Assembly (NCBI GenBank): GCA_002173095.1
Contig: NHBK01000012.1
Location: 1-64,000, forward strand
DNA from: Hyphomonadaceae bacterium TMED5
GTDB taxonomy: Bacteria > Pseudomonadota > Alphaproteobacteria > Caulobacterales > Hyphomonadaceae
Length of the DNA: 64,000 nt
Reading direction: 5' to 3'
In this document: one piece after another, positions 1-64,000 of the stretch
Position numbering within the stretch: position 1 is the stretch's first letter
How the letters are laid out: every line of letters starts with the position of its first letter
Translations under genes and position numbers: made by a program
Notes under the pieces: model-generated
What the model was told of the DNA's origin: nothing
Databases searched by the model: none
Seen by the model: the letters and a program-made list of their open reading frames with translations, nothing else

Positions 1-13
1 CGGGCCCGCGTAA
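1..13 (+). CDS. Possible 3' end of atpE (F0 subunit c), partial
   Basis: The first 13 bases can be read as Gly-Pro-Ala-stop just before the b' subunit gene. In alphaproteobacteria the gene upstream of the b' subunit is normally atpE, which encodes the c-ring subunit, so this is the likely identity. Four codons cannot prove it; the assignment rests on gene order only. Confidence 0.25.
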
Positions 14-34
14 CACTGATTAAGGTCAACACCC

Positions 35-604
35 ATGGCAAATGATACCCACGGTGCTGATCACGCGGTTGAAACCCTTGCCGAGCATGGCGCTGAACAT
101 GCAGGTCCTGCGTTTCCGCCGTTTGACACGAGCACATTCGCATCACAGCTCTTCTGGTTGGCAATTGCATTTGTCCTCCTTTACCTGTTCCTGTCGCGCC
201 TAATTCTGCCGAAACTCGGTGGCGTGATTGAGCAACGTAAAGGTAAGATTGCGTCCGACCTTGACGAAGCAGCTCGGATGAAGGCTGAAGCCGATGAGGC
301 TCTGGTCGAAGCCGACAAGCAGCTGGCAACAGCTCGTGCAGAAGCTCGCCTGAATGCGGAAAAAGCCCGGTCTGAGATCGACGCTAAAATCGCAGAAACA
401 AGCGCAGCCAAAACTGCTGAGCTTGATGCAAAGCTTTCTGAGGCTGAAATCCGGATCGACGACATGAAAGCGAAAGCCATGGCAAATGTTGCTTCTATCG
501 CAGCAAGCACCACTGGCGCTATCCTGTCGCAGCTTGGCACGACAGCTTCCAAAGCAGACATCGCTGCTTCAGTTGCGAAGTCCATGGATGAGGTTGCAGC
601 ATGA
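35..604 (+). CDS. atpG: ATP synthase F0 subunit b'
   Basis: This 189-residue protein is one half of the b/b' peripheral stalk of F1F0-ATP synthase, which holds the F1 head static against the rotating c-ring. A roughly 30-residue hydrophilic N-terminus precedes one membrane segment (about residues 38-58, with FWLAIAFVLLYLFLSRL). The rest is a long charged, Ala-rich helix typical of the stalk, with the usual P-K-L-G-G pattern after the membrane segment. Its TGA stop overlaps the next ATG (ATGA), so it is translationally coupled to the b subunit gene. Paired divergent b' and b genes are typical of alphaproteobacteria and phototrophs. The symbol atpG (also atpF2) for b' follows common annotation practice. 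Confidence 0.93.
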   Translation: MANDTHGADHAVETLAEHGAEHAGPAFPPFDTSTFASQLFWLAIAFVLLYLFLSRLILPKLGGVIEQRKGKIASDLDEAARMKAEADEALVEADKQLATARAEARLNAEKARSEIDAKIAETSAAKTAELDAKLSEAEIRIDDMKAKAMANVASIAASTTGAILSQLGTTASKADIAASVAKSMDEVAA

Positions 605-1164
605 AAATGACACGCACACTCTCAGCCGGACTTGTCGCAGCTTTTGCTGCACCGTCTGCGTTCGCTGCAGGTTCGGACCCGTGGTATCTGAACACCACGC
701 ACTGGGCTTTCCTGACGCTGATCATCTTCCTGCTTCTCGTTTGGCGCCTCGGTGCGTTTAAAGCGATTGGTAGCGCACTGGATTCGCGAGCTGCTGAAAT
801 CCAGCGTGAGCTCGATCACGCTCAACAGCTGCGTGAAGAAGCGTCGGCTATGCTGAAAGAAGCAGAGCGTCGCCAACAGGAAGCTGCAGACCAGGCGACA
901 TCTATTGTTCGTCAGGCTGAAGCGGATGCCAAAGCAATGCTGGTTCAGGCTGATAAAGACCTGGCCGACATGGTGGCTCGCCGTGAAGCTCAGGTTGAAG
1001 CACGCATTGCGCGCGCTGAAGAAGATGCGACCCGCGCTGTTAAACAGATCGCTGCGGATGCGGCTACGAAAGCTGCTGCTGATATTGTTCGGTCCTCTGC
1101 GGACAAGACTGGCGGCAAAGATGCTTTCAGCTCAGCGCTTGGTCAGGTTAAGACTGCGCTCTAA
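601..1164 (+). CDS. atpF: ATP synthase F0 subunit b
   Basis: This 187-residue partner of b' completes the peripheral stalk. One membrane segment (about residues 34-51, FLTLIIFLLLVWRL) is followed by a long Ala/Glu/Arg-rich heptad helix ending in a short Ser/Gly-containing tail, as in the b family. An extra N-terminal stretch (about residues 1-23) has a basic n-region, an Ala/Leu core and an A-F-A-A end, so it reads like a cleavable signal peptide. Subunit b normally has a periplasmic N-terminus, so such a leader is topologically sensible. The start overlaps the b' stop; a second ATG lies two codons downstream. A strong terminator follows. Confidence 0.93.
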   Translation: MKMTRTLSAGLVAAFAAPSAFAAGSDPWYLNTTHWAFLTLIIFLLLVWRLGAFKAIGSALDSRAAEIQRELDHAQQLREEASAMLKEAERRQQEAADQATSIVRQAEADAKAMLVQADKDLADMVARREAQVEARIARAEEDATRAVKQIAADAATKAAADIVRSSADKTGGKDAFSSALGQVKTAL

Positions 1165-1187
1165 GCGAAAATCTGATATCTATTCAT

Positions 1188-1222
1188 CAACGCCGCTTCG
1201 GTTTCGAGGCGGCGTTTTTGTT
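1188..1222 (+). terminator. Rho-independent terminator after atpF
   Basis: A GC-rich stem (AACGCCGC pairing with GCGGCGTT around a TCGGTTTCGA centre) is followed directly by a T-run. It sits about 25 bases after the atpF stop and closes the F0 operon. Confidence 0.88.
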
Positions 1223-1285
1223 TGTCTGCTGTTGTGACCCGCCCTGCCCTCAGCTAAGCCCGAAACCAAGAGTGAGGAGACACCA

Positions 1286-1528
1286 ATGTCATCAGAGATG
1301 AAGCTCGCCCCTGACATGCGCGATAAACTGATCGATCTTCTCCAGCGATACTTTCGTGAAGAGCTGGATCAGGACATTGGATCCTTTGATGCAGGGTTTC
1401 TTCTCGACTTTTTCATGAAGGAAGCAGGCACGGTGTTTTACAATCAGGGCCTCTATGATGCTCAGGCTGTATTGAGCGCCCATACAGAGCGCCTGGGAGA
1501 GGAAATCCTCTCACTGGAAAAGCATTGA
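1286..1528 (+). CDS. DUF2164 family small protein
   Basis: This 80-residue soluble acidic protein has no signal peptide or membrane segment. Conserved-looking features are an L-Q-R-Y-F-R-E-E-L stretch, D-I-G-S-F-D-A, a hydrophobic L-L-D-F-F segment, and Y-N-Q-G-L-Y-D-A-Q. This layout matches the DUF2164 family of short bacterial proteins, whose function is unknown to me. A good ribosome site (GTGAGGAG) lies about 8 bases before the ATG. It appears monocistronic, sitting between the ATP synthase terminator and a convergent membrane-protein gene. Confidence 0.72.
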   Translation: MSSEMKLAPDMRDKLIDLLQRYFREELDQDIGSFDAGFLLDFFMKEAGTVFYNQGLYDAQAVLSAHTERLGEEILSLEKH

Positions 1529-1538
1529 GCTAACCCGC

Positions 1539-1889
1539 TCAGCTTTCCTTGTGAACTTCACCGAAGATGAGGCGTAACAGCCAGTCTGGCGCAAATCGTT
1601 CCAGCTTGGGATGGCGCGCCAGCGTATTCTGAACGAAGCGTCGGCCCCACACGGCATTACGTGCGAGCAAAACAACACCCAGAATGACGATAGGAAGCCC
1701 CACAGGGATGATGGGCGTCAGAAACGCGATGATCACACCAATTGGGATAAGCGCCGCTCCAAGGATAGCCAGAGCCGATCTGAACACGGCAGCAACACTC
1801 TGATGTACAAGCGATCGCGGCGGCTTTGCCGTCGACGCTACATCTTCGTCCTCTGAAGGGGAGGCCTGAGTGTTTTCCTCATTGAGCAT
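1539..1889 (-). CDS. Small membrane protein, PGPGW-like
   Basis: This 116-residue protein has an acidic, Ser-rich N-terminal tail (about 35 residues), then two adjacent hydrophobic segments (about residues 42-62 and 64-78) joined by a tight I-P-V-G-L-P turn. A basic tail with W-G-R-R-F follows. The hairpin topology resembles putative transmembrane PGPGW proteins, but this is a weak family match. I chose the ATG at 1889 over an upstream TTG (1925) because the extra residues have no helpful ribosome site. It converges on the DUF2164 gene, with 10 bases between the stops. Function is unknown. Confidence 0.6.
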   Translation of the reverse strand: MLNEENTQASPSEDEDVASTAKPPRSLVHQSVAAVFRSALAILGAALIPIGVIIAFLTPIIPVGLPIVILGVVLLARNAVWGRRFVQNTLARHPKLERFAPDWLLRLIFGEVHKES

Positions 1890-1989
1890 AAAGAGCGATA
1901 TGGGACACCGGAGCCGATAAAGCAATCGGCCAAAAGGTCGTGTGCAGACATTATTCTGTCTCGCTCACGAAAGGATGATCAATCTTGTT

Positions 1990-2032
1990 GGAAGAACTCA
2001 CCCCGGCGGTCAGAAACAGCTGGGGTGAGCGT
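1990..2032 (-). terminator. Probable terminator of the gcv operon
   Basis: An 8-bp perfect inverted repeat (CTCACCCC at 1997-2004 and GGGGTGAG at 2022-2029) lies just after the gcvPB stop. It is followed on the minus strand by TTCTTCC, a modest T-rich tail. It is likely the end of the glycine-cleavage transcript; the weak T-run leaves some doubt. Confidence 0.55.
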
Positions 2033-2040
2033 TGAAGTCT

Positions 2041-3612
2041 CTATTCGGCCGCGACCTGTTCCGGTGCAGGCGCCGTCCATTTCAGGACCGGCTTACGGGC
2101 CGCCTGCGTTTCATCCAGACGCTTCATCGGCGCAAGATATGGCGCACCTTTCAGGCTCTCATCACCCTGTGCAGCTTTGCGTGCCACGCTGGCCAGCGAG
2201 TCACAGAACCGGTCGAGTTCAGCTTTGCTCTCTGTCTCTGTTGGCTCGATCAGCATGGCTCCATGTACCACCAGCGGGAAATACATGGTCATCGGGTGAT
2301 AGCCCTCATCGATCAGCGCCTTGGCGATATCGATCGTCTCAATGCCCTCAGCGGTGAATTTATCTGAGAACAGCGCCTCGTGCATGCAATAGCCATCAAA
2401 GGCAGGCGTCATAATGGTTTTAAGCTTTGCCTGAATATAATTGGCGTTCAGCACCGCATCTTCAGCCACTTGCTTCAGACCATCCGCACCATGGCTCAGC
2501 ATATAGGTCAGCGCGCGTACAAACATGCCCATCTGGCCGTGGAAGCTCGCCATACGGCCAAAGCTGTCTTTGGCTTCTGCTTCGGTTTCCTCAATCAGGT
2601 GGAAGCCGTTCCCGTCTTTGATGACAAAAGGCACAGGCGCAAATGGCGCGAGCGCATCAGAAAGAACCGTCGGGCCAGAGCCCGGACCACCACCGCCATG
2701 CGGCGTGGAGAAGGTTTTGTGCAAATTGATGTGCATCGCATCAACGCCCAGATCGCCCGGACGCACACGGCCAACAATCGCATTGAAGTTCGCACCATCA
2801 CAGTAGAAATAGCCACCTGCTGCGTGGATCAGATCTGCAATCTCTTTAATGTCGGTTTCGAACAGTCCGCAAGTGTTTGGATTGGTCAGCATGATGCCGG
2901 CAACGTCATCGCTCTTTTTGAGCTTGGCACGCAGATCATCCATGTCGACACGGCCACGCGCATTGGCATCAATCTCATCTACGATGAAACCGCACTGAGC
3001 CGCCGTTGCAGGGTTGGTTCCGTGTGCTGAGGCAGGCACGAGCACGCGCTTGCGTGTTTCGCTCTCACCGCGCGCCTGAAGCGCCGCGCGGATAGCCAGC
3101 ATACCGCACAGCTCACCATGAGCGCCTGCTTTCGGGCTCATTGCGACCGCTGGCATGCCGGTCAATGTTTTCAGCCAGGTGGCCAGCTCGTCAATCAGCT
3201 CCAGTGCGCCCTGCACACTGGCCTGTGGCTGCATTGGGTGAATGTCAGCAAAACCCGGCAGACGCGCCATTTTCTCATTCAGGCGCGGATTGTGCTTCAT
3301 CGTGCACGAGCCGAGCGGGAAGAGGCCCAGATCAATCGCGTAATTGCGCTGTGACAGGCGCATATAGTGGCGAATGGTTTCCGGCTCAGAAAGTCCCGGC
3401 AATTCAGGCCTTACACTGCGCTCAACACCGCCCAGACGAGAGGCTTTGCCCTTCGCCTTTGGCAGGTCCACGCCGGTTTTACCCCAACGGTCTGTTTCAA
3501 AGATCAGCGGCTCGAACTGTGACAGACCTTTGGAGCCGGACACAGTTTCTACGCTCTGGATATCAGATGCTGCTACGGGCGCCGTCGGACGGCCAGAAGA
3601 GTTCATAGTCAT
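2041..3612 (-). CDS. gcvPB: Glycine dehydrogenase (decarboxylating) subunit 2
   Basis: This is the PLP-bearing half of the two-subunit P-protein of the glycine cleavage system, about 523 residues. It decarboxylates glycine and passes the aminomethyl group to the lipoyl arm of GcvH. The PLP lysine lies in [10 protein letters not shown] followed by a glycine-rich loop, as in the family. The start is the ATG at 3612, which overlaps the gcvPA stop as ATGA and has AAGGAG about 10 bases upstream. A longer frame to 3669 runs into gcvPA and lacks a ribosome site. It is the last gene of gcvT-gcvH-gcvPA-gcvPB. A split P-protein is common in Caulobacterales relatives and in Gram-positives. Confidence 0.95.
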
Positions 3613-4955
3613 GCCAGAATCTCCTTCAGGGCAGATGCATAGAGCGCGATGTCTTCCAGGCTGGTGCATTCAGTTGCTGCGCAGATGATCACATCGTCGA
3701 AGTCATCGTGCGGGTAGAGACGAGACGCACGAACGCCGCCAATCACGCCTTTGTCCTGAAGTGCTTCCAGCACATCAAAGGCAGGCTTTGGCGTACGGAT
3801 CGCAAACTCGTTGAAGAAACGCGGCGTCAGCAGCTCAACGCCCGGAACAGCTTCCAGCGCATCGGCCAGATCACATGCCGTTTCATGGTTCAGCACGGCA
3901 AGATCATGCAGACCTTTACCGCCCAAAAGCGTCATGTGCGTTGTGAATGCCAGCGCGCAAAGCCCTGAATTCGTACAGATATTCGATGTCGCTTTATCGC
4001 GGCGAATATGTTGCTCACGTGTTGAAAGGGTCAGCACAAAGCCGCGCTTACCGTCTGCATCTACCGTTTCACCACACAGGCGCCCCGGCATTTGACGAAC
4101 CAGCTTTTGAGTAGCCGCAAAAAGACCAACATATGGCCCGCCGAAATTGAGCGAGTTGCCTATGGACTGGCCCTCGCCAACGGCAATATCTGCGCCCATT
4201 TCACCCGGCGGCTTCACCAGACCAAGGCTCACAGCCTCAGTAAAAACAGAAACGAAAAGCGCTTTCTTCTCATGAGCGGCATCAGCAACCGGCGTCATAT
4301 CCGTGACGGTGCCGAATACGTTCGGGCTCTGGCCGATAACGCAGGCCGTTGCATCATCGACATGCTCTGCCAGCGCCAGCTCGCCATCAATGGCCGCAGG
4401 CAGGATGATCGCTTCAATGCCTTGAGCTTCACACAGCAGCTTGGTCGTTTCGGCATAGTGCGGGTGGAGACCACCTGACATAACCACTTTCTTACGACGG
4501 GTTGCACGGCACGCCATGACAGCCGCCTCAGCACACGCTGTTGCGCCGTCATACATAGAGGCGTTAGCCACATCCATCGCAGTGATTTCAGCGACCTGTG
4601 TCTGGAATTCGAACAGGGTTTGAAGCGTGCCCTGAGCGATCTCCGGCTGATAAGGGGTGTAGGTCGTCAGGAATTCAGAGCGGGTGATCACCGCATCAAC
4701 ACTGGCCGGCACATGGTGCTTATAAGCGCCGCATCCTACAAAGAATGCGGAGTCAGATGCCGTTACGTTTTTCGCAGCCAGACGCGTCAGGTGACGCTCA
4801 ACTGCAAATTCGCTCTGATGGTCTGGAAGACCTTCAATCGTTCCACCAAGACGCGCTGTTTCCGGCACATCCGTGTAGAATTCATCGACGTTTTTCGCAC
4901 CGATCACTGACAGCATGTCAGCGCGGTCCTCACTCGTCAGCGGGAGATATCGCAT
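3609..4955 (-). CDS. gcvPA: Glycine dehydrogenase (decarboxylating) subunit 1
   Basis: This 448-residue protein is the N-terminal half of the split P-protein and forms an alpha2-beta2 enzyme with GcvPB. Family hallmarks are the opening R-Y-L-P-L-T, the [12 protein letters not shown] segment, [13 protein letters not shown], and a glycine-rich N-F-G-G-P-Y-V-G-L. It lacks the PLP lysine, which resides in the partner subunit. Its length matches the family (about 440-450). Only three bases separate it from the gcvH stop, and it overlaps gcvPB, so expression should be coupled along the operon. Confidence 0.95.
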
Positions 4956-4958
4956 GGA

Positions 4959-5330
4959 TTATTGTCCGTCGCAGAATGCTTTGTAAGCCGCCTCATCCAT
5001 GAGGCTGTCGAGCTCTGAGCTGTCAGAGAGTTTGATTTTCGCAAACCAGCCCTCGCCTTCCGGCGCAGAGTTCACGGTCTCTGGTGCATCGGTGAGCGCA
5101 TCATTGGCTTCGAGGATTTCGCCTGAGATTGGCGCGTACACATCAGAGGCTGCTTTCACGCTTTCAACCACGGCCATATCGCCGCCCTTGTCAAAGCTTG
5201 CGCCCACTTCTGGCAGCTCGACGAACACAACATCGCCCAGCTGTTCAGCCGCAAATTTGGTGATACCGACAATCGCCGTATCGCCTTCAACTTTTACCCA
5301 CTCGTGATCTTCAGTGAATTTAACTGTCAT
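4959..5330 (-). CDS. gcvH: Glycine cleavage system H protein
   Basis: This 123-residue lipoylated carrier shuttles the aminomethyl group and reducing equivalents among the P, T and L proteins. The lipoyl lysine is K59 in [12 protein letters not shown]. The family start F-T-E-D-H-E-W-V and the [11 protein letters not shown] segment are both present. The start has a GGTGTGAG-type ribosome site. It lies 12 bases after gcvT and three bases before gcvPA, clearly co-transcribed. Confidence 0.96.
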
Positions 5331-5342
5331 CTCACACCCCGT

Positions 5343-6491
5343 TCAGCGTTTGTAATTGTGTGGAACAAATGGAAGTTTCGCGACCTTCGCAGCGCGCGGT
5401 TTGCCACGCACCATGAGGGTCAGCTCTGTACCTGTTTTGGAAAATTCGCGCTCGACATAGCCCATGGCCACCGGCGCTTCGACCGTAGGGCCAAAACCAC
5501 CTGAAGTGATCTCACCGATTTTGCGGTCGCCTGCGAAAATCTCAGTGCCTTCACGCGCTGGCGCGCGATCAAGCGGCTGAATGCCGACGCGTTTGATGAC
5601 CGGGCCATTTTCGATCTGGCTAAGAATGCGCTCTGCACCCGGAAAATCTGCGCGCTCGCGGCGGTTCTTCTGGATCAGCCAGGTGAGGTTCGCCTCAACC
5701 GGTGTCTTACAGCTGTCGAGATCGTGGCCATAAAGGCAGAGGCCCGCTTCAAGGCGAAGGCTGTCACGTGCACCAAGACCAATGGGCTTCACGCGTTCAT
5801 CAGACAGAAGTTCTGCGACGAAAGACACGCCTTCGACTTCATCCAGCAACAGCTCAAAACCGTCTTCGCCCGTATAGCCACAGCGTGACACCAGACACTC
5901 AGAATCATCGCGGAACATGCGGCGCATTTCCATGAAGTCCAGTGTGCTGACTTCCGGGAAGTACGGCTTCAGTACTGCTTCAGCTTCTGGTCCCTGCACA
6001 GCGACGAGGATTTTATTGTCCAGACGCTCAAGCTCGGCATGCGGAGAGAGCTTGGCGCGCATCAGCGCCCAGTCCTGCTCTTTCATCGCGCCGTTCACAA
6101 CAATATACAGCAAGCCCTGACGGTCGGCGGAATAAGGACGGGTGATGATCAGATCATCAAGAATGCCGCCATTCTCGTTGAGTAGAACGGTCAGGCGCGC
6201 CTGACCCGGCTTCAGCCCCTGAATGTCACCCGGGACGAGCGTTTCAATGAGTTTTGCGATTTCGATATGGGCTTGCGGGTCATTACGTGGTCCACCGGCA
6301 AGCGTGAGAAAACATGGTCCCATATGTGAGACATCGAACAGGCCGCAATGTTCGCGCGTCCAGAGGTGTTCAGCTTTCACACCTTCAAACTGGATCGGCA
6401 TATCATAGCCAGCGAATTCCACCATTTTCGCACCGAGCTTCGTATGGAGCCCATGCAAAGGTGTTTTTGCCAATGTAAGTGTATCTGTCAT
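5343..6491 (-). CDS. gcvT: Aminomethyltransferase (glycine cleavage T protein)
   Basis: About 382 residues. It transfers the methylene group from aminomethyl-GcvH to tetrahydrofolate and releases ammonia. Visible family features are T-P-L-H near the N-terminus, G-Y-D-M-P-I-Q-F, the D-V-S-H-M-G folate-region motif, S-R-C-G-Y-T-G-E-D-G-F-E, and the C-terminal barrel with E-I-T-S-G-G-F-G-P-T. I chose the ATG at 6491, with GGAG in front and a protein starting T-D-T-L-T-L-A-K-T-P-L. The longer frame to 6575 would translate the second glycine aptamer and is rejected. It is the first gene of the riboswitch-controlled operon. Confidence 0.95.
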   Translation of the reverse strand: MTDTLTLAKTPLHGLHTKLGAKMVEFAGYDMPIQFEGVKAEHLWTREHCGLFDVSHMGPCFLTLAGGPRNDPQAHIEIAKLIETLVPGDIQGLKPGQARLTVLLNENGGILDDLIITRPYSADRQGLLYIVVNGAMKEQDWALMRAKLSPHAELERLDNKILVAVQGPEAEAVLKPYFPEVSTLDFMEMRRMFRDDSECLVSRCGYTGEDGFELLLDEVEGVSFVAELLSDERVKPIGLGARDSLRLEAGLCLYGHDLDSCKTPVEANLTWLIQKNRRERADFPGAERILSQIENGPVIKRVGIQPLDRAPAREGTEIFAGDRKIGEITSGGFGPTVEAPVAMGYVEREFSKTGTELTLMVRGKPRAAKVAKLPFVPHNYKR

Positions 6492-6537
6492 GTCAGGCTC
6501 CAACGGGTTCGTGGCCGCATGTGCAGCCAGCCCCCGC

Positions 6538-6717
6538 TGTCTCGGTGCCTGAGAGATTTCATGGGTGATACGCACCCACTTGCTCCGTCGGCGAGACTAT
6601 CAGATCAATCTGACGCCTCTTTCCAGCGTTTTGGTCTTCCTCGGTCCTTTTGCCTGAGCGTTTCCGGGGCGGTTGCGCCTTCGGCCCGGGGATTGTACCC
6701 CGTGTCTCCCGTGGAAG
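6538..6717 (-). promoter_or_regulatory. Tandem glycine riboswitch upstream of gcvT
   Basis: The minus strand shows two consecutive glycine-type aptamers. The first (about 6717-6640) begins CACGGGAGAC, contains GCCGAAGGCGCAA, and ends GGAAACGCTCAGGCAAAAGGACCG. The second (about 6630-6540) has CTGGAAAGAG, CCGACGGAGCAAG, and AATCTCTCAGGCACCGAGACAG. These are hallmark conserved cores (GGAGA/GGAAAG, CGAAGGGGCAA-like and CTCAGGCAAAAGGAC). It lies directly before the glycine-cleavage operon, where glycine binding usually turns expression on. No clear terminator or antiterminator stem with a T-run was found between aptamer 2 and gcvT, so control may be translational. That last point is inference. Confidence 0.94.
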
Positions 6718-6723
6718 ATGGTG

Positions 6724-6752
6724 TCTCTATGCGTTAACTCCGCATGAGTCAA
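6724..6752 (-). promoter_or_regulatory. Sigma-70-like promoter of the gcv operon
   Basis: On the minus strand TTGACT (6752-6747) and TAGAGA (6729-6724) are separated by exactly 17 bases. Transcription would start about 7 bases further on, right at the 5' edge of the first glycine aptamer. Matching spacing and position make this a credible -35/-10 pair, although the -10 box deviates from TATAAT. Confidence 0.6.
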
Positions 6753-6788
6753 AGAGTATGACTCCCGACTGAAGAGTCAAATTGACTC
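6746..6788. repeat. Four GAGTCA/TGACTC half-sites at the gcv promoter
   Basis: GAGTCA (6746-6751), TGACTC (6759-6764), GAGTCA (6774-6779) and TGACTC (6783-6788) form two inverted repeats with 7- and 3-base centres. The inner pair overlaps the proposed -35 box. This arrangement looks like an operator for a dimeric regulator; the protein that binds it is unknown. Confidence 0.55.
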
Positions 6789-6864
6789 CTCTCAAATGCT
6801 TCAGCTTTCCCCAGAGAATGGGAGGCAGAACGATTTGCGCACCGCTCTGCCCGCTTTTCAGGCG

Positions 6865-8634
6865 CTACATGCGCTCTGGCGTTTCGATACCCAGGATATC
6901 GAGGCTGGTTTCCAGCTGATTCAGCACTGCCTCACACAGACCGAGTCGCGATGCGCGCAGCACAGGGTCTTTCTCAGCAGCGATGGGATGGGCCGCATAG
7001 AATGCAGAAAACGACTGCGCCAGATTATAGACATGCTCACACAGGAAGTGCGGCATGCGCTTGGCGAAAGACTGGTCCAGCGCGGTGTTGAAGCCATCCA
7101 TCTGCATGGCGAGCACACGCTCTGTATCGCTGACAATCTGGATATCGCCCGGCGCATTGCCTTCCGCTTTCGCACGGCGAAGCAGCGCTTTGATACGCAC
7201 AGCCGCATATAGAAGGTATGGGCCGGTCTTTCCTTCAAAGCTGGTGAAGCGTTCCAGATCGAACTTATAGTCCGTCGTCCGTGTGTTCTGAAGGTCAGAG
7301 AAACGCGTCGCAGCCAGCGCGATCTTCAGGCCGATATCGCGGACTTCCTCTTCAGAGAGGCCATCAGACAGATTGGCTTCTGAAATGCGTTTTTCAGCTT
7401 CGTTCAGCGCCATAGCGTTCAGGTCTGACAGGCGCACAGTACCGCCATCGCGCGTTTTAAACGGCTTGCCATCATCACCATTCACCGTGCCAAAGCCGAT
7501 ATGCTCCAGTCCGGCTTCCGGGAAATAGCCCGCTTTTTCTGATGCACGGAAAACTTGCTGGAAGTGCAGCGCCTGACGCTGGTCCACCACATAGAGAATC
7601 GTGTCCGGCTTGATGTTCTGCGCACGGTCAAAAATCGTCGCGAGGTCTGTCGTGTGATAGCCGACACCGCCGCGTGAATTGACCATGATGAAAGGCGGCA
7701 TTTCGGTTTTACCCTTATCGCCTTCGCGCGCGACGCGGATAATCCACGCCCCGTCGCTTTCTTCGGCAATGCCGCGCGATTTCAGGTCTTCAATCATTGG
7801 CGCCACGAACGGGTCAGCGTCGCTTTCGCCCTTCCAGAGGTCAAACGACACATTCAACCGATCGTAATCGACCTTCAGCGCGGCCACGGATACGTCAATG
7901 AAATGCTTGAGCAGCGCGCGATAGCCTGCACGCCCCGCCTGAAGTTCAGCCGTCGCGAGCTGACACTTCTCACGATAGGCCTCATCCGACTTGGATTTGC
8001 CGGATGCCAGCGGGTAAAGGCGTGCAAGGTCTTCAATCGTCACCGGGCTTTCAGCCGGAAACGGACCTTCATTGGCGGCATCAAAATATGGAAGCTCTGG
8101 CTGTTCTTCGGAAAGACCCACAATCAGCTGGCCCATTTGAAGGCCCCAATCGCCAAGGTGTGCATCGCCAATAACCGTATGGCCAAGGAAGCGACAAAGG
8201 CGCTTCAGCGTGTCGCCGATCACCGCAGAGCGCAAATGGCCGACATGCATTGGCTTGGCGACATTCGGCCCGCCAAAGTCGATCACAATGGTCTGAGTTT
8301 CAGCGCTGACTTCGCCGCCAGCCTTTTCGCTCTGACGAACACCTTCTACGCGTCCTGCCAGACAAGCTTCAGTGACTTTAATATTCAGAAAGCCAGGGCC
8401 TGCGACTGTAATGTCAGCGATCAGCTCATGATCTTTGAGCTTTTCGACCAGTTCTGTTGCAATCTCGCGTGGATTACGGCGCGCAGCCTTACCTGCCGCC
8501 ATTGCGCCATTGCACTGAAAGTCGGCCAGATCGGGACGGTCCGAGCGGCGCACAGCGCCAAGCTTCGTTTCCAGCCCCATTGCCTCAAACGCCTGTCCGC
8601 ATGCTGCGGACAGTTCGGACGCGATGTCCGCCAT
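6865..8634 (-). CDS. argS: Arginyl-tRNA synthetase
   Basis: This 589-residue class I aminoacyl-tRNA synthetase charges tRNA-Arg. The N-terminal tRNA D-loop recognition domain (about residues 1-90) precedes the catalytic core with the HIGH-type motif P-M-H-V-G-H-L-R-S (around residue 125). The C-terminal helical anticodon-binding domain carries L-L-Y-A-A-V-R-I. ArgRS usually lacks a canonical KMSK loop; here the equivalent segment reads F-K-T-R-D-G-G-T-V-R-L. The start is ATG 8634 with AAGGAAA six bases upstream, in preference to a TTG two codons earlier. An unknown lipoprotein gene lies immediately upstream on the same strand (37 bases), so the two may be co-transcribed. Confidence 0.95.
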   Translation of the reverse strand: MADIASELSAACGQAFEAMGLETKLGAVRRSDRPDLADFQCNGAMAAGKAARRNPREIATELVEKLKDHELIADITVAGPGFLNIKVTEACLAGRVEGVRQSEKAGGEVSAETQTIVIDFGGPNVAKPMHVGHLRSAVIGDTLKRLCRFLGHTVIGDAHLGDWGLQMGQLIVGLSEEQPELPYFDAANEGPFPAESPVTIEDLARLYPLASGKSKSDEAYREKCQLATAELQAGRAGYRALLKHFIDVSVAALKVDYDRLNVSFDLWKGESDADPFVAPMIEDLKSRGIAEESDGAWIIRVAREGDKGKTEMPPFIMVNSRGGVGYHTTDLATIFDRAQNIKPDTILYVVDQRQALHFQQVFRASEKAGYFPEAGLEHIGFGTVNGDDGKPFKTRDGGTVRLSDLNAMALNEAEKRISEANLSDGLSEEEVRDIGLKIALAATRFSDLQNTRTTDYKFDLERFTSFEGKTGPYLLYAAVRIKALLRRAKAEGNAPGDIQIVSDTERVLAMQMDGFNTALDQSFAKRMPHFLCEHVYNLAQSFSAFYAAHPIAAEKDPVLRASRLGLCEAVLNQLETSLDILGIETPERM

Positions 8635-8671
8635 GATCAATTTCCTTTTAAGATACTGTACGCGTTAGGTG

Positions 8672-9268
8672 TTATTGAGTCTGCAGAAGATAACGTCGGC
8701 CAGCCGCGTTGAATGCGCGCTCTTCGTCTGTCAGCTCAAAGCCCACCAGAATTTCAAAGTTCGCACCTGAAATGGTTTCATCAGCGCGCGGAATGATAAT
8801 CCGGCTCACATCTTCCTGAAGCGTGACGACAGACTGACCATCTTCAAACTCAACCACGAGCGGGAAGACCTCTTTGGAGATAACGGCGCGATTGGTACGC
8901 GTCACAGCGACGAAATAATTATATTCATGCGAATAATCGGTAGCTGCAGCACCGCGACCGAAAGAAAAGTCGATTTCAAGCTGCGCTTCGATCGGATCAT
9001 TGCCTACATAACGGCAGAAAAGACGTACACCATTGATCTCGCCTGTGTACTCAATATCGATATAGCGTTCGCCTTCACCATTGAGCGCAACAACGCGCTG
9101 AGCCTCGTAAACAGACCCCGCAGCCGGGCAAGGGCCCTGGTTGGTGCGTGCATCAAGAGTGTCGAATGCCTGGCAGGATGAAAGGAACAGAGCAGAGCCT
9201 GCTAAAAGGGAAGACACTAAAAGACGCACGAGGGACCGCTCCTTGGCCATTTTCTGAATAGATACCAT
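8672..9268 (-). CDS. Predicted outer-membrane lipoprotein, unknown function
   Basis: This 198-residue protein has a type II (lipoprotein) signal: basic n-region, hydrophobic core L-L-V-S-S-L-L-A-G-S-A-L-F and lipobox L-S-S-C, giving a mature lipidated Cys near residue 32. The residues after the Cys (Q-A) do not suggest inner-membrane retention. The mature part is mostly beta-like, with alternating hydrophobic residues (Y-I-D-I-E-Y-T-G, A-Q-L-E-I-D-F-S-F) and two further Cys residues that could pair. I recognise no family. A second in-frame ATG at 9250 would still give a complete signal peptide. It is upstream of argS and divergent from ispH. Confidence 0.7.
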   Translation of the reverse strand: MVSIQKMAKERSLVRLLVSSLLAGSALFLSSCQAFDTLDARTNQGPCPAAGSVYEAQRVVALNGEGERYIDIEYTGEINGVRLFCRYVGNDPIEAQLEIDFSFGRGAAATDYSHEYNYFVAVTRTNRAVISKEVFPLVVEFEDGQSVVTLQEDVSRIIIPRADETISGANFEILVGFELTDEERAFNAAGRRYLLQTQ

Positions 9269-9347
9269 CTGTTAGAGCGTGATAACGGCGCAAATACAAA
9301 CTGGCAACGGCGCAATGTGTCGTGTGAACAAGAGGTAATGGGAAAAC

Positions 9348-10289
9348 ATGGACTCATTGACGATCCGACTATCTGCTCCGCGCGGCTTTTGTGCAGGCGT
9401 GGACCGTGCGATTCAGATCGTGGAGGAAGCGCTGCGCAAATGGGGCCCACCGGTCTATGTCCGTCACGAGATCGTTCACAATGCCCATGTGGTGGACGGT
9501 TTGCGCGCCAAAGGCGCTATCTTTGTCGAAGAGCTTTCTGAATGTCCGGATGATCGTCCGGTGATCTTCTCCGCGCATGGCGTGCCGAAATCTGTACCGG
9601 CCGAAGCCTCGACCCGCGAGATGATTTATGTGGATGCGACCTGCCCTCTGGTCTCCAAAGTGCATGTCGAAGCGCAGAAACATTTCGATTCGCAACGCGA
9701 TATCCTGCTGATTGGCCATGCGGGCCATCCGGAAGTCGTCGGCACAATGGGTCAGCTGCCTGAAGGCTCAATTCGTTTGATTGAAACACCGGAAGATGCG
9801 GCAAAAATCGACGTTAAAGATCCGGACAATCTGGCATTCGTCACGCAGACCACGCTCTCAGTTGATGACACTGCCGAGATGATTGATGTGTTGCGCCAGC
9901 GCTTCCCAACTATCTCTGCACCTCACAAAGAAGACATTTGTTACGCGACCACCAACCGTCAGGAAGCGGTCAAAGCCATGGCCGAAGGCGCAGACCTTGT
10001 TCTGGTGATTGGCGCTGAAAACTCATCCAATTCCAAGCGTCTGGTTGATGTTGCCCTCCGCTCTGGCGCCAAAGATGCGCGCCTCGTCGCCTCGGTCGAC
10101 TTCGTGGACTGGAGCTGGTTTGAGGGTGTTTCAACACTTGGGATTACGGCAGGTGCCAGCGCGCCGGAAATTCTGGTCGAGGACCTGATTGATGCCTGCA
10201 GAGCGCGCTATGATGTGACTCTGGATGAAATCCGCGTGACGGATGAAAATGTCACCTTCAAACTGCCGCGCGTTCTCGCAGACACCTGA
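9348..10289 (+). CDS. ispH: 4-hydroxy-3-methylbut-2-enyl diphosphate reductase
   Basis: This 313-residue [4Fe-4S] enzyme catalyses the last step of the MEP isoprenoid pathway, making IPP and DMAPP from HMBPP. The three cluster-ligand cysteines lie in R-G-F-C-A-G-V (C15), V-D-A-T-C-P-L-V and D-I-C-Y-A-T-T-N-R. The catalytic-loop T-T-N-R-Q and the C-terminal G-I-T-A-G-A-S-A-P are present. Its length is typical. Members are often annotated next to thrB and rnhA in alphaproteobacteria; here a lipoprotein gene on the opposite strand intervenes. Confidence 0.96.
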
Positions 10290-10307
10290 TTTCAAAACCG
10301 GTAGAAT

Positions 10308-10347
10308 ATAAAAAAGGCGGAAGGTTCTCACCCTCCGCCTTTATTTT
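10308..10347. terminator. Bidirectional terminator between ispH and a lipoprotein gene
   Basis: The stem AAAGGCGGA/TCCGCCTTT has an A-run on its left and a T-run on its right, so it can stop both ispH (plus) and the convergent lipoprotein gene (minus). Confidence 0.85.
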
Positions 10348-10364
10348 TACGCTTGAAAAGACGC

Positions 10365-10949
10365 TTACTCGCTCAGCCCCACACTGATGCTTTCAACTTC
10401 AATCGCGACACCTTCTGGCACAGACACACCGATGAAGTCCGGGCTTGTATCTTCCACATCGGCAACTTCATACGGGAAGGAATATGTCGCGAACTCAGAT
10501 GTCGCTTCAAACTCCATCCAACCGCTATTACCAGCGCCCGCAGTTGAGTACGCGACCATGAACGGCGCTGGAGCCTCAGTCGTTGCTTTCGCGGTGACCG
10601 AAATGTCCAGAACCAGACCAGAAAGGTCTGCATTACGTGCCAGGCGATACATGACATAAGCACCTGATGTGCGGCCGCCGGATACATCTTCCTCGGAGCC
10701 CGTGCGTGTGAGAATTGCAGTTTCTGCACCCTCTTCCGCCGCAACAGTAATATTGCCGAACGTCTCCAGCTCGCTACCCGCCCATGTGAACGGAACAGCG
10801 GCGAGATCTACGCCTGTATCTGCTTCAGCGGTTTCTGTGGTGGCCTCTGCAGCTGGCGGCGCTGTTGCAGTCTCGGTTTCTGGTCCTGGCTGTTCGCAGG
10901 CAGCAAGCAAAACTGCCAGCGAAGCGCCAGCAAGTGAAAATCGAAGCAT
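10365..10949 (-). CDS. Predicted lipoprotein, unknown function
   Basis: This 194-residue protein has a short lipoprotein signal (L-A-G-A-S-L-A-V-L-L-A-A-C), with the lipidated Cys at about residue 18. A low-complexity Pro/Glu/Thr/Ala linker (about residues 19-47) probably spans from the membrane to the folded part. The rest is beta-rich with few charged helices, resembling a jelly-roll-like accessory domain, but I can assign no family. The protein is very acidic. It converges with ispH and shares its terminator. It interrupts the usual ispH-thrB adjacency. Confidence 0.7.
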   Translation of the reverse strand: MLRFSLAGASLAVLLAACEQPGPETETATAPPAAEATTETAEADTGVDLAAVPFTWAGSELETFGNITVAAEEGAETAILTRTGSEEDVSGGRTSGAYVMYRLARNADLSGLVLDISVTAKATTEAPAPFMVAYSTAGAGNSGWMEFEATSEFATYSFPYEVADVEDTSPDFIGVSVPEGVAIEVESISVGLSE

Positions 10950-11165
10950 TATTGTCCCTCTCTAAAAAGATGAACGTATCTAAATCGCTGAATAATCCCC
11001 ATGCAAGGCAAGTCGCTTCGCAAATGCAAAATACCTCAAAAATGCCAAGAAGTGCCTAGTTTTAGTCACAAACACAGCTCTACATTTTCAGAATTTCCCG
11101 TTAAACACGAAAGACTTAGAGAAATTTCTACTTGAACCCATTTCGCCAGAGGATAGGGTCCGCCG

Positions 11166-12152
11166 ATGGCTGTATATACTGAAGTAGATGACGAAGCGCT
11201 CGGCGCATTTCTCCACCTTTATGACATTGGTGAAGCGGTTGCTTTCAAAGGCGTTGCCGAAGGCGTGGAAAACTCAAATTACCTGCTGGAAACAACGCAG
11301 GCGCGGTTCATCCTGACCCTTTATGAGAAGCGTGTGAATCCGGACGATTTGCCCTTCTTTATGGGCGTGATGGATACGCTGTCGGACGCAGGCTTCCCGT
11401 CTCCGCAGCCCGTAAAAGCCAAAGATGGCTCTATTCTTCAGACCTTGAATGATCGCCCCGCGGCCATCGTCACTTTCCTGAAGGGCATGTCGCCGCGCAG
11501 ACCTGATGTCGACCAGTGCCGCCAGATCGGCGCAGCCATGGCCCGCATGCACAAAGCACTGAGCGCGAGCAAACTCAGTCGTCCGAATGATTTGTCTCTT
11601 CCGGCATGGCCTGCCCTGTTTGAAGGCCGGGAAGAAACAGCCAACAGCCTCGCGCCAAATCTCGCCGCTCTGATTGCCGGTGATTTAGAGCGCCTTCAGG
11701 ATCAGTGGCCAGATCCGGCTCAGCTCCCTCAGGGCGTGATCCATGCCGACCTTTTCCCGGATAACGCCTTCTTCCTGGGAGAGCATTTCTCCGGCGTCAT
11801 CGACTATTATTTCGCGTGCCATGACATGCTCGCCTATGATGTCGCCATCGCGCTCAATGCCTGGTGCTTTGAAGCGCGCGGCGAGTTCAACATGACCAAG
11901 GGCAAAGCTTTGATGGCGGGCTATGATGGCGAACGCGCCTTCACCGAGGCCGAACTGAAAGCTCTGCCCGCGCTAATTCATGGCGCAGCAATGCGTTTTT
12001 TCCTGACGCGTCTCGTCGACTGGACAGATACACCAGCTGATGCCTTGGTCCGGCCTAAAAACCCGGTAGAATATGCCGAGAAGCTCGGCTTTCACCGCAT
12101 GGCACATTCGGTGACGGATTACGGCTATGATGGAGCGGTAACGGGCGTTTAA
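11166..12152 (+). CDS. thrB: Homoserine kinase (APH-fold ThrB)
   Basis: This 328-residue kinase phosphorylates homoserine for threonine synthesis. It is the aminoglycoside-phosphotransferase-fold type common in alphaproteobacteria, not the GHMP type. Motifs: N-Y-L-L-E-T near the N-terminus, the Brenner motif G-V-I-H-A-D-L-F-P-D-N (catalytic Asp and metal Asn), then G-V-I-D-Y-Y-F-A-C-H-D for the second metal Asp. The opening M-A-V-Y-T-E-V is typical. It pairs functionally with thrC at 33-34 kb. An AGGATAGGG ribosome region lies before the ATG. Confidence 0.93.
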   Translation: MAVYTEVDDEALGAFLHLYDIGEAVAFKGVAEGVENSNYLLETTQARFILTLYEKRVNPDDLPFFMGVMDTLSDAGFPSPQPVKAKDGSILQTLNDRPAAIVTFLKGMSPRRPDVDQCRQIGAAMARMHKALSASKLSRPNDLSLPAWPALFEGREETANSLAPNLAALIAGDLERLQDQWPDPAQLPQGVIHADLFPDNAFFLGEHFSGVIDYYFACHDMLAYDVAIALNAWCFEARGEFNMTKGKALMAGYDGERAFTEAELKALPALIHGAAMRFFLTRLVDWTDTPADALVRPKNPVEYAEKLGFHRMAHSVTDYGYDGAVTGV

Positions 12153-12175
12153 AGCACTTTCGGGGGGACAAGTGA

Positions 12176-12787
12176 GTGACGGATATTCAAACAGGTGCCC
12201 AGCGCGCCAAAGACATGTTTGGGCGTCCCAACCGCTTTATCAAACGCAATAAGCTTGCCTGTATCATCTGTTCAATCTTCGCGGTTTTAGCAATTTCGCT
12301 GAGCGCTCTGATTATTCTGTTCATCGCGAACATCATTGCGACATTAGTGGGCTGGGATTTGTCATCTCCATTTAGTGACTCAGTCGGCATGAATTCCGAG
12401 CCAATGGCAGAAGCGTTTTCAATAGCCTTGATTGCTTGCGGCCTGAATTTCTTCGTTGCCCCGATAAGTGTGCCTGTAACCTGGATCGTGCTATCTCAAA
12501 CGACAGGCAGGCTGGCGCATCGCGGCGTCAACAAAGCGCGCCGATATATCCTCGCGACCGTACTGACCGGCGCTATCATTACGTCAGCAACCTGCACAAT
12601 TCTCCAGGTCCTTTCGAACCCGAACCTCTCCACGAATGACCTCCTTCTGGGCATGACTGTGGCGTTCTTTTCGGCATGGGTAATTGGATCGCTGGCAGGC
12701 CTGATGACCGGCGCGATCTTTGTCGCAATCGTCCGCCCCAAAGCCCAACTGGCTGCACAAAGCGTGCAGATTTCGGACGTTTTCTGA
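12176..12787 (+). CDS. Four-TM membrane protein of unknown function
   Basis: This 203-residue inner-membrane protein starts at a GTG preceded by a G-rich ribosome site (CGGGGGGAC). A basic cytoplasmic N-terminus (about 37 residues) is followed by four hydrophobic segments near residues 38-60, 78-103, 124-145 and 155-180. The first reads C-I-I-C-S-I-F-A-V-L-A-I-S-L. No catalytic motif or family was recognised. It lies 23 bases after thrB on the same strand, so it may be co-transcribed. It is part of the extra material between thrB and rnhA. Confidence 0.7.
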   Translation: MTDIQTGAQRAKDMFGRPNRFIKRNKLACIICSIFAVLAISLSALIILFIANIIATLVGWDLSSPFSDSVGMNSEPMAEAFSIALIACGLNFFVAPISVPVTWIVLSQTTGRLAHRGVNKARRYILATVLTGAIITSATCTILQVLSNPNLSTNDLLLGMTVAFFSAWVIGSLAGLMTGAIFVAIVRPKAQLAAQSVQISDVF

Positions 12788-12815
12788 CTCTCGCCCGAAA
12801 AACGATACAAAATAT

Positions 12816-12827
12816 ACGGATATCCGT
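12816..12827. repeat. 12-bp perfect palindrome ACGGATATCCGT
   Basis: This self-complementary 12-mer lies in the spacer about 120 bases upstream of the hybrid histidine kinase start. It could be a regulator site; nothing else supports a function. Confidence 0.3.
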
Positions 12828-12952
12828 GGTCTTAACGACTGACTCAACCAATAATTAATTCAAGATTGGCTTTAAGGCACAAAGCAATTTCAGGTCGGGC
12901 AAACGTTGTGAAAAGCATGAAACGGTCACAAAGCGTCAGGAAAGACGGTCGC

Positions 12953-15493
12953 ATGCGTTATGCGTTCGCGGCGCTGGCTCTTGGACTGGGCTCCACCGCG
13001 CTGACGCCAGTTGCCGTGGCACAGACCGAAAGCCCGGCTCAGTCATCATTGAATGCTGAAAGCCACTGGGCCGATGATGCACTCGAACTCATGCAGACGG
13101 TGCTGGCACGGCCCTTCATGCCCGCAACCTTTTACGAGTTTCAGGACTTCCACGCCTCACTTTCAGACGATGAAGTTTTAGAGCGGCATCTGGAATTCGT
13201 ATTTCACGACTCCGTCATGGGGCCAGACCATTACCCGCGCGTTGTTGCGGAAATGGAAGTGTTTCTCGATGAGAGCGGAAAAATCCTGCCACCGCGTTTT
13301 CTGGAACTGAGTGACATTGGGTACGAAACAACTCTGTATCAGGATTATCAGACCGGCCTGTCCAGAATTGAAGACTTTCTCGCGCTTCGCGACTTCGAAC
13401 CCGAAGAATATGCGCGCGCACTGATCCTGAAAGCGTATTTTCTTATCAGCCTGGACCAGCATTTAGATGCTGCGCGTATCGTTCGCGATATTCAGAGTTT
13501 TGCCAGCGTGCATGAGTTATCAGAACTGGTCTTGTTTGACCTGACACAGGTGCAGATCCGCGCCTCGGAAATGCATGCAGAGCCTGCCGAATTGATCTCC
13601 GCTCTGCGACGCGAATACTGGCTCATTCAGGACCTGAAACTGACCTATACGGTCAGCGCAACGCCGCTCATCATCGGGCAGCTTTTATCGGATCATAGCC
13701 ATCAGGATCAGCTCGATCAGGCAGCCGAACTGTTCATGGCCGCCTCTGAACCTGATCAGGGATACGCCTATCTCAGAGGGCATGCGCTTTATCTTTGCGG
13801 TCTCTCTGAAATGGGACAGGAGAACTATCAGGCAGCGCTGAACTGTCTCTTGCCGGCCGGTGATTTAGTGGGGCGCAATGACCGCGCTTTTGTCCCTCTC
13901 GTTCGCGCAATCATAACCTCTGCCCTGGCCCTTGGCGAAACAGAGACTGCGCGCACATGGATAGACATTTTCAGAGAATTGCCGACCACAAGTCAGAGCA
14001 TTCGCAATCAGTTTGATTACACTCGACTGTATGCCCAATTGCTTGAAATGGAAGGCGCGGTCGACGAAGCCTATGAGACCATTCTCGACTTTCATCAGAC
14101 GAAGGCTTCCGTTCTGGATGATGAGGTTCAGACCCTCGCCGCCAGTCAGATGCAGTATCTGAGAGAAGAATCCGACCGCTTATCAGAGCGCACCAACCTT
14201 CTGACGCAGCAGAATCTTCTCCAGCGCCGCGCCATTTCACTTTTCCAATGGCTGACAGGCCTGTTTGCGCTCTTGCTCATCCTCACAGCCATCTTCATCG
14301 TCTTCATGCTACGCAAGCATCGTCAGCTGATGGCAGCCCGCGATGAAGCCCGCCGAATGAGCGAGGTAAAGTCTCGTTTCCTGGCAAATATGAGCCATGA
14401 AGTCAGAACGCCCATGAACGGCGTTCTGGGCCTCACCGGCGCGTTGAAGAACACAGATTTAAACCGTCGTCAGAACGAGCTGGTATCCCTGATCGAACGC
14501 TCCGGAACACTCCTCACCAAAGTGCTTGATGACATTCTTGATCTCGCGCGCATTGAGTCTGATACGGTTGTCATTGAGAATTCCGAATTTTCCCCAGCCG
14601 CTCTGTTCGAAGACGTCAGAGCCTTTTTTCAGGCCAGCACGGAACGTCCTAATCTGGAGCTGAGGTTCACGACAGAAATCCCTGAGGAGCTACGCATCAT
14701 CGGAGATGGTGCCCGCATCCGTCAGGTGCTGTTCAACCTGATCTCCAACGCATTGAAATTCACCGATAGCGGCCATGTCAAAGTCCGAATGTGGATGTGC
14801 GATGAGATGCCAGCAGATGCCACGAATGGGAAACTCTGTCTTTCCGTTGAAGACACCGGCACGGGTATCCCTCAGGATAAGCTATCTGCGATTTTTGACC
14901 CGTTTGTTCAGGTTGATACCTCCGCAACACGTCGTTTTGGCGGACTTGGACTGGGGCTGGCCATTTCCAAACAGCTTGTCGAACTGATGGGGGGGCGCAT
15001 TACGGCTGCCTCCGAAATCGGCTCAGGCACCTATATCGAATTCAGCGTTCCAACCGAAGTTGCAACGCCTGCCGCCATCCCTCTGACGATTGGTGACAGC
15101 GTACAAGCCAATGCCTCGCCTTTCCGGGTTCTGGTCGCAGAGGACCATCCGGTGAACCGCAAGGTCATTCAAATTCTTCTCGGCGAACTTGGCCTGTCAC
15201 CCGATGTGACAAGCTGCGGCAGCGAAGCCCTGAACTTCTATAACCGCCAGACATATGATTTCGTTCTTCTGGATATTCAGATGCCGGATATGGATGGCAT
15301 CTCAACCATGAAGGCGATGCGCAGCATTGATGCGCGCCAGAACCGGGCACACCCGCAATACATCGCCTTCACGGCCAATGCGATGACACATCAGGTTGAG
15401 AACTATTTGTCAGAAGGCTTTGACGGCATTCTGACAAAACCGATCACGATTTCGGATCTGGTCGTCTTCCTGAACACCGCACAGGCCGCCTGA
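12953..15493 (+). CDS. Membrane hybrid histidine kinase with receiver domain
   Basis: About 846 residues. The order is: signal peptide (M-R-Y-A-F-A-A-L-A-L-G to A-V-A-Q), about 400 residues of helical, TPR-like periplasmic sensor, a heptad linker, and one membrane segment (about residues 432-453). These are followed by HisKA with M-S-H-E-V-R-T-P-M-N-G (phospho-His near residue 481) and HATPase_c with an N-box (N-L-I-S-N-A-L-K-F-T) and G1/G2 glycines (D-T-G-T-G-I, G-L-G-L-G-L). A C-terminal receiver has its phospho-acceptor Asp near residue 774 (L-L-D-I-Q-M-P-D). No output domain follows, so signal probably passes by phosphorelay to another protein. I chose the ATG at 12953 for its AGGAAAG site; in-frame starts exist at 12917 (ATG), 12908 (GTG) and 12866 (TTG). 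No partner regulator is adjacent. Confidence 0.88.
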   Translation: MRYAFAALALGLGSTALTPVAVAQTESPAQSSLNAESHWADDALELMQTVLARPFMPATFYEFQDFHASLSDDEVLERHLEFVFHDSVMGPDHYPRVVAEMEVFLDESGKILPPRFLELSDIGYETTLYQDYQTGLSRIEDFLALRDFEPEEYARALILKAYFLISLDQHLDAARIVRDIQSFASVHELSELVLFDLTQVQIRASEMHAEPAELISALRREYWLIQDLKLTYTVSATPLIIGQLLSDHSHQDQLDQAAELFMAASEPDQGYAYLRGHALYLCGLSEMGQENYQAALNCLLPAGDLVGRNDRAFVPLVRAIITSALALGETETARTWIDIFRELPTTSQSIRNQFDYTRLYAQLLEMEGAVDEAYETILDFHQTKASVLDDEVQTLAASQMQYLREESDRLSERTNLLTQQNLLQRRAISLFQWLTGLFALLLILTAIFIVFMLRKHRQLMAARDEARRMSEVKSRFLANMSHEVRTPMNGVLGLTGALKNTDLNRRQNELVSLIERSGTLLTKVLDDILDLARIESDTVVIENSEFSPAALFEDVRAFFQASTERPNLELRFTTEIPEELRIIGDGARIRQVLFNLISNALKFTDSGHVKVRMWMCDEMPADATNGKLCLSVEDTGTGIPQDKLSAIFDPFVQVDTSATRRFGGLGLGLAISKQLVELMGGRITAASEIGSGTYIEFSVPTEVATPAAIPLTIGDSVQANASPFRVLVAEDHPVNRKVIQILLGELGLSPDVTSCGSEALNFYNRQTYDFVLLDIQMPDMDGISTMKAMRSIDARQNRAHPQYIAFTANAMTHQVENYLSEGFDGILTKPITISDLVVFLNTAQAA

Positions 15494-15607
15494 CACGTTC
15501 ATCGCCTCATCCGCTTCTGCGCATTTATCACAGGAAAACGCGCCTTTCTGGCGTTCAGCCCTGTTCGCTAAATTGACCCATCTGCGAAACCCTGCTCAGA
15601 ACGAAAC

Positions 15608-16054
15608 ATGGCAAAACACGTAGAAATCTGGACAGACGGAGCTTGCTCTGGAAACCCGGGCCCGGGCGGTTGGGGCGTGTTTCTGAAAAGCGGCACGCAC
15701 GAAAAGGAATTGTTTGGCGGAGAAGCCGAAACCACGAACAACCGTATGGAGCTTATGGCTGCCATTCAGGCCCTCAATGCGGTGAAGAAGGGCAACGCCG
15801 TCACCCTGCATACGGACTCTACCTACGTGAAAGACGGGCTGACAAAGTGGATTTTCAACTGGAAACGCAATGGCTGGAAAACAGCAGCGAAAAAACCAGT
15901 GAAGAATGCCGACCTATGGCAGATGCTGGATGATGCTGCCGCCCAGCATAAAGACCTGACCTGGAAATGGGTCAAAGGTCATGCCGGAGACGAAGGCAAT
16001 GAGCGCGCAGACGCGCTCGCCCGAAAAGGCGCAGATCAACATAAGACCAAATAA
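15608..16054 (+). CDS. rnhA: Ribonuclease HI
   Basis: This 148-residue enzyme cleaves the RNA strand of RNA-DNA hybrids (R-loops, Okazaki primers). The catalytic quartet is complete: D10 in [12 protein letters not shown]48 in N-N-R-M-E-L, D70 in L-H-T-D-S-T-Y, and D135 in N-E-R-A-D-A-L-A, plus the flexible-loop H125. The [11 protein letters not shown] basic protrusion typical of bacterial type 1 is present. It is the third member of the ispH-thrB-rnhA set. Confidence 0.96.
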
Positions 16055-16081
16055 AAAAGCCGCCCAATAGGTGGCTTTTCA
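16052..16081 (+). terminator. Terminator after rnhA
   Basis: The stem AAGCCGCC/GGTGGCTT (one G-T pair) with an upstream A-run and TTTTC tail starts at the rnhA stop. It marks the edge between the conserved block and the polysaccharide locus. Confidence 0.75.
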
Positions 16082-16111
16082 GATCACGTTGCTGACCGGT
16101 GCTGAGGGAAG

Positions 16112-16540
16112 TTATTCGCTCAGATAGAGCGAGAACATCTTCACTCCGAGCAGGCGCTCATCTCCGCTTTCACCTACTTCAACCGGTGAAACAGCTTCCG
16201 GAAAATCGAATTCGAATTCCATACGACCTTTCTTCAGCATTTCCGGATCGACCTTGACGGAAACGGTTTCGCGAAAGCGCAGAACCCGTGAGGCGCATCG
16301 CCGACCATTGCAATAGATTGCAACCGTTTGCTGAGCGGCCATTGGGCGAATGATGTAAGGCTCGAAATCGAAATTCAACACTGTGTCGTCAGACTTGATC
16401 CCACTAGGATCATATTCGAAGACAAGGCGAGCGACTTTTTCTTCGCTCCAGGTGAATTTATCTTCTGGTTCCGACCATCCATATTTTTCGACGACGTTCA
16501 AATCCTTAGTAGACCCGTCGTAGAAAAATCCATGTTTCAT
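16112..16540 (-). CDS. Stand-alone beta-rich domain protein of the polysaccharide locus
   Basis: This 142-residue soluble protein has no signal peptide. The start is ATG 16540, with AGGGGATG spaced well before it; the longer frame to 16657 lacks this. It aligns by eye over its length with the C-terminal about 125 residues of the sulfotransferase at 24683-25870. Shared order: G-W-x(8)-W, a L-x-F/M-D-F strand, a T/L-V-x(3)-N-G segment, and an ending with F-E-F and a final L-G/F-V/L strand. I infer a carbohydrate-associated beta-sandwich, perhaps acting with a sulfotransferase. Function unknown. It has its own 354-base AT-rich upstream spacer. Confidence 0.65.
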   Translation of the reverse strand: MKHGFFYDGSTKDLNVVEKYGWSEPEDKFTWSEEKVARLVFEYDPSGIKSDDTVLNFDFEPYIIRPMAAQQTVAIYCNGRRCASRVLRFRETVSVKVDPEMLKKGRMEFEFDFPEAVSPVEVGESGDERLLGVKMFSLYLSE

Positions 16541-16894
16541 TTTGCATCCCCTAGTTACTAAACAACAATCAACACCACCCAGAATAGAATCCCTCACCGA
16601 TTCCAGTCTTCGTTCCCCGGCCCAACCGCCGGGATAGTAAACACAGCCTTTATACACAAGCTAAAACTAGCTTGAGCTGTATAGATTTCTTTTTCGGGTC
16701 CCCACCCAAACCGACTCAGAGAGAGTCGAAAGATTTGATTGCTTAAAACACACGCAGATTGCCGTAAGGCAAGCCTTAATTTAGATAGGCCTCAAAAATT
16801 CAGAATAGAAATTTCTGAAACCTCGCACCACTAGAGAAATCTGTATTTCCTCTACCGCGCACAACCTGTTGGTTTTATTTCTCTAATTCTTACC
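16541..16894. other. AT-rich spacer with several small palindromes, no gene
   Basis: This 354-base stretch between two minus-strand genes looks richer in A+T than its surroundings. It holds short inverted repeats: AAGCTA/TAGCTT, GACTC/GAGTC, TAAGGC/GCCTTA and TCAGAA/TTCTGA. It presumably contains the promoter of the small 16112-16540 gene and the transcript end of the sulfotransferase operon. No ORF here has a ribosome site or a recognisable product. Confidence 0.5.
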
Positions 16895-17884
16895 CTAGGG
16901 CTGCCAATTCGCCCGAGCATTGTCATAGAGTTTCTGATCCAGCACGGTTAGGGCTTCCAGGCGCTCTGCCAGTTTGTCGGAAACGTCTTCCGCGATCACG
17001 AAATTCAGACCCTTATTCCTGTCAGCGGTGGATGAAGCATCTGAACTGTTCTTATGCAGGATTTTACCCTCGAACTCAAAGCCGAGCACTGCAAAAATAT
17101 GTGAGCAGGATTGATCCATATCTTCGACAAATCCATAAGCCGCCATATTGCCAAGACGCGTTTGCGCCATCTCCAGGGCCTTGTCAGGATCGATATCTAC
17201 AATCGTTTTCGGAAAAGGTTTGCGCGGGAAGAAGGCTTCCCAGCGCTTGCATGGCAATGCATCGCTAAGCTGGCGCACCATTCCATTGTCGAGACTGGGA
17301 TGAGCTTCCAGCTCAGGCATCAGGAAGAAATCCTCCATGCTGAGCTGACGCGCCAGACTGGCCAGCCGGATATTCTCCGGAGAGATGCGGCGCACATTTG
17401 CCGTCGGATGGCCGCGAAGAAACCGGTACATGGAAACCAGCCGCTCTTTAGGGTCTCGCAGCAGAGTGATGATCTTTTTCTCGCCCGGAATAAAATCAAT
17501 CGAGCGCGCATCGTAATGACCGGAAAACAGCCCGCACTCCAGAAGGTGGGTCAGTGGCCAATTGAGAAGGCCGTTATGGCGCTCTTCCGCCATCTTCAGG
17601 CCGCGCTCATTCGCCATCCGCTTCAGGATCTGGTGAAAACTGGTGCCGCCGCATTTAGGGATGTGCTGAAACACAATGACTTCGCGGTCAGCAGCAGGCG
17701 TTGCTTCAGGTACATATTGTGTCCAGTGACCGACCATATCGCGAAATTCCGGGCTGCTGGAAAGGCGCTGGCGCAGATGGTCAACGTCTTTCACATTCTC
17801 CAGCTCTTTCAGCACGGCTTCATCTTCCAGCAGCTTGCCGAAAAACAGATGATATGCGGTCTGAATAGTCTGTGGCAAAAGCAT
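16895..17884 (-). CDS. Sulfotransferase family protein (polysaccharide locus)
   Basis: This 329-residue predicted cytoplasmic enzyme would transfer sulfate from PAPS to an acceptor, probably a sugar. The 5'-phosphosulfate-binding loop F-Q-H-I-P-K-C-G-G-T-S (residues 72-82) and the 3'-phosphate motif R-D-P-K-E-R-L-V-S-M-Y (143-153) are intact. A helical N-terminal extension of about 65 residues precedes the fold. It is the third gene of a minus-strand set behind an ABC permease and ATPase (32-base gap). This suggests that modification and export of the polymer are linked. The substrate cannot be read from sequence. Confidence 0.82.
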   Translation of the reverse strand: MLLPQTIQTAYHLFFGKLLEDEAVLKELENVKDVDHLRQRLSSSPEFRDMVGHWTQYVPEATPAADREVIVFQHIPKCGGTSFHQILKRMANERGLKMAEERHNGLLNWPLTHLLECGLFSGHYDARSIDFIPGEKKIITLLRDPKERLVSMYRFLRGHPTANVRRISPENIRLASLARQLSMEDFFLMPELEAHPSLDNGMVRQLSDALPCKRWEAFFPRKPFPKTIVDIDPDKALEMAQTRLGNMAAYGFVEDMDQSCSHIFAVLGFEFEGKILHKNSSDASSTADRNKGLNFVIAEDVSDKLAERLEALTVLDQKLYDNARANWQP

Positions 17885-17916
17885 GGATCGCCCCTCCCTT
17901 TAAAGCAAAGCCCTGA

Positions 17917-18711
17917 TCAGGCCGATTGCTGGTTCCTGCGACGGCCCTGGCCACCCCTGGTCTGCTGCTGTTGGGCACGTTTCATGGTTCTGATGATCGT
18001 CTCGACATTGTCGAAATCCAGCAATTTGCCGTGTTCGAAATACATGGCCTTCTCACATGCGCGGCGAACCATGTTTTTATTGTGAGAGGCGAGCATTAGA
18101 ATACCGGCATCAGCGACCAGCTTTGTCAGGCGTTCATTAGCTTTTTGCCTGAATTCAGCATCACCTGCGCCCAGCCATTCATCCATAAGAATGATGTCTG
18201 GGTTAAACGCCGTGCTGCACGCAAATTTCAGGCGCAGCAGCATACCGTTTGAATAGGTCCGGATTGGCAAAGCCAGGAACCGTCCCAGTTCAGTGAACTC
18301 AGCGATCTCATCGACTTTTTCTTCAATCTCTTCGCGCGATTTACCCGCCGCGAGCCCGGACAAAGTGATGTTGCGATACCCGGTCGCTTCCATGCGCATG
18401 CCCAGACCGACATTGAACAGCTCTGCCACTTCGCCCTGAACTTCAATCTCACCACTCGTCGGAGGAAAGATGCCGGCCGCTGCCTTGAGCAGTGTGGACT
18501 TACCCGCACCATTGCGCCCTAGAAGCGCAATACGGTCGCCGCGATTGATCTCAAAGCTCACATCGTCCAGCGCGCGAATAGTTTTCGGCGCAGAATATCT
18601 CTTGGGTTGCTCCCCCTCACCGGTGTTTGTCGGGCGCAATTCCTTATTCTTCAGAAAGTCGGAATGCGTGTGAAACTCGATGCTGACATTTTTAAATTTC
18701 AGATAGGTCAT
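17917..18711 (-). CDS. ABC transporter ATPase for polysaccharide export (KpsT/Wzt type)
   Basis: This 264-residue nucleotide-binding subunit pairs with the adjacent permease to export a lipid-linked polysaccharide. Walker A is G-R-N-G-A-G-K-S-T (residues 65-73). The signature is the degenerate Y-S-N-G-M-x-L-R-L seen in capsule/O-antigen exporters. Walker B is I-I-L-M-D-E-W followed by G-A-G-D. A charged insert (about residues 15-45) separates the first strand from the core. It lacks the long C-terminal sugar-binding domain of O9a-type Wzt, so it is closer to KpsT in size. A basic Arg/Gln-rich tail ends the protein. The ATG at 18711 follows the permease stop by one base. Confidence 0.9.
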   Translation of the reverse strand: MTYLKFKNVSIEFHTHSDFLKNKELRPTNTGEGEQPKRYSAPKTIRALDDVSFEINRGDRIALLGRNGAGKSTLLKAAAGIFPPTSGEIEVQGEVAELFNVGLGMRMEATGYRNITLSGLAAGKSREEIEEKVDEIAEFTELGRFLALPIRTYSNGMLLRLKFACSTAFNPDIILMDEWLGAGDAEFRQKANERLTKLVADAGILMLASHNKNMVRRACEKAMYFEHGKLLDFDNVETIIRTMKRAQQQQTRGGQGRRRNQQSA

Positions 18712-18712
18712 A

Positions 18713-19567
18713 TCAGATCCAATACACGATCCGGCGATACGCAAACTGCAAGGCTGCCATGCTGAGAATGCCCAGTGCGGCCGTCACACCCAGAACAACA
18801 AACACGCTTGTCCAGGGAATGGTCCCATAGATGAGCGGTGTTCGCACTGAAATCAGGAAGTGTGCGATCGGGTTATAGACCAGAAGATTATCCCATAAGG
18901 CTCCCATTTTTTCCGGCTGCCAGAGCACGGGCGACAAAAACAGGAAGATATGGTTGAGGCTTTGAACGAGATAAAAGAAGTCACGCGACCGGACTGTAAT
19001 CACGCCGAAGAGAATGGAGATGAAGAAGGCGTTGATCGGGTACAAAATGACCACGATGAACAGCGAGATCAGCGCATTTGGCGTCCATTCCGTGCCGCCA
19101 AGAACAAGGATCACCGCCACCACCAGAACCTGGATAAGTGCCGTGAGAATATTCCGCGTCACCATTTGAAACGCGAAAATGGAGAAAGGCAATTTGCGCC
19201 CTTTGATCCAGCCTTCTGAAGATATGAAGGTCGCGCACCCATCAACGAGACAGCGCTGAATAAATATCCAGATGAAATACCCTGTAGCGAGGTATTTCAG
19301 ATAATCGACCACGTCGACATCCAGAATAACGCTGAAGATCGCAAATTTGACGGAAAGAAAAAGACCGAAGGAAAGCAGGATCCAGAGCATACCGATCGCG
19401 GATCGCTTATATCTCTGCAGAAGGTCTTCGGTTGCCAACGCCCACCATAGGTTTACGCGTTTCGCACCGCGCACGACATCCTTCAGGGCTTCAATAGCGC
19501 TCTGCTTGGGCTGGTAAATGACCGGCTCCGGCGATGGCCTGATGTCTGTTATTGTAGAATCACTCAT
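18713..19567 (-). CDS. ABC transporter permease for polysaccharide export (KpsM/Wzm type)
   Basis: This 284-residue integral membrane subunit (ABC-2 type) has six likely membrane segments, beginning near residue 65 (A-I-G-M-L-W-I-L-L-S-F-G-L-F). It ends with A-L-Q-F-A-Y-R-R-I-V-Y-W-I, a C-terminal pattern typical of polysaccharide-export permeases. W-x-L-A-T-E-D-L-L-Q-R-Y-K-R-S near residue 45 matches the amphipathic helix before the first segment in this family. It starts the exporter operon (permease, ATPase, sulfotransferase). Confidence 0.9.
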   Translation of the reverse strand: MSDSTITDIRPSPEPVIYQPKQSAIEALKDVVRGAKRVNLWWALATEDLLQRYKRSAIGMLWILLSFGLFLSVKFAIFSVILDVDVVDYLKYLATGYFIWIFIQRCLVDGCATFISSEGWIKGRKLPFSIFAFQMVTRNILTALIQVLVVAVILVLGGTEWTPNALISLFIVVILYPINAFFISILFGVITVRSRDFFYLVQSLNHIFLFLSPVLWQPEKMGALWDNLLVYNPIAHFLISVRTPLIYGTIPWTSVFVVLGVTAALGILSMAALQFAYRRIVYWI

Positions 19568-19895
19568 ATAAATTTCATTAGTTAGCTGGCGTCCGCCTGA
19601 AGCATGGAATCACTGCATTCAGTGTATCACGCAGTGTCAGTCTGAGCTGTTTCAACTTTCAGGACTTTCGCCAGTGTATATCCTTATCTGGTGAATAGCC
19701 GGTCAGTCGCGCGCCAATGCTGCAAAGCTGATCAATACGCCCTCAGGCGAGGTGTAAAAGCTGGTTTATGCGCAGCGCTCTGACCTGACCCGGTTAGAGA
19801 GTGTTTATCGCAAAATCCCCCTGCGATGACTTTGGCGGGTGGGTGATTGTTTTATGCCCTACCCGCTGACTGAAGCCTGTCCCCTATCTATAGCC
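19568..19895. other. Intergenic spacer between the exporter and glycosyltransferase operons
   Basis: This 328-base gap must carry the exporter promoter (minus strand) and the end of the glycosyltransferase transcript. Visible elements are CACTGC (19611-19616) with CAGTG (19620-19624) and GCAGTG (19631-19636) as inverted half-sites, and ATCGCA/TGCGAT around a run of C near 19808-19828. I could not place a convincing -35/-10 pair. A 128-codon plus-strand frame here overlaps the next gene and looks non-coding. Confidence 0.4.
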
Positions 19896-20393
19896 TTAGA
19901 GCCCATTGGCCCGCTTGTCTTTAAAAAACTTGTCCACGATCAGCCGCCGAGGCGCAGAAAAGACGGGCGTTCTGAGGATTCTGTCTGCCAGACAATACGT
20001 CCAGCCCCCGGCAACATAGAGCCCCATCTTATGGCGTTTATCTTTCGCACAGGCATGCATGGCCTGCAGGCGGGCAGACCGCGAGTACACTTCATCACAT
20101 GGGTGGAAGTGGCGGTCCTCAAATCCAAAATATCCAAAATACGCCAATTGCAGAAGGTCGTTAAAGACAGGGTCTGGAAGGCTCAGAAATTCCTTCACAT
20201 GGAATTTGTCCCTCAGGCTGAATGAAAAGTTTCGGATTACTGCGTCGTTGCCTGGCTGTTTCATGCCGACCATCGAGCCTCCTGAATTGGAAAGTTCAGA
20301 TATTACTTCGCCGAACATCTCACTCAGCCAGAGTGCATGTTCATAGCGCCTTGTTACATTGCGGCGGCTGGCAGAAATGTCTTCAAAGGTCAT
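19896..20393 (-). CDS. Unknown protein coupled to a glycosyltransferase
   Basis: This 165-residue soluble protein has no signal or membrane segment. It begins one base after the stop of the tandem glycosyltransferase gene, with GGGGGA serving as ribosome site, so its translation is coupled. It has an N-terminal charged helix, an aromatic patch (L-A-Y-F-G-Y-F-G-F-E-D-R-H-F-H) and a basic C-terminus. His and Cys residues (H-F-H-P-C, H-A-C) could bind a metal, but no family motif was recognised. Its place as the last gene of the glycosyltransferase operon suggests a role in assembly or modification of the same polymer. Confidence 0.6.
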   Translation of the reverse strand: MTFEDISASRRNVTRRYEHALWLSEMFGEVISELSNSGGSMVGMKQPGNDAVIRNFSFSLRDKFHVKEFLSLPDPVFNDLLQLAYFGYFGFEDRHFHPCDEVYSRSARLQAMHACAKDKRHKMGLYVAGGWTYCLADRILRTPVFSAPRRLIVDKFFKDKRANGL

Positions 20394-20394
20394 T

Positions 20395-22674
20395 TCATCC
20401 CCCACCCGATCTCGTCAGAGCCGACAGATAAACATCGCTGAGATCATTAAAATCCGGATGCGCTGCGCTCCAATTGCGGGCCTCACCTTCCAGATACCGG
20501 CGCGCCGGACCGTTTGTCAGGTAAAATATCGTCCGCTCTGCCAGAATACTGACAAAACTGCCGTCCGGGCTCAGTTTTTCCACCACAGTATCGGGTATCT
20601 CGGCAAACCAGCCAATGTCAGAGACCAGGCACGCTCTGCCGCATGCAAGAGCCCGCATCAATACGCCGGATGTCTCTCCCCGCGTGACGGAACGGAAGTT
20701 CCAGATCAGATCTGCTGACGCCAGATGTTGATCCAGTTCTTTATCTTCCACAAAGCCTGTCAGTGTCACCCGCTTGGCGAATTCCATTTCAGCCAGCGCG
20801 TTTTCAAACTGGCGGACAAAGGCTTCATCATCCGTATTCATCTGGCCGACAATCACAAGCTCTGCATCAAGCCCGGCATGACTGACCGCTTCAAAGCCAT
20901 CCAGGCACCGCAGAATATCCTTATCGGCCGTAACATTGCCAAGCACCGCAATCCGAAAGGCTGACCGCTTTTTCTTACCGGGCCTGACCTTGCTCGAATG
21001 ACGTGGATGAGGCGCAAGCATCAGGTCAGCTTTGCGATCCCCACAAACCTCAAAAAGCTTTTTCGCGCTGGTCACATTGTGCACGAGCAGTTTCGCACCT
21101 GCAGGCACGCTCTCTACGAGCCATTGGCGAATGCGCGCAGATTTTTGCATCTCCGTACGCGCAACATCGCGGCCTTCTGCTTCATCGTAAGCGGCGAGCA
21201 GTTCATGCAGCTCCAGATCATGAAGCACCAGCAAAAGCGGCGTACCGGCAAAACCTGTCAGATCCACACAATCTGAGTGGAAATGGTGGTTATTGCCAAT
21301 CTGAACGATCACCCCATCAAGCTGGGATAATTGAGACTGCACATCACTGACCAATGGTTCGCCAGAAGCCGGATGCGCCATAGCGCATTTCAGCTCAGCC
21401 TTTGACTTTAACGGCTCGACCAATGCATTCGCAAAATCAGCAATGCCAGATTTATCCGGTGGGAAGGGCGACACCATAGCAAGGCGCGGCCTGACACCGG
21501 GCTCAGCATCACTCATGATCGCCGCGCTCAGCGTATCCAGATAGGCTGAAACCGTTTTTTCCCAGCTGAACTGAGACGCGATTTTGACGTATTTGGAGAT
21601 ATTCGGATTGCGGCCCTTCTGGCGCTGCACAAACTTATCCAATGCGTCGGCAATCGTCCCGCTATCGGATGGGTCGAAATAATTCAGACCATCACCGCCA
21701 ATTTCCCGGAAAGGCGGGATATCTGACAGCAAGACAGGCGTGCCGCAGCTGAGCGCCTCCAACACGGGAAGACCGAAGCCCTCACTTTTAGACGGCATAA
21801 GCGTGCAAATGGCGCTCTGGTAGAGCTGGGTCAGCTCTGCGGGCCGCACTGTACCGACAAACCTCACAGACGACTTAAACTCAGACGCTTCAATCAGTTC
21901 ATCAAGACGCTGTTTCAGCGGCGCACTGATATGTCCGGTGATGACAAGCGACAGGTTATCAACCTCGCGCAAAGCCTTGCTCGCCAGAAAGCCCGAAACA
22001 GCTCCATAGACATTTTTGCGCTCATCATCGCCGCCTACCATCAGTACGAATGGCGCCCGGCTTCTGCCCAAAGGCGGCTTATAGCTTAACGGCCAGAAGG
22101 CGTTCGGCCTGCAGGCGATAGGAATTCCGGAAACGTGAGCCTTTGCCTCCGGAACAAGCTCTCTCACCCGGTCTGCGGTAAATTCAGAGACGCAGAAAAC
22201 ATGCGAGAACGCGCTCATCACGTTTGCGACGCGCACTTCAAAGGCTTGCCGCGCCTCTTCCTGTCCGACCGGAAAATAACTCTCAGCATGATCCATAGGG
22301 ATCAGGTCATGCACGATGGCCGCGCTCGCTTTCACCGGCAGATCAAGCGGACAGTCCACATTCATCATGAGAGGGTTCGGATTGAGATAGACCTCAACGC
22401 CATAAGCCTCAATTTTCTCTGCCAGCAGCGCCGTATAGGCGGCATCGCGTTCGGCTGCACCGCTCACATCGGGCATACGAATGTGCAATGGAATGATATT
22501 GGCCTGCACCCAGCCCGGAAGCTTCTCCAGATCAGCTTCGCGCCTCACCGCCAGAAAAACGAGCGGCCCATCAGGGCGACGGCATAGCTCTGCCAGCGTG
22601 TTCAGGAAAACCTGCCCGATGCCTCTTTCAAACTCCTCAGTTGAAAGCGTCTGACCATCCAGAAGAAGTTTCAC
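20395..22674 (-). CDS. Tandem GT4-type glycosyltransferase
   Basis: This 759-residue protein has two glycosyltransferase group 1 (GT-B fold) units. The first (about residues 1-385) carries V-L-M-V-G-G-D-D-E-R-K-N and the sugar-nucleotide E-x7-E signature S-E-G-F-G-L-P-V-L-E-A. The second (about 395-755) carries A-V-L-G-N-V-T-A-D-K-D and a divergent T-S-G-V-L-M-R-A-L-A-C-G. Because the second unit lacks a clean E-G-F-G-x-x-x-x-E, it may bind a different donor or be regulatory. The start is a GTG overlapping the stop of the upstream glycosyltransferase (GTGA). It would add two linkages to a surface polymer; donor and linkage cannot be read from sequence. Confidence 0.85.
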   Translation of the reverse strand: MKLLLDGQTLSTEEFERGIGQVFLNTLAELCRRPDGPLVFLAVRREADLEKLPGWVQANIIPLHIRMPDVSGAAERDAAYTALLAEKIEAYGVEVYLNPNPLMMNVDCPLDLPVKASAAIVHDLIPMDHAESYFPVGQEEARQAFEVRVANVMSAFSHVFCVSEFTADRVRELVPEAKAHVSGIPIACRPNAFWPLSYKPPLGRSRAPFVLMVGGDDERKNVYGAVSGFLASKALREVDNLSLVITGHISAPLKQRLDELIEASEFKSSVRFVGTVRPAELTQLYQSAICTLMPSKSEGFGLPVLEALSCGTPVLLSDIPPFREIGGDGLNYFDPSDSGTIADALDKFVQRQKGRNPNISKYVKIASQFSWEKTVSAYLDTLSAAIMSDAEPGVRPRLAMVSPFPPDKSGIADFANALVEPLKSKAELKCAMAHPASGEPLVSDVQSQLSQLDGVIVQIGNNHHFHSDCVDLTGFAGTPLLLVLHDLELHELLAAYDEAEGRDVARTEMQKSARIRQWLVESVPAGAKLLVHNVTSAKKLFEVCGDRKADLMLAPHPRHSSKVRPGKKKRSAFRIAVLGNVTADKDILRCLDGFEAVSHAGLDAELVIVGQMNTDDEAFVRQFENALAEMEFAKRVTLTGFVEDKELDQHLASADLIWNFRSVTRGETSGVLMRALACGRACLVSDIGWFAEIPDTVVEKLSPDGSFVSILAERTIFYLTNGPARRYLEGEARNWSAAHPDFNDLSDVYLSALTRSGGG

Positions 22675-23864
22675 GGCCCCATCTCTTCCAGATAGCGGTT
22701 GATGATCTTCGCCGGATTATAGGAATCCCTCACCCAGTTTCGGCCAGAACGTCCGAGGCCGTTTCTTACCTCATCATCTGCCAGTGCCTGCAGCGCTTTG
22801 GTGTAATTGTCCTGACTGCTGACCGGAATGCCCGCGCCCGATGACATGGCGAACTCACGCGTGACAGGGCAATCACCGCTTACGATAACCGACGTGCCCT
22901 GTAGCGCCGCTTCCATCAGCACATAGCCAAAGCTCTCATTGCGCGACAGGTTCGCCAGCCCTTTCGCGCCGCGCATTAGGCTCAGCTTTTCTTTCTCGCT
23001 GGCATAGCCTTCGAACAACACGTCTGGATGTTCAGGGATAAGGGCTTCATTGCCCGCGCCGACAATGCGCAGCTTTAAAGGCGTGCGCTCTGCCCGGCGT
23101 TCAGCATTTGCATATCCGACATGCCATTTGCAAAGCTCTGGCAAAGCCTTACCCGCCTCGAGACGCCCGACATAGAGCACATAAGGGTCGCGCGCTGGCA
23201 GAGCGGCTTGAGGCGCCGTCTCCTTTGGTGCTTCCACGGGAAGGCCAAGCACCGGCCAGTCTTCCAGCTTTCGACCAAGCTCATGTCCATAAGCCTGCGT
23301 GACGAGGTTCTTTTCCAGCTGTGAATAGAAGAAGACCCGACGTGCCGATTTCAGCATTTTCAGCACGGGCGCCCAATAAAATTCCGGTTCATCGTGAAAG
23401 GCCGGAAGCAGGATGACATTCCAGGGCAGCGCGCGGATGATCTGATGACTGAGGCCTTGATAATATGGCCCGGTCATAACGACATCCACAGCCGGGTCGA
23501 AGGTCTCTTTCAGATATTCAATCAAAGCCAGACTGCCGATGGAATGCAGAAAGAAGTCTTCCTGAAGCTTGGGCCCCGGTTCTTTGCCCTGCCCGATCAG
23601 TTCCAGCGCTCGGAAATGCTTTTTCAGCTCTACATCGACGGGGAAACGGCGCACGGTGATGCCATCGCGCTGATATTCGCATGGCGCAAATTGTTCGGTC
23701 TGCCAGTCTGAATAAGGTGATTTGGACGTGGTGGTCAGGACCTCCACTTCAAATCCATACTCATGAAAATAGCGCGCAAGGTCGGAAAAGGTCCGTTCAG
23801 ACCCGCCCGCAAATACGTCGAACCATGGGCAGGCCAGGAAGATGCGCGCGCGCCTTTTGATCAT
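22671..23864 (-). CDS. GT4-family glycosyltransferase
   Basis: This 397-residue single GT-B enzyme has an N-terminal acceptor domain opening A-C-P-W-F-D-V-F-A-G-G-S-E-R (the glycine-rich loop) and a donor domain with Y-V-L-Y-V-G-R-L-E-A-G-K-A. The E-x7-E segment reads N-E-S-F-G-Y-V-L-M-E-A. It is probably membrane-associated through a basic face rather than a membrane segment. It overlaps the next glycosyltransferase gene by 4 bases. A sulfotransferase gene lies 65 bases upstream, consistent with stepwise building and sulfation of one polymer. Confidence 0.87.
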   Translation of the reverse strand: MIKRRARIFLACPWFDVFAGGSERTFSDLARYFHEYGFEVEVLTTTSKSPYSDWQTEQFAPCEYQRDGITVRRFPVDVELKKHFRALELIGQGKEPGPKLQEDFFLHSIGSLALIEYLKETFDPAVDVVMTGPYYQGLSHQIIRALPWNVILLPAFHDEPEFYWAPVLKMLKSARRVFFYSQLEKNLVTQAYGHELGRKLEDWPVLGLPVEAPKETAPQAALPARDPYVLYVGRLEAGKALPELCKWHVGYANAERRAERTPLKLRIVGAGNEALIPEHPDVLFEGYASEKEKLSLMRGAKGLANLSRNESFGYVLMEAALQGTSVIVSGDCPVTREFAMSSGAGIPVSSQDNYTKALQALADDEVRNGLGRSGRNWVRDSYNPAKIINRYLEEMGP

Positions 23865-23929
23865 CCTGATACTTCTGTGTTTTGCAGAACCTGCCCGACC
23901 GGACGCATGACCGTCAGAACGAGAAGCTT

Positions 23930-24661
23930 CTAGCTTTCATTCAGGCGAATGTTCTTGAGATTGTCGTAAGACGGCTCAAGCGCATTCTCGTAAATGCCTT
24001 TGATATAATAATAGAGAACCAGATCTTCCTTGTTCAGGTCGATAATCATCTCCAGCAATTCGCGATCAAGATATTCCGGCTTTGCATAGCTGCCTTTGGA
24101 CGCGGTGTTTCGCTTTTCCATTTCCGGCGCTTTCGGCAGGCCGAGCAGGCTGGAGGCTTCCGGCATAAGCAAATGCCCGAACTCCATCGTATTCACCTTG
24201 ATATTGTTCTTCTTAATGGAGCGCAGTGCCGCTTTCGAGGTCCGCTGACGGTTCTCAGAGAGATAATTGCACTGAAGATTGTTGATCTGGCTACGAAAGC
24301 GCGTGGAGACCTCAATCGCCCTTTTGATCGAAATCTCTGACAGCTCTTCATACAGGGCATGGCCCGGACGGCTACAGATAAAGTTGTGCAGCGAAATCGC
24401 ACGGCTCACAGGCTCACGCAGTGTCGCAAAATACTGGTATCCATCCTTATAGGTCTGGCTGGCCAGACCATAGGGAATGTGTCCGCCAACAACCGTATGG
24501 GCGAGGTTTTCCGGCGTATCCGCGCGGAACTTGTCCATGGAGACGTTGTTCTCGCCAAGCCAGAGCACTTTTTCCCGGCCGATCTGATCCTGAACCGTCT
24601 TGCGGAAAGACGTGCCCGCGGCTTTCGGGATGTGAATGAAGAAAATCTTGTCCAACTGCAA
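23930..24661 (-). CDS. Sulfotransferase family protein, short form
   Basis: This 243-residue predicted PAPS-dependent enzyme has the PAPS loop F-F-I-H-I-P-K-A-A-G-T-S-F (residues 7-19) at the very N-terminus. The 3'-phosphate segment is L-R-E-P-V-S-R-A-I-S-L-H (81-92), with His where Tyr is usual. It resembles the Sulfotransfer_2 / heparan 2-O-type fold in having H-I-P-K-x-x-G-T-S. It sits 21 bases downstream of the longer sulfotransferase, in one operon with the glycosyltransferases. It lacks the extra C-terminal beta domain of its neighbour. Confidence 0.8.
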   Translation of the reverse strand: MQLDKIFFIHIPKAAGTSFRKTVQDQIGREKVLWLGENNVSMDKFRADTPENLAHTVVGGHIPYGLASQTYKDGYQYFATLREPVSRAISLHNFICSRPGHALYEELSEISIKRAIEVSTRFRSQINNLQCNYLSENRQRTSKAALRSIKKNNIKVNTMEFGHLLMPEASSLLGLPKAPEMEKRNTASKGSYAKPEYLDRELLEMIIDLNKEDLVLYYYIKGIYENALEPSYDNLKNIRLNES

Positions 24662-24682
24662 ATCCTTGCGTGATTGGTCTGG

Positions 24683-25870
24683 CTAGACGTATTGCAGGCC
24701 GAGAAGTTTAAAGCTGAGCTGGCGCACATCGTCTGAATCGACATGATCAGCAGGACGGAAGGCCTTGGAGGCTTTGAACTCGAAGGACAAATGACCCGCC
24801 ACTTTGCCGAAATCCTTTTCGGAAATGTTCAGCACCAGCTTGAAGTCACGACCGTCCGGACCATCAACTTTGTGCGTTTCGACCTGCTCGCCATTCAGAA
24901 GAACTGTCAGCTCGTTTTCCATGCCCGGATTAGGCAGGAAGGTCGTGAAATCCATGATCAGATAGCCACGAGATGGGCCTTCAACGCGAATATCGAGCTT
25001 CGCACTGCGCGTTTCATTCATCCAGATACCGCGCGGTTCCAGATTATACCAACCTTTGGTCAGCGAACTGCGATAGGCCTGATTGGCGATATTGATGTCG
25101 ATCGGCGTGTGATATGGCACCGTCTTCCAATGGTCGATCAGGGCAATCTGATAAAGCTTCTGATCCCATTCGGTGTGACGTTCGATTTCCGCCTCGATCT
25201 CTGGCGTCATCGGTTCTTTTTCGACCTTCTCGTGCACTTTGTCTTCGGCAGAGCCAAACTGCGCTGAATTTCGGGCATGCGGAATAGTGCCATCGAACGG
25301 CAGGCCGACAATGTCCATCGCCTGTGTGATGGATTTATCCATGGCTTCGAGGAAACCAACAAAGCGGAACTGGCCAAGGTTTTCACGCGCAAGGTCAAGC
25401 AGTTCTTTGCGCTGCCCGAAGGTCTCAAACTGCGCATTGATGGTGCGGCCGAGCGATTTGACCATAATGTTGTTGATATTGCCCGGAATGCCGTCCTCAT
25501 TATACCGCAGGAACTCAAGCAGAGAGTGGCTCTTTGCCACTTCAGGGCCCTTCAGATTACCGCGCTTGATGACTTCCCAGCGATGGCTCCGCCAGAAATA
25601 ATACAGCGACAGCAGGCGGGATTTCGGTTCACGGATAAAAGTGATGTATTCCTTCGGGCCCGGAATATTCAGAGTATTCTGCCAGTCATAATGACCCGAG
25701 AAGAACTTGTACTCGTTGAACTTCTCCGCATCCATTTCATGCAAGCGGTTAAAACGCTCTGGAGACGTGTTCTTCTTTCCAACACCATCCACAATCAGAT
25801 CATGAAGACTGGTACCGCCGGTTTTTGGCAGGTGTAGAAAGACGAGCTTTTTATTGTCAGTTATTGGCAT
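24683..25870 (-). CDS. Sulfotransferase with C-terminal beta-rich domain
   Basis: This 395-residue protein has an N-terminal sulfotransferase fold with PAPS loop F-L-H-L-P-K-T-G-G-T-S (residues 11-21) and R-E-P-K-S-R-L-L-S-L-Y (80-90). About 125 extra residues (270-395) follow. They look like a beta-sandwich: alternating hydrophobic strands, N-G-E-Q turn, H-L-S-F-E-F and an ending L-L-G-L-Q-Y-V. The same module is encoded alone at 16112-16540. I infer the extra domain binds the glycan or docks the enzyme. It lies between glycosyltransferase 25895-28822 and the short sulfotransferase with 20-25-base gaps. Confidence 0.83.
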   Translation of the reverse strand: MPITDNKKLVFLHLPKTGGTSLHDLIVDGVGKKNTSPERFNRLHEMDAEKFNEYKFFSGHYDWQNTLNIPGPKEYITFIREPKSRLLSLYYFWRSHRWEVIKRGNLKGPEVAKSHSLLEFLRYNEDGIPGNINNIMVKSLGRTINAQFETFGQRKELLDLARENLGQFRFVGFLEAMDKSITQAMDIVGLPFDGTIPHARNSAQFGSAEDKVHEKVEKEPMTPEIEAEIERHTEWDQKLYQIALIDHWKTVPYHTPIDINIANQAYRSSLTKGWYNLEPRGIWMNETRSAKLDIRVEGPSRGYLIMDFTTFLPNPGMENELTVLLNGEQVETHKVDGPDGRDFKLVLNISEKDFGKVAGHLSFEFKASKAFRPADHVDSDDVRQLSFKLLGLQYV

Positions 25871-25894
25871 CTGAATTCCTTAAACCGCTTTATA

Positions 25895-28822
25895 TCAGGC
25901 GTTTTCAGCAAGAAGTTTTTCTACATCAAGCGAAATCGTTTCCGCAACGCCCCACCAGTTAACGGCCTCCTGAACCATCTCAATCTGGATCTGCGCCACG
26001 CCCTGCTCTAGCTGGCTGACAGGCACCTGAATCGGAAGGTAGATGGATTCTCCCGGCACGATCACGAATGGAATACGCGTCCGCGGGTTGTCGTAAACAA
26101 GCATATCTCCGCGCGCATTCAGTGCGTGATAGCCCAATCCGACTTTGAATTCGCCGCGCTCATTGCCTTCGCTTGACCATGGCACGTCGCTGAGATTGGT
26201 CAGCTTCACATTGATGCGAATGTCTTCAGACGCCGACTCCCGGAATGGCGGCTCAATCACTTCAATCTTGTGCTTGGTATCAGCCTTGGAGAGAGGCCCG
26301 GTCATCTTGCTTTTGCCAATAGAGCCGCGGTCAATGAAGCCTGCACCCGCTTTCGGCTTGTAATGATAATACCAATCCTGATTGACGAGCACATTCTCGA
26401 TTTGCTCGGCGCTTTGTTTCCAGGTCGGCCAAGGCTTCACTTCGCCTTTGGTGACCTTGGACTTGCTCTTGATGAAGGACTTCACCGCATCGGCGAGCGC
26501 ATCAGAATTGCCGACTTCAAAGAAGCTCGCACCGCTTGCGCCTTCAGAGACCTCGCGGAACACGTCGATATCGCTGGCGATGACCGGCTTACCGTATTGG
26601 CCCGCTTCCACGATTGGCAGACCGAAGCCTTCCGCATAGGACGCAGCGACGAGTGAGTCGCACTCAGAATACAGCTCGACCAGCTTCTCATCTGAGACGT
26701 ATTCATGCCATTTCAAACGCTTGTCGAACTCTTCATGCTCTTCGATTTCGTCGAGCAGATGGCGGATATTCCAGCCCTCTTTGCCCACAATCGTCAGCTT
26801 GACGTTCACGCCCTCTTTCCAAAGCTTGGAGAACGCACGGATCGAAACGCTATAGCCTTTACGCGGCTCAAGCGTGCCGACCATCAGGAAGTGAGGCGTT
26901 TGGTCCTTCTTCGTGGAGGCTGCATCCGCATCGACCTGCAGATTGAAGTTTGCGCCATTATGGAAATAGCCCACCTTCATTTCGCGCGGGAATTCCATAC
27001 CTTCCAGCGTGCGAATGAGGTCATCAGCCGTCGCCTTGGATACACATACAAACCCTGTCGCATAGCGCAGAGCGCCATCCAGCCAGCTGGCAAATCCCGG
27101 CGGCATACCCGCATCACAGAAAGCAGACGCCTTGAGCGGCACAAGGTCGTGCAGACCGATAGTGATATCTACACCGCGCGCACGATAGCCCATCAGACGA
27201 TGGCGCTGCAGGGATTGCTCAATCCACGAACTGTCGAGGAAGAAGATATGGTCTCCAAGGCCTGGGAAAATCCGGTTTTCATCCGTCTTACGAGCCGGCA
27301 AAACCCGATTGTTTTCTGATACGCCAATTTTGTAGAAACCATCATCCTGCTTACCACAGAAGACCATCTCCCAAGGCATGTCGTCCGGCCCTTTTGGCAG
27401 GTTCATCAGCTCTACAGCGACGTTGCGCACGACACGCTGAATGCCCGTGCCACTGTCAAACAGTGAGGTCTGAGTTGCATCATAAAGAAGATGCGGCTGC
27501 CCTGCCTTTTGTGGTTCCGTTGATGCAAGAACTTTCGAGATTTCGCCCTTGTCCAGACCAAGTCGTTTCACACGCGTGGAAATCGCCTTACGCGATTTGG
27601 CCACATCTGGCGCGCGCATAGATTTCTTGCTGGCCGCAAGGTGAAGTTCTGCAGACGCGATCTCCGCGCTCTTTTCCCAGGAGAAGAGTTTTGCACGTTC
27701 AAGACCGCGCTCAGTGAGTTTTGCAGTGTCTGCGCGCCCCTCAACGATTGGACGAATAATCGTCATCAATTCATTCGGGTTTTCCGGGTCGAACAGGACA
27801 TCGTCATAGCCGATGACTTCAGGCACCGCGCCCGCATTACCGGCCGCAACAGGTGTGCCACACGCCATAGCTTCCAGAACGGTCAGGCCGAAGCCTTCCA
27901 TCAAAGAAGGTTGGATCAGCATCATGGCGTCTTTATAGAACGCAACCAGGTCTGCTTCTGATACATGGCTGACAGAGAACAGATTTTCCAATGGCAGACC
28001 GTGGTTTCGCCATTGGTTCATCATGCTGTCGAGAATATGTTCGCTATGTTCCCCGACCATGATCAACTTCACAGCACGGCGTTGTTTAGACGGCAGACGC
28101 TTTACCGCATCAAAGATAAGCGGAACGTTCTTCCGCCAGTCTACACCGCCAACATAGAGAAGATAATCGCCATAGCGGGCCTTCATTTTACCCGCTTCAA
28201 CCGTATCGATCAGCGAGGTAAATTCTGCGCCCAGACCAGCTGAAATACTCTTCACCTCAATGCCCGGATACAGCTCCGACAGCTCATCAGCTGAGAACTG
28301 AGAGTTGGCGAGATTGCGATCGAAATCCTGATAGTATTTCAGGCGGTTATAATAATACTCATGTACCCGCTTATCCTTCAGGTATTGCTCGGGATAGCGG
28401 TTCGGAATGGCGTCATGAAAAATAGACACCATTGGGATATCACATCCAAACCCAGGCAGAATCGGGCAGGAGGAATCAAAACTGCCCTCAAACGGGCTGC
28501 CGTTCAGGATTACATCTGGCGCAAGGCAGTTCACATGGTGTGCAAGAGAATACTGCGCCAGTTGACGCTTCTCATCAAAACCGGTGTGAGCTTCTCCCTC
28601 GTTCACAGGGTTTGTCCAAATGAAGACATTCTCCGCAGGAATGTACGGCGCGACACGTTCCTTAGCATCAAGGGCTTGGCGCATCATCGATGACGAGAAA
28701 GATATCAAAAGCTCGATATCATCCTTCGCAGCCAGCGCGCGCAGCAATTCTTCTACATAGCGGCCAATACCCCTGAAGCGACTAGCCGTCTGCAGGCACT
28801 GACCATCAACCCATACTCTCAT
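25895..28822 (-). CDS. Large tandem GT4 glycosyltransferase with C-terminal domain
   Basis: About 975 residues with two complete GT-B units. Unit 1 (about 1-405) has R-F-R-G-I-G-R-Y-V-E-E-L, Y-V-G-G-V-D-W-R-K-N and M-E-G-F-G-L-T-V-L-E-A. Unit 2 (about 435-820) has G-T-G-I-Q-R-V-V-R-N-V, M-V-G-T-L-E-P-R-K-G-Y and A-E-G-F-G-L-P-I-V-E-A. The last about 130 residues form a beta-rich module (N-V-K-L-T-N-L-S-D-V-P-W, V-P-G-E-S-I-Y-L-P-I) resembling immunoglobulin-like accessory domains. I chose the ATG at 28822; an upstream TTG adds five residues. Two catalytic units suggest an alternating-linkage polymerase, which is inference. Confidence 0.87.
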   Translation of the reverse strand: MRVWVDGQCLQTASRFRGIGRYVEELLRALAAKDDIELLISFSSSMMRQALDAKERVAPYIPAENVFIWTNPVNEGEAHTGFDEKRQLAQYSLAHHVNCLAPDVILNGSPFEGSFDSSCPILPGFGCDIPMVSIFHDAIPNRYPEQYLKDKRVHEYYYNRLKYYQDFDRNLANSQFSADELSELYPGIEVKSISAGLGAEFTSLIDTVEAGKMKARYGDYLLYVGGVDWRKNVPLIFDAVKRLPSKQRRAVKLIMVGEHSEHILDSMMNQWRNHGLPLENLFSVSHVSEADLVAFYKDAMMLIQPSLMEGFGLTVLEAMACGTPVAAGNAGAVPEVIGYDDVLFDPENPNELMTIIRPIVEGRADTAKLTERGLERAKLFSWEKSAEIASAELHLAASKKSMRAPDVAKSRKAISTRVKRLGLDKGEISKVLASTEPQKAGQPHLLYDATQTSLFDSGTGIQRVVRNVAVELMNLPKGPDDMPWEMVFCGKQDDGFYKIGVSENNRVLPARKTDENRIFPGLGDHIFFLDSSWIEQSLQRHRLMGYRARGVDITIGLHDLVPLKASAFCDAGMPPGFASWLDGALRYATGFVCVSKATADDLIRTLEGMEFPREMKVGYFHNGANFNLQVDADAASTKKDQTPHFLMVGTLEPRKGYSVSIRAFSKLWKEGVNVKLTIVGKEGWNIRHLLDEIEEHEEFDKRLKWHEYVSDEKLVELYSECDSLVAASYAEGFGLPIVEAGQYGKPVIASDIDVFREVSEGASGASFFEVGNSDALADAVKSFIKSKSKVTKGEVKPWPTWKQSAEQIENVLVNQDWYYHYKPKAGAGFIDRGSIGKSKMTGPLSKADTKHKIEVIEPPFRESASEDIRINVKLTNLSDVPWSSEGNERGEFKVGLGYHALNARGDMLVYDNPRTRIPFVIVPGESIYLPIQVPVSQLEQGVAQIQIEMVQEAVNWWGVAETISLDVEKLLAENA

Positions 28823-28844
28823 TTCAGACGTCCCCAATCAGCGA

Positions 28845-29723
28845 TCACACACCCAGAAGGGCATCCCATTCGGACTTCGCGTTCGGATTCACATCCACGC
28901 TCATCGTATCGAACAGTTTGCCTTCAATCGCTGTTTCACTCTCTACACCCTCACCACGATGCAGAACCTTGTTCATTGCCCAGCGGACCGGAGCCGTCAG
29001 GCGCCATGACGTGGAGCTCTGGATCGAGGCCACTCGGCCAATTTGCTTGTCGACTTCACGTTCAAGCTCACCAATTCGGTGAATGAACGCATGAAGCTCG
29101 CGTCGATGTTCATCAGCCGCAATCCTCACCTGATCCACCGCAGCTTCGGAAATCTCTTCCTGACGCTTCAGACGCGCTTCCGCATCGGCCAGACGGGCCT
29201 CGGTATCTGCAAGGCGCGCTTCAGCATTCTGGCGTTCGGCGCGAACCAGCTGGAATGATTTGCGGCTGGCGTCGAGCTTGGTCTCAGATTCCATCAAAGA
29301 CTGACGAAGCCCCAGCACCTCTTGCATGGATGCGCCCGTCATATCTGCGCTCGCAGCTATCGGCGCAGATCCTAGCGGCGCGATAAGAACAAGAATCTGG
29401 TCAAAAAGATCGTAGAATGCACGTTCCAGCTCAGCCGGAATTGTCATTGGAACGGTTGATTTGGAGGCCGCCTTTGCCGTCGTCTTCGCCGTAGACTTTG
29501 CAGTCGTTTTGGAAGCGCCGGGAAGATCGGTCCGGTTCTGCGCCAGATATGTCAGCTCACCAAAAGCCTGATTCAGCGCAAAGAACTTCATTTTCAGATA
29601 AGTCGTCGACCGCTTGTCCGGCGCGTCGGAAATCCGATCAAGTTCGGAATAAAGGTCCGCAATCTGGGATTCGAGTGTCTGTCTGCGCTCGACAAAGTAA
29701 TCTATGAGTCCCGAACTACTCAT
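28845..29723 (-). CDS. Coiled-coil protein with SSTSWRLTAP-type motif
   Basis: This 292-residue soluble protein has a helical N-terminus (about 1-75), a low-complexity Lys/Thr/Ala/Ser linker (about 78-100), then a second helical part. A long heptad coiled coil (about 145-235) follows, with the repeat A-R-L-A-D-x-E run three times. The segment S-S-T-S-W-R-L-T-A-P-V-R-W (about 247-259) matches a motif I know from C-terminal ends of coiled coils in polysaccharide glycosyltransferases and methyltransferases, where such coils can act as rulers or membrane scaffolds. It is the first gene of the glycosyltransferase operon, 22 bases upstream of the large tandem enzyme. Its own enzymatic activity is unlikely. 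Confidence 0.7.
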   Translation of the reverse strand: MSSSGLIDYFVERRQTLESQIADLYSELDRISDAPDKRSTTYLKMKFFALNQAFGELTYLAQNRTDLPGASKTTAKSTAKTTAKAASKSTVPMTIPAELERAFYDLFDQILVLIAPLGSAPIAASADMTGASMQEVLGLRQSLMESETKLDASRKSFQLVRAERQNAEARLADTEARLADAEARLKRQEEISEAAVDQVRIAADEHRRELHAFIHRIGELEREVDKQIGRVASIQSSTSWRLTAPVRWAMNKVLHRGEGVESETAIEGKLFDTMSVDVNPNAKSEWDALLGV

Positions 29724-29896
29724 TCACATCCCCCAAAACTCAACACAGTAGCGTCCGCCGCTTTCGCGCACCGGCCGCCCTTTCGAATGAAGCATACATA
29801 AGAGTATGCCTCCACCCTGATCATCCCACTTTCTGACGAAACACCGTTCAGAATCCAACCAAATAAGAATCGATTTGAATTCTGCTGACTACTTCG

Positions 29897-29934
29897 CAGA
29901 TCGCAAGTCCCCGCCCCTGATAACTTGCGATCTG
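29897..29934. repeat. Perfect 12-bp inverted repeat in spacer
   Basis: CAGATCGCAAGT (29897-29908) and ACTTGCGATCTG (29923-29934) pair perfectly around a 14-base GC-rich centre. No T-run follows on either strand, so it is not an obvious terminator. It lies about 170 bases upstream of the coiled-coil gene start and could be a leader hairpin or operator for the glycosyltransferase operon. Confidence 0.55.
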
Positions 29935-29971
29935 GTGCGGCGCAACATCCAGAAGGACGTCATCCACACCC

Positions 29972-30028
29972 TGAAAAAGAAAACATTTGAGATGCCGTTA
30001 TGGGCAGTTCGCCCAAATTAACGGCATC
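29972..30028 (-). terminator. Terminator after the peroxiredoxin gene
   Basis: GATGCCGTTA (29991-30000) pairs perfectly with TAACGGCATC (30019-30028). An inner TGGGC/GCCCA stem lies in the loop. On the minus strand it is followed by TCAAATGTTTTCTTTTTC. It separates the peroxiredoxin transcript from the polysaccharide locus. Confidence 0.72.
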
Positions 30029-30039
30029 CAATTTCCATC

Positions 30040-30522
30040 TTAAAGTTTGCCGAGCATATAGTCAGCGCTGGAGACCTCGAAGCTCGGGCCTTCTTCAACG
30101 TTAAGCTGGGTTACTTTGCCGTCGGTCACGACCATGGAATACCGGCGAGAACGTGTACCAAGGCCGAAGCCAGAGCCGTCCATTTCCAGACCAAGTGCAC
30201 CAGCAAAAGCGCCATTGCCGTCTGCGAGCATGACTACGTCTTCACCGACGGACTGGTCTTTGCCCCAGGCATCCATAACAAACACATCGTTCACAGATGT
30301 GCAGGCAATCGTGTCGATACCCTTTGATTTGAGCTCGCCAGCTTTCTCTTTAAAGCCCGGCAGGTGCTTAGCAGAACAGGTCGGCGTAAACGCGCCTGGC
30401 ACCGCGAACAGAGCAACGGTCTTGCCTGCGAAGAAGTCCTTGGACGCGACAGGTTCCGGGCCGCTCGCCCCCATTGTCATGAAAGTCGTTTCCGGCAGCG
30501 TGTCACCAACTGAGATTGTCAT
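30040..30522 (-). CDS. Peroxiredoxin (Prx5 family)
   Basis: This 160-residue thiol peroxidase reduces hydrogen and alkyl peroxides. The peroxidatic Cys is C49 in P-G-A-F-T-P-T-C-S, the standard PxxxTxxC site. G-L-G-L-G-T-R-S-R-R-Y and a closing V-E-E-G-P-S-F-E-V-S-S-A fit the Prx5/hybrid type. No glutaredoxin domain is fused. Only one Cys besides C49 is visible (in I-A-C-T-S-V-N-D-V), near residue 76. To my knowledge this gene is often close to ispH-thrB-rnhA in alphaproteobacteria; here the polysaccharide locus lies between. Confidence 0.92.
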   Translation of the reverse strand: MTISVGDTLPETTFMTMGASGPEPVASKDFFAGKTVALFAVPGAFTPTCSAKHLPGFKEKAGELKSKGIDTIACTSVNDVFVMDAWGKDQSVGEDVVMLADGNGAFAGALGLEMDGSGFGLGTRSRRYSMVVTDGKVTQLNVEEGPSFEVSSADYMLGKL

Positions 30523-30680
30523 TCGAACGTCTCCTTACAGGTCAAATTCTGGTTTCCAGATACAGATGTAGGAGACGTTCGGCCAGTCCGAAACCGCCAT
30601 GACCAAAGAGTTTTCTGGGTTACGCTCTTGCAAGCTTCACACTTTAGGGAGACCATACCGGTTCGGGGACTGGAGCTGAT

Positions 30681-31256
30681 ATGGAATTGGACGAAACAGA
30701 AGGCCTCACTGGAAAGCTTCTTATCGCCATGCCGGGCATTGATGATGAACGGTTTGAAAAATCCGTCATTCTGCTGTGCGCCCATAATGAAGAACACGCT
30801 ATGGGCATTGTCCTGAACAAAGCCGTTCTGGACATCACCCTGCCTGAACTCTTTGACCAGCTTGAAATTCCGATTGTCGGTTCTCCCGGCAATGACCCAA
30901 TTTTAAAGGGTGGCCCCGTCGGGCAGGATCGCGGTTTTGTCATTCATTCTGAAGACTTTGAAAGCGCTGGCGCGACCATCCCCATTTCCAATGGGCTACG
31001 CCTGACAGCGACGAAAGAAGTGCTCAGCGCTATGGCGTCAAACGCACCGCCGGTGAAATGCCGGCTCGCACTTGGGTATTCCGGTTGGGGCCCGAAACAG
31101 CTTGAAGCCGAATTGAAGCAGAATGTCTGGCTTGTCGTAGATGCCGATGACGAGATCATTTTTGATACGGATTTCGAGGGAAAATGGGAACGCGCCATGC
31201 AAAAGCTTGGTATTTCCCCGGCACGCCTTCAAAGGGGGCCGGTCGGCCGGGCCTAG
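30681..31256 (+). CDS. YqgE/AlgH family protein
   Basis: This 191-residue cytoplasmic protein of the DUF179 (UPF0301) family has no settled biochemical role. Family hallmarks are the opening G-K-L-L-I-A-M-P-G-I-D-D-E-R-F, C-A-H-N-E-E-H-A-M-G-I-V-L-N, K-G-G-P-V-G-Q-D-R-G-F-V-I-H, and L-G-Y-S-G-W-G-P-K-Q-L-E. Its 3' end overlaps that of the convergent EAL gene by 4 bases. Divergent from the peroxiredoxin gene. Confidence 0.93.
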   Translation: MELDETEGLTGKLLIAMPGIDDERFEKSVILLCAHNEEHAMGIVLNKAVLDITLPELFDQLEIPIVGSPGNDPILKGGPVGQDRGFVIHSEDFESAGATIPISNGLRLTATKEVLSAMASNAPPVKCRLALGYSGWGPKQLEAELKQNVWLVVDADDEIIFDTDFEGKWERAMQKLGISPARLQRGPVGRA

Positions 31257-32341
31257 CCCGCCTTTCCAGCTCGCAGATGAGCGGTCGCTTCATCCCGTGG
31301 CATAGGGCGCGCAAATGCAAAGCCTTGTGCGTACTCACAGCCGATGGATTTCAGAAACGCGATCTGATCAAGGCTCTCAATGCCCTCGGCCGTAATCGTC
31401 ATCCCAATGGCGTGAACCATTGAGACAATGCCCGAAAGCACCGCATCCGCGCGCGGCGTGCCTGCCAGCTGCGTCAGTTCCGGATCGAGCTTGATCGCCT
31501 TGGCAGGAATAGACGCCAACCAGGCCAGAGATGAGTGCCCGGAGCCAAAATCATCCAAAATCAAACTCACGCCAGAGGCCTCCAGCGCCGTTACCGCCGC
31601 AACACCGGCCTCAAAGTCGCGAAGCGCCATTTGCTCAGTCAGTTCAATACGAAGCGATTCGGGATTGAACCGTCCGGAGACCATCAGCTTCTCGACATTC
31701 TGGATTACTTCAGGCCGGAACAGATCATCCGCCGTCAGATTCACCTGAACGTAAAATCCGTCTTCTGGAAACTCAGCCTCCCAGAATTCCAGAGCACAGG
31801 CCGCTTCTTCCAGCATTTGCAGCGCAAAGGCAGGACCGATAAGCAAACGCCCATCACCCGGCAGCGCACTGACGGATTGGAGGCACCCCTCCCCATCGCG
31901 CCATCGTGCCAGCGCTTCAAAGCCAACCGTTTTCCCATCTGAAAGACGTACAATCGGCTGAAATACTGCTTCAAGATCAGGCGTGATTTTCGCTTCTTCA
32001 ACGGCATCGATGCTGAACAGCAAACCGCGCGCATCACCATCAGCGCTGCGCGCACCCACCATTCGAAAACTGCGCCCATCGGCCAGAGACAATCGCTGCG
32101 AGATTTTTCCGTCATCGGATGCGATCGCATTTCGAAATGCAGAGGCTGACAATCCCTGCAAAAGAGACTGAAAGGCAGACAATTGCCATTCGCCTTCAAT
32201 GTCCGGAATGACAGGTTCACCCTGCGCACGGATCAGGATTTTCCGGCTTGCCGCATCCCAATGCCATACACTCACCTGTGCCGCTTCCAGCGCGGCGGAA
32301 TGGCCGGCGGGTTCAGATACAGGTGTTGTCAGGTCAGTCAT
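31253..32341 (-). CDS. EAL-domain protein (c-di-GMP phosphodiesterase-like)
   Basis: About 362 residues. The N-terminal about 125 residues look like a PAS-type sensor without membrane segments. The C-terminal EAL domain carries F-E-A-L-A-R-W, the metal Asn in Q-V-N-L-T, R-I-E-L-T-E, L-D-D-F-G-S-G-H-S-S-L, the catalytic Lys in A-I-K-L-D and I-T-A-E-G-I-E. The residues needed for c-di-GMP hydrolysis thus look intact, so activity is plausible. The ATG at 32341 has GGAGG seven bases upstream; a frame opening eight codons earlier lacks that. No GGDEF domain is fused. Possible link to biofilm or surface-polysaccharide control is inference. Confidence 0.88.
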   Translation of the reverse strand: MTDLTTPVSEPAGHSAALEAAQVSVWHWDAASRKILIRAQGEPVIPDIEGEWQLSAFQSLLQGLSASAFRNAIASDDGKISQRLSLADGRSFRMVGARSADGDARGLLFSIDAVEEAKITPDLEAVFQPIVRLSDGKTVGFEALARWRDGEGCLQSVSALPGDGRLLIGPAFALQMLEEAACALEFWEAEFPEDGFYVQVNLTADDLFRPEVIQNVEKLMVSGRFNPESLRIELTEQMALRDFEAGVAAVTALEASGVSLILDDFGSGHSSLAWLASIPAKAIKLDPELTQLAGTPRADAVLSGIVSMVHAIGMTITAEGIESLDQIAFLKSIGCEYAQGFAFARPMPRDEATAHLRAGKAG

Positions 32342-32373
32342 TGAAAAACCTCCGGATGCCGACATTGCTCAAT

Positions 32374-32958
32374 TCAGAGCTCATCCTCTTCCCGAACGAT
32401 AGCGAAGAGACGATGATCTTGCCAGCGGCCATTAATGCGAAGGTATTTACGCGCATAGCCTTCTTCTTCAAATCCGGCCCCAAGCAGAACGCGGGCTGAT
32501 GCATCATTCTCCGGAATACATCCTGCTTCAACGCGATGCAGGCGAAAATCATAGAATGCAAAGTCCACCATCCGGCGCACGGCGGCCGTCATTCGGCCCT
32601 GCCCGCCCCAACGGCGCGACAGCCAATAGCCGATTGTCGCCATTTCCGCGGCGCGTCGTCTGATATTGGACAGATTGATCCCACCCATCACCTCATCGGT
32701 TTCACGGTGGATCAGCAGCATCATTGCGCCCGTCGCATTCCGAAAGGACCGGCGGGCTTCGCGAGCCATATCGCGATAGCGCAATTCTGAGAGCGCATCT
32801 GCGCCCCATATCGGCTCAAAGGGCTGAAGGATTTGCGCATTCTCGGCGCGCGCATCTCGCCAGCTTTCAAAATGGTCGGGAGATACAAGGCGGAGGATGA
32901 AATCTTCGTCTGGAACATCCAGCTCGACTTCATCCTTACGCCGTTTACGCTGAAACAT
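32374..32958 (-). CDS. GNAT acetyltransferase (RimJ/RimL type)
   Basis: This 194-residue N-acetyltransferase has acetyl-CoA-binding features I-G-Y-W-L-S-R-R-W-G-G-Q-G-R-M-T and H-R-V-E-A-G-C-I-P-E-N-D-A-S-A, typical of the RimJ/RimL group that acetylates protein N-termini. The G-F-E-E-E-G-Y-A-R-K-Y-L motif precedes the C-terminal strand. It lies 21 bases downstream of thrC on the same strand. The substrate cannot be told; RimJ-like is a family call, not a function. Confidence 0.85.
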   Translation of the reverse strand: MFQRKRRKDEVELDVPDEDFILRLVSPDHFESWRDARAENAQILQPFEPIWGADALSELRYRDMAREARRSFRNATGAMMLLIHRETDEVMGGINLSNIRRRAAEMATIGYWLSRRWGGQGRMTAAVRRMVDFAFYDFRLHRVEAGCIPENDASARVLLGAGFEEEGYARKYLRINGRWQDHRLFAIVREEDEL

Positions 32959-32979
32959 CAGGCCTTCCCGTGTGCGCTG

Positions 32980-34359
32980 CTATCGACGCACACCCGCCCG
33001 AATAGCTTCTCTTACCTTATGTAAGTCTGCCGGAAGGCGCTCGTAAACCTCTTCACGGGCCAGAAATTCTTCACTGCGATCAGGAAGCGGCGGCGTCTTG
33101 CCGGTAATCTCGCTTACAGTCTCAGGGAATTTAGCGGCGTGTGCCGTGGACAGGATCACGTCAACGCATTCTGTCGGAATTTCACGAGCCGCTGCAGACC
33201 CAACAGCCGTGTGTGGGCATTGCAGCGTTCCGGTTTCAGACAGAAGGCGTTTCATCTCGGCTTCAGTGGCCTCGTCGTCAATGGTGACGGCTTTGACGCC
33301 CACACAGCCGAGCGCGCCTTTTGTCTGCTCATCAAGTTCGGCCGTGCCCGACTGAGCAAAGCTGTCATAGAAGGCTTTCAGCTTGGCGCCATCCTTGCCC
33401 ATGACTTCAAAGAGAAGACGCTCTGCATTGCTTGGCAGCGCGATATCCATGGCAGGGCTGTGCGTTGCAACAGCCGAACGCCTAGTCAGCGCGCCTGTGT
33501 TCATCAAATCCACCATAGTGGTGTTGGAGTTCACCGCAGAGACCAGCTCCAGCCCGTTCAACATGCCACAACGTGCCGCGACATAAGCCGCCAGCGCATC
33601 ACCAAAATTGCCGGTTGGGACAACAAAGCGAAGATTGCGGTCTGCGCCCAGCGCGCCCTGCGCCGCTGCGAAATAAACAGACTGCGCGGCAATACGCGTC
33701 CAGTTGATGGAGTTCACGCCAGACAGGGAAACTTCATCGCGGAAAGAATGGTCAGCAAACAGTGATTTCACGATCGCCTGACACTCATCGAAATCGCTAT
33801 CGAGCGCGAAGTTGTGAATATTCTCAGCGCCGGTCGATGTCATGAAGCGACGCTGGATTGGCGAAATCCGCTCGTGCGGGTGCAGAATGAATACGTCTAC
33901 AGACTTCAGGCCAGCAAAAGCCGCAGCCGCAGCGCCGCCCGTATCACCAGAGGTCGCGCAAAGCACTGTCAGGCGCTCACCACGCTCTGTGAGAAGGTGA
34001 TCGTAGATTTGCGCGATGATCTGCATCGCCACATCTTTGAATGCCAGTGTCGGGCCATGGTGCAGCTCCAGCATCCAGCGGTCAGGGCCGATCTGATTGA
34101 GCGGCGTGACAGATTGATGTGCAAAGCTCGCATAGGCTTTCTCCACCAGTTCAGACATGATCTGAGTTGGAATGGAATCGCCTGCAAACGCAGAAAGAAT
34201 ACGGGTAGCGAGAGACAGATAGGATTCACCCGGTTGTGCCGGCTGAATTTTCGGATAGGTCACGGGCGTATACAGGCCGCCATCTGGAGCCAGACCAGCA
34301 AGACATGCATCTGCGAAGCTTACAGATGAGCTTTCGCCGCGCGTCGAAACGTATTCCAT
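32980..34359 (-). CDS. thrC: Threonine synthase
   Basis: This 459-residue PLP enzyme converts O-phosphohomoserine to threonine, completing the pathway begun by the ThrB at 11-12 kb. The PLP lysine is K108 in G-P-T-L-A-F-K-D-V. C-A-T-S-G-D-T-G-G-A-A follows, as does G-N-F-G-D-A-L-A-A-Y-V for phosphate binding. The length fits the long (E. coli/yeast-type) form. The order thrC after surf1 and the cox genes is common in alphaproteobacteria. Confidence 0.95.
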   Translation of the reverse strand: MEYVSTRGESSSVSFADACLAGLAPDGGLYTPVTYPKIQPAQPGESYLSLATRILSAFAGDSIPTQIMSELVEKAYASFAHQSVTPLNQIGPDRWMLELHHGPTLAFKDVAMQIIAQIYDHLLTERGERLTVLCATSGDTGGAAAAAFAGLKSVDVFILHPHERISPIQRRFMTSTGAENIHNFALDSDFDECQAIVKSLFADHSFRDEVSLSGVNSINWTRIAAQSVYFAAAQGALGADRNLRFVVPTGNFGDALAAYVAARCGMLNGLELVSAVNSNTTMVDLMNTGALTRRSAVATHSPAMDIALPSNAERLLFEVMGKDGAKLKAFYDSFAQSGTAELDEQTKGALGCVGVKAVTIDDEATEAEMKRLLSETGTLQCPHTAVGSAAAREIPTECVDVILSTAHAAKFPETVSEITGKTPPLPDRSEEFLAREEVYERLPADLHKVREAIRAGVRR

Positions 34360-34399
34360 ACTCAGTTCCCTTCTCTCGCGCCCGCCTGTTTATGGCGAT

Positions 34400-35116
34400 C
34401 TAGCGGAAACGCAACCGTCCGCGCGCAATATGAAAGGCGAGATACACCCCGATCATGCCAAGCGCCAGCCCGAACCAGGTAATTGCGTACCCTAAATGGC
34501 GTTGAGGTGGCAGGTTATCGAGGCGCGAGATATCTGCGAACGGATTCGCAATCGTCCGGCTGATCGCTTCGTCGCCGCGCAAGGCGAACTGGATGATGCT
34601 TTCAGGTTCCAGAATGAGCGCCTGTTCAGGCGAAGGGCTTCCAAGTGCCGTCGCCATAACTTCGGCATTCGACGTGTAGAAGAGGCGATCTTCGGGCTTG
34701 TCTGCGGGCGTAATCATGGACCGCTGCCCAGGCTGCATCACATAATAAGCCTGTGTCAGGTCTGGCGCGGAAAGGCGCTGAACCAGCGACGCATCAGGCT
34801 CCAGCCCCTGAACCAGTCCCGTATCCACGAAGACAAGCGCGTCCGGGCACCATTCAGTATCCGCCCCATTTGTGAGACAGGCCTCAACCGGCTGAAACGA
34901 TCTCCAGACCGACTGGCCTTCAAATGTGGAATAGGCAAACTGAAGCGGATAGTCCGCTGAACGAATGTCGAGTGAATAACTCTCTGACACGTCCAGACCT
35001 TCTGCGGCGGCCATCTTTTCCTGATACCGCGCCCATTGCCAGCTTCCCAGCCATAACAACAGGGCCAGTCCCGGTATCAGCAGGAAACTCATCACAGGCA
35101 AAGGGCGAAATGTCAT
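34400..35116 (-). CDS. SURF1 family cytochrome oxidase assembly protein
   Basis: This 238-residue inner-membrane protein helps insert heme a into subunit I of aa3 oxidase. It has the typical two-membrane-segment plan: one near residues 8-26 (M-S-F-L-L-I-P-G-L-A-L-L-L-W-L-G-S-W-Q) and one near 215-232, with a periplasmic domain between. The family pattern L-G-x-W-Q-x-x-R-x-x-E-K after the first segment and N-L-P-P-Q-R-H-L-G-Y-A before the second are present. It lies between ctaE and thrC. Confidence 0.9.
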   Translation of the reverse strand: MTFRPLPVMSFLLIPGLALLLWLGSWQWARYQEKMAAAEGLDVSESYSLDIRSADYPLQFAYSTFEGQSVWRSFQPVEACLTNGADTEWCPDALVFVDTGLVQGLEPDASLVQRLSAPDLTQAYYVMQPGQRSMITPADKPEDRLFYTSNAEVMATALGSPSPEQALILEPESIIQFALRGDEAISRTIANPFADISRLDNLPPQRHLGYAITWFGLALGMIGVYLAFHIARGRLRFR

Positions 35117-35154
35117 AACAAACTCAACCTATCAGAAGGATGTCAGGGCTGAAC

Positions 35155-35186
35155 AGAAAAGGGCCCGTCTTTCGACAGGCCCATCT
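35155..35186 (-). terminator. Terminator after ctaE
   Basis: On the minus strand GGGCC-T-GTC-GAAA-GAC-G-GGCCC folds into a stable hairpin followed by TTTTC. It lies between the ctaE stop and the SURF1 start, so SURF1 may depend on read-through or its own promoter. Confidence 0.75.
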
Positions 35187-35208
35187 CAGAAACGTCTATC
35201 TGCTGACC

Positions 35209-36135
35209 TTAGTGGCCATTGCCCAGAACAAGCTGTGGCGTGACGTAGACAAAGGCAAACAGGAAGAGCCAGACAACGTCAACAAAGTGCCAGTACCAAG
35301 CGGCAGCTTCGAAACCGATATGTTTCTTGGCAGACATCTGACCGCCGAGAATACGGATCAGGCAGACCAGCAGGAACACCGTACCGATGAAGACGTGCGC
35401 ACCGTGGAAGCCCGTCGCCATGAAGAAGCTTGCGCCATACAGAGAGCCACTGAAGGTGAAACCTGCCATCGTGTACTCATAGATCTGAACGCATGAGAAG
35501 ATCGCACCGAGGAGAACTGTCAGGACCAGACCATTGCGAGCACCATCACGGTCATCGTGCAGCAGCGCATGGTGAGCCCATGTTACAGTCGTACCAGACA
35601 GCAGCAGGATCAGCGTGTTAATCAGCGGAAGGTGGAACGGATCGAAGGTTTCGACGCCTGGCGGTGGCCAGTTCGCCCACGCAGACAGGCCTTCATAAAG
35701 CGGGTTAGCAGAATCCCACGTCGCGCCAGCGCGCGCTGTGTGGAAGATAGCCAGCTCAAAGAAAGACCAGAACCATGCCACGAAGAACATGACTTCGGAC
35801 ATGATGAAAAGGATCATACCATAGCGAAGACCGATCTGAACGACCGGTGTGTGGTCGCCTGCGCGGCTTTCCTTGATAACGTCACCCCACCAGCCAAACA
35901 TGACCCAGATGATGACGAGAGCGCCGAGCATGAGAATCCACGGCGTTCCTTTCAGGAAGAAGGTGTTACCGAGATAAGCAAAGAAGGTGAGTTCTTCGCC
36001 GGAAACCTCAGTTGCAAGCCCCTTCATGAAGGTCACTGCGCCGACAGCGAGAATGAAAAGACCCAGAGAGGCCAGCAATGGCCATGGTGAAGGATCCACC
36101 AGGTGATAATCGTGTTTGACTTCGGCGTGCGCCAT
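35209..36135 (-). CDS. ctaE: Cytochrome c oxidase subunit III
   Basis: This 308-residue integral membrane subunit of aa3-type oxidase has seven predicted helices. The opening H-D-Y-H-L-V-D-P-S-P-W-P and the core E-V-M-F-F-V-A-W-F-W-S-F-F are family signatures. The C-terminal W-Y-W-H-F-V-D-V-V-W-L-F-L-F helix is also present. It stabilises the proton-pumping subunit I. It is followed by a terminator and SURF1, and preceded by ctaG. Confidence 0.96.
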   Translation of the reverse strand: MAHAEVKHDYHLVDPSPWPLLASLGLFILAVGAVTFMKGLATEVSGEELTFFAYLGNTFFLKGTPWILMLGALVIIWVMFGWWGDVIKESRAGDHTPVVQIGLRYGMILFIMSEVMFFVAWFWSFFELAIFHTARAGATWDSANPLYEGLSAWANWPPPGVETFDPFHLPLINTLILLLSGTTVTWAHHALLHDDRDGARNGLVLTVLLGAIFSCVQIYEYTMAGFTFSGSLYGASFFMATGFHGAHVFIGTVFLLVCLIRILGGQMSAKKHIGFEAAAWYWHFVDVVWLFLFAFVYVTPQLVLGNGH

Positions 36136-36181
36136 GGAGTTCCCCTAAAGTTGTTCGCACGTACGCGGTTTGGTTCTTGTG

Positions 36182-36742
36182 TTAGTGTTCTGAAACTAAA
36201 TCGCCAAGAGATGCAAGAGATTCATTACCATCTTCCACCCGATAAAAGGTATATGAGAGGGTAATTGTGTTCACATCGTCCAGTTGGCGTTCTTCATCGA
36301 TCAGTGGATTGATAAAAAAGATAACTGGCAATGTTACGGTCTCACCCGGCTCATAGGTCTGCTCATCATAGCAGAAGCATTCGAGTTTGGTGAAATACGG
36401 GCCCGCTTTGTGTGGCGTCACGTTATAGCTCGCCACGGCGCGGATCGGCACATCCGAGGTATTGGTGAGTTCGAACTGGATCAGTTCAGTCTCGCCAACG
36501 CGCACAGTCGTCACGCGGTCAATCGGATGAAAGTCAAAAGGGACATCTGTGATGTTCGTGTCCAGACGGACAGTCACTTCACGGTCGAGAATAGAGTCAG
36601 GGCGCTCGGTCGCATCACGTGTTGTGCCGCCAAACCCCGTCACCTGACAGAATGTGCTGTAGAGAGGTTCCGCCGCGAACGCAGCGCCAAGCATGATCAG
36701 CGCAACGCCGCCTATTCCCATGCCAAGAAGATTCTTATTCAT
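36182..36742 (-). CDS. ctaG: Cytochrome c oxidase assembly protein CtaG (Cox11)
   Basis: This 186-residue copper-delivery protein for the CuB centre in subunit I has one N-terminal membrane anchor (G-I-G-G-V-A-L-I-M-L-G-A-A-F-A). It is followed by P-L-Y-S-T-F-C-Q-V-T-G-F-G-G-T-T, the Cox11 signature. The copper motif reads E-C-F-C-Y-D-E-Q, where CFCF is common, so the final Phe is Tyr. The soluble domain is periplasmic. Its start overlaps the end of the small CoxF-like gene. Confidence 0.93.
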   Translation of the reverse strand: MNKNLLGMGIGGVALIMLGAAFAAEPLYSTFCQVTGFGGTTRDATERPDSILDREVTVRLDTNITDVPFDFHPIDRVTTVRVGETELIQFELTNTSDVPIRAVASYNVTPHKAGPYFTKLECFCYDEQTYEPGETVTLPVIFFINPLIDEERQLDDVNTITLSYTFYRVEDGNESLASLGDLVSEH

Positions 36743-36998
36743 CGCCGCTCTCCGTAGATGGTTCCGGTGGAGCCCCCTCCCCCGATTGGATACCAGGCGC
36801 GGTCTCCCAGCCGGACGTTTCCGTGGCTGATGTCCAGGCCTGACGCGCTACGCCTTCCTGAAGGCGAACCACCGTGATGGTGAAGACGAGCGCCATGAAC
36901 GCGACAATAATCAGAGCCAGAACAAGATTACGTTTCTTGCGGGCCTTCACCTGCTCTTGCGTCAGCTTGAGGCTGTATTCCGGATCAACAGGAGGCAT
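36735..36998 (-). CDS. Small single-TM protein, CoxF-like
   Basis: This 87-residue protein has a basic N-terminal region (Q-E-Q-V-K-A-R-K-K-R-N), one membrane segment (L-V-L-A-L-I-I-V-A-F-M-A-L-V-F) ending in T-V-V-R-L, and an acidic tail. Short proteins with the R-R-x-R-N-hydrophobic-V-T-x-V-R-L plan occur between ctaB and ctaG in many alphaproteobacteria and are often called CoxF or hypothetical. Its exact role is not established to my knowledge. It overlaps ctaG by 8 bases and sits four bases after ctaB. Confidence 0.75.
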   Translation of the reverse strand: MPPVDPEYSLKLTQEQVKARKKRNLVLALIIVAFMALVFTITVVRLQEGVARQAWTSATETSGWETAPGIQSGEGAPPEPSTESGDE

Positions 36999-37001
36999 GC
37001 G

Positions 37002-37961
37002 CTACGCTCCCGCCCAGATGGTCAGCGCAGGGCTGGTAAAGTGCAAACCGAAGGCATGTTCTACAATCAGCGCGCCAAACAGCAGCGCAAGATACAGGAT
37101 CGAAAACGCGAACAGGCTGAGCGCCGTCTTACGGTCTTTTGCTTCCATGTCCGCATCGCCAGCCTTGCTGGCGAATACACGGATGGCCAGAGCGAGGAAC
37201 ACCACGCCGCCAATGGCTGCGACCGCCGTGTAAATCAGACCGCCCGTACCGAAAAAGACCGGGAAAGCCGTCACCACCAGCAAAAGCAGAGTGTAGGCCA
37301 GAATTTGAAAACGCGTATTCGCCGCGCCTTTGACAACCGGCATCATCGGAACGCCAGCATTCTTATAGTCTTTATTGGCAACCAGTGAGAGCGCCCAGAA
37401 ATGTGGTGGCGTCCAAACGAATGTGATCGCGAACAGCGCCCATGCCTCAAGCGGCATTGTGCCCGTCACAGCAGCCCAGCCGATAACAGGAGGAAACGCG
37501 CCTGCAGCGCCGCCAATGACAATGTTCTGAGGCGTCGAACGCTTCAGCCACATTGTGTAAATCACAGCGTAGAAGAAGATGGAAAACGCCAGCAAGGCAC
37601 CCGCCTGCCAGTTCGTCGCAATCGTCATAATGACGACAGAGATGATCGACATGAAAATGCCAAGCGACAGCGCATCGCCCGGCTGAACCCGGCCAGCAGG
37701 AAGCGGACGCGTGCTTGTACGCGTCATCACAGCGTCGATATCGGCATCGAACCACATATTGATCGCGCCAGCAGCGCCCGAACCCAGCGCTACAGCGAGC
37801 AGCGCAGAGAAGCTCGTCACGAAATGCAGGTCAGCCGGCGCAGCAACAAGGCCGGCAGCCGCAGTGAAAACCACCAGCATCATAATGCGGGGCTTCATGA
37901 GATCGATATAATCGCGCACTGATGCCGCTGGCGTCGTGGCAGTCATGGGTTGGTCAGTCAT
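37002..37961 (-). CDS. ctaB: Protoheme IX farnesyltransferase
   Basis: This 319-residue membrane prenyltransferase makes heme O from heme B, the precursor of heme A for aa3 oxidase. The Asp-rich prenyl-binding motif N-M-W-F-D-A-D-I-D-A-V-M-x-R-T is intact, as is the second site in W-T-P-P-H-F-W-A-L and Y-K-N-A-G-V-P-M-M-P-V. D-Y-I-D-L-M-K-P-R-I near the start is the family's first signature. About nine membrane helices are expected. It lies 13 bases downstream of an unknown multi-TM gene. Confidence 0.95.
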   Translation of the reverse strand: MTDQPMTATTPAASVRDYIDLMKPRIMMLVVFTAAAGLVAAPADLHFVTSFSALLAVALGSGAAGAINMWFDADIDAVMTRTSTRPLPAGRVQPGDALSLGIFMSIISVVIMTIATNWQAGALLAFSIFFYAVIYTMWLKRSTPQNIVIGGAAGAFPPVIGWAAVTGTMPLEAWALFAITFVWTPPHFWALSLVANKDYKNAGVPMMPVVKGAANTRFQILAYTLLLLVVTAFPVFFGTGGLIYTAVAAIGGVVFLALAIRVFASKAGDADMEAKDRKTALSLFAFSILYLALLFGALIVEHAFGLHFTSPALTIWAGA

Positions 37962-37974
37962 AAATCAGTTCTGA

Positions 37975-38898
37975 TCAGTTCTTTTTGTTCTGCAGCAAGG
38001 CATGAATGATGGTGGTGCTCAGCAAACCGAGCGATCCGACAAGGGCCATATACCCATATCTGGTCAGGGCGTCCATCACCCCTGGCTGCATGTTTAGGAC
38101 CATATAGCCCGAAGCCTGTTGTTCCGCATAGGCGCTCATCTGCGGCAAATTGATCAGGATCAGCGCAACCGCCAGACTGATAATCTGCAATACCGCCAGT
38201 GTTCGCGAATAGCGGGTTTGTAAAACCAGCTCCAGAAATCGGTAGAAGACGGCATGGCCAAGCCAGAGCACGACCACCCACGCCATATAGACATAACCGG
38301 CCTGATACGCGGTCTGATCATAATACCCCAGATAGGCCGTGTCCTCGCCAACATTCATCAGAATGAAAACCAGCATGGCGCACAGCGATACGATGAAACC
38401 CTCAAGGCTCAGACGTGACCCGAGATCTGGTACCAGAAAGCGCCGGACCTTGGAGATCAGGAAGATCAGAAGTCCGGCCACGCCAAGCACGATAAAGGTC
38501 GCCAGATTGGCGCCGCCCACCAACTCGACCAGGCCAGACAGGTCAGGCCCTTCAAATGGAGGCGGTGTGCGGTTTGCGTGAGCAGCCTGATATTTGAGGT
38601 CAGCATTGAACACATGGCCGTAAGACATGGCGGCCCCGACCAGCAGCAAAAGCCACATGGATGCGAGTGAAACGAGACGGCCGCGCACGAGAAACCTCAA
38701 GGACAGACCAAGGATTACCCCCACCACAAGCGCAATGAGAAAGAGCGTGGGATAGAGTTCAACATGGTTCAGAAACCAGAGCTTCTGACCGAACAGATAC
38801 AGCCCGGTGTCTGCGCCCTCTTTCAGCGCACGTCCGCCACCGGAAACATGAGTCACCAGCCAGACCGGTGCACGTTCAGAGAAAGAAAACTCAGCCAT
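37975..38898 (-). CDS. Unknown multi-TM protein inside the cox cluster
   Basis: This 307-residue integral membrane protein has about seven hydrophobic segments (for example F-L-I-A-L-V-V-G-V-I-L-G-L and W-L-L-L-L-V-G-A-A-M). It has no recognised family. A 35-residue N-terminus and a polar loop rich in Pro/Gly (R-T-P-P-P-F-E-G-P-D-L-S-G) follow the second segment. His and Tyr near membrane ends (S-Y-G-H-V-F) could bind heme or metal, but this is only suggestive. The ATG at 38898 has GGAG before it; an earlier TTG lies inside the ctaD terminator. It sits between ctaD and ctaB, where no such gene is standard. Confidence 0.72.
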   Translation of the reverse strand: MAEFSFSERAPVWLVTHVSGGGRALKEGADTGLYLFGQKLWFLNHVELYPTLFLIALVVGVILGLSLRFLVRGRLVSLASMWLLLLVGAAMSYGHVFNADLKYQAAHANRTPPPFEGPDLSGLVELVGGANLATFIVLGVAGLLIFLISKVRRFLVPDLGSRLSLEGFIVSLCAMLVFILMNVGEDTAYLGYYDQTAYQAGYVYMAWVVVLWLGHAVFYRFLELVLQTRYSRTLAVLQIISLAVALILINLPQMSAYAEQQASGYMVLNMQPGVMDALTRYGYMALVGSLGLLSTTIIHALLQNKKN

Positions 38899-38907
38899 CT
38901 GTCTTTT

Positions 38908-38946
38908 CTCCAACAAAAAATCGGGCCCGAACAGGGCCCGATTTCA
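38908..38946 (-). terminator. Terminator or attenuator after ctaD
   Basis: Minus strand: AAATCGGGCCC-TGTTC-GGGCCCGATTTTTT, a near-perfect 10-bp stem with T-run. It lies between ctaD and the unknown membrane gene, so transcription of the downstream assembly genes may be reduced relative to ctaC-ctaD. Confidence 0.85.
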
Positions 38947-38969
38947 AATTTTCTCAAGCTGAGCGCATC

Positions 38970-40655
<1,686 letters not shown>

Positions 40656-40671
40656 TTAGCTCCCAGAAACC

Positions 40672-41544
40672 TTATTGTGCCGAGGCAAGCTGAACAGGCT
40701 GAGCGCCCTCAGACAGGCTTGCGAGGAACTCGCGAGCGTCGAGAACACTGCCCTGAGCTCGCTCAAGCCAGGCTTCGTAGTCAGATTGAGATACTACGTG
40801 AATTTCGATTGGCATGAACGCGTGGTCCTTACCGCAAAGCTCAGAACACTGGCCGAAATAAGTGCCGGTTTCTTCAACGCGGAACCACAATTCGTTCAAA
40901 CGGCCCGGTACAGCGTCAACTTTAACGCCGAACGCTGGAACAGCGAATGAGTGGATAACGTCTGACGCAGCAGTTTGAACGCGGACGACCGTATCGACAG
41001 GAACGACGAGCGGCAGATCAACTGCGAGGTTGCGCGGCGCTTCAAACGTACCGTCCGGCTCGCCTTCGAAACCACGGTGGATCGGGTTGGACACGAATTC
41101 CATCGGGTAATCGTCAACGATCACGTCGGTATAAGTGTAGGTCCAGTTCCACTGGTTGCCCTGTGCCTTGATGTTCACGACTTCTACTTCATCAACATCC
41201 GGGAACACGTCCTGATAATACAGCTCACGGAAGCTGAAGAACGCAACGAACATCAGAATAATAACAGGCGCCAGCGTCCACGCGATCTCAATCGTCGTGT
41301 TATGGCTGAACTTGCTCGGTACAGGATTGGCTTTTTCGTTGTGACGCAAAATCACATAAAGCAGCAGAGCCATCACAAGGATGACGATGAGCGTGATGAT
41401 GACAAGCAGAATAGAATGGAAACTATGGATCCGTTCTGCAATTTGTGTGGCGGCAGGTTGAAAACCCAGTGCGCCATCTACTGGTTGGTCGGCCATGGCA
41501 GGCATGGACAACAGACTTAACAAAGCAACGGCGATCCAGCGCAC
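40672..41544 (-). CDS. ctaC: Cytochrome c oxidase subunit II
   Basis: This 290-residue protein carries the CuA electron-entry site. A signal peptide (R-W-I-A-V-A-L-L-S-L-L-S-M-P-A-M-A) precedes two membrane helices (about residues 40-65 and 83-105). The periplasmic cupredoxin domain has the aromatic patch Q-W-N-W-T-Y and CuA ligands in C-S-E-L-C-G-K-D-H-A-F-M. The start is GTG with GGGAGAAG upstream. No cytochrome c domain is fused. It leads the oxidase cluster. Confidence 0.96.
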   Translation of the reverse strand: MRWIAVALLSLLSMPAMADQPVDGALGFQPAATQIAERIHSFHSILLVIITLIVILVMALLLYVILRHNEKANPVPSKFSHNTTIEIAWTLAPVIILMFVAFFSFRELYYQDVFPDVDEVEVVNIKAQGNQWNWTYTYTDVIVDDYPMEFVSNPIHRGFEGEPDGTFEAPRNLAVDLPLVVPVDTVVRVQTAASDVIHSFAVPAFGVKVDAVPGRLNELWFRVEETGTYFGQCSELCGKDHAFMPIEIHVVSQSDYEAWLERAQGSVLDAREFLASLSEGAQPVQLASAQ

Positions 41545-41588
41545 GCTCTTCTCCCTGGCTACAATAAAGAGTGACCTCGACGGTAGGA

Positions 41589-41616
41589 CTTATAGCCATG
41601 TGGCCAATACGCCCAA
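41589..41616 (-). promoter_or_regulatory. Possible promoter of the cox cluster
   Basis: Minus strand TTGGGC (41616-41611) and TATAAG (41594-41589) are spaced by 16 bases, about 45 bases before the ctaC GTG. The -10 is good and the -35 moderate; unproven. Confidence 0.4.
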
Positions 41617-41725
41617 CCCCCAAAATGTCGCAGTCATTCCAAAAAATGGTCTTTTCCGGTATCATCTAAAAAATAATTTGAACACCGGAAAAAAAATCAA
41701 AATCCGGGAACGAGGAGGAAATCCC

Positions 41726-42307
41726 ATGCGTTTCGGACTTTTAGCGCTGATTATAACAGCATTTTCTTCATCAGCATATGCGCAAGTAATCGTATTTGGT
41801 ACCGGACTTGCCCGCGATTGCTATGAAGCCGCAGAAACCAGCCGACTCACCGCCAACGAAGCCATTGAGACCTGCACAGTCGCACTGACCCAACAGACCA
41901 TGTCACGCGATGATCGCGTATCAACGCTGGTCAATCGCGGCATTCTCTACATGCGCAATGGCAATTTCACCCGCGCCATGAATGACTACAATAATGCGCT
42001 CGATTTCGCGCCTGAAATGGGTGAAGCCTATCTGAATATCGGTGCAGCTTACATTTATCAGCGGGAATATGACGCTGCCCTTACTGCGCTGAACCGGGCA
42101 ATCGATCTTGAAACAACGGATATCTGGGCGGCGTATTATAATCGTGGCATCGCCCATGAGCAGACCGGTGATCTGACCTCTGCCTATTGGGATTTCGTCC
42201 GCTCGCAGGAGCTAAATCCCGAATCAGAGCTACCCGCTCGCCAGATTGCCCGCTTCACTGTTGAGGAGCGTCCCGTGGAACAGCCTGGTGAACCCGGCTT
42301 CCGCTAA
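41726..42307 (+). CDS. Secreted TPR-repeat protein
   Basis: This 193-residue protein has a Sec signal peptide (R-F-G-L-L-A-L-I-I-T-A-F-S-S-S-A-Y-A). About three TPR motifs follow (for example F-T-R-A-M-N-D-Y-N-N-A-L-D-F-A-P and Y-D-A-A-L-T-A-L-N-R-A-I-D-L), which usually mediate protein contacts. It is probably periplasmic. The start is ATG 41726 with a strong GAGGAGG; the frame stays open 77 codons upstream, but that part overlaps ctaC and lacks coding character. Partner unknown. Closed by a terminator. Confidence 0.82.
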   Translation: MRFGLLALIITAFSSSAYAQVIVFGTGLARDCYEAAETSRLTANEAIETCTVALTQQTMSRDDRVSTLVNRGILYMRNGNFTRAMNDYNNALDFAPEMGEAYLNIGAAYIYQREYDAALTALNRAIDLETTDIWAAYYNRGIAHEQTGDLTSAYWDFVRSQELNPESELPARQIARFTVEERPVEQPGEPGFR

Positions 42308-42330
42308 GGCGCACACACTTCTTATATATA

Positions 42331-42370
42331 CACCTCTCTTCTGAGAAAATTCAGGAGAGAGGTTTCTTGC
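42331..42370 (+). terminator. Terminator after the TPR gene
   Basis: CCTCTCTTCTGA (42333-42344) pairs with TCAGGAGAGAGG (42351-42362) with one G-T pair and a 6-base loop, then TTTCTT. Confidence 0.7.
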
Positions 42371-42428
42371 AGGCCAGACACGCCTTACATCTTCTACTTC
42401 GAACGTTTTTACAGCCCGAAGAGAGTCC

Positions 42429-43823
42429 ATGTCCCTGCCTTTTGATCTCGACACTGCACGCAAAACCCTCGCCGAAGCCGTTACAGGCGCAGATGACGGC
42501 GAAATCTATGTGGAGCAGACCCGTAGCGAGAGCTTTGTCTTCGATGATGGCCGACTGAAATCAGCCGCCTTTGATACAGGACAAGGCATGGGACTTCGCG
42601 TGGTTGCGGGTGAAGCGACCGGCTTCTCTCATGGTAGCGAGCTGACAGACGATGCCATCCGCCGCGCAGGTGAAACCGCCGCCGCAGCCAAGCGCGGCTA
42701 TTCCGGCGAGCTGGCTGAAGGCCCACGCCCGGTTAATCGCCGCCTTTACGCGCCAATCGACCCGACAGAATCGCCTGACTTCAGCGTGAAGACCTCTCTT
42801 CTGGCAGAAATTGACGCCTATGCCCGCGCGAAAGACCCGCGCGTCGTACAAGTGTCTGCGAGCCTCGCAGGCTCCCATAAACATGTCACCATTGTCCGCC
42901 CGGATGGCGCTGTCTTTGAAGATGTGCGCCCGCTTGTTCGCGTCAATGTCTCCGTGACCCTCGAAAAGGACGGCCGCCGGGAAAGCGGATCGGCTGGCGC
43001 GGGCGGCCGTGCAGCCTATGAAGAATGGATCGAACCGGGCCGATGGAAGGGCCTTGTCGAGCGCGCCATGAAAAAGGCAGAGACCAATCTGGAAAGCATT
43101 CCGACACCGGCAGGTGAAATGGAAGTGGTGCTTGGCCCGGGCTGGCCAGCCGTTCTGCTGCATGAAGCTGTCGGCCACGGCCTTGAAGGCGACTTCAACC
43201 GCAAGGGCGCCAGCGTCTATTCCGGCAAGATTGGCGAACAGGTTGCCGCCAAAGGCGTTACGGTTGTCGATGACGGCACGATTGAGAACCGTCGCGGTTC
43301 ACTCAGCGTGGATGATGAAGGCACGGAAACGCAGAAAACCACCCTTATCGAAGATGGTGTTCTGGTCGGCTATATGCAGGACCGTCAGAACGCACGCCTT
43401 ATGGGCATGGCGCCAACCGGCAATGGCCGCCGCGAATCCTACGCCTCCCTTCCAATGCCACGTATGACCAACACCTATATGCTGGGCGGCGAGGCCAATC
43501 CGGAAGACATGATCAAATCCGTCAAAAAGGGTATCTGGGCTGTCGACTTTGGCGGTGGCCAGGTCGACATCACCTCAGGCAATTTCGTCTTCCAGTGCAC
43601 CGAAGCCTATATGATTGAAGACGGCAAAGTCGGCGCGCCCGTGAAAAACGCCACGCTGATTGGCCACGGCCCAACGGCTCTGAACCATGTCTCCATGATC
43701 GGCAATGACTTTGCCATGGATGATGGTGTTGGCACATGTGGCAAGGCTGGCCAGTCCGTGCCGGTGGGTGTTGGGCAGCCAAGCCTGAAAATTGATGCCA
43801 TCACAGTTGGCGGCGCGGGATAA
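42429..43823 (+). CDS. tldD: TldD-type metalloprotease
   Basis: This 464-residue zinc protease subunit acts with TldE/PmbA to process modified peptides and degrade unfolded peptides. The zinc motif H-E-A-V-G-H-G-L-E-G-D starts near residue 245. The C-terminal domain has G-T-C-G-K-A-G-Q-S-V-P-V-G-V-G-Q-P, a hallmark near the Cys ligand region. G-M-G-L-R-V-V near the N-terminus is also typical. PmbA is not in the window. The gene appears monocistronic with its own terminator. Confidence 0.94.
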   Translation: MSLPFDLDTARKTLAEAVTGADDGEIYVEQTRSESFVFDDGRLKSAAFDTGQGMGLRVVAGEATGFSHGSELTDDAIRRAGETAAAAKRGYSGELAEGPRPVNRRLYAPIDPTESPDFSVKTSLLAEIDAYARAKDPRVVQVSASLAGSHKHVTIVRPDGAVFEDVRPLVRVNVSVTLEKDGRRESGSAGAGGRAAYEEWIEPGRWKGLVERAMKKAETNLESIPTPAGEMEVVLGPGWPAVLLHEAVGHGLEGDFNRKGASVYSGKIGEQVAAKGVTVVDDGTIENRRGSLSVDDEGTETQKTTLIEDGVLVGYMQDRQNARLMGMAPTGNGRRESYASLPMPRMTNTYMLGGEANPEDMIKSVKKGIWAVDFGGGQVDITSGNFVFQCTEAYMIEDGKVGAPVKNATLIGHGPTALNHVSMIGNDFAMDDGVGTCGKAGQSVPVGVGQPSLKIDAITVGGAG

Positions 43824-43838
43824 GCGCTATTCCCTCGA

Positions 43839-43881
43839 CAAATGCTGAAGCCGGGCCTACCCCAGTTTCAGCATTTTTTTT
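43839..43881 (+). terminator. Terminator after tldD
   Basis: AAATGCTGAA pairs with TTCAGCATTT, followed by eight T residues. The tail touches the ribosome site (GAGGGGA) of the next gene. Confidence 0.8.
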
Positions 43882-43894
43882 GAGGGGAACACAA

Positions 43895-44548
43895 ATGGCC
43901 GGGCTCAACCTTTTTGACATGCTGGCGCAAACCAATAATGGCGCCGGTATTGCTCAACTCGCACAACAATTCGGAATTGATGAAGCGCAGGCGCAATCTG
44001 CCATCAGCGCGCTTCTTCCTGCTATCTCTTCCGGCCTGAAGCGCAATGTCGCTGAACCGGGCGGCCTTCAATCCCTCATTCAGGCTCTGCAGAATGGCAG
44101 CCATGGAGAGCTGCTGGACCAGCCAGAACGTCTGGCTGATGAAGAAACCATTGCCGACGGCAATTCCATTCTTGGTCATATTCTGGGGTCACGCGATGTG
44201 AGCCGCGCCGCAGCTGACCGCGCCTCTGAAAGTACCGGACTTCCATCCAGCCTGTTGCAGCAAATGTTGCCAGTAATTGCCAGCATGGCGATGAGCGCTC
44301 TGTCCAAACAAACGGGCAATTCCAGCATTGGCGGCATGCTGTCTGGCATGTTGGCCGGCAATGCACCTCAGGGCGGCTCGCGTGCGGGCGGCGGTCTTCT
44401 GGGCGGTATGCTGGGGTCAGTTCTGGGTGGCGGCGCAGCGGCATCGACAGGGTCTGACAATCCGCTTGGCGGCCTCGGTAATCTTCTGGATGCAGATGGC
44501 GATGGCAATAGCATGGACGACATTTTCGACATGCTGAACCGTCGATAA
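43895..44548 (+). CDS. DUF937 domain protein
   Basis: This 217-residue soluble protein opens with the DUF937 pattern: L-N-L-F-D-M-L-A-Q, then L-A-Q-Q-F-G-I-D-E-A-Q-A-Q-S-A-I-S-A-L-L-P. It continues with a second such helical block and a Gly-rich C-terminal part (G-G-L-L-G-G-M-L-G-S-V-L-G-G-G). It ends with D-A-D-G-D-G-N-S-M-D-D-I, which looks like a calcium loop. The family is widespread, including YidB-like proteins, with no firm function. The start is ATG 43895 with a GAGGGGA site. Confidence 0.8.
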   Translation: MAGLNLFDMLAQTNNGAGIAQLAQQFGIDEAQAQSAISALLPAISSGLKRNVAEPGGLQSLIQALQNGSHGELLDQPERLADEETIADGNSILGHILGSRDVSRAAADRASESTGLPSSLLQQMLPVIASMAMSALSKQTGNSSIGGMLSGMLAGNAPQGGSRAGGGLLGGMLGSVLGGGAAASTGSDNPLGGLGNLLDADGDGNSMDDIFDMLNRR

Positions 44549-44565
44549 AACCCGGTTTCAATACG

Positions 44566-44602
44566 ACCAAAAAAGGCCCGCACGAAGCGGGCCTTTTCTT
44601 TG
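44566..44602. terminator. Bidirectional terminator between the DUF937 and peptide transporter genes
   Basis: AAAGGCCCGC-ACGAA-GCGGGCCTTT with A-run before and T-run after stops both convergent genes. Confidence 0.87.
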
Positions 44603-44618
44603 ACGACTTTTGTCCGGG

Positions 44619-46424
44619 TCAATCGGCCAGCTTGTCGGCCTTACCCTGATAGTCTGAAGGGTCCGCGCCCTCTTTAGACACATCGGCATGCACATCCATA
44701 TGCATCCACTTTTTGATGATCGGCGCGATGAGCAGCATCACGACGGCAATACCGATCGCAACAATCGCCACATTGGTATAAACGCTGACATAGCCAGCCT
44801 TTGCCGCAGCAACATCTGTCAGCTGACCACCAAGCGTCTCAGCGCCCGTGCTTTTCGCGATGAAGCCCGCCAGATAGTTGGACAGACCGGAATAAAGGAA
44901 CCACGCACCCATTGTCATGCCAACAACGCGTGCCGGTGCCATCTTCGTCACAGCGGAAAGACCAACCGGCGAAACCATCAGCTCGCCCATTGTGTGAATC
45001 CAGTAGATCAGGAAGACAAAGATCACCGCAGTCATGCCGATTGCGCCGCTGATCTTCATGCCGAGCACCAGCGTCAGGAAGCCGATACCTGCCAGGAATA
45101 CGCCACCAGCGAATTTAACCGGCGTAGACGGCTCCATCTTCTTCTTCGCAAGGGCCACCCACATCCACGCAATGATCGGTGCGAACAGGAAGATGAAACC
45201 CGCATTCAGCGACTGGAAGACCGGTGCTGGTACGGACCAACCGAAAATGGTGCGGTCGACCAGACGGTCTGTGAACAGTGTGAGAGAAGACCCCGCCTGT
45301 TCAAAGAGCGCCCAGAACGGGATTTGCGCCAGCACGAAATAGATAGCCGCAAACATACGGCTGCGCTCAACGCCCTGCAGTTTGGTGAAACAGTATGCGA
45401 TCAGTCCAATAAGGATGGCGATACCAAGACCCAGAACCAGACCGTCCGGGATCAGCTCAGCATACATGATCAGCGTGAAGGATACTGCAACGATGATGAT
45501 ACCGGTCAGATAGCACGCCATCTCGATATTGATCGGGCCGAGCACTTTTTCTTTCAGCTTCTCAACGCTTGGCGGGTCCGCTTTACCTTCCAGCCATGGC
45601 TGGCCGACGAGGAAGATGACGAGACCAATCAGCATGCCGATACCGGCCGCACCGAAGCCCCAGCCCCAACCGACATAAATGCCGAGCAGGCCACACACGA
45701 AAGATGAAAGGAATGAGCCGAGATTGATGCCCATATAGAAGAGCGTGAAGCCAGAATCGCGACGCTTGTCTTCAAGGTTATAGAGCGAGCCCACAATCGT
45801 GGAGATGTTCGCCTTCAGATAGCCCACACCGGCAATGATCAGCGCCAGTGAGAGATAGAGAATATTCACATAGAGCGCTTGTTGCTCAACGCGGGTTTCA
45901 TATTCACCCACTGGAATTTCCGCAGGCAGGCCAACAGCCGCCGGGTCCTCAACCATCATAATGGTTGCGCCTTCATTGAAGGAAATGAGCGACGTGCCGG
46001 TGTCCGATACGAGGATCTGGTTGGCGTCACCGCCGCGACCATCAAGCGTGATCTGATAGTCCGCGCCCTGATAGGTCATGATTTCCCTGGAGCCTGAACC
46101 CTCAAACGCCATGCCGAAATGGCCCAGCACCAGAAGGATCGCTCCGAAGATCACCGCCTTGCGTGACCCCAGATACCGGTCAGCCAGTGAGCCACCGATA
46201 ATCGTCATGATGTAAACGAGCGCGGTGTACGCACCATACATCACTGCAGAGCGTGCGTCTGAGAACAGGAAGTGTTGGGTAAGGTAGATAACGAGCAGCG
46301 CCCGCATGCCGTAATAGGAGAAACGCTCCCACATTTCGGTGAAGAAAAGAATTACCAGCCCGCGCGGGTGTCCGAGAATTGTTTTCTCGCTCCCAGGCGC
46401 TGGCGCTGCACTAATATTTGTCAT
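44619..46424 (-). CDS. POT family peptide:H+ symporter
   Basis: This 601-residue inner-membrane importer of di/tripeptides has about 12-14 helices. The diagnostic E-x-W-E-R-F-S-Y-Y-G-M motif occurs in helix 1 (about residues 31-41), and F-Y-M-G-I-N-L-G-S-F is the second POT signature. A soluble insert of about 75 residues (about 113-190) lies between helices 3 and 4, as in longer family members. It converges with the DUF937 gene and is divergent from the TonB receptor, so peptide uptake across both membranes is plausible. Confidence 0.92.
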   Translation of the reverse strand: MTNISAAPAPGSEKTILGHPRGLVILFFTEMWERFSYYGMRALLVIYLTQHFLFSDARSAVMYGAYTALVYIMTIIGGSLADRYLGSRKAVIFGAILLVLGHFGMAFEGSGSREIMTYQGADYQITLDGRGGDANQILVSDTGTSLISFNEGATIMMVEDPAAVGLPAEIPVGEYETRVEQQALYVNILYLSLALIIAGVGYLKANISTIVGSLYNLEDKRRDSGFTLFYMGINLGSFLSSFVCGLLGIYVGWGWGFGAAGIGMLIGLVIFLVGQPWLEGKADPPSVEKLKEKVLGPINIEMACYLTGIIIVAVSFTLIMYAELIPDGLVLGLGIAILIGLIAYCFTKLQGVERSRMFAAIYFVLAQIPFWALFEQAGSSLTLFTDRLVDRTIFGWSVPAPVFQSLNAGFIFLFAPIIAWMWVALAKKKMEPSTPVKFAGGVFLAGIGFLTLVLGMKISGAIGMTAVIFVFLIYWIHTMGELMVSPVGLSAVTKMAPARVVGMTMGAWFLYSGLSNYLAGFIAKSTGAETLGGQLTDVAAAKAGYVSVYTNVAIVAIGIAVVMLLIAPIIKKWMHMDVHADVSKEGADPSDYQGKADKLAD

Positions 46425-46665
46425 GTTACCCCGCTCAGCAGAATTTTACCTGCAACTCTTTTTACGGGATGCCATCTTCACGACAGTTTTTCAAAGCTCA
46501 AGAGCCAATTGGGCCAGTTTTGTGACTGATATGTTATTTTCATCACGGCCATGTGATAAGTTTGACCTGCGTTTAACTGGTTTACCCCGTAAAGCGATGT
46601 TTATCTGAACATGTTTTCGGGGACATTTTGTCCATTAAAATCAAGTAATTATTCGGGAGAATCCC
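46425..46665. promoter_or_regulatory. Divergent promoter region of peptide transporter and TonB receptor
   Basis: The 241-base spacer between divergent genes must hold both promoters. It is A+T-rich relative to surroundings and contains TGTT-N6-AACA at about 46599-46612, a possible operator. I could not fix -35/-10 boxes with confidence. Confidence 0.35.
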
Positions 46666-48747
46666 ATGATTCACTCCACGGGCGGAGTGCGCGCGCTAGC
46701 CAGCGCCGTCGTGGTTTTTGTGCCAATGGCGGAGGCACAGGAATTACAGTCAGATACCGGTGTCACATCCTTCGTACCGGCAGAATTCGAACAATATAAT
46801 CCGACTACGGCGCTTGATATGGTTGCGCAGGTTCCGGGATTCTCAATCGACAGTGGCGAGGATGTCAGAGGATTTGGCGGCGCGGCAGGCAATGTTCTGA
46901 TTGATGGCTCCCGTCCGTCCACGAAATCGGGACTGGAAGGTTATCTCCGGCGTATTCCGGCGACGCATGTCGAACGGATCGATCTCGTCCGCGGCGCAGA
47001 TGCAGAACTGGATATGCGTGGTCAGTCCCGCGTGGTGAATGTCATTCTTCGCGAGGGTGTCAACTCCAGCCAGCTGAATTATTCCGTGACCGCGCGCCAG
47101 CATCAGGGCGGCCGCGCATCTTATGATGTGGCGCTCGACTGGTCCGGACAATGGCTGGGTGGTGACCTCACCCTCTCCTACAATCAGTATAGCTGGGGAG
47201 AACGCTCCTATCGCCGCGAGCGTCGCTTCGACGCTTCAGATGAGCAGTTCGCCTTTCGCGATGACACGCACCAGACACTCAACACCGAATATATTCCAGG
47301 CTTTGAATACACACGCGACTTCGGTGATCGCACCACTCTGCGCATGAATGGCCGGGCCTGGACCGGCATGTGGTCGCTGCATCAGGCTCTGGAAGACTAT
47401 CGCCCGACCGCTATGGACGAGCTTCATCGCTTCGAACGCGGCCGTATCGAAGAAGACTGGTGGGGCATGGATTTCGGCGGCGATATTGAACGCCGCCTGT
47501 CTGAAGAGGTGAGCTCCAAAATCATCTGGTATCACCGCCGCGACAGCTTCAATTCCGACCAGCGCTTCGATGACTATCTGTTAGCGTCTGGTTTCTTAGG
47601 CGCATTCAATGCGGCGATTGAGGACTATTTCGGCGAAAGCATTCTGCGCAGTCAGACCAACTGGGTTTTAAATGACAAGCACGCGATCGAGTTCGGCGGA
47701 GAGATTGCTTACAATTTCCGTGATGCCGACCGCACCTTCGCTGTCATCAACAATCAGGGTGATCTGCCAGACGCCATTCCGGTCTCCACCACAAAAGTAG
47801 AAGAATGGCGCGGCGAGCTGTTTATCTCCGATGTCTGGACACCGTTTGAGAACTGGACATTTGAGCCAAGCCTGATTGTCGAAGTCTCTGAGATCAGTCA
47901 GACCGGCGATGCCGAGGCGACACGCACATTCACCTATCCCAAGCCAGCCTTCACCGCCACGCATACAAGTGATGACAATCATCAATGGCGTTTCACTGTA
48001 GAGCGCCGCGTAGCGCAGCTGGATTTCGGTGACTTTGTCTCCAGCGTTTCTGCGTTTGAAGACAATGTAACATCAGGCAATCCAGACCTTGAGCCGGAAC
48101 AGGCCTGGCGGTTTGATGTGGGCTATGAACGTCCATTCCTCACCGATGGTTCACTGTCTTTCGTTGCACGGTATGACGCGATTGAATCGGTGCAGGGCTA
48201 TATCCCGGTCACCGCCTCCAATGGCGCGGTATTCGATGGGCCGGGCAATATGGGCGATGGTCATCGCATCCAGCTCATTGCAGAAGCGGCAATTCCAACC
48301 GAGTTTATTGGGCTCGATAATGGCCGACTCGACCTGGAGCTTGTGCTGCGCGATTCTGAAGTCACCGATCCGGTGACCGGTGAGAACCGTGTTTTCGCCT
48401 ATGAACAGCCTGTCTATTTCTACGCCGAATTCCGTCAGGATTACCCGGATCAGCAATGGTCTTGGGGCTTTGACTATGGTCAGGGCAGCACGAACAATTT
48501 CTACTTCATCGATGAACGTGGATCATTCGAGCGCGGCGCCGGGGACTTTGACATATATGTCGAAACGACCCGCTTCTTTGGCGTCAATCTGCGCTTCGGG
48601 GCGGACAATGTATTCGACCCGACCTATCGGCGCACCCGCTATATCTATGACGGCCCACGCTCTGATGACCAGCAAATCGCCCGCTTTGTCCGTGAAGATA
48701 ATTTCGGACCACTCTATTACGTCCGGTTGAAGGGGACATTCAGTTAA
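46666..48747 (+). CDS. TonB-dependent outer-membrane receptor
   Basis: This 693-residue beta-barrel transporter has a signal peptide ending A-E-A-Q (about residue 25). The plug domain (about residues 40-125) has L-D-M-V-A-Q-V-P-G-F and I-D-L-V-R-G-A-D-A-E. The barrel is about 560 residues with strands ending in aromatic residues and the terminal F at L-K-G-T-F-S. No clear TonB box beyond the N-terminus, and no carboxypeptidase-like domain. Substrate unknown; the flanking peptide symporter and secreted esterase hint at peptides or ester-linked compounds. GGGAG precedes the ATG. Confidence 0.88.
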   Translation: MIHSTGGVRALASAVVVFVPMAEAQELQSDTGVTSFVPAEFEQYNPTTALDMVAQVPGFSIDSGEDVRGFGGAAGNVLIDGSRPSTKSGLEGYLRRIPATHVERIDLVRGADAELDMRGQSRVVNVILREGVNSSQLNYSVTARQHQGGRASYDVALDWSGQWLGGDLTLSYNQYSWGERSYRRERRFDASDEQFAFRDDTHQTLNTEYIPGFEYTRDFGDRTTLRMNGRAWTGMWSLHQALEDYRPTAMDELHRFERGRIEEDWWGMDFGGDIERRLSEEVSSKIIWYHRRDSFNSDQRFDDYLLASGFLGAFNAAIEDYFGESILRSQTNWVLNDKHAIEFGGEIAYNFRDADRTFAVINNQGDLPDAIPVSTTKVEEWRGELFISDVWTPFENWTFEPSLIVEVSEISQTGDAEATRTFTYPKPAFTATHTSDDNHQWRFTVERRVAQLDFGDFVSSVSAFEDNVTSGNPDLEPEQAWRFDVGYERPFLTDGSLSFVARYDAIESVQGYIPVTASNGAVFDGPGNMGDGHRIQLIAEAAIPTEFIGLDNGRLDLELVLRDSEVTDPVTGENRVFAYEQPVYFYAEFRQDYPDQQWSWGFDYGQGSTNNFYFIDERGSFERGAGDFDIYVETTRFFGVNLRFGADNVFDPTYRRTRYIYDGPRSDDQQIARFVREDNFGPLYYVRLKGTFS

Positions 48748-48844
48748 ACCGCTCGAGACAGAAACATCCCCTTACGACACCTAAACATGTTTTCCTTCCT
48801 GAATATTCGCGCTATGCAGCTATCATAATATAAGGGAGGAAAAC

Positions 48845-50491
48845 TTGGTTTCACTTATCAGGCACGCTTTTGGCGTTGCCGGAGCATTCACCATGTGCGC
48901 TGCTCTGACAGCCACACATGCTCAGGCAGAAAACCCACTATCAGAATATGGCGTCCCGGACGCGACGCCCGTCGTCCACACCACAGCCGGTGACGTTCAG
49001 GGCTTTGTCGATAACGGTATTGAGGAATATCTGGGCCTTCGTTATGCCGCACCGCCCGTTGGCGAATTACGTTTTATGCCACCAGAACCCGTGGCCCCAT
49101 GGGATGGCATTTATGATGCGACATCACTCGGCGCACCGGCCATGCAAATGTACACACCCAGCGGCCCACGCACGACGGAATTCACCCGCCAGATGCAGAT
49201 GATTTTCCCGACACTCGCCGAGGAAAAAATCGACAATGAAGATTCGCTTTTTCTGAACGTATGGACGCCGGGCGCAGATGATGAAGCCCGTCCCGTCATG
49301 GTCTGGTTTCATGGCGGTGGCTATGCCTATGGATCCGGCGGATGGCCCGCCTATGATGGCCGCAACCTCGCCGAATATGGCGATGTGGTCGTTGTCACGG
49401 TGAATCACCGTCTGAACGTTTTCGGCTATCTCTATCTCGGTGAAGCGTTTGGCGAAGACTATGCCGCATCCGGCAATGTCGGAAATCTCGACCTTGTGGC
49501 GTCTCTGGAATGGGTTCGCGACAATATCGCGGCCTTTGGCGGTGACCCGGACAATGTGACGATTATGGGCGAGTCCGGTGGCGGCTCGAAAGTCAGCCAT
49601 TTACTTGCAACGCCAGCTGCTGACGGCCTGTTCCATCGCGCGATCATCCAGTCCGGCCCGGGCGTGACGAGCGGCGATGCCGAGAGCGCAGCTCAACTGG
49701 CTGACCTCTTCCTCGAAGAAGCTGGCGTTGAAACGCCAGAAGCGCTTCAGGCCCTCACCGCAGATGAGATTTCCAATGCCGGCCGTGCAGCACTTGCACT
49801 TGCAGAAGCCGAAGGTCTCAGCGCGAATTTCCGCCCAATCGTCGATGGCGTTGTTCAGCCCTCTCATCCATTCATGCCAACTGCTCCTGCCCAGTCCAGT
49901 GATGTTCCGATCATGATTGGCTGGAACAAGGATGAGATGACCATTTTCAATGCGGCGCAGGAATGGTTCGGCACGCTACCAGAAGCAGGCCTTGCCGTGA
50001 TGGGCGAGCGATTTGGCGAAGATGGCCCTGCCCTCATCGCGCACTATCGCGAAGCCCGCCCGGATGATGCCCCAACCTATATCGCAAACAGCGCGATGAC
50101 GGCGCGTTTTGTGTATGGGACCTATATTCTGGCCGACCAGCGCGCCCGCCAGGAAGATGGTGCGCCGGTTTATATGTACCAGCTGACCTATGAAACAGAC
50201 ACGAATGGCGGTGTTCTGCGGTCTCCGCACACACTGGATATCCCGTTCATGTTCGACAATGTCGAAGAGAGCCGCATTCTGGTTGGTTCAGGCGAGGCGC
50301 CAAACCTGCTGGGTGCCATGATGTCCGATGCCTGGGTCAGCTTTGCACGCGACGGAGTGCCAAGCTCTGATCTGCTGCCAGACTGGACACCATACAATCT
50401 GGAAGACCGCCCGGTTATGCGGTTCGATGTGGACCCGGAAATGGTGAATGACCCGGAACAGGGCATTCGCGAAATCCTCTCTGCAAACTGA
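48845..50491 (+). CDS. Secreted type-B carboxylesterase
   Basis: This 548-residue alpha/beta hydrolase has a Sec signal peptide (F-G-V-A-G-A-F-T-M-C-A-A-L to A-Q-A). The nucleophile elbow is G-E-S-G-G-G-S. The oxyanion region is W-F-H-G-G-G-Y-A-Y-G, and the catalytic His is likely in S-P-H-T-L-D-I-P-F-M-F. E-D-S-L-F-L-N-V-W is the type-B signature. The TTG start is supported by GGGAGG just upstream and a complete signal peptide. Class fits acetylcholinesterase/para-nitrobenzyl-esterase types; the substrate is unknown. Probably co-expressed with the TonB receptor. Confidence 0.9.
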   Translation: MVSLIRHAFGVAGAFTMCAALTATHAQAENPLSEYGVPDATPVVHTTAGDVQGFVDNGIEEYLGLRYAAPPVGELRFMPPEPVAPWDGIYDATSLGAPAMQMYTPSGPRTTEFTRQMQMIFPTLAEEKIDNEDSLFLNVWTPGADDEARPVMVWFHGGGYAYGSGGWPAYDGRNLAEYGDVVVVTVNHRLNVFGYLYLGEAFGEDYAASGNVGNLDLVASLEWVRDNIAAFGGDPDNVTIMGESGGGSKVSHLLATPAADGLFHRAIIQSGPGVTSGDAESAAQLADLFLEEAGVETPEALQALTADEISNAGRAALALAEAEGLSANFRPIVDGVVQPSHPFMPTAPAQSSDVPIMIGWNKDEMTIFNAAQEWFGTLPEAGLAVMGERFGEDGPALIAHYREARPDDAPTYIANSAMTARFVYGTYILADQRARQEDGAPVYMYQLTYETDTNGGVLRSPHTLDIPFMFDNVEESRILVGSGEAPNLLGAMMSDAWVSFARDGVPSSDLLPDWTPYNLEDRPVMRFDVDPEMVNDPEQGIREILSAN

Positions 50492-50498
50492 TCACTCA

Positions 50499-50528
50499 CT
50501 AAGGGGCGCCTCGAGCGCCCCTTTCTTC
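50499..50528 (+). terminator. Terminator after the carboxylesterase
   Basis: AAGGGGCGC-CTCGA-GCGCCCCTTTCTT is a perfect 9-bp stem with T-rich tail. Confidence 0.88.
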
Positions 50529-50641
50529 ATCTGCTCGTCTTCAGTGACTGAAAATCCCTGGCTGAATATCGACAGGCCTCCCGCTCCCAATTAAGCATTC
50601 CAGATGCCTTCGGGGATGGCTGAGTTGAGTTTGGGGACTGC

Positions 50642-51607
50642 ATGCGTCTGATTGTTCACATAGGAACAGAGAAAACAGGTTCGACGACGCTTCAGGCCTT
50701 TCTCAATGACAATCGCGAACAATTGGCCAAAGACGGCTTTGCCCTGTTTCAGCCTGAGTGTGACGCGACGCAGCTGGTCCGCAATAATCGGCATTTCGTT
50801 GCGATGTTTCAGAAAGACAATCGCAATGACGACTATTTCCGGCACCACCAACTGGATGGCGATGAGGCTCTGAACCAGTTTCGCCAGCAGGTAACCGCAG
50901 AGTTCGACCAGTTCCTGCGCGATCTGCCCTCAGACATTCACAGCGTCGTCCTGTCGAGCGAGCACTTCCACTCGCGTCTTCAATCGGCTGAAGAAGTGCA
51001 GGACTTTGCCGACTTCATGAAGGCACGGTTCGATGATTTCCGGATCATTGGGTATTTCCGCGAACAAAGCGCCCTCTGCCGCAGCGCCTATAGCACGGCG
51101 GTCAAAAGCGGTGAGAAGCGGGCGTTTTCAGACTACCAAAAAATGTGCCGCCCGCAGAACCATTACTATAACTATCTGCGCATGTTCCGGTTCTGGCGCA
51201 AAGCCTTTGGTCCGAAAGCCCTGCGCACACGGCTATTCGACAAGGAGAGCTTGCGAAACAAAGATATTTGTCGGGATTTTCTGGGCTTTCGTTTTCTGAA
51301 CAACCGGCTGGATCTGAACCGGTATAATTTCGACCAACCGGCTTATAATCTGAGCCTAGGCCCGACAGGGCTTCAGCTCATTCTGCTGATCAACCGGCTT
51401 CTGGACGTACAGAAAATCGGGCCGAAGCGTCGGCATATCCGTCGCGAAATGGTGCTCAAAATCGCGAATATGCGCGGGCTGAACAACGGACAGGTGAGCC
51501 TGAAAGATGCCAGCGCGATTTATGACAGCTTCAATGCGCAGAATATGGATTTTGGCAAAGTCTTCCTACGCGAAGAAAAGAACCCGTTTTCCCGCCCGGA
51601 TGCATGA
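50642..51607 (+). CDS. Sulfotransferase-like protein
   Basis: This 321-residue protein has a P-loop-like PAPS site V-H-I-G-T-E-K-T-G-S-T-T-L-Q (residues 5-18) and G-Y-F-R-E-Q-S-A-L-C-R-S-A-Y (137-150), both resembling bacterial sulfotransferases of the H-x-G-x-x-K-T-G-S-T group. No signal or membrane segment is seen. It converges with fcl, with 5 bases between the stops, next to GDP-fucose genes. This suggests sulfation of a fucose-containing glycan, but direct evidence is lacking. Sulfotransferase is a fold-level call; acceptor and donor are inferred. Confidence 0.7.
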   Translation: MRLIVHIGTEKTGSTTLQAFLNDNREQLAKDGFALFQPECDATQLVRNNRHFVAMFQKDNRNDDYFRHHQLDGDEALNQFRQQVTAEFDQFLRDLPSDIHSVVLSSEHFHSRLQSAEEVQDFADFMKARFDDFRIIGYFREQSALCRSAYSTAVKSGEKRAFSDYQKMCRPQNHYYNYLRMFRFWRKAFGPKALRTRLFDKESLRNKDICRDFLGFRFLNNRLDLNRYNFDQPAYNLSLGPTGLQLILLINRLLDVQKIGPKRRHIRREMVLKIANMRGLNNGQVSLKDASAIYDSFNAQNMDFGKVFLREEKNPFSRPDA

Positions 51608-51612
51608 GCGTT

Positions 51613-52548
51613 CTAATCCGCGTGATTGGCAAACCAGTTATAGGTCGACTGAATCCCCTCTTTCAGGTCAATCGAGGGCGACCAGCCAAGTGCTTGCAAT
51701 CGATCTGAATTCAACAGCTTGCGCGGCGTGCCATCCGGTTTGGAGGCATCAAAAACCAGCTCGCCTTCAAAACCGACAACATCACGAATGACAGATGCCA
51801 GCTCACCAATACTGACCTCCTGGCCCGACCCAAGGTTGATCTGCGTCTCGCCGGAATAGTGTTTCAATAGGTAGACCAGCCCATCGGCGCAGTCTTCCAC
51901 ATGCATAAACTCGCGAAGCGGTTTTCCACTTCCCCAGACACTCACGCGCTCTGCGCCCTCCAGCTTCGCCTGATGAAACCGGCGGATCAGTGCCGGAATG
52001 ACATGAGACCGGTCTGACCAGAACTCATCACCGGGGCCATAAAGACTGGTCGGGAAACAGGAAATGAAATCATCGCCATGCTGTCGTCGGTATGACTGGC
52101 AGGCTTTCAACCCCGCAATCTTGGCGATGGCATAAGCTTCATTGGTTTCCTCCAGGGCGCCCGTCAGAAGCGCATCTTCAGAAATCGGCTGGTCGGCAAA
52201 TTTCGGATAAATGCATGACGAGCCGAGAAATAAGAGCTTCATCACACCGGCTTTGTGCGCAGCATGTATGAGGTTCATCCCAATCATAAGATTGTCGTAG
52301 ATGTAGTTGGCCGGGCGGTCTGCATTATCCTGAATACCGCCCACAAGCGCCGCGGTGACGATCACCACATCCGGCTTATTCTCTGCGATCCAGCTTTCGG
52401 TTTCAGCCTGTCGTCTCAGGTCCAGTGCGTCGCGGTCAATCGTGAGCACGTCGCTGCAATGTTCCGATTTCAGTCGCCGGATAAGCGCTGAGCCGAGCAT
52501 GCCCTGATGACCGGAGACATAGACGCGCTTTCCCTCCAGATCGAACAT
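51613..52548 (-). CDS. fcl: GDP-L-fucose synthase
   Basis: This 311-residue SDR epimerase-reductase converts GDP-4-keto-6-deoxy-mannose to GDP-L-fucose with NADPH. The nucleotide motif G-H-Q-G-M-L-G (residues 13-19) and the catalytic Y-A-I-A-K are present. S-S-C-I-Y-P and the G-P-G-D mid-region are family features. It lies 14 bases downstream of gmd, forming the standard two-gene GDP-fucose operon. Confidence 0.94.
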   Translation of the reverse strand: MFDLEGKRVYVSGHQGMLGSALIRRLKSEHCSDVLTIDRDALDLRRQAETESWIAENKPDVVIVTAALVGGIQDNADRPANYIYDNLMIGMNLIHAAHKAGVMKLLFLGSSCIYPKFADQPISEDALLTGALEETNEAYAIAKIAGLKACQSYRRQHGDDFISCFPTSLYGPGDEFWSDRSHVIPALIRRFHQAKLEGAERVSVWGSGKPLREFMHVEDCADGLVYLLKHYSGETQINLGSGQEVSIGELASVIRDVVGFEGELVFDASKPDGTPRKLLNSDRLQALGWSPSIDLKEGIQSTYNWFANHAD

Positions 52549-52562
52549 GCTTTCCCCGGCTC

Positions 52563-53636
52563 TTAAATACCTCGATAGTTCGGGTATTTCGCTTCCAACT
52601 CTACCTGTTTCAGGTCTGCCTCTATCATCATTTCGACAAGCTCTGAATAGGAGGTTTTATGCGTCCAGCCGAGTTTTTCGCGCGCCTTGGTCGCATCGCC
52701 AAGCAAATGCTCGACCTCTGCGACCCGGTAATAGCGCGGATCGATCCTCACAACGACTTCGCCGGTTGTCGTATCCGTGCCGGTCTCGTCAACGCCCTCG
52801 CCTGACCAGTCAATCTTGCGGCCCGTATAGGCAAAGGCGCGTTCAACAAAGTCCCGCACCGAATGGGTCTCGCCCGTGGCAAGAACATAATCATCCGGTT
52901 CGTCCTGCTGCAGCATGAGATGCATGCCTTCGACATAGTCGCCCGCATAGCCCCAGTCGCGCTCTGCATCGAGATTGCCAAGATAGAGACAGGATTGAAG
53001 CCCCAGATGAATAGCCGCGACCGCGCGGGTGATCTTACGCGTCACGAAGGTTTCGCCGCGCATCGGGCCTTCATGATTGAACAGAATGCCGTTGCAAGCA
53101 TACATGCCGTAGGCCTCACGATAATTCACCGTGATCCAATACGCATAGAGCTTGGCTACCCCATAAGGTGAGCGTGGATGGAAGGGGGTTTTCTCCGTCT
53201 GCGGCGATTCCGCGACCTTACCGAACATCTCTGAGGTCGACGCCTGATAAAACCGGACATCATCCTTCATATCCAGAATGCGAATGGCTTCGAGCAGGCG
53301 CAGCGTTCCCATCGCATCGGCATTGGCCGTGTATTCAGGCGTCTCAAAAGAGACCTGCACATGGCTCTGCGCGGCGAGATTATAAATTTCCTGCGGCTGC
53401 ACTTCTTGAACGATGCGGATCAGATTGGTCGAATCCGTCATGTCTCCATAGTGCATATGAAAGCGCGTTTCGCCTTCATGCGGGTCTATATAGAGAGCGT
53501 CGACACGTTGCGAGTTGAAGGAAGAAGCGCGCCGTTTAATGCCATGGACTTCATAGCCCTGGCCCAGCAGATAACGTGAAAGATGCGCGCCGTCCTGCCC
53601 GGTAACGCCGGTGATCAGTGCCTTCTTCGCAGCCAT
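52563..53636 (-). CDS. gmd: GDP-mannose 4,6-dehydratase
   Basis: This 357-residue extended SDR converts GDP-mannose to the 4-keto-6-deoxy intermediate used by Fcl. Motifs: G-V-T-G-Q-D-G-A (residues 9-16), S-T-S-E-M-F-G-K-V and the catalytic [21 protein letters not shown] confirms Gmd over related dehydratases. Its length is typical. It starts the gmd-fcl operon; no GDP-mannose-making genes are in the window. Confidence 0.96.
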
Positions 53637-53708
53637 GGTTTCTTCTTCTTTTCGATCTGCAGTGAAATTTCACAGATGATTCGATAAAGAAGAGAGATTA
53701 CGGCACCT

Positions 53709-54710
53709 TTAAACCGTCAGAATTTCGACCAGTGCTGAGGTATCAATGCCACCGCGCTGCAACGCACCGCCAATCGCGTAAATGCGATTTCCAACCGTAA
53801 CACCGCCAAGGCCATGACGCGGGCTCAGCATATCCGGACCAGCAGACCAGCTATCGCGCGCCGGGTCATACACCCAGCAATTGGGATAAACGCCGCCGCC
53901 ATTGTCGAAATACTCACCGCCAAAGGCATAAAGCTTGCCGTCGATCACACCTGAGGCAAGGCCGCCCTGCGCCTGTGGCAATGGGGCCAATACCTCCCAG
54001 CGGTCTTCCGATGGAATGTACATTTCATGCGCGGCAGAGTTTCCGCCCTCAACCGTGCGGCCAGCTACGACATGCCAGTTTCCGTTCAGCACTTCACCCG
54101 TCGCGGAATTGCGCGGGGTCGGCAACGGCGCAGCGCGCTCCCAGCTCCCGCCCGAAAGTACGAAGTGATGTCCGGTATCGGCATGGTCTTCCCAGACAGA
54201 ATTGTCGTCATCAATTGGTGTGCGGCCGCCAGCAATATGCAGCCCGGTTGAAAGGCTCGCCGTCACGGCCTCGCCAATGCGCGCCGGAATTTCCGGAATG
54301 ATGTTCCAGCCATCCTCGTCCAGACGCCAGCCGCCAATCTGCATTTGCCACATGCCCTCAGCTGAAATGGCCTGAAAGCCGCCCAGCGCATAAAGCTTGC
54401 CATTATGGCTTTGCAATTGAGGGTGATGCCGCGGCGTTGGAATGCCCGGTCCCTGACGCCATTCGCCGGTTTCCGGGTTCAGAATAACGGTTTCATTGGT
54501 CGGGCCGATAATCCGGCCATTCTCGGCCACAAAGCCGCCGGTTAGCCAAATCTCGCCATTATGCAGCGCGGGATAGATTTCCTGTTTGGGGCGACCAAGC
54601 GACGGGCCACCCACCCAATGGACAGGACCAAAAGAGGCAATACCAGAAGGAGTAGTACAGGCCGATAAGAGAGCGCCTCCCGTCAGCCACATCATTTCCC
54701 GTCTGTTCAT
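53709..54710 (-). CDS. Kelch-repeat lipoprotein
   Basis: This 333-residue protein has an N-terminus with Arg-Arg (M-N-R-R-E-M-M-W-L-T-G-G) and a lipobox L-L-S-A-C, so a lipoprotein possibly exported by Tat. Five or six kelch motifs follow (repeated G-G with Y-A-L/F-G-G and downstream W, for example K-L-Y-A-L-G-G-F), forming a beta-propeller. Galactose-oxidase catalytic residues were not seen, so an enzymatic role is unsupported. It lies 9 bases downstream of gshA on the same strand. Confidence 0.82.
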   Translation of the reverse strand: MNRREMMWLTGGALLSACTTPSGIASFGPVHWVGGPSLGRPKQEIYPALHNGEIWLTGGFVAENGRIIGPTNETVILNPETGEWRQGPGIPTPRHHPQLQSHNGKLYALGGFQAISAEGMWQMQIGGWRLDEDGWNIIPEIPARIGEAVTASLSTGLHIAGGRTPIDDDNSVWEDHADTGHHFVLSGGSWERAAPLPTPRNSATGEVLNGNWHVVAGRTVEGGNSAAHEMYIPSEDRWEVLAPLPQAQGGLASGVIDGKLYAFGGEYFDNGGGVYPNCWVYDPARDSWSAGPDMLSPRHGLGGVTVGNRIYAIGGALQRGGIDTSALVEILTV

Positions 54711-54719
54711 GCTGCCTCC

Positions 54720-56102
54720 TTAGAACGCATACTCCTCAAACACATGAGAGAGGTCACGATTCCACTTTTCATGATAGCGGCGCAACATCCGCTCTGCCGG
54801 AGTTTGACCGCTTTCGGCGATCAGGTCGAGTTCGCTGAGGAAACCTGTCTCGTCATCGCCAGATGTAGACAGCATTCCACGTGCTTTCAGGCCATAGCGG
54901 GAAATCTTCAGCACTTCGAGTGCGAGGTCCTGCAGCGTACCTTCGCCATTTGGCAGCGGCGTTTTCAGACCGAGCGCAGGGGCGGCGCGACGCATGGTTT
55001 CGCGCTGTTCTGGGGTCCAATGTTTCACCAGATCCCAGGCACCATCCAGAGAATGGCTGTCATAGAGGATACCCACCCAGAAGGCAGGCAGGGCACAGAT
55101 GCGGTCCCATGGGCCAGAATCCGAACCGCGCATTTCAAGAAAGGTCTTCAGACGCACTTCCGGGAAAATCGTAGAGATATGATCTTTGAAATCTTCCAGC
55201 GTTGGCAGCTCGCCCGGACGCGCCGGTAGCTCGCCCTTCATGAAGTCACGGAAGGAAAGACCGGCGCAGTTCAGATACCCACCATCGCGGCGGATGAAAT
55301 ACATCGGTACATCCAGAGCATAATCAACATAACGCTCAAAGCCGAAGCCATCTTCGAATACAAATGGCAGCATGCCCGTACGGTCCGGGTCGGTGTCAGT
55401 CCAGACATTCGCCCGGTAAGACTGATAGCCATTTGGACGACCTTCAGCGAAGGGTGAATTGGCAAACAGCGCTGTGCCCAGCGGCTGGAGCGCAAGGCTC
55501 ACGCGATATTTCTTCACCATGTCGGCTTCATCTGCGAAGTCCAGATTGGTCTGAACCGTGCAGCTGCGGAACATCATCTGCTGCCCAAGGCGGCCAACCT
55601 TGCGCATGTAATCGCGCATGATTTTATAGCGGCCTTTTGGCATGAGCGGCGTTTCTTCCAATGACCAGATCGGAGAAAATCCGAGGCCAAGGAATGCGAC
55701 GCCCAGATGGTCAGACACCTGTTTCACTTCTTCAAGGTGACGACCAACTTCATTGCAGGTCTGGTGAATATGCTCCAGCGGCGCACCGGAAAGTTCAAAC
55801 TGACCGCCCGGCTCCAGAGAAACACTGGCGCCATCTTTTTGAAGGCCAATCAGATGTTCGCCTTCGCTGATCGGCTCCCAGCCAAACTTATCCTTCAGCG
55901 CATGCAGAACCGCGCTGACGGAAGCTTCACCCTCATAAGGAAGCGGGCGCAGCCCATCTTTCAGGAAGCCAAACTTCTCGTGCTCAGTACCAATACGCCA
56001 GTCTGTTTTCGGCTTACCGCCCGACGCCAGATACTCGACAAATTCGTATTTGCTCTCAATGCGCGGAGCATTCTCATCAATATCCGCCGTAGGTGTGGTC
56101 AT
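54720..56102 (-). CDS. gshA: Glutamate-cysteine ligase (plant/alphaproteobacterial type)
   Basis: This 460-residue enzyme makes gamma-glutamylcysteine, the first step of glutathione synthesis. Family motifs are W-R-I-G-T-E-H-E-K-F-G near the start, V-S-L-E-P-G-G-Q-F-E-L-S-G-A, and E-M-R-G-S-D-S-G-P-W. These define the GCS2 branch typical of Alphaproteobacteria and plants. The kelch lipoprotein gene follows by nine bases. gshB is not in the window. Confidence 0.93.
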   Translation of the reverse strand: MTTPTADIDENAPRIESKYEFVEYLASGGKPKTDWRIGTEHEKFGFLKDGLRPLPYEGEASVSAVLHALKDKFGWEPISEGEHLIGLQKDGASVSLEPGGQFELSGAPLEHIHQTCNEVGRHLEEVKQVSDHLGVAFLGLGFSPIWSLEETPLMPKGRYKIMRDYMRKVGRLGQQMMFRSCTVQTNLDFADEADMVKKYRVSLALQPLGTALFANSPFAEGRPNGYQSYRANVWTDTDPDRTGMLPFVFEDGFGFERYVDYALDVPMYFIRRDGGYLNCAGLSFRDFMKGELPARPGELPTLEDFKDHISTIFPEVRLKTFLEMRGSDSGPWDRICALPAFWVGILYDSHSLDGAWDLVKHWTPEQRETMRRAAPALGLKTPLPNGEGTLQDLALEVLKISRYGLKARGMLSTSGDDETGFLSELDLIAESGQTPAERMLRRYHEKWNRDLSHVFEEYAF

Positions 56103-56363
56103 TGAAGTCTCCCAGTCCGCGCTTCAGCCATTTCTGCCAGATAGGGAGATTGGCTTGTTTTCCCAAGTCAAAAATTCTCAATTCAAGCTGTTGTGAAGCT
56201 CAACTCAGGCTGCAGGTCATAGCCCATGCTCATAATTTCAACAAAATTCAGAGCTAGCAAATGACCTAAATCACCGATGGCAAATACGGGCTTGTGCATC
56301 GGTATCGACTGAAAAATCGATAAGACCAGCATCTTCGAACGCACGAGAAAAGGATTTAAACGT

Positions 56364-57296
56364 TTGAACACGTTACATTTTTTCGCATTTGCCCTGTCTA
56401 CGTTATCTCCAAGCCTTACCACTCCAACACCCGAACTCGCCCCAAGTTCCACAACGCGGGTTGAATTCGATATCGCCTATCAGAATGTGTCGTCGGACCT
56501 CTCGATAAATTCAGCGACCGTGATGCCAGGCGAAATGCTTGAAATCGAAACGAATGCCAATCTGACTGTTGGCACCGGCGAAATGAGCCGGGATGCAGAC
56601 GGCTGGATCTGGACCGCTCCGGACACACCGGGCCATCACCAGCTCTATTTCCAGAGCGGCGGCGAAACCGCCTTGCTCAATGTGTTCGTGCTGACGCCCT
56701 TTGAAAATGGCGAAGATGTGAGTCTGGATGGCTATCGCGTCGGTGAGTACAACCCCGTCCCATTGCGCGGCATGGAGCGCTATGTTCCGCCGACCGGTTT
56801 CATCGAAATGCTCCCGGGCATGGAAGATATTCAGATCGCGCCGCATTTCCGACTGGGCCAGTTCATTTGCAAGCAGCAACCGGGGCACGACCCTACCTTC
56901 CTTCTGGTCGACCCTCATATGCTTCTGAAACTGGAAACCCTGCTAACGGCCGCAAATGACCGCGGCTGGGAAGCTGATACCTTCTTCGTGATGTCCGGTT
57001 TCCGTACACCATTTTACAACGCCGCTATCGGCAATACGACCACATCTTCTCGTCACCTGTTTGGCGACGCTGCTGACATCTATATCGATCAGGATGGAGA
57101 TGGTGTGATGGATGATCTGAACGGTGATGGTCGCATCACGCGTGAAGATGCAGCTGAACTGGCGGCTCTGGCTGCAGAGATTGCAGATTCAGGTTCAGAT
57201 CACTGGCATAGTGGCGGCATTGGCATTTACAGCGCGAATGCTGTGCACGGACCGTTCATTCATGTCGATGCACGTGGGTATCGGGCCCGCTGGTAA
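56364..57296 (+). CDS. M15-type D-Ala-D-Ala peptidase-like protein with calcium loop
   Basis: This 310-residue protein has a signal-like N-terminus (F-F-A-F-A-L-S-T-L-S) and a TTG start with AAGGA upstream. The C-terminal zinc domain has S-R-H-L-F-G-D-A-A-D (His and Asp ligands) and G-P-F-I-H-V-D-A (third His), as in M15A/YcbK. Between them, residues about 242-268 read D-Q-D-G-D-G-V-M-D-D-L-N-G-D-G-R-I, a dockerin/EF-hand-like calcium loop pair. The N-terminal about 130 residues are beta-rich and probably a separate module. Likely a periplasmic peptidoglycan carboxypeptidase. Confidence 0.8.
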   Translation: MNTLHFFAFALSTLSPSLTTPTPELAPSSTTRVEFDIAYQNVSSDLSINSATVMPGEMLEIETNANLTVGTGEMSRDADGWIWTAPDTPGHHQLYFQSGGETALLNVFVLTPFENGEDVSLDGYRVGEYNPVPLRGMERYVPPTGFIEMLPGMEDIQIAPHFRLGQFICKQQPGHDPTFLLVDPHMLLKLETLLTAANDRGWEADTFFVMSGFRTPFYNAAIGNTTTSSRHLFGDAADIYIDQDGDGVMDDLNGDGRITREDAAELAALAAEIADSGSDHWHSGGIGIYSANAVHGPFIHVDARGYRARW

Positions 57297-57316
57297 AGCA
57301 GGCCCGAAGCGGGAAT

Positions 57317-59221
57317 TTAGTTCATCAGGTTGAGACTTGCGCCAGTCATATGCGTGGCAGATGCCATGATATTGTCTGGCGCTTCGTTCAGCGCATCCGG
57401 ATCATAAAGGTCAGCAACTGAGTCTTCTGCCTCATAAGCGCCTTCACGATTATAGATATCGCGCCAGAAGTTCGCACGACCTTCGTCATCCACTGTCACC
57501 GTCACATAAGTGAGGTGAACCGGTGTTCGCGTTTCATAGTTCACACGCTCAAGGTCGCCCGTTGCCAGCGCGTCCTGCAGCTCCTGAGCTTCAGGGGCAT
57601 TCACACCGCCTGCAACCCATTCAGCCATACGCACAGGGTCTTCCAGACGCACACACCCTGAAGAGAAGGCGCGTTCAGCGCGATCGAACAAGTATGTGCT
57701 CGGCGTACCGTGCAGATAAACGGCATGCTGGTTCGGGAAGATGATCTTCAGCTCACCCAGTGCATTACCTGCACCTGGTGCCTGAACGAACTGGTAAGAG
57801 CTTGCAGATGCAGGATCCGTCCAGTCCACATTATAGGCAGACACCGCATTGCCTGATTCACGATCGTAAATCGTATAGCCATTGCGCTCAGCATAGCTCG
57901 GGTCATCCTGAAGACGCGGCAGCTTATCGCGCGCGACGATGCTCGTCGGCGCATACCAGCGTGGGTTGGCAACGGCATACTCAATCTCATCAGAGAATAC
58001 TGGCGTCTGACGGGATGGCAGGCCCACGATAGATTTCATCGAAATCTCGCGCTGACCATCTGCCCAGCCTTCAACCGTATAAGACGGGATATTAGCCCAG
58101 ACATAGCGCTCGCCCATATCCTGACCGCGCCAGAAATCCATCGCGGTTTCGATACGCTCAACCTTAGACTCTACGCTCTCATTCAGGGCTTCAAGCGTGT
58201 TCGGTCCGAGAACGCCATCAACCTCAAGGCCATGATTGCGTTGAAAAGCTTCAACCGCTTCGACAAGCGCTTCGTCGTAATTTGTGTACCAGCCATCGAA
58301 ATCAAACTCAGGTGGTTCGGTGGTCGCGTCTGCCGTTTCGTCTGTCTCAGCCGAAACGGTTTCCACGCTTGCGCTATTGTCAGGTACGATGAAGTCAGCG
58401 ACGGCACGTTCCATGAAATCGCCCGCAGAATAATAGCCTTCTGCGATAAGGCGCTCACGAAGTGCAGGAATGATCAGTGCATCATCACCGGGCTCAACAA
58501 CATCATCGAGCTCTGGAATCGCCTGCCAGCCACCCTGTTGAGTGATGTCATTATATCGGCGCAGCTCCTGCTGCAGCATGCGATATTGAACGTGACGTGG
58601 CGCAAGCAACTCAAGTGTTTCCACTGCATTGCCATTGCCCGCTTCTGCCAGCATCACCACGAGCTCTGAACGCGCAGGCGCATCAGAAACCGAACGTACG
58701 GCCTCGCCTTCGTCTACCAGACCACCACTGACCAGCTCAGCCATTTCCAACCATGCTGCTGTCAGCTCAATGTCAGCTTCGGCGCGCGCCTCAGAAGAGG
58801 CAGCAGAGAAGCGTTGTTCCGACAGTGTCTGAATATGATCGGCATAGTCAGCACCCATATGGATACCATGCTCTGACAGCTCAGACGCCGCTTCCACCAG
58901 GGAAGCTACACCTTGCTCGGTCCATACCGGTTCAAACACACGCTGAGCATAGGCAATACGCGCAATCATATTCGCACCGCTGTCTTCAGACACGTCGAGC
59001 AGCGGATCAATCGTGTCGCGCTCAAACGTTGTCTGAATGGCAGATGCTACACCGGACGGTACGGGAACATTCAGGCTCGCATCAATGACAGCCGCATCCT
59101 GAGGGGCTGCCGGAGCAGCAATCAGGTTTTCAGCATTTGCCAATGGCGTTGCCAGCGCAAAAAGTGCTGCCGCGCATACGCCCATTTTGGCATGTTTGGT
59201 ATATCCGGTAAAACGAGACAT
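57317..59221 (-). CDS. L,D-transpeptidase with PG-binding domain (YcbB/LdtD-like)
   Basis: This 634-residue periplasmic enzyme forms 3-3 cross-links or attaches proteins to peptidoglycan. A signal peptide ends A-N-A-E. A large N-terminal scaffold follows, then a PG-binding_1 domain (F-Q-R-N-H-G-L-E-V-D-G-V-L-G-P). The YkuD catalytic domain has H-G-T-P-S-T-Y-L-F and the active Cys in S-S-G-C-V-R-L-E-D-P. An acidic/Asn-rich tail ends the protein. It converges with the M15-like gene (20 bases between stops). Confidence 0.9.
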   Translation of the reverse strand: MSRFTGYTKHAKMGVCAAALFALATPLANAENLIAAPAAPQDAAVIDASLNVPVPSGVASAIQTTFERDTIDPLLDVSEDSGANMIARIAYAQRVFEPVWTEQGVASLVEAASELSEHGIHMGADYADHIQTLSEQRFSAASSEARAEADIELTAAWLEMAELVSGGLVDEGEAVRSVSDAPARSELVVMLAEAGNGNAVETLELLAPRHVQYRMLQQELRRYNDITQQGGWQAIPELDDVVEPGDDALIIPALRERLIAEGYYSAGDFMERAVADFIVPDNSASVETVSAETDETADATTEPPEFDFDGWYTNYDEALVEAVEAFQRNHGLEVDGVLGPNTLEALNESVESKVERIETAMDFWRGQDMGERYVWANIPSYTVEGWADGQREISMKSIVGLPSRQTPVFSDEIEYAVANPRWYAPTSIVARDKLPRLQDDPSYAERNGYTIYDRESGNAVSAYNVDWTDPASASSYQFVQAPGAGNALGELKIIFPNQHAVYLHGTPSTYLFDRAERAFSSGCVRLEDPVRMAEWVAGGVNAPEAQELQDALATGDLERVNYETRTPVHLTYVTVTVDDEGRANFWRDIYNREGAYEAEDSVADLYDPDALNEAPDNIMASATHMTGASLNLMN

Positions 59222-59406
59222 TACTGAGACGCCTCCGTTTCGTCCTTCTTCCTAGTATTTGTAACTGCAGTTATGAGACCAATACCAGCCAGAACAATTG
59301 CGGCGACAACAATCCATTGTGTAGAAACGCCAAGCATTGCAGCCGCATAAGACAAACCTGCGATAATTACCGCAAATCCGATTACATATATTGTGAATGA
59401 TGACAT
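59221..59406 (-). CDS. Small two-TM protein
   Basis: This 61-residue protein has two hydrophobic helices (about residues 2-23 and 28-45) and a charged tail with R-K-K-D-E. The ATG at 59406 has CGGAG 7 bases upstream; a frame seven codons longer is weaker. Its stop overlaps the start of the L,D-transpeptidase gene by one base, suggesting coupled translation. No family recognised; function unknown. Confidence 0.62.
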   Translation of the reverse strand: MSSFTIYVIGFAVIIAGLSYAAAMLGVSTQWIVVAAIVLAGIGLITAVTNTRKKDETEASQ

Positions 59407-59533
59407 AATTAAACTCCGATTACACAAGAGTAACGGTGTCTAAACGATTTGGTTCCGAGAGTTTCTCAGAAGCAATGTCTGGCGCATTGACGTGAGCGCT
59501 GGGCCGCGTAAGCCTTGGGCTGAGGAGACTTTC

Positions 59534-60235
59534 ATGACCGACCGCCAGGAACCGCAACTCGGATTGCAGCTCATTCCCGTTACCCCGTTCCAGCAGAATT
59601 GCTCTCTGCTCTGGGACCGCGAAACCATGGAAGGCGTATTCGTTGATGCGGGCGGCGAAGCCGACAAACTCATGTCTGTGGCAGATCAACTCGGCGTCAC
59701 CATCAAGGAGCTTTGGCTGACCCATGGCCATCTGGACCATGCGGGCGGTGCCGACGAAATTCGCGAGCGCACCGGCGCACCAATCATTGGCCCGCATAAA
59801 GATGACCAATGGCTGATGGATGACATCAAACAGCAATGGGCCAAGTATGGCGTCACCGAAGGTCCACGCAATGTCGTGCCAGACCGTTATCTGGAAGATG
59901 GTGATGAGCTGAAGCTCGGCAATTATACGTTCGGCGTGCTTCACACACCGGGTCACACGCCCGGGCATGTGGTCATTTATAATAAAGATATCAAACTGGC
60001 GTTTGTGGGTGATGTTCTGTTCAAAGGCTCAATCGGACGGACAGACTTCCCACGCGGCGACATGGATACGCTGGTCAATTCCATCACAACAAAGCTATGG
60101 CCGCTCGGCAATGACATCACTTTCATTCCGGGGCACAATCAGCACAGCACATTCGGCCATGAGCGTCAGACCAATCCATTTGTGTCCGACAATGCCGTTG
60201 CGCGGCTGAAAGCACAGCAGCAACAACAGCAATAA
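59534..60235 (+). CDS. Metallo-beta-lactamase fold hydrolase
   Basis: This 233-residue binuclear-zinc hydrolase is of the glyoxalase II-like group. The metal motif T-H-G-H-L-D-H (H64, H66, D68, H69) is complete; later ligands are in H-T-P-G-H-T-P-G-H, G-D-V-L-F and P-G-H-N. The start ATG 59534 has GAGGAG upstream. It ends in a six-residue glutamine run (A-Q-Q-Q-Q-Q-Q), probably a disordered tail. Substrate unknown; thioesterase is the usual guess. Confidence 0.9.
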   Translation: MTDRQEPQLGLQLIPVTPFQQNCSLLWDRETMEGVFVDAGGEADKLMSVADQLGVTIKELWLTHGHLDHAGGADEIRERTGAPIIGPHKDDQWLMDDIKQQWAKYGVTEGPRNVVPDRYLEDGDELKLGNYTFGVLHTPGHTPGHVVIYNKDIKLAFVGDVLFKGSIGRTDFPRGDMDTLVNSITTKLWPLGNDITFIPGHNQHSTFGHERQTNPFVSDNAVARLKAQQQQQQ

Positions 60236-60244
60236 TTCGGGCGA

Positions 60245-61810
60245 TCAGCCCTCTTCAGCCTCTTCCATCTGTTCAGCTGGCAAGGGCGTTTCTGGTTCAG
60301 GCGGCTCCACAGGCACGCCTGTATCATCCAGTCTGAATGGAGGGCGTTCAGGGTCCTCGACATTGCTGGTCAGCACTTCGTCATATTCGCGAATACGGCG
60401 CACATAGCGGACGGGCTCATAGCCTCGCGCATAGCCATGGCGGAGCGTTGAATAGTATTCACGCTCAGTCAGAAGCGGCAGCATAAGCGAGATGCTGGAC
60501 CATTTATCCGGGCTCAGCCCGCGGCGTCTGGCCAGCGTTCGCGCATCCAATAAGTGACCATAGCCAACATTATAGGCCGCCATGGCCATCCATAACCGGT
60601 CATAGCCACGCACGCCGTCTGGCAAACGCTCATAAACACGGCGAAGATATTCCGCACCGCCTGAAATACTCTGTGCCGGGTCGAGCCTGTCAGATACGCC
60701 GACCTCGCGTGCCGTTGGCCGCGTCAGCATCATGATACCGCGCACGCCCGTCGGGCTGCGTGCTGCAGGGTCCCAATGGCTTTCCTGATAACCCTGCGCG
60801 GCAAGCATAGTCCAATCGAGGTCTTCCTCGCGCGCGGCTTCGCGGAACAGGCCTTCATATGTCGGAAGCCTTGAGTCGATCCGTCTGCGAAACGCAGCAA
60901 TGTCGACATAATCAAATTCGTCGAGGTGACCGTAATACCGCTCATCGATTTCGTTGAGCAGCCCAGCTTGATGAGCCGTTTCAAACCAGTCATTCAAATA
61001 GGGTAGCAGGTCGCGCGATTGCGGCGCGATTTCCCAGGCCAGCTGGCGGTCCTCGCTACCAATATAATGCGCATTGGTCAGTGATGGGTATTGGCGACGC
61101 GCAAACTGAGCGATATTGGAATCGACAACGGCGCAGTCTATTTCACCCTCTGCCACTTCACCCAGAAGTCCGTATCCCGTCAGCCCGGCGACGGGCTCCC
61201 AGTCCAGTCCATCTACATCATCGACAAAGGCTTCAAGCGTGGCATCCGGTCCGGAATCCCGGATGGTCAGAACGTCATAGTCACCGATCTCATCAACAGA
61301 GGACGGCATATCTGTATTGCGTCGGCAGACCGTGACAGAGCGGACATTCTTATAGGCTGGGCCGAAGAGGATCTCTTTGCCTTCCGTGCTCTCCAGCTCT
61401 ATTTCGCGCTGGGTCAGACCCGGCGCAGCAATATGCCCCTCGCCATTTCGGATAGCGGTCAGCACGGACTCAAAATCGTCGAGGATAACGAACCGCACTC
61501 TCACGCCGAGCGACTGAGCCACTTCACTTGCGAGGTCGACTTCATACCCGGTCGCAATACCTGCTCGTTCCCGGTAGGTTGTCGGGGACGCAACGGTCAG
61601 AACGACCAGTTCGCCGCTTTCCTGAACGCCTTCCAACCCATGAGCTATGACATCCTCCTGAGGGCCGTCACCATCCGCCAGATCGGTCTGTGACGCTGGC
61701 GTGGACGTAAAAGAATCGGAAGTCAGAAGAAGAGCGAACAGGCTGGCCGCGGCTGATGCTGTAACCAGCCCCAGACCGTACGCCAGAAGAGTTTTCCTTG
61801 ATAAGCGCAT
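60245..61810 (-). CDS. MltF-like membrane-bound lytic transglycosylase
   Basis: This 521-residue protein has an N-terminal anchor (L-A-Y-G-L-G-L-V-T-A-S-A-A-A-S-L-F), a solute-binding-protein-3 domain (about residues 65-290), then a lysozyme-like SLT domain. The catalytic Glu lies in G-Y-Q-E-S-H-W-D-P-A-A, followed by G-V-R-G-I-M-M-L-T. This is the MltF order. It cleaves peptidoglycan glycan strands; the SBP part is regulatory in known homologs. A Pro/Glu-rich acidic tail ends it. Third cell-wall enzyme in this 6-kb stretch. Confidence 0.9.
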   Translation of the reverse strand: MRLSRKTLLAYGLGLVTASAAASLFALLLTSDSFTSTPASQTDLADGDGPQEDVIAHGLEGVQESGELVVLTVASPTTYRERAGIATGYEVDLASEVAQSLGVRVRFVILDDFESVLTAIRNGEGHIAAPGLTQREIELESTEGKEILFGPAYKNVRSVTVCRRNTDMPSSVDEIGDYDVLTIRDSGPDATLEAFVDDVDGLDWEPVAGLTGYGLLGEVAEGEIDCAVVDSNIAQFARRQYPSLTNAHYIGSEDRQLAWEIAPQSRDLLPYLNDWFETAHQAGLLNEIDERYYGHLDEFDYVDIAAFRRRIDSRLPTYEGLFREAAREEDLDWTMLAAQGYQESHWDPAARSPTGVRGIMMLTRPTAREVGVSDRLDPAQSISGGAEYLRRVYERLPDGVRGYDRLWMAMAAYNVGYGHLLDARTLARRRGLSPDKWSSISLMLPLLTEREYYSTLRHGYARGYEPVRYVRRIREYDEVLTSNVEDPERPPFRLDDTGVPVEPPEPETPLPAEQMEEAEEG

Positions 61811-61945
61811 AGTTTAATGACGCCTGGTTGAGGTGGCAGTTCCGAGATTAAGCGGTCAGTCAGAGCTGTTTCTGGCCCGTCTGGCTTTTCCAACAGCCCT
61901 AAACATGAGACTCTGCGGGAAAAGAAAATATACCGGGAGGAAATT

Positions 61946-62944
61946 ATGTTTGATCGCGATGAGTGGCTTGCCACTCGGACAGAAACCGTATTGCAGCCAG
62001 AGCGTGAGATCGTGGACCCACATCACCATTTGTGGGCATGGCCAACATTTACGCCCTATTTGCAGGATGAATTATGGCGCGACACCAGCTCCGGCCATAA
62101 CATCAAACAGACCATCTATATCGAATGCGGCTGGGCCTATGACAAAGAGGCTGAAGAGCATTTTCAGTCCGTTGGCGAAACACGCTTCGTTGCTGAACTC
62201 GCCGAAGCTGCAAAAGCATCGCCGGAAAAGTCTCAGATCGCGGCGATCATCGCTCACACCGATCTGCGCTCTCCCAAACTGAATGAAGCGCTCGACGCCC
62301 ATATAGAAGCGGGAAACGGTCTCCTGCGCGGCTTTCGCCATTCCGGCGCATGTGATGACGACCCGGCGCTGACCATTGCCGGTCCCGCACCCAAGGGCCT
62401 TTATCTGATGAGCGCTTATCAGGAAGGGACACGCCGTCTTGGCGAGCGAGGCCTTACCTTCGATTCCTGGATCCACCATCATCAGATCGATGACCTGAAA
62501 ACCCTCGCGCGGTCGGCGCCGGGTACGACCTTCATCATCGACCATTTCGGCACGCCGCTGGGCGTGGGAAAATATGCGGGAAAGCGCGATGAAATTTACG
62601 CGCAGTGGAAGCTCGACATTGCAGAGCTCGCCAAGTGCCCGAATGTTTACGCAAAGCTGGGCGGGCTCGCCATGCCAGACAATGGCTGGGGCTATGAGGC
62701 GCTTGAAACACCGCCAAGTTCTGACCAGCTCGTCGCTGATCAGGGTAATTGGTATCACTATACGATTGATGTGTTCGGGCCGGACCGCTGCATGTTTGAA
62801 AGCAACTTCCCCGTCGACCGTGCAAGCATTAGCTATCACGTGCTCTGGAATGCTTTCAAAAAAATGGCGGACCGCTATACCGCTCACGAACAGGATGCGA
62901 TGTTCGCCGGGACGGCCCGGAAGGTCTATCGCCTCACCAGCTAG
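61946..62944 (+). CDS. Amidohydrolase family 2 protein
   Basis: This 332-residue TIM-barrel metal-dependent hydrolase (amidohydrolase_2 / COG3618 type) shows the metal motif V-D-P-H-H-H-L-W near residue 30, I-D-H-F-G-T-P in the barrel, and the C-terminal S-N-F-P-V-D. Such enzymes act on lactones or aromatic carboxylates; the substrate is unknown. GGGAGG precedes the ATG. It stands 15 bases before a GNAT gene in the same direction. Confidence 0.87.
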   Translation: MFDRDEWLATRTETVLQPEREIVDPHHHLWAWPTFTPYLQDELWRDTSSGHNIKQTIYIECGWAYDKEAEEHFQSVGETRFVAELAEAAKASPEKSQIAAIIAHTDLRSPKLNEALDAHIEAGNGLLRGFRHSGACDDDPALTIAGPAPKGLYLMSAYQEGTRRLGERGLTFDSWIHHHQIDDLKTLARSAPGTTFIIDHFGTPLGVGKYAGKRDEIYAQWKLDIAELAKCPNVYAKLGGLAMPDNGWGYEALETPPSSDQLVADQGNWYHYTIDVFGPDRCMFESNFPVDRASISYHVLWNAFKKMADRYTAHEQDAMFAGTARKVYRLTS

Positions 62945-62958
62945 CAGAAAGCCCCTCG

Positions 62959-63447
62959 ATGGAGACCCGCATCCGACCCGCCATTTTCGATGATCTGGCG
63001 GGTGTCCCAGACCTGTTCGAGGTCTCCATCAGACAGATTGCCAGCCAATTTTACAGCCAGGCACAAATCAATGCCTGGATAAGCTCCAGAGCCAATTTGA
63101 AAGAAAGGCTGGCAGCAGGTTTTTCCGATCGGGCGGCATGGGTCGCAATAGACGCGCGCGATCGCCTGCTTGCCTATATTGATCTGGAACCCGACGGCCA
63201 TATCGACTTCTTCTATGCTCATCCGGATGTGTCACGCACGGATACGACGCTGCGCATCTATAAAGCGGCAGAAGCCGAAGCCAGAGACCGGGGCATGTCG
63301 CGGCTCTATTCTGAAGCGTCTGAAGCCGCCCTACGCTTCTTTGAAAAACACGGCTTCACCTGTCTGGAACGGCGCGAACTCCTCGTTCAGGACACCTCCA
63401 TTCACAACTATCAAGTTGAAAAAAAGCTATTCCCGCCGGGCCAGTAA
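62959..63447 (+). CDS. GNAT family N-acetyltransferase
   Basis: This 162-residue acetyltransferase has the typical opening E-T-R-I-R-P-A, a central F-F-Y-A-H-P-D-V, and the helix A-E-A-E-A-R-D-R-G. E-A-S-E-A-A-L-R-F-F-E-K-H-G-F is the classic GNAT motif B. It is close to the PhnO/yafP type. Substrate unknown. Probably co-transcribed with the amidohydrolase. Confidence 0.86.
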   Translation: METRIRPAIFDDLAGVPDLFEVSIRQIASQFYSQAQINAWISSRANLKERLAAGFSDRAAWVAIDARDRLLAYIDLEPDGHIDFFYAHPDVSRTDTTLRIYKAAEAEARDRGMSRLYSEASEAALRFFEKHGFTCLERRELLVQDTSIHNYQVEKKLFPPGQ

Positions 63448-63592
63448 AAATCGCCCAATGAATGAAGGCAAAGAAATGCGCCGGAAAGTCTGTTTCTGGC
63501 CTTGCGGGGACTCGGCCAGAGGTCTATACGCGGGCCGTTTGCCTGACCCCCCGAAGGTCGGCTAAAAGAGCAGAAAAAGCCGGAGACCCTAA

Positions 63593-64000
63593 ATGCCTAA
63601 GCGCACCGATATCGAATCCATTCTCGTCATTGGTGCTGGGCCAATTGTTATCGGCCAGGCCTGCGAATTCGACTATTCCGGTGTTCAGGCGATCAAAGCG
63701 CTCAAAAGCGAAGGCTATCGCGTCATTCTGGTGAACTCCAACCCGGCGACGATCATGACCGACCCGGACCTCGCCGACGCAACCTATATCGAGCCGATCA
63801 CACCCGACTTCGTCGCTAAAATCATTGAAGCTGAAAAGCCAGATGCGCTTCTGCCAACCATGGGTGGTCAGACGGCTCTGAACTGCGCACTTGAGCTTGA
63901 GCGCATGGGCGTTCTGGAAAAGTTTGGCGTAGAAATGATCGGCGCGAAAGCGGACGCGATCAATAAAGCCGAAGACCGTAAGCTGTTCCGCGAAGCAATG
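63593..64000 (+). CDS. carB: Carbamoyl phosphate synthase large subunit, 5' part
   Basis: 136 codons run to the window edge with no stop. The opening [28 protein letters not shown] is the unmistakable start of CarB. It is followed by the ATP-grasp entry [11 protein letters not shown]. It makes carbamoyl phosphate for arginine and pyrimidines. A GCCGGAGACC ribosome site is close to the ATG. carA is not in the window. Confidence 0.96.

Follow-up and report, generated by a model that had tools for sequence, protein, structure and literature searches.

The junction between the ribonuclease H gene rnhA and a peroxiredoxin gene appears to be a fixed site in Ponticaulis for a variable locus encoding an ABC-exported, sulfated surface glycan. 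The 64,000-nucleotide stretch of DNA analyzed here (the window) would carry one of its alleles; we put the probability of this reading at about 0.72. Our best reading is that the site would be comparable to O-antigen or capsule loci. What is new is the comparative result, differing alleles at one Ponticaulis site; no publication on a Ponticaulis glycan locus was found in the open-licence PMC literature.

The features of the window are listed in Table 1. The initial annotation had described a locus between rnhA and the peroxiredoxin gene, and its coordinates, strand and gene types were confirmed by open reading frames and Pfam searches. The rnhA-peroxiredoxin interval holds 11 ORFs within 16112-29723, every one on the minus strand. 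Three encode sulfotransferases of the Sulfotransfer_2 family and three encode GT4 glycosyltransferases, of which two are tandem; the others encode the two components of an ABC exporter, a coiled-coil protein and two unknown proteins. For the ∼142 aa protein an inner ATG was chosen by hand as the start of an ORF extending to 16657, and its pattern resembles that of the 395-aa sulfotransferase in its C-terminal part (weak alignment, 18-26% identity). The last 135 aa of that sulfotransferase and the last 135 aa of the 980-aa glycosyltransferase gave no family match. When 385 genomes from the class were searched for the 169-aa orphan, two gave a match: its own gene and a spurious one (39% over 54 residues, 2.4e-4), which falls in an unrelated frame and had no glycan gene in the 1.7 kb of sequence covered there. 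Alignment-free AlphaFold models of the 395-aa sulfotransferase and the orphan were unusably poor (mean pLDDT 38 and 37). The locus had also been said to be bracketed by terminators; hairpins do stand at both ends, but neither was listed by the consensus terminator scan, and the terminator and promoter consensus scan did no better than shuffles (17 vs. a shuffle mean of 16.9).

Table 1. Features of the locus, its flanks and a nearby gene trio.
Feature	Position	Strand	Evidence
rnhA (ribonuclease H), conserved left flank	15608..16054	+	77-81% identity to six congeners
Hairpin just 3′ of rnhA	16055..16079	.	-14.2 kcal/mol, z -4.6 (+), -2.2 (-)
Small protein, ∼142 aa	16112..16540	-	No Pfam family
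Sulfotransferase, 329 aa	16895..17884	-	Sulfotransfer_2 1.4e-8, above cut-off
ABC ATPase, Wzt-like, 263 aa, without C-terminal glycan-binding domain	17917..18708	-	Family searches
ABC permease, Wzm-like, 284 aa	18713..19567	-	Family searches
Orphan protein, 169 aa	19896..20405	-	No Pfam or NCBIfam family; start overlaps end of preceding gene
Tandem GT4 glycosyltransferase, 759 aa	20395..22674	-	Glycos_transf_1, two stretches, 3.1e-36
GT4 glycosyltransferase, 397 aa	22671..23864	-	Glycos_transf_1 2.8e-11, one stretch
Sulfotransferase, 243 aa	23930..24661	-	Sulfotransfer_2 5.7e-8, above cut-off
Sulfotransferase, 395 aa, plus C-terminal domain	24683..25870	-	Sulfotransfer_2 3.4e-9, above cut-off
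Tandem GT4, 980 aa, candidate polymerase	25895..28837	-	Glycos_transf_1, two stretches, 6.9e-60
Coiled-coil protein, 292 aa; its gene comes first in the set	28845..29723	-	Weak rod-protein hits, heptad signal
Hairpin just 3′ of peroxiredoxin gene	29991..30028	.	-27.7 kcal/mol, z -6.6 (+), -3.4 (-, whole stretch)
Peroxiredoxin, conserved right flank	30040..30522	-	82-92% identity to six congeners
Sulfotransferase-like gene	50642..51607	+	Match below cut-off, 22.3 vs. 27
GDP-fucose-synthase-like epimerase	51613..52548	-	Family match
GDP-mannose 4,6-dehydratase	52563..53636	-	Family match

The trio at 50642..53636, 20 kb away, is possibly linked to the locus in function. In congeners the dehydratase is found within the rnhA-peroxiredoxin interval (G002) or 22 kb from the peroxiredoxin gene (G003), while the best match in G005 is at 35%.

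The two flanking genes lie on one contig in 7/7 Ponticaulis genomes, 24 bases apart in one and 13-22 kb apart in six. The clustering of rnhA with the peroxiredoxin gene, proposed earlier for alphaproteobacteria, is not universal, with a distance of ≤5 kb in 14/54 family genomes outside the genus. The occupied intervals measure 13,985 bases in the window, 14,656 in G001, 14,642 in G004, 14,664 in G006, 22,230 in G003 and 13,103 in G002. The site is empty in G005, where 24 bases separate the stop codons of the two flanking genes; this is a metagenome-assembled genome (91% complete), and the gap may be an assembly choice. The six occupied intervals represent four alleles, all of which combine sulfotransferase-like genes and GT4 enzymes with a Wzm/Wzt pair; G001, G004 and G006 share one allele (92-95% DNA identity; Pfam was run on G001 alone among them), so that only four are independent. 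A related core of exporter, GT4 enzyme of ∼400 aa and sulfotransferase-like gene of ∼318 aa is present in the three non-window alleles. The two sulfotransferase-like genes of G002 fall under the Pfam cut-off (20.6 and 15.7 bits vs. 22); their assignment is supported by relatedness to genes of G001 and G003 (39-50%) and by a weak PDB match of this group (0.002). We find fixed flanks around non-orthologous content in close relatives, as four alleles and one empty site.

Outside the genus, rnhA and the peroxiredoxin gene are separated by 1.6-4.0 kb, with no exporter match, in 12/12 linked loci sampled from other Hyphomonadaceae genomes, and by 40-97 bases in three loci of Hellea and one of Thalassobaculum. 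Together with the gap in G005, these loci support the earlier proposal of an insertion at this site. It was not a one-off, however, as glycan genes of four kinds occupy the site in 6/7 Ponticaulis genomes, which does not fit a single insertion event. A composition scan, suggested as a check for import, gave little sign of a recent one (52.6% GC in the locus vs. 54.8% in the rest of the window), a result that is not decisive.

While the flanks are 77-92% identical to those of the congeners, the window permease is just 30-35% and the ATPase 36-44% identical to theirs. The gene order of the window differs from that of the other alleles, and blastn detected no DNA similarity between its interval and the other five. 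With the window permease as query, a single match was found in its own genome, and the versions of the five site-occupied congeners were found at E 2e-25 or better. The absence of DNA similarity to the other alleles and of a second exporter match in the genome makes it likely that the window allele arose by whole-locus replacement. That the four gene sets instead go back to one ancestral locus and diverged where they stand, losing and gaining genes on the way, we consider quite improbable. Three alleles do have a related core, and a weak protein likeness extends to some window genes (31% over 109 aa between the 243-aa sulfotransferase and a G003 sulfotransferase; 29% over 130 aa between the 759-aa GT4 and a 398-aa GT4), but in-place divergence accords poorly with the contrast between exporter and flanks, with the differing gene order and with the shared-core sulfotransferases, which had no match among the window locus genes (blastp, E 1e-4). 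The type of exporter bears on a further alternative. An ABC-2 permease and an ATPase of the polysaccharide-exporter family are both present, closest to the galactan-type Wzm/Wzt models of NCBIfam, with the equivalog cut-offs unreached (155 and 227 bits vs. 380 and 400). In the ATPase, ABC_tran is the only family above cut-off and ends at residue 178; the protein has no C-terminal carbohydrate-binding domain, and therefore only the module-less Wzm/Wzt subtype fits. The initial annotation had labeled the exporter KpsM/KpsT-type. A capsule of group 2 or 3, exported through KpsMT and carrying a Kdo linker, would agree with that label, with the kps-bearing sulfated capsules described in Cobetia and Vibrio, and with a SIS-CBS protein inside the G003 interval, a protein type that also occurs as KpsF. 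Yet the Kdo transferases KpsC/KpsS (PF05159) were found in 0/7 Ponticaulis genomes with a positive E. coli control, and the exporter is nearest to Wzm/Wzt, so we dropped the label and regard such a capsule as very improbable. The family of WaaL-type O-antigen ligases, PF04932, which also includes polymerases, was found in 7/7 genomes with 2-5 matches each.

The remaining alternative accepts the Wzm/Wzt glycan and concerns the sulfotransferases. All three in the window pass Pfam (35.7, 33.6, and 37.6 bits vs. a cut-off of 22), and the 329-aa and 395-aa proteins are 32% identical over 262 aa. In a profile of these three with two from G003, residues H, GTS, and R.P..R..S are invariant and PAPS-binding motifs are present. 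Against the PDB, the same profile matched heparan sulfate 2-O- and 6-O-sulfotransferases (2e-7 and 6e-6); the 395-aa protein alone gave no match (phmmer), and only the alignment profile found any. Within a frame of 664 aa, the window genome encodes an APS kinase domain (235 bits) on a different contig from the locus, and no N-terminal signal was noticed by eye on the sulfotransferases. Because of these PAPS-binding motifs, the lack of a visible signal and the genomic APS kinase, our best inference is that the product would be a sulfated exported glycan, sulfated before export. Sulfotransferases and exporters are co-located beyond chance: in 61 relatives, 9/39 Sulfotransfer_2 matches (38 of the 39 over the Pfam cut-off) lie ≤10 kb from any of 49 permease matches, with 0.26 expected, and 6/34 (3 loci) do so without the window genome (P 0.001 for 10 kb and 0.009 for 20 kb, random placement). 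This test left out Sulfotransfer_3 matches, many of which sit in long frames. Against our reading, 30/39 Sulfotransfer_2 matches are not near this type of exporter, and sulfotransferase genes are common in these genomes, the window genome having five PF03567 and seven PF13469 matches. Sulfotransferase families act on varied substrates, and the proteins could sulfate a lipid or small molecule, or have lost activity. A precedent may be the ABC-exported O-antigen cluster of Aeromonas salmonicida, which has a sulfotransferase-domain gene with no such residue in the O-antigen as presented in that report (PMC4483657). Still, each allele has 2-4 sulfotransferase-like genes among its glycosyltransferases, and the best PDB matches of the window group are polysaccharide sulfotransferases; we find such another role unlikely, though less so than the two alternatives above.

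In the preferred reading, that of a variable sulfated-glycan locus, a lipid-linked glycan would be elongated in the cytoplasm by the GT4 enzymes, above all the two tandem ones of 980 and 759 aa, and the three PAPS-dependent sulfotransferases would add sulfate there. The Wzm/Wzt pair, having no glycan-binding domain, would export the glycan during its synthesis, and the product may be LPS-linked, capsule-like or free. The coiled-coil protein probably tethers the polymerase to the membrane or contributes to the control of chain length. The coiled coil itself is weakly supported, by rod-protein hits all under curated cut-offs and a heptad signal at residues 195-237 in a crude home-made scan; no catalytic Pfam family (E up to 10) and no terminator domain was found in this protein. 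Apart from this protein, the scan picked out just one segment among the alleles, in the 1462-aa glycosyltransferase of G001, and a ruler protein is therefore not established as a constant part of the alleles. A pattern search of the other alleles for the SWRLTAP segment of the coiled-coil protein gave two matches, both in G003, which were rejected because of their different sequence context. One allele would give way to another when everything between the two housekeeping genes is replaced as a block, presumably via recombination in the flanks. More tentatively, and with less than even odds in our view, selection may preserve a sulfated ABC-exported coat while the machinery is swapped, the non-orthologous exporter, glycosyltransferases and sulfotransferases of the window allele having replaced resident ones with equivalent functions.

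If the preferred reading is true, a marine genus that has received little study carries a serotype-like locus for sulfated glycans, where alternative alleles and an empty site occur naturally in one place. It would offer a clean system for the function of bacterial surface-sugar sulfation, in which alleles are swapped and the coat is read, and would also supply sulfotransferases with a distant relationship to heparan sulfate enzymes.

Of the known systems, Klebsiella O1/O2-type Wzm/Wzt loci as outlined in PMC11231755 are alike in having a permease, a short ATPase without glycan-binding domain and multi-domain glycosyltransferases in one block, a likeness based on that outline and on the NCBIfam galactan models at scores under their equivalog cut-offs; the window locus differs in its three sulfotransferases and in having no recognizable terminator enzyme. 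The sulfated capsule clusters described for Cobetia marina KMM 1449 and Vibrio sp. KMM 8419 (PMC11766843, PMC11641403) likewise combine ABC export, glycosyltransferases and sulfotransferases and are strain-variable. According to these descriptions, Cobetia has a kps-type exporter with kpsSC and Vibrio has kpsS without kpsC, and both clusters hold PAPS synthesis genes, whereas the window locus has Wzm/Wzt, the genomes of the genus have no PF05159 gene, and the APS kinase is encoded on a separate contig. In the synechan (xss) cluster of Synechocystis, sulfotransferases and glycosyltransferases are also clustered, but export is Wzx/Wzy-dependent in the account given (PMC8205485), in contrast to the ABC exporter of the window locus, where no Wzx or Wzy family was found among the 11 genes (Pfam). 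WbdD-type terminators and rulers, as described for ABC-dependent systems, resemble the arrangement of a coiled-coil protein encoded beside a tandem GT4, although the 292-aa protein differs in having no detected terminator domain. In its boldest form, and by analogy, the proposal would be a sulfate-capped counterpart of the WbdD ruler, in which chain-end sulfate might act as the stop signal and a separate coiled-coil protein might set the distance.

Between rnhA and the peroxiredoxin gene of the window lie 11 genes, all on the minus strand, whose products include an ABC exporter, GT4 glycosyltransferases and three sulfotransferases, as the initial annotation had correctly observed. Adjacent genes mostly overlap or have spacers no longer than about 30 bases. 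Wider spacers precede the 397-aa gene (65 bases), the permease gene (328 bases) and the last gene (about 350 bases, depending on the start codon chosen for this small protein). The start of the 169-aa orphan overlaps the preceding glycosyltransferase gene, and no credible relative of the orphan was found in 385 genomes of the class. An unassigned domain with the pattern GW...P...D.R apparently recurs across the window and two other alleles, with weak identity (18–26%); in the allele of the congener G001 the protein that carries it starts like a lipoprotein, the lipobox being judged by eye.

Table. Features of the rnhA–peroxiredoxin site and related regions. Numbered genes are in transcription order; positions are those of the window unless a contig (C) or an extracted locus of a relative (L) is named.
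Feature	Position	Strand
rnhA (flank)	15608-16054	+
Peroxiredoxin gene (flank)	30040-30522	-
1, coiled-coil protein, 292 aa		-
2, 980-aa protein, two GT4 units and unassigned C-terminal part		-
3, sulfotransferase, 395 aa, with unassigned C-terminal part		-
4, sulfotransferase, 243 aa		-
5, GT4 enzyme, 397 aa		-
6, 759-aa protein, two GT4 units		-
7, orphan, 169 aa	19896-20405	-
8, ABC permease		-
9, ABC ATPase		-
10, sulfotransferase, 329 aa		-
11, small protein, pattern weakly like C-terminal part of gene 3 product	16112-16540	-
GW...P...D.R-pattern domain	16112-16540; 24683-25120; L083:2750-3325; L085:5877-7265; L086:4744-5532	
Hybrid histidine kinase (HisKA, HATPase, response regulator; TTG start listed), between thrB-like gene and rnhA	12866-15493	
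Sulfotransferase-like gene adjoining GDP-mannose dehydratase and GDP-fucose-synthase-like genes	50642-53636	
Sulfotransfer_3 match in long frame, G003	C20:91470-93820	
Sulfotransfer_3 match in long frame, G002	C45:14303-14842	
Similar gene set in G034 (L205)	C1:3770000-3785351	

The window carries one allele of a locus whose gene content has changed repeatedly. Its genome (G000) and six congeners (G001–G006) are assigned to one genus, Ponticaulis, and in 7/7 rnhA lies on the same contig as the peroxiredoxin gene. The stop codons of the two genes are 24 bases apart in G005, a MAG, and the occupied interval measures 13.1 to 22.2 kb in the other six genomes. G001, G004 and G006 have one gene set in common (92–95% DNA identity), and there are therefore four alleles in all, each with a Wzm/Wzt pair and GT4 enzymes. 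The three sulfotransferases of the window all pass the Sulfotransfer_2 Pfam cut-off. The G001 allele has a Sulfotransfer_3 and an Stf0 match above cut-off, a Sulfotransfer_1 match below it and a fourth sulfotransferase-like gene without a family, which resembles others of its kind (24–25% identity). The G003 allele has two Sulfotransfer_2 and one Sulfotransfer_3 match above cut-off and one Sulfotransfer_1 match below, and that of G002 has two sulfotransferase-like genes, both below cut-off and 39–50% identical to G001 and G003 genes. The intervals additionally hold a GDP-mannose dehydratase and an epimerase in G002, and a WcbI protein and a hexapeptide-repeat protein in G001.

Related genes are also seen outside the interval. 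Sulfotransfer_3 matches occur in long frames (610–618 aa) about 6.5–9.6 kb past rnhA in G003 and G002. The window's outlying sulfotransferase-like gene is 24% identical to the roughly 318-aa sulfotransferase of the other alleles. The GDP-mannose dehydratase lies inside the interval in G002 and 22 kb from the peroxiredoxin gene in G003, as in the window; in G005 it was matched at just 35%.

In a set of 80 named peroxiredoxin loci, examined as fragments, the fragment also contained rnhA in 27, including the empty Ponticaulis site, and none of these 27 gave a match to the permease or the ATPase of the window (E 1e-10). The rnhA–peroxiredoxin gap is 40–97 bases in three Hellea loci and one Thalassobaculum locus, and, the empty site aside, 1.4–5.2 kb in the remainder, with one of 9.6 kb. 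The other 53 fragments, which end 10 kb to either side, contain no rnhA match; five are the occupied Ponticaulis loci. Outside the genus the two genes lie within 5 kb in 14 of 54 family genomes; the 12 of these loci that were compared (two also among the 27) all have a gap of 1.6–4.0 kb and no exporter match. Several of these gaps hold what we take to be a protein starting like stomatin/SPFH and a small NfeD-like protein. The earlier idea of an insertion at this site thus holds, given the empty site in G005 and the 12 family loci, but was incomplete, as Ponticaulis has four alleles.

The core common to the alleles of G001, G002 and G003 comprises the exporter (40–62% identity), a GT4 enzyme some 400 aa long (48–57%) and the sulfotransferase-like gene encoding about 318 aa. 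The window's exporter is 30–44% identical to theirs, versus 77–92% for the flanks. The window interval showed no blastn similarity to any other interval and no blastp match to the core sulfotransferase (E 1e-4). Weak protein matches link its 759-aa GT4 to the core GT4 (29%), and a G003 sulfotransferase to its 243-aa enzyme (31% over 109 aa). As a search with the window's permease finds a single match in that genome, yet retrieves the permease at this site from each of the five congeners whose site is occupied (E 2e-25 or lower), the resident exporter seems to have been replaced, not moved. Allele exchange by recombination in the conserved flanks would be the simplest explanation. In G005 an exporter pair is encoded elsewhere, on C51, and shares 31% and 45% identity with that of the window.

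The KpsM/KpsT label initially given to the exporter was not borne out. The top NCBIfam models are galactan-export Wzt (1.8e-67) and Wzm (2.4e-45), both under the models' equivalog cut-offs, and the closest PDB sequences belong to the 9qfx group, annotated there as O-antigen/lipopolysaccharide transport proteins (permease 1.9e-29, ATPase 3e-58). PDB 8tsi/8tsh, which we take to be KpsMT, match the ATPase much less well (5e-30), and neither appears among the permease's four PDB matches. PF05159 (KpsC/KpsS type) was found in 0/7 genomes of the genus, with a positive E. coli control. The ATPase has no further domain beyond the nucleotide-binding one.

Two of the window's sulfotransferases are mutually related (32% over 262 aa). 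A profile of five sequences, three from the window and two from G003, retrieved from the PDB the 2-O-sulfotransferase (2e-7) and the 6-O-sulfotransferase (6e-6) of heparan sulfate. Its H, GTS and R.P..R..S residues are invariant and presumably fall in PAPS-binding motifs. An APS kinase domain is present in the window's genome. A survey of 61 relatives gave 39 Sulfotransfer_2 matches (38 above cut-off) and 49 permease matches. Nine of the 39 lie within 10 kb of a permease, at four loci (G000, G003, G034, G048), where 0.26 are expected under random placement, a null model that takes no account of the general clustering of glycan genes. Leaving out the window's genome, 6/34 matches at three loci remain (P 0.001; P 0.009 with a 20 kb limit). 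The pairing is enriched, but is not a rule, because the other 30 matches are located elsewhere. In G034, from another genus, the similar set lies elsewhere in the genome, close to a contig end, with a Wzm/Wzt pair, a 1063-aa protein weakly similar to a G003 GT4, and sulfotransferase matches.

We infer that the three window sulfotransferases act on the glycan made by this locus. The glycan would be synthesized in the cytoplasm by the GT4 proteins, sulfated there with PAPS as donor, and exported by Wzm/Wzt while synthesis proceeds. In one published description, a Klebsiella O1/O2 exporter lacks a carbohydrate-binding module, extension is coupled to export for O2a, and coiled-coil proteins serve as rulers (PMC11231755). 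The 292-aa protein resembles those rulers solely as a coiled coil whose gene adjoins that of a tandem GT4; a search of it for a terminator domain found none.

That surface-glycan loci can vary at a fixed site is well established, with examples in Klebsiella and E. coli. Capsules that are both sulfated and ABC-exported, through exporters of the kps type, have been described in Cobetia and Vibrio, and the synechan paper reports that putative ABC-type clusters of cyanobacteria contain sulfotransferases. Literature joining "Ponticaulis" and "polysaccharide" included, by title, none on such a locus. Since such capsules and fixed-site loci are already described, the kind of locus is known; its novelty lies in the site, in the genus and in the apparent replacement of a putatively sulfating Wzm/Wzt locus.
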